This document shows positions 1 through 55,140 of a stretch of DNA of 55,140 nucleotides, piece after piece (the stretch's first letter is position 1; each line of letters starts with the position of its first letter). The DNA is from Solirubrobacterales bacterium (GTDB lineage Bacteria > Actinomycetota > Thermoleophilia > Solirubrobacterales > Thermoleophilaceae), in the NCBI GenBank assembly GCA_012718975.1, contig JAAYBF010000036.1:1-55140 (forward strand), given 5' to 3'. The position numbers and the translations under genes were made by a program. The notes under the pieces were generated by a model. That model made no database searches. It was not told where the DNA came from and worked only from the letters and a program-made list of their open reading frames with translations.

Positions 1-84
1 ATCTACACCCATGTGTCGAACCAAGCCCTGAAGCGGGTTGTGGAGGACGCGGACGTCCTAGGTGGGCTGGTCAACACGCGATAA
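1..84 (+). CDS. Tyrosine recombinase, C-terminal end only (5' end outside window)
   Basis: An open frame runs in from the left edge and stops at TAA 82-84. Its 27 residues begin IYTHVS and end LGGLVNTR. The 'YTHVS' string is the usual C-terminal signature of XerC/D-like tyrosine recombinases, where the Tyr is the DNA-attacking nucleophile, so this is probably the last turn of the catalytic domain of an integrase lying mostly outside the window. The stop codon lies inside the left copy of a 23-bp inverted repeat (80-102), and the next gene starts 13 bases after the stop. The recombinase is therefore the obvious candidate to act on that repeat. Only 84 bases are visible, so the family call rests on one motif. 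Confidence 0.62.
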   Translation: MYTHVSNQALKRVVEDADVLGGLVNTR

Positions 85-102
85 CTGAGAATTATCAGTG
101 CT
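80..102 (+). repeat. 23-bp inverted repeat, left copy (possible recombination site)
   Basis: This AT-rich 23-mer is repeated perfectly, in inverted orientation, at 1625-1647. Its core ACTGAGAATTATCAGT has 5-bp arms (ACTGA/TCAGT) around a 6-bp spacer, the layout of a small tyrosine-recombinase core site. It contains the TAA stop of the upstream recombinase and the GTG start of the following gene. Confidence 0.8.
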
Positions 103-880
103 GCGCAGACCTCGCCCTAGCACGTACTGGATGGCCGCACTTGCTGGGCCCGTCCTAGCGCTAGTCTCGTTTGTCGTTGCGTATCTCCTGGATCCCGTGA
201 ACTTCGGTGAGCGGGCGCCGCTTGCCGCGATTCCCGCGTTCCTGCTCGCCGTCGTTGTCCTGCTGATCAGCCACACCGTGCTCTCGCTACAAGAGATCGA
301 GCGCGCATCGGCGCACACGGATCGGATATACGAGGCCGTGAAGGACTATCTGCACGTCACCAAGGTCGGTGCCCCTGAGGACGCCGTCCAGTATGTGCTG
401 GCCCGACTGCCGATCGTGCGAGAGGTACGCAACACGACCCTGAACATTCCCGACGAGATTGAGCGCTCCGACGAGCGGCTCTACGGCACGCGGGCCTACG
501 AGGCGGTACGGCCGGTCCTTGCAGAGTGGACATCGAAGGATCGTCGGTGGAAGGACATCGGCGACGCGCGCGCTGTGCCTCGTCTCCGACAGAACCTTGA
601 CCTAGCCATGCGAGTGGCAGGACGCCGCGGCACGGGCTACCAGTTCCGACTCCTCGGTCGCGATGAGCCCCAGATCAACTTCATCCTGCTGACCTACGTA
701 GATAGCTCCACCGAGGTGCTATTCAACTGGGATTTCCGCAACGTTGGCCAGGACCCAAACGTTCTACTCTCTCGGGACCGCGACATCGTCGAGATGTTCG
801 CGGTCCAGTTCGAGCACCTTTGGAGGGCTGCTAGCCCTGATCACGACAGGACTGCGACAAGGTCGAGCTCGGTGAAGTAG
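98..880 (+). CDS. Membrane-anchored protein of unknown function, 260 aa
   Basis: The function is not recognised. Two hydrophobic helices (about residues 12-30 and 42-62) form an N-terminal hairpin, followed by a soluble cytoplasmic domain. The C-terminal part (about 150-250) contains 'STEVLFNWDF' and 'LLSRDRDIVEMFAVQFEHLW', a pattern reminiscent of the ligand-sensing, catalytically dead PLD-like domains at the C-termini of some stress sensors; no HKD residues are present. The GTG start at 98 lies inside the left 23-bp repeat and has no Shine-Dalgarno sequence. An ATG at 131 (residue 12) is an alternative. The gene converges with and overlaps the 3' end of the methyltransferase gene by 40 bp. 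The pair sits between the inverted repeats, so its orientation may be switchable. Base composition is lower in GC than in the conjugation genes. Confidence 0.7.
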   Translation: MLRRPRPSTYWMAALAGPVLALVSFVVAYLLDPVNFGERAPLAAIPAFLLAVVVLLISHTVLSLQEIERASAHTDRIYEAVKDYLHVTKVGAPEDAVQYVLARLPIVREVRNTTLNIPDEIERSDERLYGTRAYEAVRPVLAEWTSKDRRWKDIGDARAVPRLRQNLDLAMRVAGRRGTGYQFRLLGRDEPQINFILLTYVDSSTEVLFNWDFRNVGQDPNVLLSRDRDIVEMFAVQFEHLWRAASPDHDRTATRSSSVK

Positions 881-1629
881 ATAGGCAGGGCTGGATCGTT
901 GACGCGAGGTTGCCACCAGTCCTGCAGGAGTTCCCTGGCGGCTGGGGACAGGTACTGGCTGGTCCACTCGATCGTCCCAGCGATGTAGTCCCAGCACTCG
1001 TCCGGAAGCGGCCCCCGCCTGGCGAACAGCTCGAATGAGATGTCTCGTTCCGAGAACGGCGCGGAGGCAAGGGCGGCGTACAGCCGGTCGAGATCGTAGT
1101 GTCGAAACTGGTCACTAGAACTGACGGCAGCGCTGAGGGAGTCCTCGATGGTCGCCCGGTGCTCTGGGCGCATAGGCCCGAAGCGAACTGCTGCGCCGTC
1201 GTACTGTCGGACGGCCACCTGCTGCGCCTGATCGGCCAACACGGCCAAGAGCGCGTCAACGCGCGGCAGGTATGGAGAAAGGTTGAAGAGAAGCGAGAGA
1301 TCGGCCTCAGGGATAGCCGGGCGTGCGATCCCGAGGTCGGCTAGGTGGAAACGCACCGGACGAGACCATCCAGCGGACCTGCGCTCTGCCTCTGCCAGTG
1401 CCGACTGATCGGCGTCCACTCCGATGAACTCGCACGTGGACGGAAGGTGCTTGTCGAGTTCGCTGAGCCACAGGCCAGTCCCGCACCCAAGGTCGACAAC
1501 CCGCCTTGGGCGAAGCGCCGAGAGGCGCCTACAGAAGGCCGTGCGCTCCGGCAGTTTGGCGCGGTGGTGTGCATCCAGCCACGCGCCCGACGCAAGGGGT
1601 CTGCCGCTCGGGCTCCGCGTCTCAAGCAC
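841..1629 (-). CDS. Class I SAM-dependent methyltransferase, 262 aa
   Basis: The Rossmann motif I 'VVDLGCGTGLWLSEL' (about residues 44-58) and the acidic loop 'IGVDAD' (about 69-74) identify a class I S-adenosylmethionine-dependent methyltransferase. The C-terminal half is not assigned, so the substrate is unknown; it lacks the DPPY-type motif of DNA amino-methyltransferases. The only plausible start is the GTG at 1629, which lies inside the right copy of the 23-bp inverted repeat exactly as the GTG of the facing gene lies inside the left copy. Its 3' end overlaps the convergent membrane-protein gene by 40 bp. Together the two genes fill the segment between the repeats, which looks like a compact cassette. 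Confidence 0.78.
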   Translation of the reverse strand: MLETRSPSGRPLASGAWLDAHHRAKLPERTAFCRRLSALRPRRVVDLGCGTGLWLSELDKHLPSTCEFIGVDADQSALAEAERRSAGWSRPVRFHLADLGIARPAIPEADLSLLFNLSPYLPRVDALLAVLADQAQQVAVRQYDGAAVRFGPMRPEHRATIEDSLSAAVSSSDQFRHYDLDRLYAALASAPFSERDISFELFARRGPLPDECWDYIAGTIEWTSQYLSPAARELLQDWWQPRVNDPALPIYFTELDLVAVLS

Positions 1630-1647
1630 TGATAATTCTCAGTTATC
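1625..1647 (-). repeat. 23-bp inverted repeat, right copy (possible recombination site)
   Basis: This is the exact reverse complement of 80-102. Read on the minus strand it carries the GTG start (1629) of the methyltransferase. A TAA (1645-1643) also lies in it, but that TAA ends only the frameshifted reading of the upstream gene. The two copies bound a 1568-bp segment holding two convergent genes. Confidence 0.8.
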
Positions 1648-2668
1648 CGAAGAACGAGGCCCGCGACGGGCTCGTGTCCATGGGGAGTGGGGCGGTCGCG
1701 CTGCCATCGGGGCCGTCAGATCGCCATCTCGGCCCACAGGGGGCGGTGGTCGGCGACGTAGTAGCGGACGTAGTCGAGGAACTGCGTGTCGGTCCGGTCG
1801 GGGTTGCGCCAGAGGCCGCGGAAGATCGCGTTGTCGAAGTCGAAGACGTCGCTTGCCTGGAGCTCGGTCGTCTCGCTGGGAAAGAACGCGACTTGTGTCC
1901 GCCGAGGCTAGATCCGCCGACCACGGATAGGTGCTCGCGTAGCTCTGGCTTGCGCAGCACTAGGCCGCGCGAGGTGAGCGCTTTGAAGATTGGGTCGGTC
2001 GGGTGGATGCGCGGCAGGTTGAAGTCGCCGAGCGCGATGATGTCGGTCGTGAAGGCGTGCTTGTCCTTGCGGCGCCTGTCGGCCCAGTAGGCGACGGCGA
2101 ATGCCTCGAGGCTGCGCCGCTCGATGTCCGTGGCGCTGGTCGATCCGTAGAAGAGGTGGACGTTGACGAGGAGGAAGCGGAACGCTCCTGCCTCGAACGC
2201 GGCGAGGTAGGGGCCGCGGTCGAAGCCAGCGAACGGCTGGGTTGAGCCCGGCAGCTTGATTCGGGCGAGTTGCGATGGGGGGATGGCCAGGCGACCGACC
2301 TTCTCGAGCAGCTGGACCTTGCGGGAGTCGTAGATGAACGCTCCGCGCTCCTCGTTACCGGTCGCCTCGGAGAACAGGACGCGGTAGTAGTCGGGCAGCT
2401 GAGCTTGCAGGGCCCGCAGTCCGGCAAGGTCGTCGTTGACCTCCTGCAGGGCGACGACATCGAACCAGCCGACTACCTCCGACAAGAGCGCGTAGTCCTT
2501 GGGCCGCCGCTTGTGCACGCCGAGATTCGCGACGTTCCAGGTGGCGACGAGCAGCCGGTCCGCCTTGCGGGTAGGAACCCGCCGCAGCGTGGCGTGCTCG
2601 CGGAGCGCCTCGAGCTCGGTCTTGAGCTGATACCTGTAGTCGAATCGCGGCTTGCGCAAGGCCGGCAT
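1643..2668 (-). pseudogene. Endonuclease/exonuclease/phosphatase-family protein, frameshifted near its 3' end
   Basis: The first 257 or so residues are a typical EEP-fold metal-dependent hydrolase: 'ATWNVANLG' (Asn45), 'ALQEVNDD' (metal-binding Glu76), 'VNVHLFYG' (His171) and 'GDFNLPR' (Asp215, Asn217). After about codon 257 (near 1890-1900) the open frame turns into Ser/Thr/Arg-rich shadow sequence and runs to a TAA at 1643. The lost end is present in another frame: 'QVAFFPSETTEL...' continuing to 'YYVADHRPLWAEMAI' and TGA at 1716-1718. That segment holds the catalytic Asp-His pair (ADHRP) normal for the family. So the gene originally ended at 1716 and has a short deletion or insertion, or the assembly has an error. 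As read, the protein would lack its catalytic His and should be inactive. It may have been a nuclease in a defence setting; the substrate is unknown. Confidence 0.82.
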
Positions 2669-2780
2669 ATAGGAACTCTCCCATACCGTGCGGCGAAGGT
2701 GCTCGGAGCCTGAGCCGGGCGGGCCTTCATCGCACTTGACGGTGTCGGCTTCCTGGGGCGACTGGCCCCGCCCCCGACAC

Positions 2781-3728
2781 CTACCTGGTGGTGGCTCCCT
2801 TCTGGCGCGCTAGCTCCAGGTTGGTCTCGGCGTCTGCCCTGGTCGAGTCGTTGAAGAGCCCGTGGTAGGGGCGGCTGCTATCCAGCACCACGGTCTCGAC
2901 CATCAGGTCGGGACGACCGGCATCGGCGAGGTGGTGCAGACCCTGGGTGGGGTCCTTGACCATCCGCGCTACAAGGGGTACCAGAGCTCCCTCCCGGCGA
3001 GCGCGCTCCAAGGCTTGCTTGAAACGGGACGCGACGTAGGGACGGCGACCGCCCTTCCCGTCGGGGATGAGGACTTCGGCCTTCGTGCGCATGTAGAGCT
3101 CGTGGAGGTCTGTGTAGAGCTGTGCGTTGAGGGTGTCAGAGGCGCTCCGGGCCGCAAGCCGCTCGTCCAGCGCCCGGATCTCCGCTTCGAGACGGTCGCG
3201 TCGCCGCGTCTGGCGCTGCCACTCCTCCCAATATGGAGTCCCGCGCATGACCGATAGGGGGACGCCCGATGCCTCGAGAGCCCGGAGCCTTTGCTCGTGC
3301 GCGTCAACGACGGTCGTCTCGACTAGCGGTATGGCGAAGTACTCGAACTGCTCGACGTTGTCGGACAGGCCGCCGGCGGTTGCATTGCCCGAGCCGGAGA
3401 GGACGTGCAGCGTGGCATCTGATCGGGCGATCCACAGCTTGGGATGGAACCGCGGGGCTTGGGTGCCGCAGACGATTCCCACAGCGACGCCTGCGTCAGC
3501 TAGGGTCACCAGCGCGCAGGGATCGGTGATCGGCGCGCCGCGTGCGGTGATGGCGAGAATCGCCAGGGGGTTGCGCTCACGCAGCCTAAGGAGGCGTTCG
3601 GCGCCGGATGCTGTGACAAACGCGACGGCTCCCCGGAGGCTCGTGGCGTCTTTGGCCATCTCCTCGAGTACGTCACTGGCATTTGAGAACCGCGGGCCGG
3701 GGACTAGGTGATGTTCGGTTGGTGGCAT
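2781..3728 (-). CDS. PLD-like (HKD-type) nuclease domain protein, 315 aa
   Basis: 'FHPKLWI' (His95-x-Lys97) followed by 'SGSGNATAGGLSDNVE' (Asn115, acidic residue further on) is the single HxK...N...E signature of phospholipase-D-superfamily nucleases. These act as dimers, and the fold is found in restriction-type nucleases and helicase-associated nucleases. The N-terminal 90 residues look like the usual beta-alpha scaffold. Residues 170-230 are charged and helical, possibly a coiled coil for dimerisation, and the C-terminal part is unassigned. The ATG at 3728 is clear. The gene lies 112 bp upstream of the broken EEP gene on the same strand and 65 bp downstream of the UbiA-like gene. A role in DNA cleavage or defence is inferred from the fold and from the mobile context. 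Confidence 0.72.
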   Translation of the reverse strand: MPPTEHHLVPGPRFSNASDVLEEMAKDATSLRGAVAFVTASGAERLLRLRERNPLAILAITARGAPITDPCALVTLADAGVAVGIVCGTQAPRFHPKLWIARSDATLHVLSGSGNATAGGLSDNVEQFEYFAIPLVETTVVDAHEQRLRALEASGVPLSVMRGTPYWEEWQRQTRRRDRLEAEIRALDERLAARSASDTLNAQLYTDLHELYMRTKAEVLIPDGKGGRRPYVASRFKQALERARREGALVPLVARMVKDPTQGLHHLADAGRPDLMVETVVLDSSRPYHGLFNDSTRADAETNLELARQKGATTR

Positions 3729-3762
3729 GCTGGGACCGTCGTGTGCCAGGCGTGGTGGCGAG

Positions 3763-3774
3763 CTGGGATCCCAG
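3763..3774. promoter_or_regulatory. Perfect 12-bp palindrome CTGGGATCCCAG
   Basis: It lies in the 65-bp gap between the stop of the UbiA-like gene (3794) and the ATG of the PLD-like gene (3728). It could be an operator for the downstream gene. It is too short, and has no T tract, to be called a terminator. Confidence 0.35.
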
Positions 3775-3793
3775 TCAGGCGGTGAGCGTTCCG

Positions 3794-5749
3794 CTAGTTG
3801 GCGACGTCTCGTGTGTTGCGCAGATCGCCATCAGGCTCGCCCCGGAGGCTGTCGTGTGTCCGCTTGCCGACTATGGGTCGCATGAGCCAGAGTGCCAGAT
3901 CATCGAGCGCTTGTGGGAGGCCGTCAAGTGGGTTCTTCAACTTGCTGTAGGACTGGGCCCTGAAGGAAGCGTACGTGAGCGCAAAGACGGTCCACGGGAT
4001 CGCGACTAGGGGCAGCGGATCGGCTCCTGCCCCGATGGCGAGAAGCGTTAGTGAGACCGCACCCCAGGCAGCGATTGCGAGGCGCTTATTCGTGCTGTTC
4101 GCGAACGTGATGGACGTAGCGGATGCCGCTCCAACGGCCGGAGCGAGGTAGAGCAGGGACTCTCGTGATGCGTCGACCAGGGTTGCACCCAGGGCTCCTG
4201 CGAGGAGGCCGGCTGCGATCATCGCCACGTTCCAGGGTGCCGTTGTTTGCCCTCGTGGCTCCAGGGTCGTCCACTTGTTGAAGGAGATCTCGGTTTGGTC
4301 GATGGGCTCGTCTGGTGCGGCGCGGGCGATCACCGGGCGCAGCCCCGCATATGGCAGGAGAGCGGCTAGGTGGGGCCTGCTGTCGAGGCCGCGACCGGCG
4401 AGTCGGCCTTTGCTGTCTAGGACGCAGAAGCTCGTAGCCTCGAGCGTCCAGGTGAGAAGGACGAAGACGGTCCCGAACGCGACGAGCGCGCCGGCTCCGA
4501 GAGCGAACGCTGCGCTGGTGACCGCGATCCCGGCGGCGTACATGCCGATGGCGCCCCTGACGCCATAGCCGAGACCGACGACGATCCAGATCGCCACGTC
4601 GAGACGCGTTTGTTCCAGCGACAGGCGCGTTCCGTTGAGACTCTTGAGTCGCTCATAGGCTAGGCCGATGCCGAAGATCAAGACGGCGGCAACCGCAGTC
4701 TCGACGACCAGGTCCAGCGCGAGAGCCAGACCGACGGCCATGAGGATTCTCGCGCCGATCGCCGTGATGCTCGCCAGCGCGTTCCGGCGTTTGGTGCGAA
4801 GGAATCCGTCGCCGTGCGGAAGACGGCGGCGTGCAGAGGCCCAGCTGTGCTCGAGATCCTTGTCATAGTCGCGTAGGTCGTTCCATTGGTAGCGCGCCTC
4901 ATACAGCAGGAGCTCAGCGATAACCCAGAGCGCGGCCAGCCGAAGGAGGTCGCCGGTCGATCCGAGGGACCAAGCCGCGAGGGCGTAGGCGCCCGGAATG
5001 AAGACCCACTTGACCGTGTCCTCGGGGCGTGGAAGCAGGAGGTAGGAGAAGAGGCTGCGCTCGTCGATCGCCGGCGTAAGGTCTTGCGGCAGGGGTGAGT
5101 GGTGGCGACGGGCACGGAATTTCCGTAGCGCGACGAGGAAAACCCCGCGCCCGTTGACCAGGCCGAAGTAGCTCTCGTAGAGGGCGAGCAGCAGCAGGGG
5201 GGGATACACGACCAGCATCGCTTTACGAGCGCCACCGTCGATGTGGGTGGCGATGTACACGGTGAGTCCCAGGAAGACGACAAAGACGCCGGTCACGAGC
5301 GCGCACAGCATCAGGATGTAGCCCTTGCGGCCACGCCTGAGGCTCACGACGTTCTGTGCCAACTCGTGGAGCGACGCGGGGCCTATGGCGGTTGTTCCTG
5401 CTGCTCGGAACGCGGTGGGCAGATAGGTGCGCAGCTCGGCCTCCAGCGCACGCAGATAGTAGGTGCGGATGTTGCCCATGAGGCCGATCGAGTACACGAA
5501 CACGATCACGGCGTAGGGCAGCAGAGGCGCGCTTGCGAGCAGGTAGTGGTTCACTGGAGTGCACCTGTCTCGGTCCGGGTCGAAGGCGCAGGTCTGCGTG
5601 ACCGCGGCAGCGACCAGCCCGAGTAAGGCGATCGCTGCCGTGAACATCGTCGCCTGGACGAGAACGCTCGTTCGCTCGTCCTCCCGACAGGCTTCGTAGT
5701 CGAGAAGCAGGATCGCGAGGCGGGAATCGTCGGTGGTGCGTCCCGTCAT
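3794..5749 (-). CDS. UbiA-like polytopic membrane protein with N-terminal membrane extension, 651 aa
   Basis: The frame is open to 6124, but the first 125 codons are Arg/Pro-rich shadow of the preceding gene. The ATG at 5749 overlaps that gene's TGA (ATGA) and is the likely start. Residues 1-230 hold about four hydrophobic helices and a basic loop. From about 255 the protein resembles UbiA-family prenyltransferases: 'NDLRDYDKD' fits the NDxxDxxxD prenyl-diphosphate/Mg site, and 'LDVAIWIVVGLGYGVRGAIG' resembles the second conserved region. A further set of helices reaches the C-terminus. UbiA enzymes transfer isoprenyl chains within membranes; the acceptor here is unknown. Coupling to a HAD-like gene recalls DPPR-synthase-type pairings, but that is only an analogy. 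Its presence among nuclease genes on an island is unexpected. Confidence 0.68.
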   Translation of the reverse strand: MTGRTTDDSRLAILLLDYEACREDERTSVLVQATMFTAAIALLGLVAAAVTQTCAFDPDRDRCTPVNHYLLASAPLLPYAVIVFVYSIGLMGNIRTYYLRALEAELRTYLPTAFRAAGTTAIGPASLHELAQNVVSLRRGRKGYILMLCALVTGVFVVFLGLTVYIATHIDGGARKAMLVVYPPLLLLALYESYFGLVNGRGVFLVALRKFRARRHHSPLPQDLTPAIDERSLFSYLLLPRPEDTVKWVFIPGAYALAAWSLGSTGDLLRLAALWVIAELLLYEARYQWNDLRDYDKDLEHSWASARRRLPHGDGFLRTKRRNALASITAIGARILMAVGLALALDLVVETAVAAVLIFGIGLAYERLKSLNGTRLSLEQTRLDVAIWIVVGLGYGVRGAIGMYAAGIAVTSAAFALGAGALVAFGTVFVLLTWTLEATSFCVLDSKGRLAGRGLDSRPHLAALLPYAGLRPVIARAAPDEPIDQTEISFNKWTTLEPRGQTTAPWNVAMIAAGLLAGALGATLVDASRESLLYLAPAVGAASATSITFANSTNKRLAIAAWGAVSLTLLAIGAGADPLPLVAIPWTVFALTYASFRAQSYSKLKNPLDGLPQALDDLALWLMRPIVGKRTHDSLRGEPDGDLRNTRDVAN

Positions 5750-6303
5750 CGCCCGGACCTCTCGTGGAAGAGGGGCCGGAGGAGACCACTCGCGGCGTGC
5801 TGGATCCGCGGCCAAAAGGGGGGATGCGTGCAGCCGCGTCCGGTCCAACGAAGATACGTGGCGTCGAGCCGCCACGCCAGCAGCCCGTCTGTAGCCGGCT
5901 GATCGCCTACCACCGCAAGAGGGCGCGCGGAGGAGGCGTAGTGACGCACCGCCCAGGGCTTGCGGGCCCGGGCCACGAAGACGTGGTCGGCGCGCGGCTG
6001 CGGGACTGGGTCTGGTCGCCCCGAGTTTGTAGCGACCACGAGAGCGACCGCGAGGTTCCGCGACGAGAGCTCCGCGACCAGCGCCTCGATTCCCAACCGC
6101 AGGGCGTGTGCGTCGGTATCCCACTCAGCGAGCATCGGCTCGGCGTCGACGATCAGGGTCGCGGCACCCATGTCGCCGACCCGGTCAGCGAGCTCCGTGA
6201 GGGTGGACACTCGGTAAGTCGGGCATCGCCACGTCTTCATCGTCGTCACTGGCGCGTGTGTGGTGAGCGAAGTGACCCGACGGGTAGTTGTCCCCACCGG
6301 CAT
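5746..6303 (-). CDS. HAD-like protein (YqeG-type signature), up to 185 aa
   Basis: 'TLIVDAEPMLAEW' aligns with motif I of HAD phosphatases (the nucleophile Asp is kept, but the usual DxD second Asp is replaced by Glu in 'DAE'). 'ALVVATNS' matches motif II, the Lys of 'ARKP' motif III, and 'AVVGDQPATDGLLAWRL' motif IV. That order, with GDQxxTD, resembles the YqeG/HAD-IIIA group. The altered motif I raises doubt about phosphatase activity. Two starts are possible: ATG 6303, or ATG 6240, which trims 21 unconserved residues (MKTWRCP...). The gene ends in an ATGA overlap with the UbiA-like gene, so the two are translationally coupled and probably work together on a lipid-linked or prenyl phosphate. 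That role is inference. Confidence 0.6.
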   Translation of the reverse strand: MPVGTTTRRVTSLTTHAPVTTMKTWRCPTYRVSTLTELADRVGDMGAATLIVDAEPMLAEWDTDAHALRLGIEALVAELSSRNLAVALVVATNSGRPDPVPQPRADHVFVARARKPWAVRHYASSARPLAVVGDQPATDGLLAWRLDATYLRWTGRGCTHPPFWPRIQHAASGLLRPLFHERSGR

Positions 6304-6403
6304 CGTCCCGGGCCCTGCATCTCATCACAGATCGAAACACAATCGTACGATGTACGGTGGCTTCGCTACGTGCTCCTCTAGCAGCAGCACTCCGGTGTCA
6401 CGG

Positions 6404-7789
6404 TCAGGTGCTAGGGATCTCGCCGATCCGGCCTGGGCGTTCTAGGAGCGCGGTTCCGGGCACCAGATCTACTCCTACAGCCGCGCACACCTGTGTCCAG
6501 GTGGGGTCGGTGGGAGCGCGCTCGGGGATGAGCAGGGCGCGTACCGGCAGCTCGGTGTTCGCTTCGAGTTGGGTGCGGTAGCGCAGGACTTGGCCTAGGC
6601 CGAGGCGGAGTTGGCGCTCCTCGTTGGCGGCGGTCAGGCTCTTGATCTCTGCGACGTAGAGGGTGTCGGCGGTGCGCCAGGCGATGTCGAAGTTGGGGTC
6701 CGTCGGGCCGGGCGAGAGGGGTTCGAGGCCGTGGGCTCTGAGGGCGGTTGCGAGTGCTGTCTCGGTGTCGATGTGTCCGCGTAGACCTCGCTCGACGGTC
6801 TCGATATCGACCTGGACCTGGCGCTGTCCAGTCGCGTGGTTGTTGGCGATGGGCTGGCGCCACTGCTCACCGATAGGCGTCGGACGGGCTGGCGGGAGGG
6901 GCTGGTCGGTCAGGAGCGCGACAAGTGCGGCCGGGACCTTGTTGAGGTAGTACTGCGTTGGCCGGAGTTCTCGGTTGGTGCCGTATCCGTAGAAGGGCGC
7001 GTAGATGGAGCCATGTGCCCCTGCGAGATCGTCCAGGATCGCGAGGATCTCGTTGCCGGTCGCTCTGAGAGCGGCGAGGGTGACCGGTGGCGTGAGCAGG
7101 AAAGGCCCCTCGAGGTCGAGCCACCATCCGGGCTGCTCCCGGGGTTGGGTGCCGAGACGTCGGCGGGTCGCGCCGCGGTGGCTGGCCCAGAATGTAGGCG
7201 CGGCGCCCGGGGGGCCTACGGCGCGCGACCAGGCGATGATCGCCTGTTCGTTGCGGTCGTAGTGGAAGACGATGTCGCCGTCCTGCAGGTACAGCAGCGC
7301 GGAGTAGCCGGGATTCGGCTTGCCGGTTGCGTCTCGTTGCGGGCTGTGGAGGTCGGTGCCGATGTCTTCCCGGTCGGTGATCTCCATCCAGTAGCGCTCA
7401 GCTGGGATGTGCTCCCACCACGCATTCAACGACCTATCGCCATCCTCCGCCACGGAAGGCTCCCAGACCTCACGCCGCTGAAGGCGCGGCGGGCTGCCGG
7501 GAACGCGGCGGGTACCGGCGAGCGTCCTGATCACCGCGCCGCAGAATGCGCTGCGGTACCCGAGAATCGATCGGTCGACGGTAACGGTGCCGGTCCTCTC
7601 GAGCTCGTCGAGAGCGCCCTGGACGTCCGCGAGCGCCACGCCCTCACCGGCCGGTGACTTGCGCGTGGCGACGACAACGTTGTCGCCGTCGAGTTTGAGG
7701 ATGCGGTTCGGCGCGCCCGTGACGGTTGTGACGGTCCGGCCGACCCACCGGCCCAAGAGCACGTCGGCGGGTGGTACTTCCCACGTCAC
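6404..7789 (-). CDS. EVE-like domain fused to PD-(D/E)XK nuclease; candidate modification-dependent restriction enzyme, 461 aa
   Basis: Three parts can be read. Residues about 10-95 ('GRWVGRTVTTVTGAPNRILK...VATRKSP...RSAFCGAVI') look like the small N-terminal domain found on several restriction-type endonucleases. Residues about 120-290 contain 'WWEHIPAERYWMEITDRED' and 'GDIVFHYDRNEQAIIAWSR', a strong match to EVE/YTH-type PUA-like domains, which bind modified bases. Residues about 340-445 carry 'FDIAWRT...YVAEIKS' (Asp368, Glu381-x-Lys383) and a downstream helix 'GLGQVLRYRTQL', a PD-(D/E)XK nuclease core. The architecture suggests cleavage of DNA with a modified base (type IV-like), by analogy with known reader-nuclease fusions. 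The frame is open to 7900, but the GTG at 7789 overlaps the upstream stop (GTGA) and is preferred. Confidence 0.74.
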   Translation of the reverse strand: MTWEVPPADVLLGRWVGRTVTTVTGAPNRILKLDGDNVVVATRKSPAGEGVALADVQGALDELERTGTVTVDRSILGYRSAFCGAVIRTLAGTRRVPGSPPRLQRREVWEPSVAEDGDRSLNAWWEHIPAERYWMEITDREDIGTDLHSPQRDATGKPNPGYSALLYLQDGDIVFHYDRNEQAIIAWSRAVGPPGAAPTFWASHRGATRRRLGTQPREQPGWWLDLEGPFLLTPPVTLAALRATGNEILAILDDLAGAHGSIYAPFYGYGTNRELRPTQYYLNKVPAALVALLTDQPLPPARPTPIGEQWRQPIANNHATGQRQVQVDIETVERGLRGHIDTETALATALRAHGLEPLSPGPTDPNFDIAWRTADTLYVAEIKSLTAANEERQLRLGLGQVLRYRTQLEANTELPVRALLIPERAPTDPTWTQVCAAVGVDLVPGTALLERPGRIGEIPST

Positions 7790-8421
7790 CGCTGAAGATC
7801 CTCCGGCTGTCGGGCCCGCCTGGCGCGGCGTCGCTCGGGCCGCCACCAAGGTTGGAGTGCCGTTTTTGCTGTCTGGAGGCGGGCGAGGATGTCGGGCCAC
7901 TCAGCCTTGAGGGCTTCGCTCCGGTGCTTTGAAAGCCGGTCTACGTAGTCGTTGGCCTCGGCGATTGCCTGCGTGACTTCGTCGGGCATGTCGAGCACCT
8001 GCACATAGGCCAAGGCGGCGCTCAAGCGATCACCTAGCGTGCGTGGTCGATTACCGACGTCGACGATCGCTTTCTGAGTCACAAGCCACTGGGCGTCAGG
8101 ACCGCGAAGGCGATCGATCAGTCTCGTTGCCGCGCCGGGCGGGCGTGCCGGTGGCATGTCCCGCAGCTCGGCAACCAGCGGATAGAGCGCACCCAAATAG
8201 ACCGAGTAGGCCCGACGACGCTCACTTCGAGCTGCATCTGTCCGCTCGGTCGCGCTAACGATCAGGGCCCCACGATCCCGACGCCCGCTCCCAGAAGTGC
8301 CGCTACCCCCGCATCCATCAGACGAAGAGACTAGACCGGGTGCCTCGATTCGGGCGATCCGGTGGGAACCTCGTCGACTGAGGTCAGGTGCGCCGTCGAC
8401 GTGTAGGTCGCGGCCCATCAT
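7786..8421 (-). CDS. Helical protein of unknown function coupled to the EVE-nuclease gene
   Basis: No family is recognised. The first 55 or so residues are Gly/Ser/Arg-rich and probably disordered or mis-included; from about residue 60 the protein is predicted to be a helical bundle ('AYSVYLGALYPLVAEL', 'DRLSAALAYVQVLDM', 'EANDYVDRLSKHRSEALKAEW'). The C-terminus is strongly basic ('WWRPERRRARRARQPED'), compatible with nucleic-acid contact. The ATG at 8421 (or the adjacent ATG at 8418) is the only clear start; a shorter real product is possible. Its TGA overlaps the GTG of the EVE-nuclease gene by 4 bp, so the two are expected to be co-translated. A regulatory, antidote-like or accessory role is plausible but unsupported. 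Confidence 0.55.
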   Translation of the reverse strand: MMGRDLHVDGAPDLSRRGSHRIARIEAPGLVSSSDGCGGSGTSGSGRRDRGALIVSATERTDAARSERRRAYSVYLGALYPLVAELRDMPPARPPGAATRLIDRLRGPDAQWLVTQKAIVDVGNRPRTLGDRLSAALAYVQVLDMPDEVTQAIAEANDYVDRLSKHRSEALKAEWPDILARLQTAKTALQPWWRPERRRARRARQPEDLQR

Positions 8422-8683
8422 GTGTCAGCGGGTCTGGCGCCCGACCTCCTCGACGGGACACCGCGAAGGCCGTTGATGGCGGCTGGGACCCGCACGGTCA
8501 CCGGCGTCCCGACTGGCTTCTCCGCCGGTCGAGAGCTATGGTCGGCGCGCGAGCCGGACATAGGTGGCCCCGGCGCAGCGGGAACTGCCCGGGGCCCGGC
8601 ACCGAAGGACAGAGGCCTTCGATGCATCGGGATGGTCTCACAGAGGCTATGGCTCGCCGATCTGCGTCCCGGTGCGGGCTGGG

Positions 8684-8705
8684 CCTTCGGTGCCCTTACC
8701 GAAGG
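8684..8705 (+). promoter_or_regulatory. Hairpin that sequesters a ribosome binding site
   Basis: CCTTCGGT (8684-8691) pairs perfectly with ACCGAAGG (8698-8705) around a 6-nt loop. The 3' arm contains most of the GAAGGAG Shine-Dalgarno sequence of the gene starting at ATG 8714. A second hairpin lies just upstream (CGAAGG ... CCTTCG, about 8603-8620). The leader from 8580 to 8713 therefore looks structured and could control translation, for example as an RNA switch or a protein-binding leader. Confidence 0.5.
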
Positions 8706-8713
8706 AGACAGGT

Positions 8714-9109
8714 ATGGGGACGGTCAGGCTCAGTAGGGAGCAGCGGGACGCGATCTACGGCGAGATCCTCGTCGATCTGACGGCGGTCGGCGATATCTAT
8801 CTGAAGCTGTCCGAAGGGGACATCGATGGGGCGTGGAGGGTGCGTCAGCGGGTTGAGGACGACATGCGGCTGCTCGACGATCTTGGCTGGGAGGCTGAGG
8901 TTGACCAGGAGGTGTTCGAGGTCTCGATGCCCGCCGCCCAGCTTGCGCGGGCGGTTGCGCATCTGGCCGAGTGCGCCCAGTCGACGGTCCGCGAGCACGT
9001 CATCGACCCGATGCAGCAGACCGATCTCGTGGTGCGCGCAACGACCGCGCAGACGGCGTACGGGCAGCTACTCAGCCAAGCGGTACGCGAGGTCGACGAT
9101 TCGCGGTAG
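8714..9109 (+). CDS. Hypothetical protein, 131 aa
   Basis: The function is not recognised. The open frame extends upstream, but ATG 8714 follows a good Shine-Dalgarno (GAAGGAG at 8701) and begins 'MGTVRLSREQRDAIYGEIL'. The protein is acidic and almost wholly helical ('DGAWRVRQRVEDDMRLLDDLGW', 'AAQLARAVAHLAECAQSTVREHV'), with no signal peptide or membrane segment. It is the first plus-strand gene after the leftward block and is followed after 51 bp by a small gene of similar acidic character. It may be an antitoxin, an anti-restriction protein or another small partner protein; the evidence does not separate these. The structured leader suggests translational control. Confidence 0.7.
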   Translation: MGTVRLSREQRDAIYGEILVDLTAVGDIYLKLSEGDIDGAWRVRQRVEDDMRLLDDLGWEAEVDQEVFEVSMPAAQLARAVAHLAECAQSTVREHVIDPMQQTDLVVRATTAQTAYGQLLSQAVREVDDSR

Positions 9110-9160
9110 AGAACGGAAGGCCAGCGCCGCGGGCGCTGGGCGACTCTAGGATCGCGCCTG

Positions 9161-9409
9161 ATGACCGCGAAGGAGAAGCTCGTGGACGAGCTCAGCGAGG
9201 CTGAGGCGGCCGCTGAGCTGCGGTCGTGGTCTGCGCGCCGTGGCCGGCTCGCCGCCCTGACCGAGTCAGCGCCGATCGACGACGAGCCCTTCACCGACGA
9301 GGACGTCGCAGCGGTCGACGAGTCCTACGCGGATCTCGCGGCTGGCGCGACCACGATGCCTGTCGGCGAGTTCCGCCGCAGCCGCGGGCCAGCAAGCCGA
9401 GCCGAGTGA
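9161..9409 (+). CDS. Small acidic protein, antitoxin-like, 82 aa
   Basis: The ATG at 9161 opens an 82-residue protein. Its middle, 'DDEPFTDEDVAAVDESYADLAAGATTMPVGEFR', resembles the flexible toxin-binding tail of many small actinobacterial antitoxins (the pattern DEP-x-T-x-E-D/E ... A ... G ... EF). No cognate toxin gene follows; the next gene is on the other strand. It may be an orphan antitoxin, or it may act with the 131-aa protein just upstream. The N-terminal 'ELSEAEAAAELRSWSARRGRLAAL' is helical. The function is inferred only from tail style. Confidence 0.5.
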   Translation: MTAKEKLVDELSEAEAAAELRSWSARRGRLAALTESAPIDDEPFTDEDVAAVDESYADLAAGATTMPVGEFRRSRGPASRAE

Positions 9410-9444
9410 ACCGTCACGCGGCCGGACGCCGAATCCCGGACGGG

Positions 9445-10134
9445 TCAGTTCGTCGGCCCGACCGCGCATCGGAACGCGCGCTGGGTCGCCGTCTTGGCGT
9501 TGATGAACTCGGTGTCTGTTCCGGACGCCGAGAGGATGACGAGCGCGTTGAGTTGGCCGGGTGTGGTGGGGGACTCGCTGAGGTCGGCGGTGAGCTCGCC
9601 GCCCGGTGCGATCGGGCGGTCGAAGTTCAGGAAGGCGGTCAGCTCGCCGTAGGTGGCGAGGCGGCGATTCTCGGAGGTGCAAGCGACGTTCGCGAGTCCC
9701 CAGTTGAGCGCGGGGCGTGGTTGTAGCTCGATGCACGTGCCGGCGGCGGGTTGTGTTCCGGTGGGGCAGCGGACGCGGAGTTGGTTGGCGGTGACGCCCT
9801 CGAGCGAGCGGGCCATGTCGGCGTGCGGGACGGTCGCAAGCGTCGACTCGTCGATCTGGGAGCCGGTGAGGGTGTTGTGGCGGATGGCCGTGCCGGTGAT
9901 TGCTCGGCGGCGGATGTTTCGGTTCAGGACGGCTCCGCGGCGGAGCTTGCGTGCGGTGACCGCGCCTTGCTTGAGCTTGTGGGCGCTGACGGCACCCTTC
10001 TTGAGCTGGGGGGTGCCGACGCTGCCTTTGGGGAGGTTGATCGCGGCGTAGCTGGTTCCGCCGAGCGCGACGAACAGCGCGAGGTAGGCGACGATCGTGG
10101 CGTGGCGGGGTCGGCGGACTCGGCTGGGGATCAT
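9445..10134 (-). CDS. Secreted repeat protein typical of Thermoleophilia, 229 aa
   Basis: The N-terminus is a signal anchor of the very characteristic form 'RPRHATIVAYLALF' followed by 'VALGGTSYAAINLPKGSVG'. It leads into a ladder of short repeats (GSVGTPQLKKGAV, HKLKQGAV, RKLRRGAV, NRNIRRRAI, TGTAIRHNTL) expected to form a beta-helix-like or stalk segment. The C-terminal 110 residues contain three Cys ('RCPTGTQPAAGTCIE', 'VACTSENRRLATYGEL') and look like a small extracellular domain. The protein is probably surface-exposed or secreted. It is the last gene of a three-gene leftward set headed by a sigma factor. This style of leader is the best taxonomic clue in the window. Confidence 0.78.
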   Translation of the reverse strand: MIPSRVRRPRHATIVAYLALFVALGGTSYAAINLPKGSVGTPQLKKGAVSAHKLKQGAVTARKLRRGAVLNRNIRRRAITGTAIRHNTLTGSQIDESTLATVPHADMARSLEGVTANQLRVRCPTGTQPAAGTCIELQPRPALNWGLANVACTSENRRLATYGELTAFLNFDRPIAPGGELTADLSESPTTPGQLNALVILSASGTDTEFINAKTATQRAFRCAVGPTN

Positions 10135-10180
10135 GGCGCTCCTCCTGTCGGCTGGCCGGCGGATGCGGATGGGTTGATTG

Positions 10181-12388
10181 TCATGGGTTGGCTCCCCGGA
10201 CGCGCAGCTTTCGGACCGGGGTGTTGGCGGCGGCGTAGGGGTAGCCGGCCTCCGCGGGCAGCCGGGCGCGGAGGCGGAAGGTGACGAGGCCTCTGACGGA
10301 GCGGACGGGCTCAGTGTGGCGCCAGCGGCCGTCTGGCTGGCTGCGAACCACGCGGAAGGGCTCCCACCGCCGCCCGGACCACTTGCGCAGCTCGACGAGC
10401 TTGCCGGTCGGCGGGATCGGCCCGCCGCGCACGCGGCCGGTGAAGGTGACCGTCTCGCCGTTGAGGATTCGCCGCGGCGTGAGCTTGAAGCTGCTCGACG
10501 CCCTGACCGCGACAGTCACGTCGGTTGAGACCGGCCGGATGCGGCTGGTGCCGGGGTAGCGGAACCGCAGCGTACGGCAGTGGGTGCCCGCGACCCGGTA
10601 GCTGAACCTGCCCTCGCCGTCGGTGCGTACCAGTCCGGCGGCGGCGAAGTCGCTGCCGGGCAGCTGCGGCCGCGCGGACACCTCCACCGCCACATCGGCG
10701 AGCGGCTGGCCGTCGGGGTTGGTGAGCCGGCCCTGGAGCGTGGCCGCCCGCCTGTACCCGACGGTGACCCGGGGGCGGAACTGGACGCGCTTTCGCACGA
10801 CCTGCCGGCGGCGGCGCTTGTCGCCCTTGCCCCGCAGAACGGTGCGGCGGGTGCGGACGACCTTGCGATGCCCGGCCGTGAGGCGGGTCTTGATCCGCAG
10901 CGGGAGCTGTCGGGCGGCGCGCGCGCCGCCGACCTCCTGCTGGGTGGACGCCTCGTTGCCTGCGTGGTCGACCGTGCGGGCGCGCAGATCGTAGGTGCCG
11001 TCGGTGTAGCGCTCGTCGTCGATCACGCCGACCAGCCGCCCGCCCTCCACCGAAGTCGGGATCTCGTGCCACGCGCCGCCGCCGCGGCGCTGGATCTCGA
11101 TCTGGCCTCCCGCCACGCCGGACAGCGCGTCGGCGACCCTCGCGGACGCCTGCATCGGACGCGCGGGGTCATGCGGGTCGAGCGCGACGGTCGGCGCCGC
11201 CCGGTCGAGCCGCAACCGAACGGGCCGGGCGTCGCGTAGGTCGGCCTGGTTTCCGACCTGATCTCGCAGCGCGACCCGCAGCTCGTAGGAGCCGTCGCCG
11301 CCGACGCCGACATCGTTGAGGCCCGTCGGGTTGGAGGCGTCGAAGGAGCCGGTCTGGCAGGCGTCGGTGCCGGTGCGGCACAGCTGCCAGCGGCCGCCGG
11401 CGATCGGCGAGCCGCCGTCGGCGACCGACGCCCACCGGACATCGAAGCCGTCCCCGCGCCGCCACCCCTCTCCGCCAACGACCGTCGGAGTGACCTGCGC
11501 GGGCGGGGTGTTGTCGACCCGGATCGTCCGGCCGGTGGACGCCACGGTGTCCGATCCATCCACGACCCGGACATCGATCCGGCGAGGCCCGTCGGCGCGG
11601 TCGGCGGTCCTGAGAGTGAACGCTCCCGACTGGTTCGAGCACGGCACCGGCCGGGTGTAGTCGCAGCCGTAACTGCCAACGGTCTCGGCGAGCGCGCCAT
11701 CGATCAGCAGCTCGACACGCTTGATGCCGGTGTTGTCGCTCGCCGCAAAGGCGATCGTGCGGTCGCCACGGACCCACTCTCCCTCCCCGACGCCGCTCAT
11801 CGACACGCCCGGCGCCCAATGGTCATGGAGGGTGACCGCGGCGTGGTAGGTGTGCATCGTCGCGCCGCTACCGCAGCTCCCCGCCCCGCACTGGACGTTC
11901 TGGGTCAAGCTCGTCGTCCCCGCAGGCGCCCACAGGACGGTCGGGCTCGGTACCTCGAACGAGACGGCATAGCTGGTCGCGCCGGGTTGGGCCGCATATC
12001 CGATCAGTCGGGAGTGCGAGACCCCGCCTTGGGCGCTGATCTCGACCACCCACGACGGCGTGTTCCGAGAGCCGCGGCCGGCCCAGTCAAGCCGCGAGAT
12101 CGTCGTGCCGGGCGGGGCGAAGAACCACCAGCGCGAGTACTCCCCCGCCGAGAACGTCCGCCCGACCGCCCTCGTCGAGATCCCACGCGTGTTCGGGTCG
12201 CCGCCTCCGAGGCTCGGACAGAGCTGGTAGCTGTTGACGCTCCCGGCCTGGGCCTGCCACGCCTGCCCGGAATGGTTCGGCGCCGCGTTGCACGAGACGA
12301 CCGTGTAGCTGCCCGCCACCGCCGGACCCGCCGCCGCCAGCAGCGCCATGGCGACTCCGAGAGCTGTCAACGCGATCCGCGGTCGCAT
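10181..12388 (-). CDS. Large secreted multidomain (Ig-like) protein, 735 aa
   Basis: A clean signal peptide ('MRPRIALTALGVAMALLAAAGPAVA', cleavage near residue 25) precedes a beta-rich domain (about 26-210, starting 'GSYTVVSCNAAPN', with several Cys). Next come Ig-like/fibronectin-like units (about 215-470, with 'VDNTPPAQVTPTV', 'GNQADLRDARPVRLRLDRAAP' and 'HAGNEASTQQ' boundaries), a very basic linker (about 480-530), and carboxypeptidase-regulatory-like and bacterial Ig-like beta domains to the end ('GRLTNPDGQPLADVAVEVSARP', 'GETVTFTGRVRGG'). It is a surface or extracellular adhesin-like protein. Its ATG overlaps the stop of the upstream sigma-factor gene by one base, so the sigma/anti-sigma product and this protein are co-translated. 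It may be an envelope component of the conjugative element or plain cargo. Confidence 0.75.
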   Translation of the reverse strand: MRPRIALTALGVAMALLAAAGPAVAGSYTVVSCNAAPNHSGQAWQAQAGSVNSYQLCPSLGGGDPNTRGISTRAVGRTFSAGEYSRWWFFAPPGTTISRLDWAGRGSRNTPSWVVEISAQGGVSHSRLIGYAAQPGATSYAVSFEVPSPTVLWAPAGTTSLTQNVQCGAGSCGSGATMHTYHAAVTLHDHWAPGVSMSGVGEGEWVRGDRTIAFAASDNTGIKRVELLIDGALAETVGSYGCDYTRPVPCSNQSGAFTLRTADRADGPRRIDVRVVDGSDTVASTGRTIRVDNTPPAQVTPTVVGGEGWRRGDGFDVRWASVADGGSPIAGGRWQLCRTGTDACQTGSFDASNPTGLNDVGVGGDGSYELRVALRDQVGNQADLRDARPVRLRLDRAAPTVALDPHDPARPMQASARVADALSGVAGGQIEIQRRGGGAWHEIPTSVEGGRLVGVIDDERYTDGTYDLRARTVDHAGNEASTQQEVGGARAARQLPLRIKTRLTAGHRKVVRTRRTVLRGKGDKRRRRQVVRKRVQFRPRVTVGYRRAATLQGRLTNPDGQPLADVAVEVSARPQLPGSDFAAAGLVRTDGEGRFSYRVAGTHCRTLRFRYPGTSRIRPVSTDVTVAVRASSSFKLTPRRILNGETVTFTGRVRGGPIPPTGKLVELRKWSGRRWEPFRVVRSQPDGRWRHTEPVRSVRGLVTFRLRARLPAEAGYPYAAANTPVRKLRVRGANP

Positions 12389-13689
12389 CAGAGGCCTCCG
12401 AAGTCGGTTCCGGAGCTGCCCGTTCCGCCGCCTACGGTTGGTGGCGGGGGTGGTGCTGGGGCGGGCTCGGGTGTTGGGTTGCCGCTGAGGCCGCTGAGCG
12501 AGTCGCCGCCGCTGGCAGGGACCGGCGCGGGCGTCGCCGGCTCAGGTGCGGGCTCCGGCTCCGGCGCGGGTGCCGGGTCGCTCTCGACCGGCTGCACGGG
12601 CGCCGGGTCCGGCCCGGCCTTCACCTCCGGTGCCGGTGTGGGGTCGCTGACGGGCTCCGGTGCCGGTGGGGTGGCCTTGACTCGCTCAACCTTGGTCTCG
12701 GGCGGCGGCTTGTCGGGCAGGGCTGGGGTGAGCAGGCCGATCGAGGTGAGCGGGTTGACGTTGTTGCTGACGCAGTAGGTGCTCGTCCCGAGCGTCACAC
12801 ACCCCGCGACGACCGCCGCCATCGCACCGGGCCGGGTGCCGGCGAGCGGGGTGGGGTCGGTGACGCGGTAGTAGGCGTTGGCGGCCTGCTGCTTGACATA
12901 GGCGGCACCGTCGGCGAGGTGCTGACGCACACCGCTGACGGCGTCGGCGGCGACGCCGGTCGTCGCCTGGTCGGCGACTGCCGGCGCGGGGAGCAGCGCC
13001 GGGGCGTCGCGCATGAGGTCGAGCCGGTCTGCGAGCGCTCGGCACCGGTCGCAGCCTGCGAGGTGGCTGGCCGCGCGGCGGGCCTCGCGGCCTTTGGCGA
13101 GGCCGCAGGATCTGCGCAGCACGATCGTCTCGCCCTGGTCGCAGCCGCCGCCGAGGAGCCTGCCGGCGATCGACCGTGCCGAGCGCATGATCGCCTCGAG
13201 CTCGCGCTTGACCTGCCTCGGGGTCATTCCGAGCGCGGCCGCGACCGCGGGTCGGCGATGGCCGTGTACGTGCAGGGCGAGCACGTCGCGTTGGCGGGCC
13301 GAGAGACCGGCGACGATCGAGCCGGCGATCGTCGCCTGGTCTTGGTGGCGCTCTGCGCGGAGGACCTCCGTCTCGGCGCTGGCCGACTCGTCGGGGCGGT
13401 GGAATACCGGTGCCTCTGGGTCTGTGGGGATCTCGCGCTGGCGCAGCCGGCGCTGCTCGCCCAGCCAGCGATGCGCGGTAGTCCGAAGCCACGCATAGGT
13501 CTCGCCGGTGGACGTCGCGTGGCAGTCCTTGCGGATGGCGAGGTCGCAGGCGGCTTGAAGCGCGTCGTTGATCTCGCGCTTGTCGAAGTCCGGGTTGCTG
13601 GCGGCGAGCTGGTGGCGCAGCATCTCGCCGAGGTCGCCTTCCATGATCGCGGCGAGCTCTGCGTCGACGCCCTGGCTGTGGGATGTCAT
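12388..13689 (-). CDS. ECF-like sigma factor fused to anti-sigma zinc finger, membrane helix and Pro-rich tail, 433 aa
   Basis: Residues about 25-95 ('ALQAACDLAIRKD...TYAWLRTTAHRWLGEQRR') fit sigma region 2. Residues about 128-175 ('GLSARQRDVLALHVHGHRRPAVAAALGMTPRQVKRELEAIM') fit region 4 with its helix-turn-helix. Then 'HLAGCDRC' gives the HxxxCxxC of zinc-binding anti-sigma domains, followed by a hydrophobic segment ('GAMAAVVAGCVTLGTSTYCV') and a Pro/Ala/Glu-rich tail of about 110 residues that would lie outside the membrane. So sigma factor, anti-sigma and surface sensor appear in one chain. The ATG at 13689 is preferred; the frame is open to 13827 without conserved sequence. It heads the operon with the two secreted proteins and probably controls them. 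Confidence 0.74.
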   Translation of the reverse strand: MTSHSQGVDAELAAIMEGDLGEMLRHQLAASNPDFDKREINDALQAACDLAIRKDCHATSTGETYAWLRTTAHRWLGEQRRLRQREIPTDPEAPVFHRPDESASAETEVLRAERHQDQATIAGSIVAGLSARQRDVLALHVHGHRRPAVAAALGMTPRQVKRELEAIMRSARSIAGRLLGGGCDQGETIVLRRSCGLAKGREARRAASHLAGCDRCRALADRLDLMRDAPALLPAPAVADQATTGVAADAVSGVRQHLADGAAYVKQQAANAYYRVTDPTPLAGTRPGAMAAVVAGCVTLGTSTYCVSNNVNPLTSIGLLTPALPDKPPPETKVERVKATPPAPEPVSDPTPAPEVKAGPDPAPVQPVESDPAPAPEPEPAPEPATPAPVPASGGDSLSGLSGNPTPEPAPAPPPPPTVGGGTGSSGTDFGGL

Positions 13690-14042
13690 TGGGGTGTTCT
13701 TCACCACCCCTATAGAGGGCCGAGTTCCCAAAGTGGCCCCCCTACGACCGCTGCGGCGTTGATGGGCAGGGGCGAGACGGGCCCCCTGCAACGTCGCCTC
13801 GCGTCGCGTTGCCTGCTCATCCCTCACGCCTCCCGAACCGAAAGCGCCACCGTCGGGACTGGTGCCCGACCCCTGGCAAAAACGTAGTTGTTCACGGCTA
13901 GAGCGTCAACCGGGAACAGGGACGTATCGGCCCCTTCGGATGGGCCGGTCAACGCCCGGCTGAGCAGGCCGGCGGGGCGTTGTCGGGGCCGGTGTTGGTT
14001 GGGGGCCAGTCGGGCGCCGGGGCCCTCTTTGTCAGTAGGGAG
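13690..14042. other. Divergent intergenic region between sigma-factor gene and transfer operon
   Basis: These 353 bp separate the leftward sigma-factor operon from the rightward ArsR-like gene and must hold promoters for both. It contains GC-rich partial inverted repeats (around GGGCCGGT and ACCGGCCC-like runs, 13930-14020) but no hairpin with a T tract and no convincing coding frame. No specific promoter could be fixed by eye. Confidence 0.4.
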
Positions 14043-14387
14043 ATGGTGGGAGAGCGGCCATACGACGACCACCGCCAGTCGGGCTGTGCGGCGGCGACGC
14101 TGTCCGACGAAGAGGTCGATCGTGTCGCGGCCCGCTTGCAGCTGATCGGCCACCCGGTCCGTATCCGGCTGCTTGGCCTGCTCGACGGAGGCGAGGCGAC
14201 CGTCCAGCAGCTCACAGACCACCTTCCCACCACCCACCAGAACGTCTCCAAGCACCTCGCGGCGCTGCACCGTGAGGGGATCGTCGCCCGCCGCCGCGAC
14301 GGTACGCGCGTCCACTACTCGCTCGCGGACTGGGGCGGTCTGTGGCTGGTCGAGCAGATCGCCGCAGCGCTCGACCCGCAGCCGTGA
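14043..14387 (+). CDS. ArsR-family transcriptional regulator, about 114 aa
   Basis: The sequence 'RLQLIGHPVRIRLLGLLDGGEATVQQLTDHLPTTHQNVSKHLAALHREGIVARRRDGTRVHYSLAD' is a textbook winged helix-turn-helix of the ArsR/SmtB group: 'HPVRIRLL' leads in, 'NVSKHLAAL' is the recognition helix and 'RDGTRVHYSL' is the wing. No Cys-based metal site is seen, so it may respond to something other than metal. The ATG at 14043 or GTG at 14046 follows 'AGGGAG'; the frame is open upstream to 13980. It stands immediately before the conjugation operon and opposite the sigma-factor operon, so it is a good candidate repressor of transfer functions. Confidence 0.8.
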   Translation: MVGERPYDDHRQSGCAAATLSDEEVDRVAARLQLIGHPVRIRLLGLLDGGEATVQQLTDHLPTTHQNVSKHLAALHREGIVARRRDGTRVHYSLADWGGLWLVEQIAAALDPQP

Positions 14388-14429
14388 CGACACCTCGCCG
14401 AGGTGCTCGTTGCGGCGCCTCTGAGCGGT

Positions 14430-14476
14430 CTGTTCGCAACTGCGCGATTGCGCAACTTCGCGCTTGCGCGGTTGTG
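14430..14476. repeat. Cluster of short inverted and direct repeats upstream of transfer genes (possible oriT or operator)
   Basis: TGCGCGATTGCGCA is a perfect 5-bp inverted repeat with a 4-nt loop. It is followed after ACTTC-type sequence by GCGCTTGCGC and GCGGTTG, which also make an imperfect larger palindrome with the preceding GCAACTGCGC. It sits in the 172-bp gap between the ArsR-like gene and the first transfer gene. Either a regulator site or a nicking region would fit. Confidence 0.35.
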
Positions 14477-14559
14477 GACGCCCCGTCTGGGCGCACTTAC
14501 AAAGCCCTCCACACGGGACGGCTACACGGCCATGTCCCAGACCGATGGAGGTGATTTCA

Positions 14560-15414
14560 GTGACAGACCAAGCCGGCGCCAACCACCGCCCACCCGCACG
14601 ACTTGACCACGCCGCACGCATCGCCGGACGACTGCTGCTCTGGGCATTCGTGGTCGTCGTGCTGGTCCGCGGCCTCAGCGCGATCATCGCCCCCGACCAG
14701 GGCCAGGCCCCCGACGTCGAGACCGCGTCGGCCTCGGGAGGCGACTGGGAGGTCGGCGCGTTCGCGGTCCGGTTCGCCCGCGGCTACTTCGCCGCCCCCG
14801 GCGAGCCTGGCGGCGACGCGGCCCGTCTGTACGCCGACGGCGTCGCCGACCGCCTCGATCCCACCGGACGCTCGGAGGGCGTGGCGGTGGAGTGGGCGCA
14901 CGTCGCCCGCCACGAGCCCACCGGCCAGAACCGGGTGCTGGTCACTGTCGCCGCCGGCATCGCTGGCGGGCGGGTGCTCTATCTCACCGTTCCGGTGGCG
15001 CGGGATCGCCAGGGAGGGCTGGCGGTCTTCGACCTGCCGGCGCTGACCGCCCCGCCGGGCCTCGCGGCCGACGCCGCCGAGACCGCGACGCCGCTCACCG
15101 GCCCTGACGGCCAGGCAGTCGCCGATCTCGCGGGCCGGTTCCTGCGCGCCTACGTCTCAGGTGGCGGGCGGGCGAAGCTCGCCTACTTCCTCGCCCCGTC
15201 GGCTCAGATCACCCAGATGCCCGACGGGCTCGAGGTCGCCGAGGTCGGAGAGGTCGACGAGATCGACACCGACGGCCCCGGCCGAACGATCGCCGCCGCG
15301 GTGTCGGTGCGCGACACCGCAACCGGCGCGGTCTTTCCCGCGCGCTACCGGCTCGGATTGGTGCGCGAGGACCGCTGGCTCGTCGCATCGGTCGCCGGAG
15401 GGCCGCGGCGATGA
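14560..15414 (+). CDS. Conjugal transfer protein, TcpC/VirB8-like, 284 aa
   Basis: The GTG at 14560 is chosen because it follows GGAGGTGAT at perfect spacing; the frame is open further upstream. The protein has a short cytoplasmic start, one membrane helix ('RLLLWAFVVVVLVRGLSAII', about 23-42) and a long extracytoplasmic region of two alpha/beta NTF2-like units: about 65-165 ('AVRFARGYFAAPGE', 'VLVTVAAGIAGGRVLYLTVPV') and 185-284 ('LAGRFLRAYVSGGGRAKLAYFL', 'ARYRLGLVREDRWLVASV'). This is the layout of TcpC, the VirB8-like inner scaffold of Gram-positive conjugation machines. It starts the run of overlapping transfer genes: its TGA overlaps the next ATG (ATGA). Confidence 0.82.
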   Translation: MTDQAGANHRPPARLDHAARIAGRLLLWAFVVVVLVRGLSAIIAPDQGQAPDVETASASGGDWEVGAFAVRFARGYFAAPGEPGGDAARLYADGVADRLDPTGRSEGVAVEWAHVARHEPTGQNRVLVTVAAGIAGGRVLYLTVPVARDRQGGLAVFDLPALTAPPGLAADAAETATPLTGPDGQAVADLAGRFLRAYVSGGGRAKLAYFLAPSAQITQMPDGLEVAEVGEVDEIDTDGPGRTIAAAVSVRDTATGAVFPARYRLGLVREDRWLVASVAGGPRR

Positions 15415-15740
15415 GCGACCGGGGCAGGACCGCCATCGCCTGGCTCCTCGGGTTCGCCGTCGCCGCCGTGCTGTTGGTGTTGCTGTTGGCGGCGCCGGAT
15501 GCGTGGGCGCAGGCGGGCAACGACGTCGGCCGAAACCTCGGCGGTCTGCTGCGCCGCTACGCCGGCCAGATCTACGGGGGGATCGTCGCGATCGTCGCCC
15601 TGATCTTCCTGGTCAACCGCCGCTACACCGACCTGGCGATGTTCCTGCTGGCGGCGGTGCTGGTCGCCTGGATGGTCTTCTCACCCGATCAGGTTGCCCG
15701 CGCCGCGCGCGGTATCGGCCGCGAGGTGCTGGGCGGATGA
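15411..15740 (+). CDS. Small two-helix membrane protein, VirB2/pilin-like, 109 aa
   Basis: The ATG at 15411 overlaps the previous stop. A first hydrophobic segment ('AIAWLLGFAVAAVLLVLLLAAPDAWA', about 8-33) could be a signal peptide cleaved after AWA. It is followed by an amphipathic stretch ('GNDVGRNLGGLLRRYAGQIYGG') and two further helices ('GIVAIVALIFLVN' and 'LAMFLLAAVLVAWMVFS'). Small size, signal-like start and two helices resemble VirB2/TrbC prepilins or TcpD-type subunits. The position between a VirB8-like and a TcpE-like gene supports a transfer-channel role. It overlaps the next gene by 4 bp. Confidence 0.72.
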   Translation: MSDRGRTAIAWLLGFAVAAVLLVLLLAAPDAWAQAGNDVGRNLGGLLRRYAGQIYGGIVAIVALIFLVNRRYTDLAMFLLAAVLVAWMVFSPDQVARAARGIGREVLGG

Positions 15741-16429
15741 CCTCGGTCAGCGACAGGGCGCCGGTCCGCTCCTACCAGCGGATCTTCCGTCCCGAGCGGC
15801 GGATCTACCAGGTAGAGGGCCACCGCCTCCCCGTCCCAGGCGGGGTGCCGCTTAGGTGGGTCGGCTACTTCCTCGCCTCCCTGCTCGCGGTCATCGCGCT
15901 TTCGGGCCGCTCCCCGCTGGTCGCAGCCCTCGCCGCCGCGGTCGCGGCTGGCGGTGGCTGGGTGGCGGGCCGCGCGCCAGGGGCGCTCGCGGCCGGCTCT
16001 GCGGCGTTCGTCGCGGCGCAGCTGGTGGGGTTGGTGTTGTCGGGGTTGGACTGGCCGTTGCGGCTGGCGATCGTCCCGGCGCTGTTGGCGACCGTCGGGA
16101 CGCAGGCCACGCCGGACGGGCGTGTCGCGCACCGCTACGCCATCTCCTGGCTCGCACTCCAACTGCGCCCCGCAAGGCGGTCGCTCGGCCGGCCGCTACC
16201 ACCCTCGGGCGAGACGCGCCGCCGGCCCGCCGCGGTGTGGGTGGCCGGCGACTCGTCCGGTTCTCTGCGGCGCGGACGGGTCACCGGCCCCGCCCGCGTG
16301 ACGTTCGCCGCGCCGCTTGCGGTCCGTCGTCGCGGACGGCGGCTCGTCGCCACTCCAACCACCCAGCCGGAGTCGGTCGCCGCCGGTGTCGATCTCGCGG
16401 CCGGCGAGCGGCTGGAGGTCCGGCCATGA
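15737..16429 (+). CDS. Conjugal transfer membrane protein, TcpE-like, 230 aa
   Basis: The ATG at 15737 overlaps the preceding TGA; the longer open frame from 15161 is antisense-style shadow. After a basic lead ('RSYQRIFRPERRIYQVEGHRLPVPGGVPLRWVGYF') come three or four hydrophobic helices (about 43-130) and a soluble tail. 'YRRIFRPERRIYRIEG-x-LPIPGGVPLR' is the hallmark start of actinobacterial TcpE-like proteins, the small membrane partner of the VirB4-like ATPase in ICEBs1/pCW3-type machines. The tail (140-230) is basic and of unknown fold. The stop overlaps the VirB4 start (ATGA). Confidence 0.8.
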   Translation: MTSVSDRAPVRSYQRIFRPERRIYQVEGHRLPVPGGVPLRWVGYFLASLLAVIALSGRSPLVAALAAAVAAGGGWVAGRAPGALAAGSAAFVAAQLVGLVLSGLDWPLRLAIVPALLATVGTQATPDGRVAHRYAISWLALQLRPARRSLGRPLPPSGETRRRPAAVWVAGDSSGSLRRGRVTGPARVTFAAPLAVRRRGRRLVATPTTQPESVAAGVDLAAGERLEVRP

Positions 16430-18888
16430 CCCCCGCCGGGTTTCGGCTGCGGTTCGCCCGCCGCAATGTCCTGATCGGCCCGGGCGGCGAGGCGGCGGCG
16501 CTCTATCGGCTGGGGATGGTCGCCTATCCGTTCCTCGCCGCCGGCGAGAAGTGGCGGTGGCTGCGCACCCTCGAGCGGCTCGCGACGACCGTCGCCGCCG
16601 ACTTCAGCCTCTACCGCGTCAACCGCGCCTACCCGGCCGGCCGCTACCTCCCCGACACCCTCGGCCTGTTCGACCCCCGCGGCCAAGACCGCGAGGCGTT
16701 CACCGATTACCTGACGGGTCACGAGCAGCGCCTCGCCGAGCTGGCTTCCCACCTTCCTGAGGTGTTTCTCGCCGTCGCGCTCGACACCGAGCAGCAGCCG
16801 GCCGGGGGCCGGCCGGGCAGCGGGCTGCTGCGTTCGGTCGATCGCGCGCGCCGCAGGGTCGAGGACCTTGCCGGCGTCGGGGCCGCCCAGCCGATCCCGG
16901 GCCGGGAGCTCGAGGCGCTGGCCGTGGCCGAGCAGCGCACCTACGACCGCCTCGCCGGGGTCATCGCCTGCCAGCGCGCCACGACGACGGACCTGCGGTG
17001 GCTGATCGAGCGAACAGAGCTGCGCGGGATCTCCGATCCCGACCGCCAGACGGGTTGGGAGCCCGACGCGCTGGTCGTCGAGGCCCCGGACGGCCATCTC
17101 GCCTACGAGCCGCTCGGCTGCGATCTGTGGCGGCTCTGCAACGCCCCCATCCGGGAGCCGCGCCGCGGGCCCGCCCGACTGGTCGTCGAGTCAGAGCACG
17201 GCGACTCCCACCAAGCCCTGCTCGCGCTCGGCGCGCTCGCGGACGCGCCGGAGTTCCCCGGCGCGGGGGCGGAGCTGCTGTTCGCGCCGTTGGAGGCCGT
17301 CGACTTCCCCGTCGACGCTGTCCTGCACGCCCGCTGGATCGGGAACCGCCAGGCGCTGTCGCAGGTGCGCAAGCGGATCACCGACGTCGACCAGGTCTTC
17401 CGCGACCAGACCGAGGGCACCACCGCCGGCGCCGGCTACGCCGCTGAGGAGGACCGCATCCTCGCCCGCGAGTACGAGGCGATCCTGCAGTCCTCCGCCC
17501 ACCCGCCGATGCTCTACGCGACGGTCGGCCTCGCCGTCGGCGCCCCCGACGACGACGAGCTAGAGCGCCGCGTCACAGCGCTGCGCGACGAGTACGGCGA
17601 CGTCGAGCTGCACCGCCCCCGCGGCCTTCAAGAGCGGCTCTACCTCGACCACCTCCCCGCCCCGGGCGGAACCGCGGTTGGCGACTACACAGGCCAGCTG
17701 ACGGTCGAGCAGTTCGGCGCCCTGATGCCGGTTGGGACACAGCGGTTGGGGTCAGGGCGGGGGATCTATCTCGGCGTGACCGGCGGCGGCCGCGGCCGGC
17801 CGGTCCGCTACGACGCCACCGCCCCCTCACGCGAGGCGAGAACGTCAGCGGTGCTGTTGGCCGGGACCCTTGGTTCGGGGAAGACGGTCGCGGCAGAGGT
17901 GATCGCCTACGCCGCCGAGCGCCGCGGCAGCCAGGTCATCGACTTCGACCCCAAGCCCGACCACGGCTTCGAACAAGTCCCGGCGCTCGCAGGCCGGGTG
18001 TCGGTCCTCGAGCTTTCCGGCGCCAGCGAGCACCGTGGCCGGCTCGATCCGCTGGCGATCGGGTTGGAGGACCTGCGCGAGGACCTCGCCGCCTCCTACT
18101 ACCTCGACCTGCTCCGCGACCCGCCGCCGGCGTGGGAGAACCAGATCCAGCGGGCGGTCCGCGACCTCGTCAGAGACGGCCAGCACAGCTCGCTGGCGAT
18201 CATCGACCGCCTCCGCCAAACCGGCGACCGCGCGGCCGGCGAGGCGGCCGACGCGCTGGAGGTCGTCGCCGACTTCGGGTTGGCCCGCCTCGGCTTCGGC
18301 GACGGCACCACCACCGACCAGGACTCAGGTCAGGGGGTGGCGGTGACGACGATCCGCACCCCCGGCCTCACCCTCCCCGACCCGAGGGCGTCGCGGGAGA
18401 CCTATACGCGGGCGGAGCGGGTGTCGGTCGCGACGCTCTCTTTGGTGACGGCGTTCGCGATGCGGCTGGTCACCCGCGACCGCACCCGCCACAAGGTCGT
18501 CCTGCTCGACGAGGCCTGGTTCCTGCTCTCCACCAGCCAGGGCCTCGCGCTCATCAACCGGCTAGTTCGCCTCGCCCGCGCCTACAACGCCACCGTCCTG
18601 CTCGCCACCCAAAGGTTGCAGGACCTCGGCGACCTCTCCGATCTGATCGGCACCTACCTGATCTTCGGGCAGGAGTCCGACCAGGAGGCCCGCCGCGCGC
18701 TGGAGCTGATCGGCCGCGACCCCGACGACCCCGCGCTGGTCGCCCGCATCCGCGGCTACCGCAAAGGGCGGTGTCTGATGCGCGACCTCGACGGAAGGGT
18801 CGGCGAGCTCCAGATCGACCCCGTCTACGGCGACCTCCTCCAAGCGTTCGACACGACCCCCGCCGACCAGGCCGGAGCGGGCCGATGA
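16426..18888 (+). CDS. VirB4/TcpF-type conjugation ATPase, 820 aa
   Basis: This is the motor ATPase that powers assembly of the transfer channel. Walker A is 'GTLGSGKT' (480-487), Walker B 'VVLLDEAW' (691-698), with 'LLATQRLQDL' beyond it as the usual sensor region. The first 430 residues form the N-terminal VirB4-type domain that contacts the membrane complex ('VNRAYPAGRY', 'RWIGNRQALSQVRKRI'). It has no membrane helix of its own, consistent with recruitment by the TcpE-like neighbour. ATG 16426 follows GGAGGT and overlaps the upstream stop. The codon pattern is extremely GC-rich, like the rest of the operon and unlike the flanking defence genes. Confidence 0.9.
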   Translation: MTPAGFRLRFARRNVLIGPGGEAAALYRLGMVAYPFLAAGEKWRWLRTLERLATTVAADFSLYRVNRAYPAGRYLPDTLGLFDPRGQDREAFTDYLTGHEQRLAELASHLPEVFLAVALDTEQQPAGGRPGSGLLRSVDRARRRVEDLAGVGAAQPIPGRELEALAVAEQRTYDRLAGVIACQRATTTDLRWLIERTELRGISDPDRQTGWEPDALVVEAPDGHLAYEPLGCDLWRLCNAPIREPRRGPARLVVESEHGDSHQALLALGALADAPEFPGAGAELLFAPLEAVDFPVDAVLHARWIGNRQALSQVRKRITDVDQVFRDQTEGTTAGAGYAAEEDRILAREYEAILQSSAHPPMLYATVGLAVGAPDDDELERRVTALRDEYGDVELHRPRGLQERLYLDHLPAPGGTAVGDYTGQLTVEQFGALMPVGTQRLGSGRGIYLGVTGGGRGRPVRYDATAPSREARTSAVLLAGTLGSGKTVAAEVIAYAAERRGSQVIDFDPKPDHGFEQVPALAGRVSVLELSGASEHRGRLDPLAIGLEDLREDLAASYYLDLLRDPPPAWENQIQRAVRDLVRDGQHSSLAIIDRLRQTGDRAAGEAADALEVVADFGLARLGFGDGTTTDQDSGQGVAVTTIRTPGLTLPDPRASRETYTRAERVSVATLSLVTAFAMRLVTRDRTRHKVVLLDEAWFLLSTSQGLALINRLVRLARAYNATVLLATQRLQDLGDLSDLIGTYLIFGQESDQEARRALELIGRDPDDPALVARIRGYRKGRCLMRDLDGRVGELQIDPVYGDLLQAFDTTPADQAGAGR

Positions 18889-21200
18889 CCGGCCGCCGGT
18901 CGACAGCACGGGGTGCTGTGGTCCGCGCCGGCCTCGCCGGAGCGGCGGGCTGGCGGCGGCTGGTCGCGCTGGTCGGTGTCGCCGTGCTCGCGGTCCTTGC
19001 CGCGCCGGGCGTGGTGGCCGCGACCGATGTGTTCTCGAACGTCGGGCCGGCGTCGCAGGTCCGCGGGAGCTCGTTGATGGACGCCTACCCGCTCAGCCAC
19101 TACGCGCTGGACATCCACTTCAAGGCGGTCGACGCCGGGGTGCTCAGCGGGGTGGACATGAGCGGGCTGGCGCCGACGATCGCCTGGTTCCTCGCCTCGC
19201 TGGTGTGGGAGCTGACGGCGTTCGTCGCGAAGGCGACAATCACGCTGTTCACGTTTGCGTTCTCGCTCGACCTCGTCGGCGACGGATCCCGCACATCAGG
19301 CGCCCTTGCCCCAGTCTCAGATGCGGTCCGGTCGATCTACCGGACCGTGTTCGGCGGACCGTGGCTCACCGCCGCCGTTGCGGTCACGGGGATTTGGGCG
19401 ATGTGGCAGGCGCTGGTTCGCCGCCGCTACACAGAGACCGCCGGCGCGCTCGCCGTCTCCTTGGGGTTCCTGGTGATCGCGTTGGCGTTCGTCACCCAGC
19501 CCGAGCGGACGATCGGCCAAGCGTCGAAGTGGACCAACGACCTCTCCGCCGCGTTCCTCTCGATCTCCTCCCAAGGCTCAATAGGGAATCCGGAGCGGGC
19601 GAAGCGCGAGGCCGCCGACCAGCTGTTCGAGGTGCTGGTCCACGACCCCTGGGTCGTGCTGCAGTTCGGCGGCCTCGAGCACTGCGTCAAAGCAGGAACC
19701 GAGGGCGACGACGACCCCGTCTCGGTCCCCGTCCGACCCCTCTCCCCAAGCCCGGCCCGCGACGCCGCGCTCGCCCGCCGGCTCGCCAGCGCGGAGCAGG
19801 TCCGTGGCGACGGGAAGGTGTGCGTCAACAACGCCAACAGGTACGCGCACCGGTTCCTCAAGCACCGGCCGCACTCCGACGAGCGCCGCGACCACTACGA
19901 GGCGCTGCGCGACGGCGACACCGGCAAAGCCCCCGACTCCGACCGCGACGGCTACAGCCTCTCCGGCATCGACCGCCCCGCCGCCGAGGCGATGGGCAAG
20001 ACCGGCCAATACCAGCGCCTGCTCCTCGCCCTGGTGATCCTGGCCGGGGAGATCGGGATCTTCGCGCTGCTCGGATCGCTCGCGGTCGCGGTCGTGATGG
20101 CGCAGGTGCTCGTCCTGCTGCTGTTGGCGTTCGCGCCGGTCGCGCTTGTCGCCGGGGTCATTCCCGGTCGCGGCCACGACTTCTTCAAAGCCTGGCTCGC
20201 CAGGTTGGCCGGCTTCCTCGCCCGCAAGGCCGTCTACTCGCTGGTCCTCGCGACCCTCCTCGCCGTCGCATCCGCGGTCGCGGACGCGACGTCGAACCTC
20301 GGCTGGCTTATGGCTTTCGGCCTCCAGGCCGCGTTCTTCTGGACCGTCTTCCTCTTTCGCCGCCAGCTCGCCGGCCAAGCCACCGGCCTGCTCGCCGGCC
20401 CCAACGCCGCCTCGCATGACAGCAGCCCGGCCCGTCTCGCGTCGGTCTACGCCGCGGCGCACATCGCCGCCCGCGCGGTCACCCGCACCACCCAAACCCT
20501 GCGCCGCCCCAACCCGTCCGACAACAAACTCGCCGCCAGCCCGGCTGTCGCCACACCGCCCGAGATCGACGAGACCGCCGGCCCCGACCCGCGCCGTGGC
20601 AGCAACCGGCCCGACAGCGAGAGCAAGGCGCCGAGCCCCACGCCCGGCGCCGGCCCAGGCGCCAGTGCCTCGACCCGCCACGCCGACGACGGACCCCCAG
20701 CGGCGCTGTTGCCGACGACGGATGAGAGATCGGACGCTGGCGGGACCGGCGCCGACCTCGACCGCGAGGGAGAGGACACAGACGCCCCACCGCGCCGCGA
20801 CACCGCGGGCGACAGCGGACCGCCGTCCGAGCCTCCCGCCGGCGACGCGACGCAGCCGGTGCGTGATCGCGCCGCGCCGTCGCCCCTGCCGCCCGTAGAT
20901 CGAGATCGCGGCGAGCGGCCGACACCGGCTCCCGGCGCGCCGATCGACGAGGCGACACCGCAGCGGGACGGCGGCGGTGACGGGACGAGTCCGCTCGCGG
21001 CCGATCTGCGCGCCGACCTCGACCGCGCCCGGCCGAAGGTCGACCCGGCTGAGGCGGTCCCGCCGCCGCTCCCGCCCGAGGACGGCGCGAGCCGGCCTGA
21101 GAGTCCGCGCGGACCGCTGCCGGCACCGCCCGGACCGCCGCCCCGCCGCAGAACAGACGACGGCGGCGGCGACTCCGGTCCCGGGGAGAAGCGGTGGTGA
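18885..21200 (+). CDS. Polytopic VirB6/TcpH-like channel protein with long disordered tail, 771 aa
   Basis: ATG 18885 overlaps the VirB4 stop. A signal-like helix (about 25-47) is followed by an extracytoplasmic loop, then helices near 100-130, 165-215 and, after a charged loop of about 150 residues, a dense set at about 380-500 ('LLLALVILAGEIGIFALLGSLAVAVVMAQVLVLLLLAFAPVALVAG...', 'LGWLMAFGLQAAFFWTVFLFRRQ'). The last 260 residues are Pro/Asp/Arg-rich and disordered. One large polytopic protein with a hydrophilic tail after VirB4 is the usual place and form of VirB6/TcpH. It would form the inner-membrane pore through which DNA passes. Confidence 0.8.
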   Translation: MTGRRSTARGAVVRAGLAGAAGWRRLVALVGVAVLAVLAAPGVVAATDVFSNVGPASQVRGSSLMDAYPLSHYALDIHFKAVDAGVLSGVDMSGLAPTIAWFLASLVWELTAFVAKATITLFTFAFSLDLVGDGSRTSGALAPVSDAVRSIYRTVFGGPWLTAAVAVTGIWAMWQALVRRRYTETAGALAVSLGFLVIALAFVTQPERTIGQASKWTNDLSAAFLSISSQGSIGNPERAKREAADQLFEVLVHDPWVVLQFGGLEHCVKAGTEGDDDPVSVPVRPLSPSPARDAALARRLASAEQVRGDGKVCVNNANRYAHRFLKHRPHSDERRDHYEALRDGDTGKAPDSDRDGYSLSGIDRPAAEAMGKTGQYQRLLLALVILAGEIGIFALLGSLAVAVVMAQVLVLLLLAFAPVALVAGVIPGRGHDFFKAWLARLAGFLARKAVYSLVLATLLAVASAVADATSNLGWLMAFGLQAAFFWTVFLFRRQLAGQATGLLAGPNAASHDSSPARLASVYAAAHIAARAVTRTTQTLRRPNPSDNKLAASPAVATPPEIDETAGPDPRRGSNRPDSESKAPSPTPGAGPGASASTRHADDGPPAALLPTTDERSDAGGTGADLDREGEDTDAPPRRDTAGDSGPPSEPPAGDATQPVRDRAAPSPLPPVDRDRGERPTPAPGAPIDEATPQRDGGGDGTSPLAADLRADLDRARPKVDPAEAVPPPLPPEDGASRPESPRGPLPAPPGPPPRRRTDDGGGDSGPGEKRW

Positions 21201-21733
21201 TCGCCCGTCTGCGCGCGCTGGCCGACCGGCCGCTCACAGACCGCGACCGCAGCCGCGCGTTCACCGCCGCGACCGTGGTCCTGATCGCCGCCGCCGGCCT
21301 GCTCACCCTCACCGCCAGCCGGCCAGACCACCACCGGCCCGCGCCCCCAGCTGGTCGCGGCGTCCAAGCCGGCGACGTCAGCCACCGCGATCGCCACACG
21401 GTGCCGGTTGGTCCGCCGCCGGAGGTCATCGCGGCCGCGTGCCGGTTCACCGTCGGCTACCTCGCCCACCTCTACCGCGGACGGCCCGTCGGCTCGATCC
21501 CCGCCACGACCGCGGCGGTCCGTCGCGGCCTTGCGGCGCGGCCGTTGCGGGTGCCGGCGGCGATGCGCGCCCGCCACCCCAGGATCGTCGGGACCGACGG
21601 CCACCGCCCGCCCCGCCATCGGGGCTGGGTGGTCGGCGTCGAGGTCGCCGACGGCGGCCCCGCCACCTACCGGCTCGAGCTCCTCATCACCGACCGGCCA
21701 CCCGTCCGCGTCACGCGGCTGATTGAGGACTGA
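21197..21733 (+). CDS. Membrane-anchored transfer-operon protein of unknown function, about 178 aa
   Basis: Start GTG 21197 overlaps the previous TGA (GTGA); a GTG three bases earlier is equally open. There is one hydrophobic helix near residues 24-42 ('AFTAATVVLIAAAGLLTLTA'), then a linker and an extracytoplasmic domain ('PPEVIAAACRFTVGYLAHLYRGRPVGSIPATTAAVRRGLA...GWVVGVEVADGGPATYRLELLITDRPPVRVTRL'). The final part looks like an NTF2-like or small beta domain, as in other accessory VirB8-like conjugation proteins. Position between the VirB6-like and hydrolase genes implies a channel-scaffold role, but the family is not recognised. Confidence 0.7.
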   Translation: MIARLRALADRPLTDRDRSRAFTAATVVLIAAAGLLTLTASRPDHHRPAPPAGRGVQAGDVSHRDRHTVPVGPPPEVIAAACRFTVGYLAHLYRGRPVGSIPATTAAVRRGLAARPLRVPAAMRARHPRIVGTDGHRPPRHRGWVVGVEVADGGPATYRLELLITDRPPVRVTRLIED

Positions 21734-21735
21734 CC

Positions 21736-23019
21736 GTGGCCGCCGCCAACACAACGACACCGCGACGCCGGCTCGGGCGGCTCGTCTGGGTCGCGCCGAC
21801 CGCGCTGTTGGGGCTGGTGGTCGTGCTCGCGCTGGGCATCGGACTCGCGCTCGGCGGGACCGACCTCGGCTGCATCACCACTGGCAAGCCCGGCGCGGCA
21901 GCAGGCCCGACGCCGACCCGGACGGCTGTTCGCGAGATCCCGGCCGGGCGGTTGCGCCTCTACCAGCAGGCCGGCCGTCGCTATGACATCGACTGGGCGT
22001 TCCTCGCCGCGGTCGCGGCGCAGGAGTGCAACCACGGCCCCTACACCTGCCCCGGCGACAACGGCTACGGCTGCGCGGGGCCGATGCAGATCTCGATGCG
22101 GCGCGGCAGCCCGTGCAGCCCGGCGCCGGACCTGCCGACGCTGTGGGAGCTCTACGGCGTCGACGGAAACCGCGACGGCCGAGTCGACGTCAACGACCCC
22201 GCCGACGCGATCCCCGCCGCCGCGCGCATCCTCCGCGAGGCCAAGGGCGCGCCCCCAACGGGCGGGTCGTATGCCGACTACCGCCAGGCGTCCTGCAACT
22301 ACTACGGCGCCTGCTCGGTCTACGCCGACCAGGTCATGGCTCGGGCGGTGCAGTACGGCTTCCAAGGCCCCGGCAGCCCACCACCAGCCGACCCCGCAGG
22401 AGCCCGACCCGCCCCCGGCCACACCCAGCCCGGCCCCGGCGACGCTGGCGGTGGCGGGTGTGCGGGCGATCGGCCCGAGCAGCTCGGCCGCGGTCCGATC
22501 GGACCCGTGAAGCGTCTCCACAGCCCGCGGCGGTTCGAGCTGCTGCCCGACTCGATCGTCGCGGCGGGGTTCGGGCCGATCCGCTGCGACGCGCGGATCG
22601 TCTCCAACGTCGTCTACCTCGCCCGGCGGTTTCGGATGCTCGTCACCGCCTGCGCCGCAATCCACTCCCTCAACGGCGAGCACCCCCTGGGTGCCGCGAT
22701 CGACACCGTCTCCGCAACCGGCGACTGGCCCGCAACAGTCGAGCGCGCTGCCCGCGCGCTGGGCTGGAAACCCAGCTGCGCCGCCTCCGGTGTCGCGCCG
22801 GCGTGCGCGCGCCCGCCGTTTCGGTTCATCGCCTACAACGGCTACCCCAGCCACGGCGACCCCGCCCACTGCCCGCCACCCGCCTGCCCCGCCCACCTCC
22901 ACCTCTCCTGGAACACCTCCGCCTCCCAAGGCAACCCCGAGAACCAAGCCCGCACAACGCTCTACTCGCCCAGCTGGATCGACGTCTTCACCACCGACGA
23001 AGGGGGCGGGCGTGGCTAG
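21736..23019 (+). CDS. Bifunctional cell-wall hydrolase: lytic transglycosylase-like plus M15-like peptidase, 427 aa
   Basis: An N-terminal membrane helix ('ALLGLVVVLALGIGLALGG') tethers two enzymatic parts. About 75-215 resembles SLT-type transglycosylases ('YDIDWAFLAAVAAQECNHGPY', with the catalytic Glu in 'QEC', then 'GCAGPMQIS' and 'AARILREAKGAP'). About 260-420 carries 'HPLGAAIDTVSATGDWPAT' and 'HLHLSW', the H...D...HxH zinc pattern of M15/VanY-like peptidases. Opening the peptidoglycan for the transfer channel is the usual job of such two-domain VirB1-type enzymes in Gram-positive elements. GTG 21736 starts 2 bp after the previous stop. A Pro/Gly linker with a Cys joins the domains. Confidence 0.85.
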   Translation: MAAANTTTPRRRLGRLVWVAPTALLGLVVVLALGIGLALGGTDLGCITTGKPGAAAGPTPTRTAVREIPAGRLRLYQQAGRRYDIDWAFLAAVAAQECNHGPYTCPGDNGYGCAGPMQISMRRGSPCSPAPDLPTLWELYGVDGNRDGRVDVNDPADAIPAAARILREAKGAPPTGGSYADYRQASCNYYGACSVYADQVMARAVQYGFQGPGSPPPADPAGARPAPGHTQPGPGDAGGGGCAGDRPEQLGRGPIGPVKRLHSPRRFELLPDSIVAAGFGPIRCDARIVSNVVYLARRFRMLVTACAAIHSLNGEHPLGAAIDTVSATGDWPATVERAARALGWKPSCAASGVAPACARPPFRFIAYNGYPSHGDPAHCPPPACPAHLHLSWNTSASQGNPENQARTTLYSPSWIDVFTTDEGGGRG

Positions 23020-23194
23020 CAGGCGGGGGTGTCTCAAGAGTGCGGTTCTGTGGTTGTCGCTGCGGGGCTGTCTGTGGGGATCACTGCACGGCTTCCCGCT
23101 CATTTGCGGATTGGCGGCTGTGCGGCTGGTGGTGCGCGATCGTGGCCGGCTGGCGACGCTGACTTCTAACTCCGAGCCGGGGATCTCCGAGTGA
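23012..23194 (+). CDS. Small hydrophobic protein nested between hydrolase and coupling-protein genes, 60 aa
   Basis: GTG 23012 lies 8 bp before the end of the hydrolase gene, and the TGA at 23192-23194 overlaps the GTG of the coupling protein (GTGA). The frame therefore fits exactly into the translational-coupling pattern of the operon. The product starts 'VASRRGCLKSAVLWLSLRGCL' and has one moderately hydrophobic stretch (about 7-40) and a basic tail. No family is recognised. Its main support is the start/stop overlap at both ends; it may be a small membrane subunit or simply a coupling leader. Confidence 0.5.
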   Translation: MASRRGCLKSAVLWLSLRGCLWGSLHGFPLICGLAAVRLVVRDRGRLATLTSNSEPGISE

Positions 23195-25779
23195 CTTCGG
23201 CCGAGCGTCGTGATGCGCTGCCGCTGGTTGCCCTCGCCGCCGGGGCGGTCGCGGTCGTCGCCGTGCGGTGGGCTCCCGGTGTGCTCGATGTGGTGGCGGC
23301 TGGTCCGGTGCGGCCGGTGGCCGTCTCCCTCGCCGTCGCTACGGTGATCCTCGCCTGTCTGCTGGTCGGCGGCCGGCTGGTAGCCGTCCGCCGCGGTCTG
23401 GGTGACCGGGTCCGGGTCGCGGTGGTCCCCGCGCCGAGCTTCGATCCGTCCGAGGAGGCGGTCGTCAGGTTCGCCTCCGGCCTCAGCCGTTCCCGGCGGG
23501 CGGTCCGCGGGCTGCTCGACGCCCCGGCGAGCGCGGTCCGGGTCGAGCTCGCGACGACCGCCGACGGCGACCTCGCCTACGTCCTCGAGCTGCCCCGCCG
23601 CGCGCGCGGAGCGCTCGCCGCCGCGGCCGCCGCCTACAGCGACATCCAGCTGCGCGACCTCTCCGACGAGCTGCCGTCGCCTGTCGAGGGGGTGGGGGTG
23701 GCGCGGGCGGAGCTGGTCTTGGCTGGGCCGAGCTCGAGCCCGTTGCGGGCGGTGGGGATCGACCCCGACCCGCTCGCTGGCATCGCCGCCGCCGTCGGGG
23801 CGCTGCGCTGCGATGACGGCGAGACCGCGACCGTCTGCGTCGACCTGCTCGCCGTCACCCCGGGCCAGCGCCGCCGTCTCCAACGCCGCCTCCTACGCAA
23901 CGCCCCCAAGACTCGACCGGACGCAGCGGGCCAGCTTGGCGAGCTGGTCGACCTGCCCAAGTCGGGTCCGGCGTCGGCGGGGGAGCTGGTCCAGCGCCGT
24001 GTCGATCGCCAGGCGCTCGCCGCCAAGCTCGCGACCCCGCAGCCGCTGTTCTGGATCCAGCTGCTCGTCAAGACCACCTCGCCGACACCCGGACAGGCGA
24101 AGGAGGCTCTCGCCGGCCTGCTCGCCGCCTTCGATGTCTTCGCCGGCGACAACCACCTCCGCGTCCGCGGGCTGCGGATCCCGGGGCTGGCGTTCCTTGG
24201 CTCCGACCTGCCTGGGCTGCGGCGCCGGTTCGACCGCCGGCTCGCGTCCGGGCTGTTCTCCCCGCCGCGGCGCAGGGTCGTCTCGGCCGGCGAGATCGCC
24301 GGGCTGCTCAAGCCACCCACCACTCACTGTCCGGCCGGCAACGTCGTGCGGTCGATCGGAACGATCCCGCCACCACCGGGCCGGCTCCCGACCTTCAGAG
24401 GTCAGCGCAGCCTTCTGCCGCTCGGGCGGGTCGAGACCGACCGCGGCGACCGGCTGGTCGGCGTGCCGTTGGCCGACACCTTCTTCTCCTACATGGCCGG
24501 CCGGTCGCGGTGGGGCAAGACCGAGACCGCGATCGGCCAGTTCCTTCACCTCGCCAAGGCCGGGCATGGCTGCTTCTTCCTCGACCCCCACGAGGACGCG
24601 ATCCGAAAGATCAAAGCCCACCTCACCGACCCCGACATCCGCGACCGGGTCGTCGAGATCAACCTCGCCAACACCGACCGCCAGACCGCCTGGAACCTCT
24701 TCGCCCCACCCGCCGACGACGCTCAGGCCCAACGCCAGGTCGACGCCGTCGTCGACGCGTTCGCCTCGACGCTGCGCTGGGATGAGACCAACAACCGGGC
24801 GCTGAACCTCACCACCCAGGCAGCCCAAGCACTCGTCGCGCTTGCCCGCCAGCTCCCGCCGTCGCTGGCACCGACGGTCTTTCAGATCCCGACGCTGCTG
24901 TCGGATCCGCAGTGGCGGGCGGCAGCGCTGCCGTTGATGTCCACGCCGACACGCCAGTTCTTCACTGACCGCTTTCCCCGGCTCTCGGAGGAGGCGATCA
25001 CCCCGGTCACCAACCTCATCGACCGCCTCCGCGCCGCCCCCAACGTCGCCGCGCTGCTCGGCGCCCCGACCGCCAGCTACGACATCCGCACCGCGATGGA
25101 CGCCGGCCACATCGTCCTGGCCTGCCCCGGGTCGGGATCGACCCGCGACCGGCTCGTCGCGAACTTCCTCGTCTACGACCTCCTCCACGCCGCCAAGACC
25201 AGAGCCGCCCTCGACCCGGAGCGGCGGCGGCCGTTCTACGCCTTCCTCGACGAGGTCCAAACCTACGACGGCGCGTCCTCGGGCAACCTCGCCGCGCTGC
25301 TGGAGCAGACCGCCAAGTACGGGCTGCGGGCGCTGCTGTTTAACCAGAACCCTGAGCGGCTCACCCCGGCGACGCTCAACGCCGTCACCACCAACCGCTC
25401 CCACCTGCTCACCACAGCACTCAACGCCAAGGCCGCCGGCCTGATCGCCCGCGAGTGGGGCAAGACGGTCGCGCCGGAGGTGATCGCCAGCCTCGAGCGC
25501 TACACCACCATCGGGTCGGTCACCCTCGCCGGCGAGATCACCCCACCGTTCCTCATCCACGGCGTCCCGGTAGAGGAGCTCCACCCCGACACCGACGGCC
25601 CCGACCGGATCGACGCGCTCGACGACGCCATCGCCGCACGGACGGCGACCCGGCCGGTCGGCGAGACCGTCGCAGCGGTCGACGGCCACGACCAACGCAT
25701 CCTCGACCACCTCCACCAACACCGGCCCGGCCAAACCGCGGTGGCGACCCGCCAGGCGATCCCGACGAGGCGCCCATGA
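23191..25779 (+). CDS. Type IV coupling protein (VirD4/TraG-like ATPase), 862 aa
   Basis: This is the ATPase that links processed DNA to the secretion channel. Two N-terminal hydrophobic segments (about 8-35 and 44-66) anchor it. Walker A is 'GRSRWGKTE' (437-445) and Walker B 'FYAFLDEVQTYD' (Asp687-Glu688), with 'LLFNQNPERLTPATLNAVTTNRSHL' following. 'LDPHEDAIRKIKAHL' and 'NLANTDRQTAWNLF' are typical of the DUF87/TraG-type group in actinobacterial elements. The 340 residues before Walker A form a less conserved domain. GTG 23191 overlaps the preceding small frame; the end overlaps the replication-relaxation gene (ATGA). Confidence 0.87.
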   Translation: MTSAERRDALPLVALAAGAVAVVAVRWAPGVLDVVAAGPVRPVAVSLAVATVILACLLVGGRLVAVRRGLGDRVRVAVVPAPSFDPSEEAVVRFASGLSRSRRAVRGLLDAPASAVRVELATTADGDLAYVLELPRRARGALAAAAAAYSDIQLRDLSDELPSPVEGVGVARAELVLAGPSSSPLRAVGIDPDPLAGIAAAVGALRCDDGETATVCVDLLAVTPGQRRRLQRRLLRNAPKTRPDAAGQLGELVDLPKSGPASAGELVQRRVDRQALAAKLATPQPLFWIQLLVKTTSPTPGQAKEALAGLLAAFDVFAGDNHLRVRGLRIPGLAFLGSDLPGLRRRFDRRLASGLFSPPRRRVVSAGEIAGLLKPPTTHCPAGNVVRSIGTIPPPPGRLPTFRGQRSLLPLGRVETDRGDRLVGVPLADTFFSYMAGRSRWGKTETAIGQFLHLAKAGHGCFFLDPHEDAIRKIKAHLTDPDIRDRVVEINLANTDRQTAWNLFAPPADDAQAQRQVDAVVDAFASTLRWDETNNRALNLTTQAAQALVALARQLPPSLAPTVFQIPTLLSDPQWRAAALPLMSTPTRQFFTDRFPRLSEEAITPVTNLIDRLRAAPNVAALLGAPTASYDIRTAMDAGHIVLACPGSGSTRDRLVANFLVYDLLHAAKTRAALDPERRRPFYAFLDEVQTYDGASSGNLAALLEQTAKYGLRALLFNQNPERLTPATLNAVTTNRSHLLTTALNAKAAGLIAREWGKTVAPEVIASLERYTTIGSVTLAGEITPPFLIHGVPVEELHPDTDGPDRIDALDDAIAARTATRPVGETVAAVDGHDQRILDHLHQHRPGQTAVATRQAIPTRRP

Positions 25780-26699
25780 CCACCAGGTCACACCCAGTCC
25801 CGCGGTTTGGCAAGACCGCGGTCGCGATCCTCGAGAGCCTCTACCAGCACCGGCTGCTGTCCACCCGACAGATCCACCGCCTCCACGCACCCGCCACACG
25901 GATCCAGGGCAGCCAACGCACTCTCGCCCGCCTCCGCCAAGCCCAGCTCACAGACGCCGTCCAGCTACCCGGCCGGATGCGGCTTTGGTACCTCACCGAC
26001 CGCGGCCTCGACGCTGTCGAGGCGATCCCCAACCGCGTCGAGACCCGCCGCAAGCAAATCCCCCGCGACCACGCCGCCGGCCCCCTCCAACAACACACCC
26101 TCGCCGTCAACGACGTCGGGATCGCGTTCGTCGAGGCAGCCCGTACCCGTGGTGATGACTGCGGGCCGCTGGCGTGGCGGCACGAGATCGCCCACCCAAT
26201 CGGCCGGCCCTCAGGCCGGCGGCGCAGCGAGCAGCTGATCGCCGACGCCGTCCTCACCTACCAGCTCAACCAGCCCGCCGAGACGAGCTTTCACTACCGC
26301 TTCGTCGAGCTCGACCGCGCCAACCGCGCCACCAACGACCTCGCCCGCCGCCTCGCCCGCTACGCCCACCTCTACCACCACACCGTCACCCCAGACCAGG
26401 CCTCGGTGCCGGTGGCGGGGTGGACGCTGCTCTACCCGATCTTCCCCGGGCTGCTGGTCGTGCTCGCGGGCGAGGCCCGTCACCGCCTCGAGCGTCGCCG
26501 CCAAACGGTGCTCGACCTCTGCCGCCAAGACCCCGACCTCGCCGCCACCCCACAGGTGCGGCTGTCGATCTGCCTCCTCGACGACCTCACCACCCACGGC
26601 CCGTTCGCACCGATCTGCCGCACCCCCGACGACCTCGACCAGCCCGTCGACTGGCTCAACAACCCCAACCCCCTGGCAGACAGCGGGGGCGCGTCGTGA
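25776..26699 (+). CDS. Replication-relaxation family protein, 307 aa
   Basis: Residues about 14-85 form a winged helix ('AVAILESLYQHRLLSTRQIHRLH', 'SQRTLARLRQAQLTDAV', 'RLWYLTDRGLDAVEA'). The rest has an alpha/beta core ('LIADAVLTYQL...HYRFVELDRANRATNDLARRLARYAHLY'), the typical Replic_Relax layout. In the sequence the acidic 'IADAVLTY ... FVELDR' resembles a nuclease-like core, and members are thought to act in replication or mobilisation of actinobacterial and Gram-positive elements. As no classical MOB relaxase is found in the window, this is the best candidate for the DNA-processing partner of the coupling protein. ATG 25776 overlaps the coupling-protein stop; the end overlaps the methyltransferase start. 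Confidence 0.82.
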   Translation: MTTRSHPVPRFGKTAVAILESLYQHRLLSTRQIHRLHAPATRIQGSQRTLARLRQAQLTDAVQLPGRMRLWYLTDRGLDAVEAIPNRVETRRKQIPRDHAAGPLQQHTLAVNDVGIAFVEAARTRGDDCGPLAWRHEIAHPIGRPSGRRRSEQLIADAVLTYQLNQPAETSFHYRFVELDRANRATNDLARRLARYAHLYHHTVTPDQASVPVAGWTLLYPIFPGLLVVLAGEARHRLERRRQTVLDLCRQDPDLAATPQVRLSICLLDDLTTHGPFAPICRTPDDLDQPVDWLNNPNPLADSGGAS

Positions 26700-27763
26700 C
26701 GGCGTCGAGCAAGAAGGCGATCGAGCTGCCAACACCCGGGGGGAGGGGGAGGGGGTGGAAGGTGATCGCCGGCGACTCGCTCGCCCAACTCCCCAGGATC
26801 GGCGACCAGACCGTCGACGCGGTCGTGACCGACCCGCCGTATGGCATCGACTTCCAAGGCGCCGACTGGGACGGCCGCGTAATCCGCAACGCCGCCCAAC
26901 ACGCCAGCGGCGAGCGCTTGTCGGCGGGGGAGGCCTTCCAGCAGTGGACAGGCCTCTGGGCTGGCGAGTGTCTGCGGATCCTCAAGCCCGGCGGTCACCT
27001 CCTCGCGTTCGGGGCGCCGCGGACCGTCCACCGCCTCGCCGCCGGCGTTGAGGACGCCGGCTTCGAGTTGCGCGACACGCTGATGTGGCTCTACGGAACT
27101 GGCATGCCGAAGTCCCGCCGCCTACCGGGCGGCCAAGGCACCCAGCTCAAACCGGCGTATGAGCCGATCATCCTCGCCCGCCGGCCACCCGACGGAGCGG
27201 TCGGCCGCAACATCGCCCGCCACGGCACCGGAGCGCTCAACGTCGACGCCTGCCGCGTCAACGACCGCTACCCAGCCCACCTCGTCCTCACCCACACACC
27301 GCTCTGCGACGAGGACTCCTGCCATCCCAGCTGTCCGGTCCCGCTGATCGACGACTCCGCCCACGCGCGCGGCACCCGGGCGGCGCAGCGGATGAGCCGG
27401 CTCTTCTACTGCCCCAAGGCCAGCCGCGCCGAGCGCAACGCCGGCTGCGACCACCTACCCGCCAGACCGCTCGACCTCTTCCCCAACGCCCACCCCACCA
27501 ACCGACAGCCCGCCAGCGCCGCCAACGACCACCCGACCGTCAAGCCACTCGACCTCATGCGTTGGCTCGTGCGTCTGGCCACCCCACCCGGCGGGATGGT
27601 GCTCGACCCGTTCTGCGGATCGGGCTCCACCGGCGCCGCCGCGGTACTCGAGCAGCGCCGGTTCGCCGGCATCGAGCGCGACCCCAACTACCAACGCATC
27701 GCCCGCGCCCGCATCGCCCACTGGGCCACCAACGAGGCCGGAGAGCGGGATGGGCACCCTTGA
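26696..27763 (+). CDS. DNA (adenine-N6 or cytosine-N4) methyltransferase, beta class, 355 aa
   Basis: 'DPPYG' (motif IV, 46-50) comes before 'DPFCGSGST' (motif I, 304-312). That order marks the beta class of amino-methyltransferases. 'HPTVKPLDLMRWLVRLATPPGG' is the usual lead-in to motif I, and the target-recognition region lies between (about 110-260, with a Cys-rich 'CDEDSCHPSCPVP'). The GTG at 26696 overlaps the previous stop (GTGA). It belongs to the transfer operon and has no nuclease partner next to it, so an orphan enzyme that protects the element from restriction on entry is more likely than a restriction-modification pair. The target sequence cannot be read from the protein. Confidence 0.88.
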   Translation: MTASSKKAIELPTPGGRGRGWKVIAGDSLAQLPRIGDQTVDAVVTDPPYGIDFQGADWDGRVIRNAAQHASGERLSAGEAFQQWTGLWAGECLRILKPGGHLLAFGAPRTVHRLAAGVEDAGFELRDTLMWLYGTGMPKSRRLPGGQGTQLKPAYEPIILARRPPDGAVGRNIARHGTGALNVDACRVNDRYPAHLVLTHTPLCDEDSCHPSCPVPLIDDSAHARGTRAAQRMSRLFYCPKASRAERNAGCDHLPARPLDLFPNAHPTNRQPASAANDHPTVKPLDLMRWLVRLATPPGGMVLDPFCGSGSTGAAAVLEQRRFAGIERDPNYQRIARARIAHWATNEAGERDGHP

Positions 27764-28121
27764 CCGCGACGACATCGAGCGGATCGCCCGCCGCGTCGCC
27801 GAGCTCGTAGCCGCCCGGCCACCCGCCGCGGCCCGCTACGTCGACGCCGCCGAAGTCGCGCGCGTCCTCGGCGTCGAGCGCGACTGGGTCTACGCCCACG
27901 CCCGCCAGCTCGGCGCCGTACGCCTCGGCGGCCCCCAAGGCCGGCTGCGGTTCGACCTCCAACAGATCACCCGCGACCTCGCCAACACCACCAACCCGCC
28001 GCCAACGAGGCGGGCCGGCCGGCGGTCGGCGGGGACTGGAGACCTCCGCGCAGCAGAGCTAACGTCGCCGAGCCGCCACGCCAACCGGCACGACCCACCA
28101 GGCGGCCCACATCGACGATGA
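27750..28121 (+). CDS. Excisionase-like helix-turn-helix protein, 123 aa
   Basis: 'YVDAAEVARVLGVERDWVYAHARQLGAVRLGGPQGRLRFDLQQITRDL' (about 30-77) is the small winged helix of MerR/Xis-type excisionase proteins. The C-terminal 45 residues are basic and disordered. The ATG at 27750 lies inside the methyltransferase gene (14-bp overlap), and the integrase gene follows after 39 bp. The order excisionase then integrase at the end of a conjugative operon is common. It probably steers the integrase toward excision. Confidence 0.8.
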   Translation: MGTLDRDDIERIARRVAELVAARPPAAARYVDAAEVARVLGVERDWVYAHARQLGAVRLGGPQGRLRFDLQQITRDLANTTNPPPTRRAGRRSAGTGDLRAAELTSPSRHANRHDPPGGPHRR

Positions 28122-28160
28122 CCACCGACCACACCCCCCAACGGCAAAGGATCTGAAGCC

Positions 28161-29672
28161 GTGGGACGGGCAGCCACCGGAACGATCCTCACCATCACCC
28201 TCGCCGACGGCACGATCCAGTTCCGGCTCCGGTTCCGCGCCGACGGCGACCGCCACGACCTCTACCTCCACGAGCGCCGCGACTGCGACTGCGGCTGCGG
28301 AGGCGGATGGAACGAGCGCACCGCCCGCGTCGAGCTCGACAACATCCTCGCCCGCGTCAAAGCCGGCATCTGGACCAGACCATCACCGCGACGCAAGCCT
28401 GCCGTCCAGGAGCCCGAGCCAGGTCCGCCGCTGTTTCGCGACTACGCCGCCGACTGGCTGCAGGCAAAGCGCGAAGGGATCCTCGGCGACAAGCCGCTCA
28501 GCCAAGCCACCTACAACGACTACCGCTCCCGCCTGCACGTCCACCTCCAGCCCTACTTCGGCGACTACCGCCTCGACGAGATCGACCGCGACACCTGCCT
28601 CGCCTTCAAGGCCCACAAGATCCGCGAGGCCCAAGAGCTACGCGACGCCATCGCAGCTGGCGCCGTCATCCGCGACCACCGCGGCCGCCGCCGCGACCCC
28701 ACCGGACCAGCGATGCTCAAGAAGCTCATCACCGCCCTGACCTCGATCCTCGACGAGGCAGTCGAGGACGGCCACATCACCACCAACCCCGCCCGCAGCC
28801 GCCGCATGCGCGTCCACGTCCCCAAACCCAAACGGACCTTCCTCGAGATCGACGAGCTCGCCGCACTCGAGGACGCCGCCGCAAGCCAAGAGCGCGACCC
28901 CACCCGGTCCACTCCCGACGACGGCTCGACCCAGGCCAAGGTCGCCAAGCTCCACCAGGACGGCAAGCGCCCCACAGACATCGCCGCCCAGCTCGGTCTC
29001 GCGAAATCGACGGTCAGCTACCACCTCGACCAACTCGGCATCCAACCCCAGCCCTACATCGGCCGCAAGGCGCTCGTCACGACCCTCGGACGGTCCGGCG
29101 TCCGCATCAGCGAGCTGTGCGACCTACGCATCGGCCACATCCGCCTCCACAACGCCAGCGGCGCCCGCTTCCACATCACCGACTCCAAGACCGAGACCGG
29201 CATCCGCCACATCGAGATCACCCCAGACCTCACCGAGACCCTCATCATCCACATCGACCACCTCCGCCGAACTGGCAAACCCACCGCACCAGACGCCTGG
29301 GCCTTCCCCAACACCCGCGGCGGACGCCTATCCCGCCAACGCGCCGCCAAGATCCTCACCGACGCCGCCAAGGCCGCAACCCGTCGCGTGCACGCTCGCG
29401 GCAACCCACCGCTCCCTCACGTCACGCCCCACACCCTCCGCCGCACCTACATCTCCATCGCCCTACTCGCCAACAACTTCGACGTCCTCTGGGTCATGAA
29501 CCAAGTCGGCCACGCCGACTCCAAGATGACCCTCGACGTCTACGCCAAACTCCAACAACGCGTCAAACGCCAACATGGTGCCGCCTTCGACGACCTAGTC
29601 CGGGAAGCTGGGGCTTCGCGAACCACGGGTGGCATCAGCTCAAGCGCAGACAGCCGACGCCCGCCGGAGTGA
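28161..29672 (+). CDS. Tyrosine integrase with an inserted helix-turn-helix, 503 aa
   Basis: The integrase chain runs: N-terminal arm-binding region with an odd Cys cluster (DCDCGCG, 40-46), SAM-like core-binding domain (about 88-215), then the catalytic domain. Catalytic residues are visible: Arg315 ('GVRISELCDL'), the Lys-bearing 'DSKTETG' (343), His424-x-x-Arg427 ('HTLRRTY'), His451 ('QVGHADS') and Tyr461 ('LDVYAKL'). Between the first catalytic helix and the Arg box, about residues 255-297 form an extra helix-turn-helix ('STQAKVAKLHQDGKRPTDIAAQL' then 'KSTVSYHLDQLGI'), like that of resolvases or recombinase tails. It would integrate and excise the element. The GTG start at 28161 is used; a longer leader is not supported. 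Confidence 0.9.
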   Translation: MGRAATGTILTITLADGTIQFRLRFRADGDRHDLYLHERRDCDCGCGGGWNERTARVELDNILARVKAGIWTRPSPRRKPAVQEPEPGPPLFRDYAADWLQAKREGILGDKPLSQATYNDYRSRLHVHLQPYFGDYRLDEIDRDTCLAFKAHKIREAQELRDAIAAGAVIRDHRGRRRDPTGPAMLKKLITALTSILDEAVEDGHITTNPARSRRMRVHVPKPKRTFLEIDELAALEDAAASQERDPTRSTPDDGSTQAKVAKLHQDGKRPTDIAAQLGLAKSTVSYHLDQLGIQPQPYIGRKALVTTLGRSGVRISELCDLRIGHIRLHNASGARFHITDSKTETGIRHIEITPDLTETLIIHIDHLRRTGKPTAPDAWAFPNTRGGRLSRQRAAKILTDAAKAATRRVHARGNPPLPHVTPHTLRRTYISIALLANNFDVLWVMNQVGHADSKMTLDVYAKLQQRVKRQHGAAFDDLVREAGASRTTGGISSSADSRRPPE

Positions 29673-29775
29673 ACTGTAAGCCGCCCGCGGACGATGGACA
29701 TCGCGGTTGAGCGGTGTCACGCGGTCCTCGATGCGGCGTGCGACCGAAGACCGTTGGATAGGCAGATCACCTCCG

Positions 29776-31449
29776 TCAGGCACTGAGCATTGGTTCCAGA
29801 CCGTCCGGTGCCTTACTGCGCTTGGCCTTGAAGTCGTAAGCCACGCTGCGCGCCGTGAGACCAGCTGCGAGCGCGTCCGCAAGGGTGTCGTCGGTCTTCG
29901 CTGCTAACGAGTGACCAACTGCTGCTGCCACCAATCCTGCGAACGCGGGCAGTACAATCTCGAGTGCCGGTCCACGGACCTCGGCTCGATGCACAGCGAA
30001 GTTCCGGATCAGGTAGGCGCGATCGCATACTGAGACGAGGCGGTTAACGAGTCGATCGAAGTCGTTGCGTAGTCCCGATCCACCGTCCCAGGCCGTGATG
30101 AGCTTGAAGCGGGCCCAGCCGATAGCGTCTCCGGCATCCGCGAGGGCCTTGTCGAGTCCGGGAGCGTCAGAAGTGAGCTGGCTCACGATCCACTCGACCT
30201 CGCCTCCCTCGGGTGCTGCTCCTAACCCCGCGGCCTCAGCGCGTCCGGCGAGCCATAGGTGGACGTCGCGTGCGTAGACGAACTGCCCGAGGCCAGCCAT
30301 AACATCGCCGGCGTGCCAGCCTGGGTCATCGGCCACTCCGCCATATAGTGCATCGGCTGCGGTCCACAGGTCGACGAACGCGGTCTGCGGTGGTGCCGTC
30401 CGAGCTTGGGCAAGCTGGTCGAGCGCGTCGTTGAGTCGTCCGCTCGGATCGTCCTCGCCGGGACGCCATTGCTCTACGCCAGGGGGGCGCACCTCCAGCG
30501 GCTCGCTCGGAAGCTCCAAGACATGGGTCTTCGTCGTGTGAGTGTCATAGACGACTGCGACAGTTGGATCGGCCACCTTCCGTCCCATCAGCCGCCATGC
30601 GCCTACGGCACTGCGTAGCTGCTTGTCGACGATTCGAACAGCGGCGTCGGGGTCGGCCGCCTCGACATTCGGGAAGTGCGAGACGGCCTGGGCCGCCGAC
30701 ACGGTCTTCAGCACCTCGTCAGCGTTTTCGGGAGCCCACTCCCGGATGATCTCAATTGCCGGTTGCACCTGGATGCCTCGCAGGCGGGCTGTGTTGGACT
30801 CCTCCGACAAGTCGGTGAGAGGGGTCAGGACGACGAACTCACGGACGCGACCGTGATGATGAGCATCCAGCGTGTCGAGGATGGCATTCGCGAGCGAACC
30901 ATCTTTCGCGTAACGCACCTCCACTTCGGCGAGGACCGCCTCCCGCCAGCTACGGGAGTGCCGATTGTAGACCAGCTCTGCGTCAAGTTGACACACCAGG
31001 TCGTCGAGGCGACGGAAGTCCACCTGGCTGTGCCCAGCAGAGTCAACGACTGCCGCCAGATGCGCGACTAGGCCTTGTACGTACTCTGGCTGATCGAGGT
31101 GGTCGAGAAATGCCTTAAGGAGGCCAGGCCCGAGTGCCCCGGGCACGAAGCCCTTCGTCGAGGTGTGCTTGAGCTTGCTGGCATACCCAGCGATCTCTGG
31201 GTACCGCTTCGCTAGGTAGGGATCCTCGCTTTCAAGCAGCGCCTTCACCTCGTTAAGGAGCTTCTCGACGACTCCGTTGACACGCACGGCGCCATCGCGG
31301 TTCGCCTCGGAAAGGTCGCGCAACTCGGCGAGTCGGAGCCGCACACCCACCTCGGTCGCACGGGTCCACCACGGCCCGGCGCCGCCGCAGAGCTCCCTCC
31401 AGCGCTGGAGTACAAACAGGGCCGCGTGTTGCTCGGGGGGAGAGCTCAA
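29776..31449 (-). CDS. HEPN-domain protein coupled to a GHKL ATPase, 557 aa
   Basis: The C-terminal region contains 'YLIRNFAVHRAEV' (RNFAVH, 482-487), which fits the Rx4-6H motif of HEPN ribonuclease domains, with flanking helices ('FDRLVNRLVSVCDRAYLI' and 'LPAFAGLVAAAVGH') as in Apea-like HEPN. The first 400 residues are alpha-rich and unassigned. The start is TTG 31449, which overlaps the TGA of the upstream ATPase gene (TTGA), so both are made together. HEPN domains act as RNases in toxin-antitoxin, abortive-infection and CRISPR effectors. An ATPase-gated RNA-cleaving effector is therefore a reasonable reading, but it is inference. The gene ends about 100 bp from the integrase stop, in convergent orientation. 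Confidence 0.68.
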   Translation of the reverse strand: MSSPPEQHAALFVLQRWRELCGGAGPWWTRATEVGVRLRLAELRDLSEANRDGAVRVNGVVEKLLNEVKALLESEDPYLAKRYPEIAGYASKLKHTSTKGFVPGALGPGLLKAFLDHLDQPEYVQGLVAHLAAVVDSAGHSQVDFRRLDDLVCQLDAELVYNRHSRSWREAVLAEVEVRYAKDGSLANAILDTLDAHHHGRVREFVVLTPLTDLSEESNTARLRGIQVQPAIEIIREWAPENADEVLKTVSAAQAVSHFPNVEAADPDAAVRIVDKQLRSAVGAWRLMGRKVADPTVAVVYDTHTTKTHVLELPSEPLEVRPPGVEQWRPGEDDPSGRLNDALDQLAQARTAPPQTAFVDLWTAADALYGGVADDPGWHAGDVMAGLGQFVYARDVHLWLAGRAEAAGLGAAPEGGEVEWIVSQLTSDAPGLDKALADAGDAIGWARFKLITAWDGGSGLRNDFDRLVNRLVSVCDRAYLIRNFAVHRAEVRGPALEIVLPAFAGLVAAAVGHSLAAKTDDTLADALAAGLTARSVAYDFKAKRSKAPDGLEPMLSA

Positions 31450-33227
31450 ACGCTTTCTCCCACCAACGTTCGCAATGAGATCACTGGCAGTTCTTCAAGG
31501 CCGCCGGCGCCATGGAGCTGGAGCATGTGGGTGGCGCCGTGAGGATCCCGGTCGTCGATCTTCTCCACCTCGACTGCTCTCCTACCGAGGCGTTTCGCGT
31601 CGGCGTCCCACACCACGGCGAGGTCGGCGCTGGCCGCTGATCCGTCGTCGCGCTCCAAGTCGCGCATGATTTCGCCGAGATGGGTGCCGAAGAGCACGTG
31701 CATTGCGTCGTTGCTTCCTCCCTCAACGGGTAGGACGATCGAGTCGCTGGTATCCGGGAAGAGCCCGGTCTGGACTGTTCGCAACGGAGGCAAGTAGCCA
31801 TTCCCGCGACCGAGCAGCTCATGGAAGAGTGCAAGCACGCCTAGCTGCTCCCGAGGATGTTTGAGGTAGGGAACGTGGCTGTCGAGGTCGGGGCGGTCCA
31901 ATGCCCGATCTACTAACGCACGGAAGACGGCGTCGTCGGCGGGTTGGGCGAGAGGTTGTAGGTGCGGGACAACGCTGACTAGCCTTGCCTTCCATGCGTT
32001 CTTGACGACCGACTTCAGCTTCGCTTTCTGTCGCCCCGCCAGGGTCTTGCGTCCTAGGTCAAGCTTGAGTTCATCGTCCTGGAGTAACGCGAACATCCGT
32101 CGCTCATAGGTGCGGGGCTGGATGACGTCTGGTCGGAACTCGACGCCTGTCGGCATCCCTAGTGTGGCTACGTAGTAGCCTTGCCACTCGTTAGGGAAGA
32201 ATTTCCCCTTCTGGCGGCGCGCGTCTCTGATCTTTGCCATGTCGCGGCCATCGATCGCGAAGAAGTAGACCTTCACGTCGCGGCCGCTATCCGACTTGAC
32301 GACATCGACATAGCGGACCGCTGCTCCTCGGACGCGGCGCGCGCGCTCGTCCGCTCCCAGATCCTCGATGTCCTCGATCTTCACTACACGCTTGGCCGGT
32401 ATCAGCTCCTCTGGCGTCGCGTACGCGTATTTAACTTTGATCGGGCTCTTCGTCTTCTCGCCCTGCTCATCCGTGTAGTCGAGCGTCACCTGAATGTTCG
32501 TCGTTGGTGGTAGTGCCGTGCCGAACTTCTCTCCGAAGAGGGGTCCCGTATTGCCTATGGCTGTCTGGGTGCGCAGCATCCATATGAGCTCTTCGCACTC
32601 GAGATCGAAGAGGTCGACGTCGAAGTAGTCGAAATCGATGTCTCCGACTGTTACGACCGTGTACGTCGGTGAGCCGTGAAGCCGGTCAGGCTTATTGGCT
32701 ACCGCTTTGCCAATGGGCTTGTCGGTCTGGCCCCCGCCGTGCACCCAGCGCTCGCCTCCCTTGACCACTACGTCGTAGCGGCCCGTTCCGTCGCAGGTCC
32801 GGATGCGCAGATCGTTAGACGCGAGAGCGAGGAAGCTCAACCCGACCCCCTTATGTCCACGGGATCGGCTTGTCGCTGCGCGCTGCTGTGGCCCCGCCTT
32901 GCGCGTGACGTTCGGAGTCAAGACCATTTGTAGGTCGGCGTGCGACATGCCCGTTCCGGTGTCGAGGACGCTGAACGTACGCGCATTCCGGTCGAACCGG
33001 ATGTGGATACGCGCAACGACCGCGGCGTCCTCGCCTGCTAGAAGGCGCCGGGCGTCGACGGCGTCCGCCGCGTTCTGGAGTGCCTCGGCGAGGAAGTCCG
33101 AAGCCTTCGAGTAGCTTGAGACGACGTTCTCTGCCTCACGGAGTTGCTGCGCTAAGGCATCGACCTCTTCTGGGGGACGGGTACTGAGGAAGTCGATGTC
33201 CCACCGCTCAGCCCCCTCTCTCGGCAT
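31446..33227 (-). CDS. GHKL (Hsp90-like/sacsin-type) ATPase, 593 aa
   Basis: The Bergerat-fold ATP-binding motifs are plain: N-box 'FLAEALQNAADA' (Glu48, Asn52), G1 'DTGTGM' (89-94) and G2 'GHKGVGLSFLAL' (124-135). The rest (about 200-593) has no recognised domain; parts are beta-rich and acidic. It is not a histidine kinase, since there is no H-box or receiver, and it is not MutL or gyrase, since it lacks their transducer sequences. ATPases of this fold sense or remodel partners and are common in defence systems. It is coupled by a TTGA overlap to the HEPN gene: the same pair of domains occurs within single chains in sacsin-like proteins. ATG 33227 is used. The upstream 123-bp gap is shared with the AIPR gene. 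Confidence 0.78.
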   Translation of the reverse strand: MPREGAERWDIDFLSTRPPEEVDALAQQLREAENVVSSYSKASDFLAEALQNAADAVDARRLLAGEDAAVVARIHIRFDRNARTFSVLDTGTGMSHADLQMVLTPNVTRKAGPQQRAATSRSRGHKGVGLSFLALASNDLRIRTCDGTGRYDVVVKGGERWVHGGGQTDKPIGKAVANKPDRLHGSPTYTVVTVGDIDFDYFDVDLFDLECEELIWMLRTQTAIGNTGPLFGEKFGTALPPTTNIQVTLDYTDEQGEKTKSPIKVKYAYATPEELIPAKRVVKIEDIEDLGADERARRVRGAAVRYVDVVKSDSGRDVKVYFFAIDGRDMAKIRDARRQKGKFFPNEWQGYYVATLGMPTGVEFRPDVIQPRTYERRMFALLQDDELKLDLGRKTLAGRQKAKLKSVVKNAWKARLVSVVPHLQPLAQPADDAVFRALVDRALDRPDLDSHVPYLKHPREQLGVLALFHELLGRGNGYLPPLRTVQTGLFPDTSDSIVLPVEGGSNDAMHVLFGTHLGEIMRDLERDDGSAASADLAVVWDADAKRLGRRAVEVEKIDDRDPHGATHMLQLHGAGGLEELPVISLRTLVGESV

Positions 33228-33254
33228 GCGGGGATCCTACTATCGCACCGCATC

Positions 33255-33264
33255 CGATGCATCG
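33255..33264. promoter_or_regulatory. 10-bp palindrome CGATGCATCG in divergent promoter region
   Basis: It lies in the 123-bp gap between the divergent GHKL and AIPR genes, 28 bp from the first and 86 bp from the second start. The identical 10-mer occurs at 8620-8629 in the leader of the 131-aa gene. An operator is possible; recurrence by chance is also possible for a 10-mer in 55 kb. Confidence 0.3.
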
Positions 33265-33350
33265 AATACTGTCGCCCGTGAACGCTGCGGACGCGGCGCT
33301 TCGCAGATCTTTGCGGCTGACGGAGTCAGCACGCACGGCAAAGGAGAGCA

Positions 33351-34556
33351 ATGAGCGCTGAGGTACGGCAGGCGACGATTGTCGCGCAGTACGCCCGAAG
33401 GATCCCAGATCCCACGCTTCGTGACGTGGAAAGGCATGTGATGTTCGTTAGAGCGCTTGACATGCCCGCGGGTCTGCCCAAGGATCCGAACCCTCGCGAG
33501 CAGAAGACAAACCGCATCGTCTATCGAGAGGTTGGCAAGCACCTGCTCAACGAGGAGGGGACGAGCAACACGTTTCATCTCAAGAACAAGGGCATCACCC
33601 TGATCGCTGATAGCGTGCGCCGTAGCAGCGAGGACGAGCAGGCCTACGAAGTCAGCTTCAGCGAAGGTCAGGGGATCGTTGATGGCGGCCATACTTACGA
33701 GATTCTGCTTCAGAGCCGGCAGGCGATCGAAGACCGAAGCGATGTCGACGAGACGGATGCGATTGAACAGTTCGTCAAGGTCGAGATAATTACTGGCCTG
33801 CCAAGGGACCTCGTTCCCGAGATCGCCGGGGGGCTGAACACCGCCGTCCAGGTTCAGGCCATGAGTCTCGCTGACCTTCGCGACGAGTTCGAATGGATCA
33901 AGGACGAGCTCGCGGATGAGCCGTACGCGGAGCGGATCTCCTTCCGCGAGAACGAGGATCGCTTGTATGACGCCCGCGACATAGTGGTGTTGCTAGACCT
34001 GTTCAACATCTGGGAGTTCCCGAACCATGGCCGTGAGTATCCGCTGCGTGCGTTCAGCTCCAAGGCTGCTGTTCTCAAGGCCTACCTGGACGACCAGCGG
34101 CACAATGGTGGCGACACGTACCGCAAGCTGCAGCCGATCCTTAGGGAGATCCTGGAATTGCGGGATACGATTTCCTTTGAGGCGCGTGAGCTACATAACA
34201 AGGGCGGCGGTAGCGCAGGCAAGCTCGCGTATGTAGAGGGCCGGTCTCGCGGGACGTTCTGTTTCCCCTTCATCGGTGAGGAGGGGCAGTACCGTCTCCG
34301 GCTAGGGGCGCTCTTCCCGATGCTAGGATCGTTCCGCTGGATGGTGGAGGAGGGGTCCGACGGGAACGCGCAATGGGTAGGAGGATTCGGCAATGTCCTC
34401 GCGCTGTGGAGGGAGCTGGGCGTGGAGCTGATGAAGGCGACCCAGGGCACCAGTGAAGAGCTCGGGCGCAACCCGAACGCCATCGGCAAGTCTCGAAACC
34501 ACTGGGCGAACCTTCACTCGACGATCGCTAAACACCAGCTAATCGGCGCTCGCTGA
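33351..34556 (+). CDS. AIPR-family (abortive infection phage resistance) protein, 401 aa
   Basis: 'FHLKNKGITLIADSVR' (76-90) and 'GQGIVDGGHTYEILLQSR' (107-124), then 'VKVEIITGLPRDLVPEIAGGLNTAVQV', are the conserved blocks of AIPR proteins, which are found in phage-abortive and restriction-like loci. DGGHT (111-115) is placed like the DGQHR signature of DndB, pointing to a shared fold. Shine-Dalgarno AAAGGAG precedes ATG 33351. It is transcribed away from the GHKL-HEPN pair and towards dndA, ending at a shared hairpin. It may be a DNA-binding or nuclease-regulating part of a defence module with those genes. The activity is unknown. Confidence 0.78.
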   Translation: MSAEVRQATIVAQYARRIPDPTLRDVERHVMFVRALDMPAGLPKDPNPREQKTNRIVYREVGKHLLNEEGTSNTFHLKNKGITLIADSVRRSSEDEQAYEVSFSEGQGIVDGGHTYEILLQSRQAIEDRSDVDETDAIEQFVKVEIITGLPRDLVPEIAGGLNTAVQVQAMSLADLRDEFEWIKDELADEPYAERISFRENEDRLYDARDIVVLLDLFNIWEFPNHGREYPLRAFSSKAAVLKAYLDDQRHNGGDTYRKLQPILREILELRDTISFEARELHNKGGGSAGKLAYVEGRSRGTFCFPFIGEEGQYRLRLGALFPMLGSFRWMVEEGSDGNAQWVGGFGNVLALWRELGVELMKATQGTSEELGRNPNAIGKSRNHWANLHSTIAKHQLIGAR

Positions 34557-34564
34557 TCAAGGCG

Positions 34565-34594
34565 AGGCGGGGCGCTTTGCGCGCCACCCCGCCT
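34565..34594. terminator. Bidirectional hairpin between AIPR gene and dndA
   Basis: AGGCGGGG (34565-34572) pairs with CCCCGCCT (34587-34594), and inside it CGC pairs with GCG across a 5-nt loop with a small bulge. It starts 9 bp after the AIPR stop and reaches the dndA stop, so it can serve both convergent transcripts. No T tract is visible. Confidence 0.55.
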
Positions 34595-35741
34595 ATGCCG
34601 CCGCAGCGATCCGGTGCAAGTCGACGGTCGCCGCTGCGAGGGAGCTGAGGGCGGCGTCGATCGCGGCTTCGGTGGTAAAGCGTCCGAAGCTCAACCGGAC
34701 GCACTCATTGGCGTCCTTGGGGCTTATGCCCTGGGCGAGCAGGACGTGTGACGGCTCCACCTTCGTCGTGGCGCAGGCCGATCCGCTCGAGAACGCGACA
34801 GTTTCGCGCGTTGCGTGCATCAGGGCGCGCGCGCCGATGCCGGGAATGCGCACGCTGAGTGTCTGGGGTAGCGATCGCTCGACTGGTGCGTTGGGCCGCA
34901 CGTCCACGACGTTCGACAGGCCCGCGGACAAGCGGCGTTTAAGCTCGACCTCCCGCTTCGCGTCGGCACTACGCTCGCGCCTGGCCAGCTCGGCCGCGAC
35001 GCCGAGTCCGACGATGCCCGGGACATTGGCGGTGCCCGGCCGCAGGTTGTGCTCCTGGCCACCGCCATGAAACAGTGGCGCGATTTTCATCCGCTTTCCT
35101 CGCTTGCGCACGTAGAGCGCTCCAACCCCCTTCGGGCCGTACACCTTGTGGGCGGACAGCGCTAACAGGGAGATGCACGCCTGGTCCACGTCCAGGGCCA
35201 GGTGACGGGTGCCCTGCACGGCGTCACAGTGGAACGACACCTCGGCCTCAGCACAGATCTGGCCGATCTCGGTGACCGGTTGGATTGCGCCGGTCTCGTT
35301 GTTCGCGGCCATCACGCTTACCAGGGCGGTCTTGGGGGTGAGCAGGCGGCGCACCTCGTCCGGTTCGACGATCCCGTCTGCTGAGACGGGGACACGCGTA
35401 ACGCGTGCCCCAAACAGGCCTGCCGGCCCGAGCACGGCAGGGTGCTCGATCGCACTCACTAAGATCTGAGCGTCCTCGCGCGTTCGCGCGACGGCGCCAA
35501 GGATCGCGAGGTTGTTGGCCTCAGTTGCTCCGCTCGTAAAGACGATCTCGCTGGGCGCGGCACCGATCAGCGCCGCGACCTGCTCTCGGGCGTTCTCGAC
35601 CGCCTGCTGGGACTCATGTCCGTAGTAGTGATCGATGCTGGCCGCGTTGCCGACAGCGGTCGTGAGGTAGGGGAGCATGGCCTCAAGCACGCGCGGATCG
35701 ACCGGCGTCGTCGCGTTGTAGTCGAGGTAGACGGGCTTCAC
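34593..35741 (-). CDS. dndA: Cysteine desulfurase DndA (IscS-like), 382 aa
   Basis: This PLP enzyme takes sulfur from cysteine for DNA phosphorothioation. The N-terminus 'VYLDYNATTPVDPRVLEAMLPYL' is typical. The PLP lysine is Lys199 ('LSAHKVYGPKG'), His100 ('EHPAV') stacks on PLP, and the persulfide-bearing Cys323 lies in 'FSSGSACATTK'. Start GTG 35741 overlaps the dndE stop (GTGA); an open extension to 35828 has no conserved sequence. In this cluster it is the last gene (order BCDE-A), whereas many dnd clusters carry dndA divergently or use a chromosomal iscS. The linkage and overlap make a dedicated DndA most likely. Confidence 0.88.
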   Translation of the reverse strand: MKPVYLDYNATTPVDPRVLEAMLPYLTTAVGNAASIDHYYGHESQQAVENAREQVAALIGAAPSEIVFTSGATEANNLAILGAVARTREDAQILVSAIEHPAVLGPAGLFGARVTRVPVSADGIVEPDEVRRLLTPKTALVSVMAANNETGAIQPVTEIGQICAEAEVSFHCDAVQGTRHLALDVDQACISLLALSAHKVYGPKGVGALYVRKRGKRMKIAPLFHGGGQEHNLRPGTANVPGIVGLGVAAELARRERSADAKREVELKRRLSAGLSNVVDVRPNAPVERSLPQTLSVRIPGIGARALMHATRETVAFSSGSACATTKVEPSHVLLAQGISPKDANECVRLSFGRFTTEAAIDAALSSLAAATVDLHRIAAAA

Positions 35742-36100
35742 CAGGCGACCAGATCCGTGATGTCGGCGAGGGTGCGAACCCTGCGCTGTAGCAATGCTAG
35801 CCCGCGGTTGATGTGCGCCCGAAACCAAGCTGCCTCATCTTTCGCGTTCGCGGGCTCCTCTAGCGCTATCCACTCGCGGAGGTAGGCGATGAAAAGTCGG
35901 TCCCACTCGCCGGTGAGGGTGTAGCGGTTGAACTCGACGCCTCGCTCGTCGTAGGACTTGGGATCGGGATGTCCTGGCTCGGTCAGGGACAGGCAGAAGC
36001 CCAGCCGGCACAAGTACTGGTGGGTGAGGCCAGTGCGGGCCTTCATCGTCTTCAGTACCTGGGTTGAGCTTTCGTCGAGCTGGATCTTCTTAGCGAGCAT
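35738..36100 (-). CDS. dndE: DNA sulfur-modification protein DndE, 120 aa
   Basis: 'THQYLCRLGFCLSLTEPG' and 'YDERGVEFNRYTLTGEWDRLFIAYL' are the conserved blocks of DndE, a small helical protein that binds nicked DNA and belongs to the DndCDE complex. Length is normal for the family. ATG 36100 overlaps the end of dndD by 11 bp, and the stop overlaps the dndA start by 4 bp, so it is translated within the same operon. Basic residues in the first helix ('MLAKKIQLDESSTQVLKTMKAR') fit a DNA-binding surface. Confidence 0.9.
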   Translation of the reverse strand: MLAKKIQLDESSTQVLKTMKARTGLTHQYLCRLGFCLSLTEPGHPDPKSYDERGVEFNRYTLTGEWDRLFIAYLREWIALEEPANAKDEAAWFRAHINRGLALLQRRVRTLADITDLVAW

Positions 36101-38069
36101 CGGACTGGACCTCCTCGGCGGAACTGAAGTAGCCCTGCTCGATCCGGGTGGCCGCTGTCTCGAGGTCGTGGGTAAGGGAGATCCGTCGCGCTGTGACGTC
36201 GTCGAGCTGCGCGGCGGCAGCGACGTCGACCTCGGTATCGGTCGACAGCACGACCACCTGATGGCTCACGTGGGGGAGGTACTCGGTGAGCAGCCGACGG
36301 CGATGCTCTGCGTCGAGGCGAGCGAGTGGCGTATCGACCACAACCGGTAGGGGCCGTCGTGATGCCTGGGAGAGCGCCCACAGGATCGCGATCGCGAGCA
36401 GCTGCTTCTCGCCGGCGGACAGGCGCTCCTTCGGCAGCTCCGTTCCGTCCCAGCGGATGACCCTGATCCGGAAGCTCTCCCGATCGATGACGATACCGCT
36501 GAGCATCTCGCCTTTACGCGAGAGGCGGTTGAAGTAGCGAGCGGCGTCGAGCTCGATCTGTTGCAGCCGTTGCTGCTCTGACCGTCGGCCGTACTCCTTG
36601 AGTAGCTCGATGGTGCGCAGAGCCAGTCTGGCTGACTTGACTCCCTTGGTGACCTTCTCGTCGGCGTCCTCGGCGCGTTGAAGCTCGCGTGCGGCGACCT
36701 TCAGCTCGTGCTCGGCTTGGCGGTGCTCATCATCGACGCGGTTCATGTCGGCCTGGAGAGTCCCGAGGAGTCGCTCCGCCTCTTGTAGATCGGAGATCAC
36801 CGGTGCGAGCGCCTCGTCGTCGGGAACCTGAGCCAGCTTGCGCTCGGCCCGGTCAACCTGATCCTGGGCGGCGCGTAGCCGCTTACCCAGACGAGCCGCG
36901 TCCGCGCGAACTGCGTCTCGGACGAGGTGCAGCTGATCGAGCATGACCGCGCGCTCGGCTGCAGTCACGTCGTGCAAGCGGGCTGGCGCGGCCTTCGAGC
37001 GCACGCCAAACGTCTCGCGAAGAGTTTCCAGAACAGAGTCGTCGGTCTTGCTCTGGAGCCTGCGGCGCAACTTCGGTGCCGCGGCCTTGAGCCGACGCGC
37101 GATGATCTCGTTCTCCTCTGCGGCTTGCTCGACATCGAGCCGTTGCTCCACGCTATCGGCGATTCGCTGGGCAATCGCAAAAGGCAACAACCCCGTCACC
37201 AGCCCACGGAGTTCCTCGCCCGCTGCAGCCGTCTCAGCGGCCGCCTTGCGTGCGGCGGCCTCCGTCGCGGCGCGCTCCGCCGCGAGGGCGCCTCCCTCGC
37301 GCGCGAGACGATCACGGATCCGAGCGATTCGCGCTTGAATCTGATCTTCGCGTGACTGAAGGTTGGCGCGCCGGTCGAGAACCTCCGCCAGCTTCGCCTG
37401 GGCCGCGTCGTGCGCGGCCCCTGCTTGAGCGAGACGCTCCTGAAGGGCACGACGTTTGCCCTTTGCGGTGCCGCCAGCGAAGCGTTTCAGGTCCGCTTGG
37501 AGCTGGCCTATGAGGTCGAGGCCCAGTAGGCGCTTGACGGCATCCGCAAGCAGCTCGCCGTTCTCATCGTCTGCCAACGCTTGAATCTTCTCGCCGTCGA
37601 AAAGGAAGAAGCCCGCCAGGCCAGGCGGCAATAGCGAGTCCAAGAAGTCTTGCCGAGAGGTATCGCTGAAGTCGTCGACATCCTCGCCGTCCACGGCGAT
37701 GGTCAGGCGCTCCTGGAGGCGCCCCTTATTGGTGCGCCGCCAGCGTCTAGTCACGACGTACTCGGACTCGCGCGCGCTGTGGACGTGCGTAAAGGACAAA
37801 CTGACCGAGCATGCCTTCGCCGGCTCGCCATTGGGGCGAACGTGGAAGCGCGAACCAATATGGCCGTCGTAGCGCTCCCGGGAGACGCGATGTCCCAAGG
37901 CCCGGCGTCCGTGCAGACACAACGTGAATGCCTCAAGCAGCGTCGTCTTGCCAGCGCCGTTGGTTCCCCCGACGAGCACGATTGGACGTCCCGGCTCGGT
38001 GCGCAGGTCGAGGCGCTGGCGGCCCGCGTAGAGGCCGAAGTCCTCGAGCTCGAGCGACTCGAAGATCAC
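36090..38069 (-). CDS. dndD: DNA sulfur-modification ATPase DndD (SMC/Rad50-like), 659 aa
   Basis: Walker A 'GGTNGAGKTTLLEA' (34-47) starts an ABC-type head. A long central coiled coil follows (about 200-530, rich in Ala/Glu/Arg heptads: 'RRALQERLAQAGAAHDAAQAKLAEV', 'AQDQVDRAERKLAQV'), then the signature 'LSAGEKQLLAIAILWAL' and Walker B 'PVVVDTPLARLD' with its D-loop. This SMC/Rad50 form is DndD, thought to open or hold DNA for sulfur insertion. GTG 38069 overlaps the dndC stop (GTGA); the frame is open to 38123. No zinc-hook CxxC is seen at the coil apex, in line with DndD. Confidence 0.92.
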   Translation of the reverse strand: MIFESLELEDFGLYAGRQRLDLRTEPGRPIVLVGGTNGAGKTTLLEAFTLCLHGRRALGHRVSRERYDGHIGSRFHVRPNGEPAKACSVSLSFTHVHSARESEYVVTRRWRRTNKGRLQERLTIAVDGEDVDDFSDTSRQDFLDSLLPPGLAGFFLFDGEKIQALADDENGELLADAVKRLLGLDLIGQLQADLKRFAGGTAKGKRRALQERLAQAGAAHDAAQAKLAEVLDRRANLQSREDQIQARIARIRDRLAREGGALAAERAATEAAARKAAAETAAAGEELRGLVTGLLPFAIAQRIADSVEQRLDVEQAAEENEIIARRLKAAAPKLRRRLQSKTDDSVLETLRETFGVRSKAAPARLHDVTAAERAVMLDQLHLVRDAVRADAARLGKRLRAAQDQVDRAERKLAQVPDDEALAPVISDLQEAERLLGTLQADMNRVDDEHRQAEHELKVAARELQRAEDADEKVTKGVKSARLALRTIELLKEYGRRSEQQRLQQIELDAARYFNRLSRKGEMLSGIVIDRESFRIRVIRWDGTELPKERLSAGEKQLLAIAILWALSQASRRPLPVVVDTPLARLDAEHRRRLLTEYLPHVSHQVVVLSTDTEVDVAAAAQLDDVTARRISLTHDLETAATRIEQGYFSSAEEVQSDAR

Positions 38070-39484
38070 GCCCGCGCCTCCTCGCGAGCGATCTCCGCGG
38101 CAATGTCGGCCTCGCTGCGCCACTCCTGAGAGAAAGCTGCTTCGATGCGATCCATGATCTGCGATCGGCGCTGAAGTCCTTGCAGCTCCCGCTCGGTATC
38201 GATCAACTGCTTGACCAAGCCAAGTGGTACCTCGTGCTCGAGGGCAAGCTCGCCAAGCAGGGCCTCGTCATCTGCATCCAAGCTCGGCTGGTCGTCTTCG
38301 GGTAGATGGAGCTCTAACCCGGTCTCCTCGCGATATAGCTCGGGGAGCGTGTCGTGCCAATCATGGCGCTCGTAGCGCCAGATCCGGCGGATCTCGCGGA
38401 GCTCCTCCGCACTGATCAGCTCCACCATTTGATCTGCTGGTGCCAGCTCGCGCGTGCGCTGCTCCGCGCGTAGCAGCTCGCGCAGGATCTCCTGGCAGAA
38501 CTCGAGCTTGTAGGGGCCACGGACGAACGGGTCGTCGGTGTCGCCGTAGTCCTTGATCATCGTCGCTCCGTTGCGACGGACGTGTTGTCGAACCTCGGCC
38601 TTGCGCTTGGGGTCCTGGGTGTCGGCTAGCAGGTCGCGGAGGTCGAGTAGGGGCTCGAGCCACTCGTCGCCGTTGTCGACCATTGCCTCCATCGCCTTGT
38701 CCTTCGTCACGACGGTGCAGACCCAGCAGCCAAACCGGGAGCTGCCGCATGAGGGGGTCGAGGTGTCGACAACCAGAGGGCACTCGCCCGAGGCTGAGTT
38801 GCGATACAGGGCCAGCAGATCATTGTTGTCGCGCCCCCACGGATTAGGGACTTGCAGCAGGTAGGCCCACACATCGTCGACCGAGTAGTCCCGAATCGGC
38901 GTGTAGACGAAGGCGTTTGGCAGCGTGCTGTGGCGCGATAGCAGTGAGTCCTTGATTGCTCGAAGGCTCATTACCTGGGCGCGGGTGGCGCTCTCCTGTC
39001 GTCTCACGCCAAGCAGCAAGACGACCTCTCCGTGCTCGGCGACTCGTTCGAGGATGAAGCGGTTTGCTGGGCTGATCTTCATGCGTGCCGTGCACCAGCG
39101 AAAACGCGATGACGGGGCGGGGTAGCCCTTGCCGATCAGGTTGACCCAGAAGGACTCCTCCAGGCTCGGCACGACCTTGTGCGCTGAGATGGGGAGACCC
39201 TCTTGCTGGGCATGGCTGTTGATGAGGTCCAGCGCCTCGGAGAGGAAGTCGATGATCACCGGTGTCTCGACCTTGGTATCGCCGGAGATCACATATACGT
39301 GCTTGCGCCGCTCGCTTGGCTTCAGTCCGCGCAGGGCGTACCAGACGAGCTGAAGCGCCACCGTCGAGTCCTTGCCGCCGCTGAAGCCGAGCACCCATGG
39401 CCGATCGTCGGTCAGGTAGACCTGACGGATCTCCTCGAGGGTCGTTTCATAGAGAGTCTTGCGGTCAGTCTCAGGCTGCGACAT
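38066..39484 (-). CDS. dndC: DNA sulfur-modification protein DndC (PAPS-reductase-like), 472 aa
   Basis: The PP-loop 'SGGKDS' (35-40) with 'VYVISGDTKVETP' marks an ATP-pyrophosphatase of the PAPS-reductase group. Cys246, Cys253 and Cys256 in 'CGSSRFGCWVC', with Cys235 nearby, can hold the iron-sulfur cluster known in DndC. 'FRWCTARMK' is also conserved. DndC activates the DNA backbone and receives sulfur from DndA. ATG 39484 overlaps the end of dndB by 14 bp, and the stop overlaps dndD by 4 bp. Length is at the usual value, and all key residues are present, so modification should be functional. Confidence 0.93.
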   Translation of the reverse strand: MSQPETDRKTLYETTLEEIRQVYLTDDRPWVLGFSGGKDSTVALQLVWYALRGLKPSERRKHVYVISGDTKVETPVIIDFLSEALDLINSHAQQEGLPISAHKVVPSLEESFWVNLIGKGYPAPSSRFRWCTARMKISPANRFILERVAEHGEVVLLLGVRRQESATRAQVMSLRAIKDSLLSRHSTLPNAFVYTPIRDYSVDDVWAYLLQVPNPWGRDNNDLLALYRNSASGECPLVVDTSTPSCGSSRFGCWVCTVVTKDKAMEAMVDNGDEWLEPLLDLRDLLADTQDPKRKAEVRQHVRRNGATMIKDYGDTDDPFVRGPYKLEFCQEILRELLRAEQRTRELAPADQMVELISAEELREIRRIWRYERHDWHDTLPELYREETGLELHLPEDDQPSLDADDEALLGELALEHEVPLGLVKQLIDTERELQGLQRRSQIMDRIEAAFSQEWRSEADIAAEIAREEARA

Positions 39485-40592
39485 TCTCTTCCTTCGAGAG
39501 GCTGGCCTCGAGGGCGAGCTCGGTCGACGACAGGAGCAGCCCCGACTGGCGCCGGAGGACGTTCGTCGTGAGGACGAGGCTGGGCCTGGACTTGCTGATC
39601 CGGCCGTTCTGAAGCGCGCGCCCTTCCCACAGTGGATTCGAGCGTGCCCAGTCGACCGCGTGGAGCTTGCGGAGATCGCTCTGCCATGACTCTGGGCGTT
39701 GAGCGATCAGCTCACCGCCGACGAGCCCGAGCGCGTGGAGGGCGACAGCGTGGACGTGGATGTAGTCGCGGCGAAGATCGGCGGCCGTCTTGCCATCGCC
39801 GACGATGCCCCATCCGCAGATCAACTCGCCGACGATCTCCCAGAACTCGACGACCATGCGTTCTTGAGGCTCGCCGAAGTCCTCTTGCATCGCGCAGGAC
39901 CGCAACAGCGCGTTGGTCGCTTGGTAGATCGCGCTCAGCGTGAACATGCACGACGCACGGTTCGAGAGGCTCGACTTGTCGAGATCGGTCAGCCCGTTGA
40001 AGGGGCAAACGCTCGAAGCAACGCGCCGAGCTATCTCCGCGACCTTGTCGCGATGGTCGTAGAGGACGTTGAGCGACGTGCTGGGGCGGATTCCATGGCG
40101 ATTGAGGTCGGCAAAGATCTGCTGGCTCCGGACAAGCCCTGCGTCGAGGAAGAGCACCAGCGGGACGGACTCATTAGCCAGTCCGGGTGTCGTCTCTAGT
40201 GCCTTGGCGATTGCCGCCCGACGATGCTGGCCGTCGTTCACCAGGATGCGCGCGTCGGCGGGGACCACGAGCTCTCCTACGCGGGCTCCGTCCTGGAGAA
40301 CCCCTTGGGCGTCAAACTGTACATCGGCATCGATGGAAGCGGTGATTGCGGACAGGACGTATGACTTCGGATTCTCGCTCAGGTATCGCGCGATCTGGGG
40401 CACCCGAGCCTTGTTCAGAACCCGCTGCGCCCGAAGCTCCGGGGGAAGGTCGGGCGGGTCGAAGGTCAAGAGCTGAGGGACCATGCGCAGCTGGCAAGCC
40501 GTCACGAAGTAGGAGCGGCCAGCTTGCGTCGCTCGAATGCTCGGGAAGCGAAGCTCAGTCGGCATGTGTGGAGCGGGCGTTGAGGAAGTCAT
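39471..40592 (-). CDS. dndB: DndB, regulator of DNA phosphorothioation (DGQHR protein), 373 aa
   Basis: 'ILVNDGQHRRAAIAKAL' (DGQHR 120-124) and the lead-in 'RFPSIRATQAGRSYFVTACQLRMVPQLLTFD' identify DndB. In studied systems DndB represses the dnd operon and tunes the number of sulfur-modified sites. 'QQIFADLNRHGIRPSTSLNVLYDHRD' is a second conserved block. The frame is open to 40826, but ATG 40592 begins the conserved region (another ATG lies at 40565). It is the first gene of the operon; the 284 bp to the tRNA-Phe gene must hold the promoter, probably with a DndB-controlled operator, though no site could be fixed by eye. Confidence 0.9.
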   Translation of the reverse strand: MTSSTPAPHMPTELRFPSIRATQAGRSYFVTACQLRMVPQLLTFDPPDLPPELRAQRVLNKARVPQIARYLSENPKSYVLSAITASIDADVQFDAQGVLQDGARVGELVVPADARILVNDGQHRRAAIAKALETTPGLANESVPLVLFLDAGLVRSQQIFADLNRHGIRPSTSLNVLYDHRDKVAEIARRVASSVCPFNGLTDLDKSSLSNRASCMFTLSAIYQATNALLRSCAMQEDFGEPQERMVVEFWEIVGELICGWGIVGDGKTAADLRRDYIHVHAVALHALGLVGGELIAQRPESWQSDLRKLHAVDWARSNPLWEGRALQNGRISKSRPSLVLTTNVLRRQSGLLLSSTELALEASLSKEENVAA

Positions 40593-40876
40593 GGAAGTGT
40601 CTCGTGCTCGGGGCAAGGTAGGCGTGAAGCCGGACGGACGCCTGGTCAAGGCGGCGCGACCATAGCTCTGCGCCGCCCGACAAGCGAGCGGCTCCCGCCG
40701 CGAGCCCGACACTTCCTCAGGGCTCTGCGCTCCCAACTCTGCCCCCCCAACCTCGGAACGCGAGGCGATTAGGACTCCGAATAGGACGTGGCGGCCCACA
40801 ACACGGCCATCTGGCGCACCAAACAAGCGCCCTGAACTGGCCTAGAAAGTGCCCCATTTGCAGGCCTTCCCCCCGA
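40593..40876. other. Intergenic region between dnd operon and tRNA-Phe; likely dnd promoter and island end
   Basis: This stretch of 284 bp has no convincing gene (the open frame upstream of dndB has no conserved content). It holds the dnd promoter and the junction of the island with the 3' end of tRNA-Phe. No strong hairpin or long repeat was seen. Confidence 0.4.
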
Positions 40877-40949
40877 TGGCGAGACCCGGATTCGAACCGG
40901 GGACACCACGATTTTCAGTCGTGTGCTCTACCAACTGAGCTATCTCGCC
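40877..40949 (-). tRNA. tRNA-Phe (anticodon GAA)
   Basis: On the minus strand the 7-bp acceptor stem GGCGAGA/TCTCGCC, D-arm 'AGCTCAGTTGGTAGAGC', anticodon loop CTGAAAA (GAA at 34-36) with stem CACGA/TCGTG, and T-arm 'CCCGGTTCGAATCCGGG' fold into a complete cloverleaf with discriminator A; CCA is not encoded. Its 3' end points left, toward the dnd operon and the conjugative element, which is the usual geometry of an island inserted at a tRNA 3' end. The gene remains complete. Confidence 0.95.
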
Positions 40950-41004
40950 AGGTCGGGGGATGGTATCCGGTCGGCGGCGGGCCGGTAGGGAGGCGGGCGC
41001 GGGG

Positions 41005-42591
41005 CTATACGGCGGCGTCGAGCGGGGCGGGTTCGCCGCCGGCCCCGGCGCCCTCGGCCCCGACCGCGTCGGTGGCGGGCCCGCCGCGCAGCGCCCACGC
41101 GACGAACACCGCGGCGGCCGCCAGCCCGGCCGCGGCGAGCGCCAGTCCCGCCCGGGCGCCCGCGTCGAACGCCGCGTCGCCGGCTGCGAGCAGCGCCGCG
41201 GCGCCCTCCGGCCCCAGCCGGGCCGCGGCGTCCTCCGCATGGCCGATCGAGCTGCGCGCCGCCTCCCGCACCGCCTCCCCGAACCCGTCGAGCCGGTCGC
41301 CGACCTCGCTCGCGTAGATCGCCGCCGACAGGCTGCCGACGGTCGCGATCCCCAGCGCGCCGCCGACCTGGCGCGCGAGCTGGTTGGCCGCCGATCCGTC
41401 GCCGGCCTTCGCCGGCGGCAGGTCGTTGAGGATCGTCGCCGTCGCCGGGATGATCGCGAAGCCGAACGCCGCCCCGTACACCAGCATCGCGACGCCGACG
41501 AGCGGGAGCGGCGTGTCGTCGCCGAACGGCATCAGCGCCAGGCAGCCGACCGCCGCCACCGCCAATCCGCCCGCGATCGACGCCCGCGCGCCCAGCCGGG
41601 CCAGCGCCGGCACCGCTCGCAGCGCCGGGCCGAGTCCGACCCCCAGCCCGACCGGGAACATCGCCACTCCCGCCGCAAGCGCGGTCCGCTCCTGCACGTA
41701 CTGCAGGTACTGAGGCACCAGGAACATCACCCCGAGGAACGACGCGTAGAGCGCGAGCAGCGCGACCACGCCGCCCGCCACCCGCGGGCGCACCAGCACC
41801 CGCACGTCGAGTAGCGGCTCGTCGGCCCGCAGCTCGCGCGCGACGACCGCCACCGCGCCCGCCAGCCCCGCCGCGAGCGCCGCCACCACCGCCGGGTCGC
41901 CCCAGCCCTCGTGCGCGCCCTCCACGAGGAAGAACACCAGACCCCCGAGCGCCACCACCGACAGCGCCGCCCCCGCGACGTCGAGGGCGGGCGCGTCGGG
42001 CCGGCGCGACTCCGGCAGCAGCGCCAGCCCCGCCGGGATCGCGACCGCCGCCACCGGCACGTTGACCAGGAACACGCCCGGCCAGCCGACCGCCGCGATC
42101 AGCGCCCCGCCGAGCACCGGCCCGAGCGCCATCGCCAGCCCCGCCGCGACCGTCCAGATCCCCAGCGCGCGCGGCCGCTCGCCCGGCTCGAACATCACCG
42201 TCAGCAGCGACAGCGCCGGCGGCAGCACGAACGCGACCGCCACCCCCATCAGCACCCGCGCCGCGATCAGCGCGCCCGGGCTCGGCGCGGCCGCGCACAG
42301 CACCGACGCGACCGCGAACGCCGCCATTCCGGCCAGGAACACCCGCCGGCGGCCGAACCGGTCGGCGATCCCGCTGGCCACCGCGAGCGTTCCGGCGAGC
42401 GCGACGAGGAACCCGTCGAGCACCCACTGCAGCTCTCCGAGCGTCGCGTCGAGGTCGCGCGAGATGTCGGGCAGCGCGACGTTGACGATCGTCATGTCGA
42501 CCGCGCTGACCACCATCGCTGCGCACACCACGGCGAGGCCGCGCCAGCGCAGCGCGGGGTCCCAGTCCCCGCCGGTGGGCGGTGCCTTCAT
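41005..42591 (-). CDS. MFS multidrug efflux transporter, DHA2 (14-TMS) type, 528 aa
   Basis: 'VVSAVDMTIVNVALPDISRDL' in the first helix is the motif D1-like mark of the DHA2 drug:H+ antiporters (EmrB/QacA). 'GIADRFGRRRVFLAG' is motif A, and 'GWPGVFLVNVPVAAVAIPAGL' is the conserved helix-5/6 region (motif C at 'GLAMALGPVLGGALI'). About 14 helices can be counted. It exports small toxic compounds or lipids in exchange for protons; the substrate is not predictable. ATG 42591 is clear. It begins the chromosomal side of the window right behind tRNA-Phe and is divergent from the lipoprotein gene. Confidence 0.85.
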   Translation of the reverse strand: MKAPPTGGDWDPALRWRGLAVVCAAMVVSAVDMTIVNVALPDISRDLDATLGELQWVLDGFLVALAGTLAVASGIADRFGRRRVFLAGMAAFAVASVLCAAAPSPGALIAARVLMGVAVAFVLPPALSLLTVMFEPGERPRALGIWTVAAGLAMALGPVLGGALIAAVGWPGVFLVNVPVAAVAIPAGLALLPESRRPDAPALDVAGAALSVVALGGLVFFLVEGAHEGWGDPAVVAALAAGLAGAVAVVARELRADEPLLDVRVLVRPRVAGGVVALLALYASFLGVMFLVPQYLQYVQERTALAAGVAMFPVGLGVGLGPALRAVPALARLGARASIAGGLAVAAVGCLALMPFGDDTPLPLVGVAMLVYGAAFGFAIIPATATILNDLPPAKAGDGSAANQLARQVGGALGIATVGSLSAAIYASEVGDRLDGFGEAVREAARSSIGHAEDAAARLGPEGAAALLAAGDAAFDAGARAGLALAAAGLAAAAVFVAWALRGGPATDAVGAEGAGAGGEPAPLDAAV

Positions 42592-42704
42592 GCGATAACC
42601 CTTACCGCCTGGCGGGACGGCGTCGCCCCGGCCCCCGCCGCCGAACCCGTGCGGACGCCACGCGGCCCTCTCGCCGCCCGGACGCTCCGCTACTCTCGCC
42701 GGTC

Positions 42705-44252
42705 ATGCGCAAGCTCGCCACCCTCACCGCCGTCGCGCTAGCCGCGGCCGCCGTCGCCGCCGGCTGCGGGGGCGGCGACAGCTCGTCCTCCTCGCCGCTG
42801 GGCAACGCACTCGGCTACCTGCCGTCCGACAGCCCGTTCGCGATCGCGATCGACACCGATCCCGACCGCCTCGACGAGGCGAGCGACCTCGCCGACGAGG
42901 CCCAGGGCGGCGACGGCCAGCTCGACGCGCTGCTGAAGCAGGCGCTCGGCGACCGCGCCGACCAGCTCGAGGACCTCAAGGATGCGCTCGGCAACCCGTT
43001 CGTCGTCGGCGCGACCAACACGCGCGAGTTCCTCGAGAGCCCCGAGGGCAGTGACCAGGCGTTCGTCGGCGCGATCCAGGCCGAGGACGGCGACGCGCTC
43101 CAGAAGCTCGTCGAGGGCGACCGCGCGACCGAGGACGGCGAGGTCGCCGGCGCGACCGTCTACGTCGACGACTCCGGCGACCCGTTCGCGATCGACGGCG
43201 ACACCCTCGTCGTCGCGGGCGACCGCTCCCAGCTCGAGGCGGCGCTCACCGCCCACGACGAGGAGAGCGGCCTCAGCGAGGACGACTTCGACGCCGCCAC
43301 CGACGGGCTGCCCTCCGACGCCGTCGCGCGCGTCTACCTCAACATCGGCGGGATGCTCCAGGCCAGCCCCGACGCCGACGAGGCCCTGCGCTCGAAGTGG
43401 GTCGCCGCCGTGCGCACCGGCGGCATCGCGCTCGCGGTCGAGGACGACGCCGTCGCGCTCGACATCAACGTCAACACCGATCCCGAGGGCCTCACCGACG
43501 CCGACCTGCCGATGGCCGCCGGCTCCGACTCGCCGCAGGTGCTCGACCGCGACGCCGCGATCGAGCTCGCGCTGCGCGACCCCTCGCAGCTGCTCGCCTT
43601 CGCGCAGGCGACCGCGCAGGCCGTCGACCCCGACGGCTTCTCCGGCTTCACCGAGGGCAAGGCCCAGATCGAGCGCCAGCTGAAGATCGACCTCGACGAC
43701 GACCTGATCGCCCAGCTCAAGGGCGACCTCGCGGTCAGCGTCGGCACCGACGGCAAGTTCGGCGCCCGCGCCGAGCTGACCGACCCCGACGCGCTGCGCG
43801 CCACGCTCGCCAAGCTCGAGCCGGTGCTGCCCGACCTCGCGCGCGGGATCGCCGGCGAGCGGGTCGGCTTCGCCGCTCCCAAGCAGGGCGAGGACTTCTA
43901 CGCCGTGGCCACCGCCGACGGCGACCAGGTCGTCTTCGGCGTCGTCGGCGACGTGCTGGTGGTCGCCAACGACCCGAAGATCGCCGGCTCCGTCGCCCGG
44001 CAGGGCACCGAGGCCGTCGACGGGGCCAGCGGCGCGCTGGTCGTCAAGACCGACCCGCGCCCGCTGCTCGCCGGCCTGCTCGGCCAGGTCTCCAGCCTCG
44101 AGCTCGGCAACGGCGGCGACCTCGCCGACCAGCTCGGCGGCCAGCTCTCCAGCCAGCTCGGCCGCCAGGACGACCTCGGCGACCTCACCGGCTCGATCGA
44201 GGCCACCACCGACGGCCTCACAGGCAGCTTCCGGATCGAGACCGGCGACTGA
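42705..44252 (+). CDS. DUF3352-type secreted lipoprotein, 515 aa
   Basis: ATG 42705 starts a lipoprotein signal peptide ('MRKLATLTAVALAAAAVAAGC', lipobox AAGC with the lipidated Cys near residue 21). The mature part is an acidic, repeated alpha/beta protein: 'YLPSDSPFAIAIDTDPDR', 'DDLIAQLKGDLAVSVG' and 'VVFGVVGDVLVVANDPK' are the signatures of DUF3352 proteins, which occur widely in actinobacteria as surface lipoproteins of unknown role. Its Asp/Glu content is very high, which may reflect a salt- or metal-rich surface. The 721-aa open frame on the opposite strand is a GC-driven shadow. It ends convergently with the M23 peptidase gene. Confidence 0.82.
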   Translation: MRKLATLTAVALAAAAVAAGCGGGDSSSSSPLGNALGYLPSDSPFAIAIDTDPDRLDEASDLADEAQGGDGQLDALLKQALGDRADQLEDLKDALGNPFVVGATNTREFLESPEGSDQAFVGAIQAEDGDALQKLVEGDRATEDGEVAGATVYVDDSGDPFAIDGDTLVVAGDRSQLEAALTAHDEESGLSEDDFDAATDGLPSDAVARVYLNIGGMLQASPDADEALRSKWVAAVRTGGIALAVEDDAVALDINVNTDPEGLTDADLPMAAGSDSPQVLDRDAAIELALRDPSQLLAFAQATAQAVDPDGFSGFTEGKAQIERQLKIDLDDDLIAQLKGDLAVSVGTDGKFGARAELTDPDALRATLAKLEPVLPDLARGIAGERVGFAAPKQGEDFYAVATADGDQVVFGVVGDVLVVANDPKIAGSVARQGTEAVDGASGALVVKTDPRPLLAGLLGQVSSLELGNGGDLADQLGGQLSSQLGRQDDLGDLTGSIEATTDGLTGSFRIETGD

Positions 44253-44270
44253 CGCGACACGCGCCGCGTC
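44251..44270 (+). terminator. Short hairpin after the DUF3352 gene
   Basis: GACGCG (44251-44256) and CGCGTC (44265-44270) form a 6-bp stem with an 8-nt loop directly at the stop codon, in the 40-bp gap before the convergent M23 gene. It is a weak candidate terminator without a T tract. Confidence 0.35.
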
Positions 44271-44292
44271 GGACTGCCACGGCGGACCTCGG

Positions 44293-45114
44293 TCAGCCCC
44301 GCCAGGCCAGCAGGAACGGCAGCGGGTCGACGGGCTTGCCGCCCTTGACGTACCAGCCGCCCACCCAGATCTCGAAGTGGAGGTGGGGGCCGGACGAGCG
44401 GCCGGTGCTGCCCATCTGGGCGATCTGCTCGCCGCGGCCGACGGTCTCGCCCGGCTCGACGAGGATCGAGCCCTTGCGCAGGTGCATGAAGACGTAGTCG
44501 CGGTCCTCGCCCGCGCCGGCGAGGACGATGTAGTAGCCGGCGCCCTCGGCCTGGAACTTGACGTAGCGGACCGTGCCCGCGGTGGGGGCGAGGATCGGGG
44601 TGCCCAGCGCCGCCGAGACGTCCTGGCCCTGGTGGATGTGGCCCGGGCGACCGGCGCCGAAGCGGCTGTCGGGGCCGCCGAGGCTGTAGTTCGAGCCGGC
44701 GACCGGGAAGACGTGTCCGGTCGCGTCGGTCGGGACGGTCGGTGCCGGCGCGGCCGGAGCCTGCGCGCGGCGCTTGGCCCGTGCCCGGGCCCGCGCGCGG
44801 GCCTTCGCCCGCGCCCGCTTGCGCGCCGCGGCCCGTCGGGCGGCGCGGCGCTTCGCCACGGCGGCACGACGCTTCGCCGCCGCGCGCCGCTTGGCGGCCG
44901 CACGGCGCTTCGCGGCGGCCTTGCGCTCGGCCTCGGCCTTCGCCTCGGCCTCGAGCATCCCGGCGCTCGCGCCGCCGGTCCCCGCGGAGTCCGTCTCGGG
45001 AGCGCCCGCGCCGCCGCCGGCGGGGCTCGTGTAGGTGCTCTGCGCCGCGGCCGGCGCGGCCGCGACGAGCAGCGCCACCGCCGCCGTCGCCAGGATGAGC
45101 GCGAACCGCCTCAC
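44293..45114 (-). CDS. Secreted M23-family peptidase with basic Ala/Arg/Lys repeat region, 273 aa
   Basis: A signal peptide (cleavage after 'PAAAQ', about residue 25) leads to a low-complexity stretch of Ala/Arg/Lys (about 55-120: repeated 'AAAKRR', 'RARAKARAR'), then a LytM/M23 domain. Zinc ligands are visible: His in 'GHIHQGQDVSA' (H-x3-D) and 'GPHLHFEIW' (HxH). The Pro/Ala junction is flexible. Such enzymes cut peptidoglycan cross-links or act as dead activators; here the ligands are all present, so it should be active. The basic repeat may bind anionic wall polymers. It lies 55 bp beyond the helicase gene on the same strand. Confidence 0.85.
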   Translation of the reverse strand: MRRFALILATAAVALLVAAAPAAAQSTYTSPAGGGAGAPETDSAGTGGASAGMLEAEAKAEAERKAAAKRRAAAKRRAAAKRRAAVAKRRAARRAAARKRARAKARARARARAKRRAQAPAAPAPTVPTDATGHVFPVAGSNYSLGGPDSRFGAGRPGHIHQGQDVSAALGTPILAPTAGTVRYVKFQAEGAGYYIVLAGAGEDRDYVFMHLRKGSILVEPGETVGRGEQIAQMGSTGRSSGPHLHFEIWVGGWYVKGGKPVDPLPFLLAWRG

Positions 45115-45169
45115 CCGAACCTCGTCGGCGTGCCGGCGCGATTCCTGCGCGCTGCAAGGTTGCGCCCAG

Positions 45170-47419
45170 TCAGACGGCCAGGCGCGCCAGCAGCTCGAGC
45201 GCGCCGGCCTTGTTCAGCGGCTCGTTGAGGTTGCCGCACTTCGGCGACTGCACGCACGACGGGCAGCCCGACCGGCACGGGCACTCCGAGATCAGGGCTG
45301 TCGCGTCGGCGACGAGCGTCTCGAACATCCGGAACCCCTGGCGGGTGATCCCGACGCCGCCGGGATGGCCGTCGTAGATGAAGACGGTCGGCTTGCCCGT
45401 CTGGCCGTGGAAGGCGGTCGAGAGGCCGCCGATGTCCCAGCGGTCGCACATCGCGATCAGCGGCAGCACCGCGATCTGGGCGTGCTCGGCGGCGTGCAGC
45501 GAGCCCTGCAGCACGTCGAGCGGGAAGTCGCCGGCGAGCGCCTGCTCGGGCAGCTCGTACCAGAGCGCCTGGGTGCTGAAGCTCTCCGGCTCCATGTCGA
45601 GCGTGACGAGGTCGAGGACCTCGTGGTCGGAGACGCGCTTGCGCTGGAAGGCGATCACCTGCTCGGTCACCGACACCGTGCCGAACGACAGCGTCGCCGC
45701 CCCCACCTCGCGGCGGTCGAGGATCCGCTCGACGTAGGTGTCGGTCTCTTTCTTCGGCTGGGTGTAGTAGTCGCCGGCGAACGGGGTCACGACCGCGCGG
45801 CGGAGCTCCATGTCGAGCTCGGCGACCTCGTAGCCGCGGCCCATGTGGAGGTAGATCGCGCCCGGGTGGGCGGCCGAGCGGGCGCGCGCCGCCTCGACGG
45901 TGCCGATCACCTCGCCCGCGTCGGCGTCGACGACTGACACCGAGTCCGGCGAGGCCGAGCGCAGCGGGATCCGCGCCGCCGGGAAGCCGTCGCCGCGCGG
46001 CAGGTAGCGTCCGCCGCGCTCGCGCAGCTGGCCGAGCTTGACCAGCCGGTCGGCATACGCGCTCCAGCGCGGCCCGAGGAACTCCTCGTCGCCGGGGGAG
46101 AGCGGCAGCTCGTAGGCGGCGGCGCAGAGGTGGGCGAGATGGATCTCCTCGGACTCGTGGTCGAGGATCGCCGCCTCCACCGGCCGCTCCAGGAAGCTGT
46201 CGGGGTGGCGGCAGAAGAACTGGTCGAGCGCGTCGGCGCCCGCCACGTAGACCGCCAGGCCGGTGCCGCGCCGGCCGGCGCGGCCCCACATCTGGCGCAG
46301 GCTCGCGACCGTCCCCGGGAACGTGACGACGACCGCCGCGTCGAGCTCGCCGACGTCGATGCCCAGCTCGAGCGCGTCGGTCGCGACGACCGCCAGCAGC
46401 TCGCCGTCGACCAGTCGCCGCTCGATCTCGCGCCGCTGGGCGGGGGTGTAGCCGGCGCGGTAGGGGGCGACCCGCTCGGCGAGGTCGGCGCGGCCGCGGT
46501 CCTCGAGCTTCAGGCGCGTGAACTGCTGGATCAGCTCGATCCCGCGCCGCGAGCGCAGGAAGCAGATCGTCCGCACCTCGCGCTCGACGAGGTCGGCGAG
46601 CAGGTCGGCCGCCTCCCCGAGCGGCGAGGCGCGCGCCCCGGTCCGCTCGTCGATCAGCGGCGGGTTGATCAGCGCGATCTGGCGCTCGTGGCGCGGGGCG
46701 CCCTCGCGGTCGACGAGCGCGACCTCGCGGCCGGTCAGCCGCTCGGCCAGCTCGGCCGGGTTGGCGATCGTCGCGCTCGCCAGCAGGAAGCGCGGCTCGG
46801 TGCCGTAGGCGAGCGCGAGCCGCCGCAGCCGCCGTAGCACGTTGGCGACGTGGGAGCCGAACACGCCGCGGTAGGTGTGGGCCTCGTCGACGACGACCCA
46901 GGCGAGGTTGGCGAGCACGTCGCCCCAGCCCTGGTGGTTGGGCAGCGCCCCGACGTGGAGCATGTCGGGGTTGGTGAGGATCAGGTTCGAGCGGCGGCGG
47001 ATCGCGGCGCGCTCCTCCTTCGGGGTGTCGCCGTCGTAGATCGCCGGGCGCAGGTACGGCAGCTTCAGCGCGTGCAGGGCGCGCGCCTGGTCCTGGGCGA
47101 GCGCCTTGGTCGGGTAGAGGTAGAGCGCGCGCGCCGAGGGGTCGTGGGCGAGCGTGTCGAGCACCGGCAGGTTGAACGCCAGCGACTTGCCCGACGCGGT
47201 GCCGGTCGTGACGATCGTGTCGGTCTCGTACGCGGAGGCGAGCGTCTCGGCCTGGTGGGCGTAGAGCTGCTCGATCCCGGCGCGGGCGAGCGCGTCGCGC
47301 AGGACGGGGTGCAGCTCGTCGGGGACCGCCGCCGGCCGCGCGCGCTGGGCGCCGAGCCGCGCGCGGGCGACCAGCCGCTCGTCGCGCTCGGCCGTTTCGA
47401 GCAGCGACTCCCAGGGCAT
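45170..47419 (-). CDS. DEAH-box helicase of the MrfA/YprA family with Cys-rich DUF1998 end, 749 aa
   Basis: Walker A 'TGTASGKSLAFNLPVL' and 'VVVDEAHTYRGVFGSH' (DEAH) lie in the first RecA domain; 'VVATDALELGIDVGELDAAVVVTFPGTVASLRQMWGRAGRRG' is motifs V and VI in the second. The C-terminus holds 'CPCRSGCPSCVQSPKCGN' (four or five Cys, likely zinc) preceded by 'GHPGGVGITRQGF', as in MrfA. MrfA is a 3'-5' helicase used for repair of mitomycin-type adducts in Bacillus; the same role here is inferred. ATG 47419 is chosen because it opens the conserved start; the frame is open to 47776. It is divergent from gpgS. Confidence 0.87.
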   Translation of the reverse strand: MPWESLLETAERDERLVARARLGAQRARPAAVPDELHPVLRDALARAGIEQLYAHQAETLASAYETDTIVTTGTASGKSLAFNLPVLDTLAHDPSARALYLYPTKALAQDQARALHALKLPYLRPAIYDGDTPKEERAAIRRRSNLILTNPDMLHVGALPNHQGWGDVLANLAWVVVDEAHTYRGVFGSHVANVLRRLRRLALAYGTEPRFLLASATIANPAELAERLTGREVALVDREGAPRHERQIALINPPLIDERTGARASPLGEAADLLADLVEREVRTICFLRSRRGIELIQQFTRLKLEDRGRADLAERVAPYRAGYTPAQRREIERRLVDGELLAVVATDALELGIDVGELDAAVVVTFPGTVASLRQMWGRAGRRGTGLAVYVAGADALDQFFCRHPDSFLERPVEAAILDHESEEIHLAHLCAAAYELPLSPGDEEFLGPRWSAYADRLVKLGQLRERGGRYLPRGDGFPAARIPLRSASPDSVSVVDADAGEVIGTVEAARARSAAHPGAIYLHMGRGYEVAELDMELRRAVVTPFAGDYYTQPKKETDTYVERILDRREVGAATLSFGTVSVTEQVIAFQRKRVSDHEVLDLVTLDMEPESFSTQALWYELPEQALAGDFPLDVLQGSLHAAEHAQIAVLPLIAMCDRWDIGGLSTAFHGQTGKPTVFIYDGHPGGVGITRQGFRMFETLVADATALISECPCRSGCPSCVQSPKCGNLNEPLNKAGALELLARLAV

Positions 47420-47462
47420 TTCCGACCGCGTGACAGCCACTCGGTGGCATAGTACGGGCGGC

Positions 47463-48380
47463 GTGATCCGATCCTTCGACCACGCCGAGTTTCCGCGCGA
47501 GCGGATGCTGGAGGGAAAGCGCCAGACGCTGACCGTCGTGCTGCCCGCGCGCGAGGTCGCCGACACCGTCGGGGAGATCGTCGAGCGGATCCTCGGCCTC
47601 GACGGGCTCGTCGACCAGGTGCTCGTCGTCGACGCCGACTCCGCCGACGGGACCGCCGCGGTAGCGCGGGCCGCCGGCGCCGAGGTCGTCTCGCAGGCCG
47701 AGCTGGGCGGGGTGGCGGGCGAGGCGGCGCTGCCGGCCGCGCGGGCGTTCGAAGCGCTCGGCCCCGTCGACGGCAAGGGCGACGCGATGTGGCGGGCGCT
47801 CGCCGCCGTCCGCGGCGACCTCGTCGCCTACATCGACGCCGACACGCGCGACTTCCGCCCCGAGTTCGTCAACGGCCTGTTCGGGCCGCTGCTCTGCGAG
47901 CCGGGCGTGCGGTTCGTCAAGGGCTCCTACCGGCGGCCGTTCACCGTCGACGGGCGCGAGGTGCCCGACGGCGGCGGGCGGGTCAGTCAGCTGACCGCGC
48001 GGCCGCTGCTCGGCGCGTTCTACCCGCCGCTCGGCGACCTCGGCCAGCCGCTGGCGGGCGAGATCGCCGCGCCGCGCGAGCTGCTCGAGCAGCTGCCGTT
48101 CGCGACCCGCTACGCGGTCGAGACGGCGATGCTGATCGACGTGCTCGAGCGCGAGGGCGCCGGCGCGATCGCCGAATGCGACCTCGGCGAGCGGCGCAAC
48201 CAGCATCAGCCGCTGCCGGCGCTGCGGCCGATGGCCGAGCAGGTGCTCGCGGTGATCTGCGAGCGCCTGCGCCGCGAGGGCCGGCTGCGCGACGGGGGGC
48301 CGGAGGACGGCACCGTCTACCGCCCGCCGTTCGCCGAGCTGGCGGGCGCGGCCGCCCCGGCGCGCGGCGTGACGGCCTGA
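47463..48380 (+). CDS. gpgS: Glucosyl-3-phosphoglycerate synthase GpgS, 305 aa
   Basis: This GT81-like glycosyltransferase makes glucosyl-3-phosphoglycerate from NDP-glucose and 3-phosphoglycerate, the first step to glucosylglycerate and methylglucose lipopolysaccharide primers. 'TVVLPAREVADTVGEIV' is the nucleotide-sugar start, 'VVDADSADGTA' and 'AYIDADTRDF' (DxD) bind sugar nucleotide and metal, and 'RFVKGSYRRPF...DGGGRVSQLTARPLLGAFYP' is the GpgS signature. The GTG at 47463 is used. The HAD phosphatase gene follows after 137 bp, matching the second step. The gene is divergent from the helicase gene. Confidence 0.92.
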   Translation: MIRSFDHAEFPRERMLEGKRQTLTVVLPAREVADTVGEIVERILGLDGLVDQVLVVDADSADGTAAVARAAGAEVVSQAELGGVAGEAALPAARAFEALGPVDGKGDAMWRALAAVRGDLVAYIDADTRDFRPEFVNGLFGPLLCEPGVRFVKGSYRRPFTVDGREVPDGGGRVSQLTARPLLGAFYPPLGDLGQPLAGEIAAPRELLEQLPFATRYAVETAMLIDVLEREGAGAIAECDLGERRNQHQPLPALRPMAEQVLAVICERLRREGRLRDGGPEDGTVYRPPFAELAGAAAPARGVTA

Positions 48381-48420
48381 CCACGCGCGAAGCCTCGATC
48401 CATCGCCCGCCCCCGCCGGC

Positions 48421-48461
48421 CGCTCGAGGTTGCGCACCCATGCCGTGCGCAACCTCGAGCG
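48421..48461 (+). terminator. Strong 17-bp stem hairpin between gpgS and the HAD gene
   Basis: CGCTCGAGGTTGCGCAC (48421-48437) is the exact reverse complement of GTGCGCAACCTCGAGCG (48445-48461), around the 7-nt loop CCATGCC. It starts 40 bp after the gpgS stop and ends 56 bp before the next start. No T run follows. It could end the gpgS transcript or be a repeat-type structured element. Confidence 0.6.
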
Positions 48462-48517
48462 GTTGCGGCGGCCGCCGCTTCGGTTGAGGTTTCGGCTGTC
48501 GGTCTAGGCTTCCCGCG

Positions 48518-49285
48518 GTGGCCGTCCGCTGCGTCTACACCGATCTCGACGGGACCCTGCTCGGGCGGGGCGCGTCGCTGTTCCACGACGGCGACGGCGA
48601 GTTCACGCTGCTCGCCGGGCGGGGGCTCGAGGCGTGCCACCGCGCCGGGGTCGAGGTCGTGCCGATCTCCGGGCGCCGCCGCGCCCAGGTGGCCGAGCCG
48701 GCGCGGCTGATCGGCGCGAGCGCCTACTGCTTCGAGATCGGCGGCGGGCTGGTGGTCGACGGGGAGGAGCGCTGGCTCTGCGGCGACTTCCAGCCGCGCG
48801 ACGGGCGGACGCCGTGGCAGCTCGTCGAGGAGTCCGGCGCCCCGGCGCTCCTGCTCGACGCCTGCGGCGGGGCGATCGAGCCGCACACCCCGTGGGACCG
48901 CGGCCGCGAGGTCACCCACGTACTGCGCGGCCGCGTCGACGTCGACGCCGCCAACGCGCTGCTCGCCGAGCGCGGCCACGGCGGGGTGCGGCTGGTCGAC
49001 AACGGCGAGATCGACGCCGACCGCAGCTGCTACCACCTGGCGCCCGCCACGGCCTCGAAGGCGGCCGCGGTCGCCGCCCACATGCGCGCCCGCGGCTACG
49101 CGCCCGACGAGTGCATCGCCGTCGGCGACTCGCGCGAGGACAGCGAGGTCGGCGCGGTCGTCGGCCGGCTCTACCTCGTCGCCAACGCCGACCCCACGAT
49201 CCCCACCGCCCCCAACCACCGCCACACCGAGTCCGCCAACGGCGCCGGCTTCTACGAGGCCGTCGTCGAGGCGCTGATGGCCTGA
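48518..49285 (+). CDS. HAD-superfamily (IIB) phosphatase, probable glucosyl/mannosyl-3-phosphoglycerate phosphatase, 255 aa
   Basis: 'YTDLDGTLLG' (motif I, Asp9 and Asp11), 'VVPISGRRRAQV' (motif II) and 'IAVGDSREDSEV' (motif IV, GDSxxD) with a large C2-type cap are the marks of Cof/MpgP-like HAD phosphatases. MpgP and its GpgP counterpart remove the phosphate from glucosyl- or mannosyl-3-phosphoglycerate. Downstream position to gpgS on the same strand, with only a hairpin between them, supports that role. The GTG at 48518 is the first start after the hairpin. A general sugar-phosphatase is the alternative. Confidence 0.82.
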   Translation: MAVRCVYTDLDGTLLGRGASLFHDGDGEFTLLAGRGLEACHRAGVEVVPISGRRRAQVAEPARLIGASAYCFEIGGGLVVDGEERWLCGDFQPRDGRTPWQLVEESGAPALLLDACGGAIEPHTPWDRGREVTHVLRGRVDVDAANALLAERGHGGVRLVDNGEIDADRSCYHLAPATASKAAAVAAHMRARGYAPDECIAVGDSREDSEVGAVVGRLYLVANADPTIPTAPNHRHTESANGAGFYEAVVEALMA

Positions 49286-49438
49286 GGCCGCCCGGCGCGC
49301 CGCCGCGCCCGCCGAGTTCTGGCCGTTCCCGGGCGCGTCCGCTCTTACCCGCGCAATGCGCGGCAAACGGCGGACGGGCGCCGGCGCCGCCGGGGAACGG
49401 CGGGTTGGAGGTTGAAACACCCGGCGGCGGCCGGTCGT

Positions 49439-50023
49439 ATGGAGGGCGTGGGCTCGGTCGAGGGGAGGACGGTGGCGCCGGGGCGGGACGCCGGTGACGC
49501 GGTGGCGCTGGTCGCGGCGGCGCGCGACGGGTCCGCGGCGGCGGTCGAGGCGCTGGTGCGCGATCACTGGGAGATGGCCCACCGCGCGGCGTTCCTGGTC
49601 ACCCAGGACGCCGCGGCCGCCGAGGACGTCGCCCAGGAGGCGATCCTCGCCGCGGTCGGCCGGCTGGACCGCTTCGACGCCCGCCGGCCGTTCGGGCCGT
49701 GGCTGCACCGGATCGTCGTCAACCGGGCGATCGACTGGGTGCGCGCCCGCCAGCGGCGCGGCGAGGTCGAGCCGGCCGCGGCGCCCGAGCCGGCGGCGCC
49801 CCCGCCCGCCGCCGGGCTGCCCGACGACGTCGTCGCGGCGCTCGCCACGCTCGACCCCGAGGACCGCGCCGTGGTCGTCCTGCGTCACCTGCTCGACCAC
49901 GACTCCGGCGAGATCGCCCGCATGCTCGGCATGCCGCCGGCCACCGTCCGCACCCGTCTGCGCCGCGCCCTGACCCGGCTGCGGCCGCTGCTCGCCGACC
50001 GCGTCGAAGGAGGACCGTCATGA
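49439..50023 (+). CDS. ECF-type RNA polymerase sigma factor, about 194 aa
   Basis: 'ALVRDHWEMAHRAAFLVTQDAAAAEDVAQEAILAAVGRLDRFDARRPFGPWLHRIVVNRAIDWVRARQRR' is sigma region 2 (core binding and -10 recognition). 'LATLDPEDRAVVVLRHLLDHDSGEIARMLGMPPATVRTRLRRALTRLRPLL' is region 4 (-35 helix-turn-helix). An Ala/Pro-rich linker lies between. ATG 49439 is used; GTG 49448 is also possible. The sequence TTGAAACA 23 bp upstream resembles an ECF -35 element and CGTATG a -10, compatible with self-activation and a leaderless start at the later GTG. It overlaps the downstream partner by 4 bp (ATGA). Confidence 0.88.
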   Translation: MEGVGSVEGRTVAPGRDAGDAVALVAAARDGSAAAVEALVRDHWEMAHRAAFLVTQDAAAAEDVAQEAILAAVGRLDRFDARRPFGPWLHRIVVNRAIDWVRARQRRGEVEPAAAPEPAAPPPAAGLPDDVVAALATLDPEDRAVVVLRHLLDHDSGEIARMLGMPPATVRTRLRRALTRLRPLLADRVEGGPS

Positions 50024-51210
50024 GCGACGAGCGGATCGCCGCCCTGCTCGCGGGCGCCGCCGTGCCCGACGCGACCGCCGCCCGCGAGGCGACCGTCGTG
50101 TCAGCGCTGCGCGCGCTCCGCGGCGAGGGGCCGGGGCGCCGGACGGGCAGCGGGAACGACCCGAAGCTCGGGAGGACGAGCACGGAACGGCCGGAGGGGG
50201 AGGCGCCCGCTCGGGCAGGCGCCGCGGGCAGTGATCCCGGGCGCGAGCCGGCCGCGCCGCGCCACCGCTGGCTGCCCCGCCTAGCCCGCCGCGGCTGGGC
50301 GATCGCCGCGCTCGCGGTCGCGCTGCTGACCGTCGCCGCCGTCAGCCCGCCGGGCCGCGCCGCGCTCGCCGGCGCCGCCGACCTGATCGGCAAGATCGGC
50401 GGCGCCCCCGCCAGCGACGGCGACGCCGGCCTCGAGTCGACCGTCCCGCCCGGCCAGCCCGGCTCCCCGACCGTCGTCGACACCGGCGAGGCCCCCGACG
50501 GCTCCCGCTACGAGTGGATCGCCTACCGGCGCGAGGAGCCCGACGGATTCGACACCTTCTGCACCCGCTTCGCATGGGTCGGCGAGCCGCTGCGCGATGC
50601 CACGGGGGGCTGTGGGTCCCCGGGTGCCTGGTCGCCCGGCGCCGTCTGGCTCTGGGGTCGTCGGACCAAGCCGCCGGCCGGAGGCGGCGGGGGAGGCGAC
50701 TACATGCTGATCGGCGGGGTCAAGAACCGGGTCGGGGAGTTGCGGATCATCTATCGCCGTCCGGGCGGGGAGCGGGTCGACCTGCCCGTCGACCTCGCCC
50801 GCGTCCGCGGCCCGTTGCTGCGCCGCGCCGGTGGCACGCGGCCCTTCACGCTGGTCACCGCGTTCATCCCGTCCGCCTGGGTGCGCGCGGACCGGCTGCG
50901 CGAGCGGTACATGATCAGGTCGCTCTCGCTCGTCAATCCCGCGGTCCCCTACCCTCGCCTCTACCACCCGCGCTTCAGGCGCTGCATCGCGCGCCACGGC
51001 GGGCTCTTCCGGCGCGGTTGGATCGACGTCTACGCCTACGACCGCGCCGGCCGACAGATCGCGGCGCTGCGCAGCCGCACGACCAGGCCGCCGGTACCGG
51101 AGTGCGAGGCGCTGAAACGGCTTCCTCAGGATCGCGGCGTGCACCGCCTCACGACGCCGAAGGCGCCGCCGCCCGAGCCCCCGCCGCCGCGACCATCGAC
51201 CTCGGACTGA
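50020..51210 (+). CDS. Membrane-anchored partner of the ECF sigma factor (probable anti-sigma), 396 aa
   Basis: ATG 50020 overlaps the sigma-factor stop. Residues 1-85 are cytoplasmic and charged, one helix ('GWAIAALAVALLTVAAVSPP', about 90-110) crosses the membrane, and about 285 residues lie outside: a beta-rich domain with Cys pairs ('FCTRFAWVGEPLRDATGGCG', 'FRRCIARHGGLF', 'VPECEALK') and a Pro-rich end. Position and layout are those of one-helix anti-sigma factors; no HxxxCxxC zinc site is seen, so it is not the ZAS type. It probably holds the sigma factor until an envelope signal is sensed. The signal is unknown. Confidence 0.75.
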   Translation: MSDERIAALLAGAAVPDATAAREATVVSALRALRGEGPGRRTGSGNDPKLGRTSTERPEGEAPARAGAAGSDPGREPAAPRHRWLPRLARRGWAIAALAVALLTVAAVSPPGRAALAGAADLIGKIGGAPASDGDAGLESTVPPGQPGSPTVVDTGEAPDGSRYEWIAYRREEPDGFDTFCTRFAWVGEPLRDATGGCGSPGAWSPGAVWLWGRRTKPPAGGGGGGDYMLIGGVKNRVGELRIIYRRPGGERVDLPVDLARVRGPLLRRAGGTRPFTLVTAFIPSAWVRADRLRERYMIRSLSLVNPAVPYPRLYHPRFRRCIARHGGLFRRGWIDVYAYDRAGRQIAALRSRTTRPPVPECEALKRLPQDRGVHRLTTPKAPPPEPPPPRPSTSD

Positions 51211-51233
51211 CCGCGGGCCGCCGCCGCGGTCAG
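51207..51233. terminator. Bidirectional terminator-like hairpin, 10-bp stem
   Basis: CTGACCGCGG (51207-51216) pairs exactly with CCGCGGTCAG (51224-51233), with a 7-nt loop. It covers the stop codons of the convergent anti-sigma (ends 51210) and glycerate kinase (ends 51230) genes, so it likely ends both transcripts. Confidence 0.7.
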
Positions 51234-52255
51234 GCGCTCGCGCTGGCGAGGACGGTCTCGGCGAGGCGGTGGCCGGCGGCGGTGAGGCCGGCGGGGTTGG
51301 TGGCCTCGGTGACGGTCTGGAGGTCGAGGATGCGCTCCTCGAAGGTGTCGAGGGTGCAGCCGCCGACGATCGCGTGGCAGGCGACGCCGGACTGGCGGGC
51401 GCGGGTCGCGACCTCGAAGACCGCCTTGCCCTGGAAGGTCTGGCGGTCGAGGCGGCCCTCGCCGCAGACGACCAGCGACGCGCCCGCCATCGCGGCGTCG
51501 AAGCCGACCGCGTCGAGCACCGCCTGGGCGCCCTGGACGAGGTCGGCGCCGTGCCAGGCCCAGAGGCCGCCGGAGAGGCCGCCGGCCGCGCCGGTCAGCG
51601 GCACGCCGCGCGGGTCGCGCGGCGCCTTGCGCGCCAGCCGCGCCAGCCGCTGCTCCAGCCGGCGCACGGTCGCGGGATCGGCGCCCTTCTGCGGGGCGAA
51701 GATCCGCGGCGCCTGCTCCCAGGCGTTGCGGGTGTCGCACCACACCTCGATCGGCGGTGCGATGCCGGCGTCGGCCAGCGCCGCCACCGCGCCCGCGCCG
51801 CCGTCGGTGGTCGCCGAGCCGCCGACGGTCACCACCACCCGCCGCGCGCCCGCCTCGACCGCCGCGACGATCAGCTCGCCGGTGCCCCGGGTCGAGGCCG
51901 CGAACGCGTCCCGGTCGGCCTCCTCCACGAGCGCCAACCCGCTCGCCCGCGCGCACTCCACGACCGCCACCGGGCCCGCGCCCGCCGGGCGCCCGCGCCG
52001 GCCCGACAGCCGCTCGAGCAGCGCGAAGTCGGCCTCGACCGGCCGGCCGAGCGGGTCTCCGACCGTCGCCGAGCGCAGCTCGCCGCCGAGCGTCGAGACG
52101 AGCGCCTCGAGCGTCCCCTCGCCGCCGTCGGCGACCGGCAGCTCGATCGCGTCCAGCCCGCCCGCGCGCAGCCCGGCCGCGATCGACGCCGCGACCCGGC
52201 CGGCGCTGTAGGTCCCCTTGAACTTGTCCGGCGCGACGAGGGCGGGGGCGAGCAT
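51230..52255 (-). CDS. Glycerate kinase (GlxK/GarK family), 341 aa
   Basis: 'VAPDKFKGTYSAGRVAASIAAGL' at the start and 'LPVADGGEGTLEALV' are hallmarks of the class I glycerate-2-kinase family (GarK/GlxK). 'VGGSATTDGGAGAVAAL' and 'GAAGGLSGGLWAW' are further conserved loops, and 'VCGEGRLDRQTFQGKAV' near the C-terminus completes the active site. It phosphorylates D-glycerate. With gpgS and the phosphatase 2-4 kb away, it may recycle glycerate released from glucosylglycerate, but a role in glyoxylate metabolism is equally possible. ATG 52255 lies next to an inverted repeat at 52296-52338 that may be its operator. Confidence 0.9.
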   Translation of the reverse strand: MLAPALVAPDKFKGTYSAGRVAASIAAGLRAGGLDAIELPVADGGEGTLEALVSTLGGELRSATVGDPLGRPVEADFALLERLSGRRGRPAGAGPVAVVECARASGLALVEEADRDAFAASTRGTGELIVAAVEAGARRVVVTVGGSATTDGGAGAVAALADAGIAPPIEVWCDTRNAWEQAPRIFAPQKGADPATVRRLEQRLARLARKAPRDPRGVPLTGAAGGLSGGLWAWHGADLVQGAQAVLDAVGFDAAMAGASLVVCGEGRLDRQTFQGKAVFEVATRARQSGVACHAIVGGCTLDTFEERILDLQTVTEATNPAGLTAAGHRLAETVLASASA

Positions 52256-52295
52256 CGCGCGACATGATCGCGCACCGCCGCCGCGCCCCGGACCT

Positions 52296-52338
52296 CGATG
52301 AGTAATAGGACCGCCCTAGACAGCACGGTTACTCATCG
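52296..52338. promoter_or_regulatory. Inverted repeat CGATGAGTAA / TTACTCATCG upstream of glycerate kinase
   Basis: Two perfect 10-bp arms (52296-52305 and 52329-52338) are separated by 23 nt, which contain TAGG...CCTA as a smaller nested repeat. The site is 41 bp upstream of the glycerate-kinase ATG and 48 bp downstream of the HMG-CoA-lyase-like gene stop, in an otherwise gene-free gap of 130 bp. It may be an operator or part of the promoter for the kinase, or a terminator for the other gene. Confidence 0.55.
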
Positions 52339-52385
52339 GGCATCCTGGGCCGGCGGCCTCGCCCGGCCGTACACGGGTGGCCGGG

Positions 52386-53309
52386 TCAGCCGCGGGCCGG
52401 CGCCCAGTCGACCGGCCCGGCCACGAGCGTGTGCGAGCCCAGCGGGCGGCCGAGGACCTGCTGGACGGCGTGGGAGGCGTCGAGCAGCTTCGCCAGGTCG
52501 ATCCCGGTCGGGTGGCCCATCTCGTGCAGCATCGAGACGAGGTCCTCGGTCGCGACGTTGCCGGTCGCGCCGGGCGGCACCGGGCAGCCGCCGAGCTCGC
52601 CGAAGCTCGACTCGAACGAGCGGCAGCCCGCGTCGAGCGCCGCCACCACGTTCGCGAGCGCCTGGCCGCGCGTGTTGTGGAAGTGGGCGGTCAGCTCGCA
52701 CTCGACATGGTCGGCGGCGCGGGCGAACAGCTCGGCGACCTGGCGCGGGTTCGCCATCCCGGTCGTGTCGGCGAGACCGATCTCGTCGGCGCCGGCGGCG
52801 GCGAGCCGGTCGCAGATCCCCAGCACGCGGTCGGGGTCGACGGCGCCCTCGTAGGGGCAGCCGAACGCGGTCGAGAGCACCGCGACGGTCCGCAGGCCCT
52901 CGCCGCGGGCGTCGGCGATCGTCGCGCCGACCCCGGCCAGGGACTCGTCCACCGAGCGGTTGACGTTCGCCCGGTTGTGCGACTCAGACGCGCTCAGGAA
53001 GAGGCTCACCTCGTCGATCCGGTCGCGCTGGGCGAGCGCCCGCTCGAGCCCGCGCCGGTTGGGCACCAGCACCGTGACAGACACGGTCTCGGGGATGTCG
53101 GCGCGCGCGAGCACCTCGGCGCCGTCGGCGAGCTGGGGGATCACGTCGGGCCGGACGAAGCTCGTCAGCTCCAGCCGCCGCAGCCCGGTGCGCGCCAGCA
53201 GCTCCACCAGGCGGACCTTGTCGTCGGTGGCGATCGTCTCGGGCTCGTTCTGGAAGCCGTCGCGCGGGCCGACCTCGCGGATGGTCACCGCCGCCGTGTC
53301 CGCCGTCAC
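52386..53309 (-). CDS. Hydroxymethylglutaryl-CoA lyase (HMGL-like), 307 aa
   Basis: 'IREVGPRDGFQNEP' at the start, 'LTSFVRPDVIPQLADG', 'AHFHNTRGQALANV' (metal-binding HxH) and 'FGELGGCPVPPGATGNVATEDLV' (catalytic Cys in GGCP) identify the HMGL/isopropylmalate-synthase-type TIM barrel of the HMG-CoA-lyase branch. It cleaves HMG-CoA into acetoacetate and acetyl-CoA, the end of leucine breakdown. The GTG at 53309 overlaps the BCAT stop (GTGA). A related lyase in another acyl-CoA pathway is the alternative. Position after leucine-dehydrogenase-like and BCAT genes supports leucine degradation. Confidence 0.88.
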   Translation of the reverse strand: MTADTAAVTIREVGPRDGFQNEPETIATDDKVRLVELLARTGLRRLELTSFVRPDVIPQLADGAEVLARADIPETVSVTVLVPNRRGLERALAQRDRIDEVSLFLSASESHNRANVNRSVDESLAGVGATIADARGEGLRTVAVLSTAFGCPYEGAVDPDRVLGICDRLAAAGADEIGLADTTGMANPRQVAELFARAADHVECELTAHFHNTRGQALANVVAALDAGCRSFESSFGELGGCPVPPGATGNVATEDLVSMLHEMGHPTGIDLAKLLDASHAVQQVLGRPLGSHTLVAGPVDWAPARG

Positions 53310-54247
53310 GGCGCCGGCACCTCCAGCGCCCCGGCCGCGACCGGCTCGCTCCAGTGCGCCCAGCGCTCGGTGCGGCCGTGCAGGGCGTCGTCGAGGGCGC
53401 TCTGGAGGCGGAGCGTCACCGGGCCGGGGCGGCCGTCGCCGACCACCCGGTCGTCGACCTCGCGCACCGGCGTCAGCTCGGCCGCGGTCCCGGTCACGAA
53501 CACCTCGTCGGCGATGTAGAGCTCGTGGCGGCCGACGTTGCGCTCGGCGACCTCGAGCCCGAGGTCGCGTGCGATCGCGATCGTCGACTGGCGGGTGATG
53601 CCGTCGAGGATCGCGTTGCACAGCGTCGGCGTCGCGATCCGCCCGTCGCGGACGACGAAGACGTTCTCGGCGGCGCCCTCGCTGACGTGGCCGGTCGAGT
53701 CGAGCAGGATCGCCTCCTCGTAGCCGGCGCGCTGGGCCTCGACGCTCGCGAGCACCGAGTTGAGGTAGTGGCCGGCGGCCTTCGCCGCCGGCAGCAGCGA
53801 CTCCTCGGAGATCCGCTGCCAGGAGGAGACCTTCGCACGGATGCCGTCGCGCTTGCCGGCCTCGCCGAGGTAGGCGCCCCACTCCCAGACGGCGATCGCG
53901 ACGGTCGTGCTGGCGCCGAGCGGGCAGACGCGCATCGTGCCGTCGGCGGAGACGGGGAAGGCGATCGGCCGCACGTAGCAGGAGGCCAGCCCCGAGCGGG
54001 CGACCAGCTCGTGGGTCGCGGCGCGCAGCTCGTCGCGCGAGTAGGGGATCTCGAGCGCGTAGAGCGTCGCGGAGTCGAGCAGGCGGTCGAGGTGGTCGTC
54101 GAGGCGGAAGAGCGCCGGGCCACGCGGGGTGGCGTAGGCGCGGATGCCCTCGAAGACCGCGGTGCCGTAGTGGAGGCCGTGGCAGAGCAGCGGCACGGTC
54201 GCCTCCTGCGCCGGCATGATCTCGCCGTCGACCCAGGCGAGGCTCAT
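53306..54247 (-). CDS. ilvE: Branched-chain amino-acid aminotransferase (class IV PLP), 313 aa
   Basis: 'VPLLCHGLHYGTAVFEGIRAY' opens a fold-type IV aminotransferase. 'FRLDDHLDRLLDSATLY', 'SLLPAAKAAGHYLNSVLA' (PLP Lys in PAAKA), 'AILLDSTGHVSEGAAENVFVV' and 'ITRQSTIAIARDLG' are the classical IlvE blocks, with length normal. It interconverts leucine, isoleucine and valine with their keto acids. ATG 54247 overlaps the upstream dehydrogenase stop (ATGA). The 543-residue open frame is a longer shadow of the previous gene. D-amino-acid transaminase or ADC lyase are less likely. Confidence 0.92.
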   Translation of the reverse strand: MSLAWVDGEIMPAQEATVPLLCHGLHYGTAVFEGIRAYATPRGPALFRLDDHLDRLLDSATLYALEIPYSRDELRAATHELVARSGLASCYVRPIAFPVSADGTMRVCPLGASTTVAIAVWEWGAYLGEAGKRDGIRAKVSSWQRISEESLLPAAKAAGHYLNSVLASVEAQRAGYEEAILLDSTGHVSEGAAENVFVVRDGRIATPTLCNAILDGITRQSTIAIARDLGLEVAERNVGRHELYIADEVFVTGTAAELTPVREVDDRVVGDGRPGPVTLRLQSALDDALHGRTERWAHWSEPVAAGALEVPAP

Positions 54248-55140
54248 ACCGCCACCGCCTCGCCGGCCGGGGCGCTGCGCGCCGCTGCGATCCGGGCACG
54301 CGCCCGCTCGACGGCGACGTCGGCCGCGCGGCGGCGGCTGGCGCGCGCGTCGAGCAGCACCGAGCGGGTCCGCTCGCGCGCGGCGGCGAGCGCCCGCTCG
54401 AGCGCGGCCGGGTCGTCGACCGCGCGCCGCTGCAGGTCGGCGTGGACGAGGCCGCCGCAGTTGGCCATGAAGTCGGGCACGTAGAGGATCCCGCGCCGCG
54501 CCAGCGCCGTCGCGGCGCGCTCGCCGTCGAGCGGGTTGTTCGCCGCGCCGCAGACCACGCGGCAGCGCACGACCGCGGCCGCCTGCTCGTCGATCAGCCC
54601 GCCGAGCGCGCAGGGGGCGAGCACGTCGAGCCCGGCGGCCAGTACCGCGGCCGGGCTCGGCGCGCGCTCCATGCCGGCGTCGACCAGCGGCGCGGCGGCC
54701 GCGTCGAGCGGGTCGCAGCCGACGACGGTCGCGCCGGCGTGAAGCAGCATCCGCGCGAGCCGGCCGCCGACCTTGCCGAGCCCGACCACGCCGACGCGGC
54801 GGCCGGCGAGCCCGGGGTCGCCGTCGAGCGCCTCGAGCGCGGCGCCGATCGCGTCGAACACGGTGCGGGCGGTGGCGGGCGAGGGGTCGCCGTCGCCGCC
54901 GGGGGCGCCGCTGCGTCCGACGACGTGGCGGGTCCACTGGGCGACGAGGTCCATGTCGGCGGTCGTGGTGCCGACGTCCTCGGCGGTGATGTAGGCGCCG
55001 TCGAGCCGCTCGATCTCGCGCGCGAGGACGACGATCCGGGCGCGCCGCAGCGGGGCGGGCGCGCCATCGTCGATCAGCACCGCCTTGCCGCCGCCGAGGT
55101 CGAGCCCGGCCGAGGCGGCCTTCAGGGTCATCGCGCGCGA
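54244..55140 (-). CDS. Leu/Val/Phe-dehydrogenase-like protein (5' end beyond window)
   Basis: The frame is open to the right edge. The Met at 55131 is not the start: residues before it ('SRA') and 'MTLKAASAGLDLGGGKAVL' align with the middle of the catalytic domain of amino-acid dehydrogenases, where 'GGGKAV' holds the catalytic Lys. 'YITAEDVGTTTADMDLVAQWT' and the NAD Rossmann motif 'VGVVGLGKVGGRLARML' follow, then 'LAPCALGGLI' and 'GAANNPL'. This is the Leu/Phe/Val dehydrogenase group (deaminating, NAD-dependent). It is the first visible gene of a three-gene overlapping operon with BCAT and HMG-CoA-lyase-like genes. Confidence 0.9.
   Translation of the reverse strand, partial: SRAMTLKAASAGLDLGGGKAVLIDDGAPAPLRRARIVVLAREIERLDGAYITAEDVGTTTADMDLVAQWTRHVVGRSGAPGGDGDPSPATARTVFDAIGAALEALDGDPGLAGRRVGVVGLGKVGGRLARMLLHAGATVVGCDPLDAAAAPLVDAGMERAPSPAAVLAAGLDVLAPCALGGLIDEQAAAVVRCRVVCGAANNPLDGERAATALARRGILYVPDFMANCGGLVHADLQRRAVDDPAALERALAAARERTRSVLLDARASRRRAADVAVERARARIAAARSAPAGEAVAV

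Follow-up and report, generated by a model that had tools for sequence, protein, structure and literature searches.

The phosphorothioate (PT) modification operon dndBCDEA described here appears to come with its own downstream two-gene effector, a HEPN RNase that would be controlled by a paraMORC3-like, nuclease-dead GHKL ATPase. Judging from sequence, we give this reading a probability of roughly 0.55. The window, meaning the whole stretch of DNA analyzed, is 55,140 nucleotides long. From 29776 to 40592 all its genes are intact in frame (ORF check), and the order of transcription is dndB-C-D-E-A, GHKL, HEPN-like, all on the minus strand, with an AIPR gene inverted (plus strand) between dndA and GHKL. 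Among 84,980 genomes, the closest homologues of the GHKL protein are found at two loci, L038 in an Actinomycetota MAG (47% identity) and L039 in a Gaiellaceae MAG (49%), and both have dndB-C-D-E-A-GHKL-HEPN in a single direction. The modification genes of the window are as follows.

39471 to 40592, minus strand: dndB (PF14072, 3.9e-119; TIGR03233 above cut-off); listed as an ORF to 40826, with an ATG at 40592 as the likely start.
38066 to 39484, minus strand: dndC (TIGR03183, 6.1e-168); 68-72% identity to L038 and L039.
36090 to 38066, minus strand: dndD (TIGR03185, 1.8e-143, above cut-off); listed as an ORF to 38123, its start likely being near 38066.
35738 to 36100, minus strand: dndE (PF08870, 1.5e-20; TIGR03184 above cut-off).
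34593 to 35753, minus strand: dndA-type cysteine desulfurase (PADLOC SspA 4.9e-138, DndA 2.5e-135).

The PT modification set is thus complete, with dndB, C, D, and E each matching their own family models and all five genes, the desulfurase included, intact and matched (Pfam, PADLOC, NCBIfam). In PADLOC the desulfurase scores highest against SspA, with DndA a close second, and it is the final gene of the operon, as it is in L016 to L019, L038, and L039. An earlier note, made from the letters of this DNA, had described a complete dndBCDEA with no dndFGH, and so it is: a DptH protein query, which matched its control plasmid fully, found no relatives of DndH anywhere in the genomes of the window, L038, or L039. 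The same note placed its three candidate genes facing the dnd operon, which is true of AIPR alone; GHKL and HEPN are co-directional with dndBCDEA and downstream of it. Because the AIPR gene and a 123-base gap precede GHKL, the locus is not strictly one operon. As a separate observation, PF20306 (Sp-DndD) has a match in the C-terminus of DndC (38066-39484), and PbeB a weak one, which makes it look as though DndC here includes a small Dnd-associated protein.

The gene at the center of our reading is the GHKL ATPase, with the following features.

31446 to 33227, minus strand: GHKL ATPase with a C-terminal PD-(D/E)xK-like domain, 593 aa (PF13589, E 2.8e-7).
31743 to 31745, minus strand: D495, the retained D of the nuclease site (GHKL alignment).
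31686 to 31694, minus strand: LFG, residues 512-514, at the position of the homologues' E[F/H/Y/I]K; degenerate nuclease site (GHKL alignment).

Two traits define the comparison with paraMORC3. One is a GHKL ATPase domain whose ATP-site motifs are intact, and the window protein has it: the columns E48, N52, D55, D89, G91, G93, G127, and G129 are invariant across 36 homologues, and the AlphaFold2 model (pLDDT 83) gives structure matches of the HSP90 type. The other is a restriction-endonuclease-fold domain with a catalytic D-ExK. In the C-terminus of the homologues there is a D and then an ExK, and the AlphaFold2 model of this region runs helix, three strands (with the D on strand two and the ExK position on strand three), helix, strand, which in our own reading of the model is a PD-(D/E)xK-like topology. 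The window protein keeps the domain and the D, but not the ExK, and L038 and L039 show a similar loss. The ExK is kept in all 42 other readable homologues (41 of them distinct), so that its loss coincides exactly with the three GHKL proteins that are dnd-linked and HEPN-paired (3/3). With the ATP-site residues invariant and the ExK lost, the ATPase is probably active and the DNase probably inactive. The earlier note does not mention this dead nuclease domain.

Immediately downstream is the presumed partner.

29776 to 31449, minus strand: intact ORF for a HEPN-like protein of 557 aa, a predicted effector RNase; L038 and L039 have homologues, likewise downstream of GHKL.
29989 to 30006, minus strand: RNFAVH (residues 482-487), predicted to be the HEPN active site; its R, N, V, and H do not vary among three divergent homologues.
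31446 to 31449, minus strand: TTGA, where the GHKL stop and the HEPN start overlap by 4 bases (translational coupling).

The TTGA-coupled pair of the earlier note is therefore real, and a stop-start overlap is found at two of the three loci (ATGA in L038; L039 has a gap instead). What supports calling this protein a HEPN? Near the C-terminus of the three proteins, which share 30-35% identity overall (34% for L038 and 30% for L039 relative to the window), the motif reads RNFAVH, RNTVVH, and RNVAVH, that is, RN[FTV][AV]VH, and the R-x4-6-H motif of the HEPN superfamily is present in all three. When a profile of the C-terminus is compared with solved structures, the best matches are two ApeA antiphage HEPN proteins; they are weak (E 0.047 and 0.43), and they align with the HEPN-like protein at YLxRNxxVHxA. 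The structure model built from the three sequences is poor, with helices flanking the motif at pLDDT <50, and Foldseek gave no match for it. Thus the HEPN identity proposed in the earlier note from RNFAVH gains from the invariance of the motif in two relatives, but no family library (Pfam, PADLOC, NCBIfam) matches the protein, and we describe it as a predicted HEPN, by motif and weak matches.

The HEPN-like protein and the loss of the nuclease site go together, since at 29 GHKL loci with an intact nuclease site the HEPN profile matches none of 121 neighboring ORFs. Beyond the window, no HEPN relatives were found in plasmids, in 396 genomes of the phylum, or in viral contigs. Those same phylum genomes hold one distant GHKL match besides the window, and the plasmid search gave few and distant GHKL relatives. 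Scanning genome and viral collections with the single GHKL protein gave no match, its patterns lying in poorly conserved stretches; the scan of 84,980 species genomes used a four-row GHKL alignment and led to 37 confirmed loci. Wherever the GHKL-HEPN pair was located it stood beside dndBCDEA (3/3 loci); the earlier note had suggested looking for co-occurrence of all three of its families with dnd.

It is possible to imagine that such a pair is an independent abortive-infection or toxin-antitoxin unit, sensing some signal other than PT and merely traveling with dnd in a defense island. Defense genes do cluster, L038 holds further defense genes nearby, the element in the window also carries AIPR, integrase, and relaxase genes, and a paper on Dnd neighborhoods (PMC10853773) proposes HEPN genes at the boundaries of Dnd loci as backup suicide effectors. 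Against this, the order and direction of the genes after dndA are the same in three genomes, and no pair has been found without dnd. The window, L038, and L039 form one clade with support 100/100 both in the GHKL tree (43 rows) and in the DndC tree (11 rows), and the inner order is also the same, the window grouping with L039. Given this agreement between the two trees, the modification genes and the pair have been inherited together. Chance adjacency to dnd in the two further loci is, as a rough estimate, very unlikely, because a true dndB occurs in only about 2 of 61 related genomes (the window's own included), and falling within 20 kb of it in a 3 Mb genome has a probability below 1%. A class-wide search of 329 genomes returned the same three loci plus one fragment (L038 and L039 recur there as G501 and G555, recognized by their coordinates), which puts all GHKL-HEPN-dnd loci (n=3) within one class, and the three may represent a single ancestral, inherited event. 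Weighing these points, we consider an independent unit unlikely, though it is the alternative to be taken most seriously.

The surroundings of the locus have the look of a mobile element.

21736 to 23019: transglycosylase-like gene.
25455 to 26699: replication-relaxation protein.
26174 to 27763: N6/N4 DNA methylase.
27750 to 28121: HTH_17 protein.
28161 to 29672: tyrosine integrase.
40875 to 40950: tRNA-Phe.

Together, the mobile-element genes at 18132-29672 and the tRNA-Phe suggest an integrative element with defense genes at one end. The tRNA-Phe 3′ end (40875-40950), considered as an attachment site, has no second copy within the window. In a search for the empty integration site in genomes of the same genus, little aligned past the tRNA. 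Elsewhere, L038 and L039 both have a second GHKL ATPase to the left of dndB, with 60% identity over the main match; we rejected it as a part of the module, since it is missing from the genome of the window. Also to the left of dndB, the L038 genome encodes a GmrSD (DUF262 + DUF1524) protein of the DndI/SspE architecture (regions L082:17242-19056 and L038:1-1806 hold it and the second GHKL), and there are more defense genes nearby.

The inverted gene between dndA and GHKL requires its own discussion.

33351 to 34556, plus strand: AIPR family protein, 401 aa; accessory (PF10592, E 7.9e-18).
33681 to 33695, plus strand: AIPR residues 111-115, the DGGHT motif; five AIPR homologues all read DGGHTY.

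The earlier note was right in recognizing an AIPR protein with a DGGHT block (PF10592 scores 65.6 bits against a cut-off of 25). It went on to propose that AIPR, GHKL, and HEPN jointly replace DndFGH, with AIPR as a working subunit. The part of this proposal that is supported is a dnd-linked effector module without DndFGH, given the GHKL-HEPN pair and the clade shared by its GHKL and DndC; the part that is not supported is the trio as a unit. In its favor, AIPR occupies the slot between dndA and GHKL, where AIPR and GHKL have a 123-base divergent promoter region in common, and AIPR and paraMORC genes are both known from restriction-modification (R-M) operons (PMC2292703). But neither L038 nor L039 has an AIPR anywhere in its genome, none of the 396 genomes of the phylum has an AIPR homologue beyond the window, and the AIPR relatives found in plasmids, at about 30% identity, occur without dnd or GHKL, no dnd genes being listed in the four plasmid contexts inspected. 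We therefore find a joint replacement by all three genes improbable, and AIPR, missing from both relatives and found elsewhere without dnd, is better described as accessory, an occasional extra gene and not a core part. The slot itself is variable, as the three loci differ there, and AIPR is one occupant: it measures about ten bases in L039, holds two small genes in L038 (one encoding a HIT protein), and holds AIPR in the window. On each of the Bacillota plasmids (L006, L007, L008, L009), a small helix-turn-helix gene lies upstream of the AIPR gene in divergent orientation, and in L009 the AIPR gene is followed by a Z1-domain gene.

The earlier note also suggested a common fold for the AIPR DGGHT and the DndB DGQHR blocks. 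A comparison of the two profiles, both shallow, gives no signal (hhalign probability 0.1%). Such a common fold would not be new in any case, as the N-terminus of DndB has already been assigned to the AIPR family (Makarova 2012, PMC3506569).

Less probable still is a role for GHKL and HEPN as helpers or regulators of PT modification, the HEPN binding nucleic acid without cutting: the pair is co-directional with the modification genes and some HEPN domains are non-catalytic (PMC3710099), yet the full R-N-x3-H motif, a catalytic signature, is kept in all three proteins, and dndBCDEA is found elsewhere with other partners.

This brings us back to GHKL-HEPN as, probably, the effector (the "weapon") of the PT marking system. 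How could it work? Driven by ATP, the GHKL dimer would clamp DNA and use its middle and C-terminal domains to read the PT status. PT-marked self DNA would hold the GHKL-HEPN complex off, while unmarked phage DNA, or the loss of marking, would alter the clamp so that the HEPN protein is released or activated. The activated HEPN protein would then cut RNA and halt phage growth, most likely via dormancy or death of the host. As for the direction of control, PT could inhibit the pair or PT could be needed, and the sequence is compatible with either. The ancestral GHKL protein would have cut DNA itself, an output lost here and handed to the HEPN partner. Dnd operons in other genomes end differently. 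In the closest ones outside the clade, other effectors lie downstream of dndA, Pbe in L016 and L019, and a helicase/PT-restriction set in L017 and L018. A related genome, of the same order (L022, G440), shows yet another effector set: its dnd locus includes a PT-restriction helicase relative plus a second DndD-like gene on the opposite strand.

The GHKL family appears to accompany three kinds of DNA modification, the third seen at one contig end. Other homologues adjoin genes for C5-methyltransferases and Vsr endonucleases, from which we take it that the family works with DNA modification, in agreement with the published paraMORC theme (PMC2292703). A Haloquadratum MAG (L048:256-5829) has dndC-D-E divergent from a GHKL gene with an intact EFK, and the contig ends soon after. 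At another contig end (L084:11121-14802), a GHKL fragment adjoins a DndB/DpdB-like gene, a TGT-like DpdA candidate, and genes of the queuosine pathway; this may be a cluster for 7-deazaguanine modification of DNA that has a GHKL partner of its own.

Each ingredient of the locus has precedents; what look new are the coupling of PT, GHKL, and HEPN, and the exchange of a nuclease for a HEPN. A literature search of limited scope found no paper coupling PT to a GHKL effector. Tentatively, and at somewhat less than even odds, we propose that in a PT-linked lineage a paraMORC3-type DNA-restriction ATPase lost its DNase and became rewired to an RNase partner, such that the sulfur status of the DNA backbone licenses RNA cleavage. 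A DNA mark coupled to RNA damage is unusual, and it would give PT systems an arm that targets RNA, is probably abortive, and is tied directly to the mark. If the rewiring is true, GHKL ATPases would be general modification readers with exchangeable outputs, across 5-methylcytosine, phosphorothioate, and 7-deazaguanine systems. This exact exchange of a DNase active site for a HEPN partner, made within one clade, offers a natural experiment in how a modification reader can be uncoupled from its output. And in Dnd operons without DndFGH, which are common according to PMC10853773, GHKL-HEPN is a small, concrete candidate for the enforcer of the PT mark, with precise residues to mutate.

Several known systems resemble this locus in part. 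DndCDEA-PbeABCD, a PT-dependent system that stops viral replication without cleaving DNA (PMC6459918), likewise has the desulfurase gene last, an effector module downstream, and no DndFGH. The difference is that the Pbe set (PLD-helicase, CxC small protein, ABC ATPase, PbeD) is missing here, with GHKL and HEPN in its place: PADLOC finds no separate Pbe gene in the window module, and PbeA, whose control was fully matched, has in the genome of the window a 24% helicase match only (E 3.9e-7, on another contig). IscS-DndBCDE-DndI and SspABCD-SspE (PMC11662687) also join a PT operon to a stand-alone NTPase effector, which in those systems is PT-controlled; DndI and SspE are DUF262-HNH DNA nickases, and Pfam finds no such DUF262 + DUF1524 protein in the window module. 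DndFGH and DndI harm cells that lack PT, whereas PbeABCD and SspE do not (PMC11662687, PMC6459918). HEPN and PIN RNases at the boundaries of Dnd loci have been proposed as likely (backup) suicide effectors in PMC10853773, whose main text mentions none of GHKL, MutL, HATPase, or AIPR as a partner; here, by comparison, the HEPN gene lies downstream of dndA and is tied to a GHKL switch.

For the GHKL protein, the relevant comparisons are paraMORC3 (PMC2292703) and VcSduA of Shedu type I-D, a GHKL-DUF4263 protein once named paraMORC3 that restricts phage alone (PMC12137116). They share with it an N-terminal GHKL, a middle domain, a C-terminal PD-(D/E)xK-type domain, and a linkage to R-M or phage defense. 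Here, however, the ExK is lost, there is a HEPN partner gene, the modification is PT and not methylation, and none of 36 GHKL family members matches DUF4263 or SduA. Finally, a Ymh-HEPN fused to a paraMORC GHKL has been described in R-M loci (PMC3710099). Our case differs in its separate genes, in its PT modification, and in having no Ymh (PF09509) among the Pfam matches, but the arrangement is the same in kind, a GHKL ATPase coupled to a predicted HEPN RNase beside a DNA modification system.
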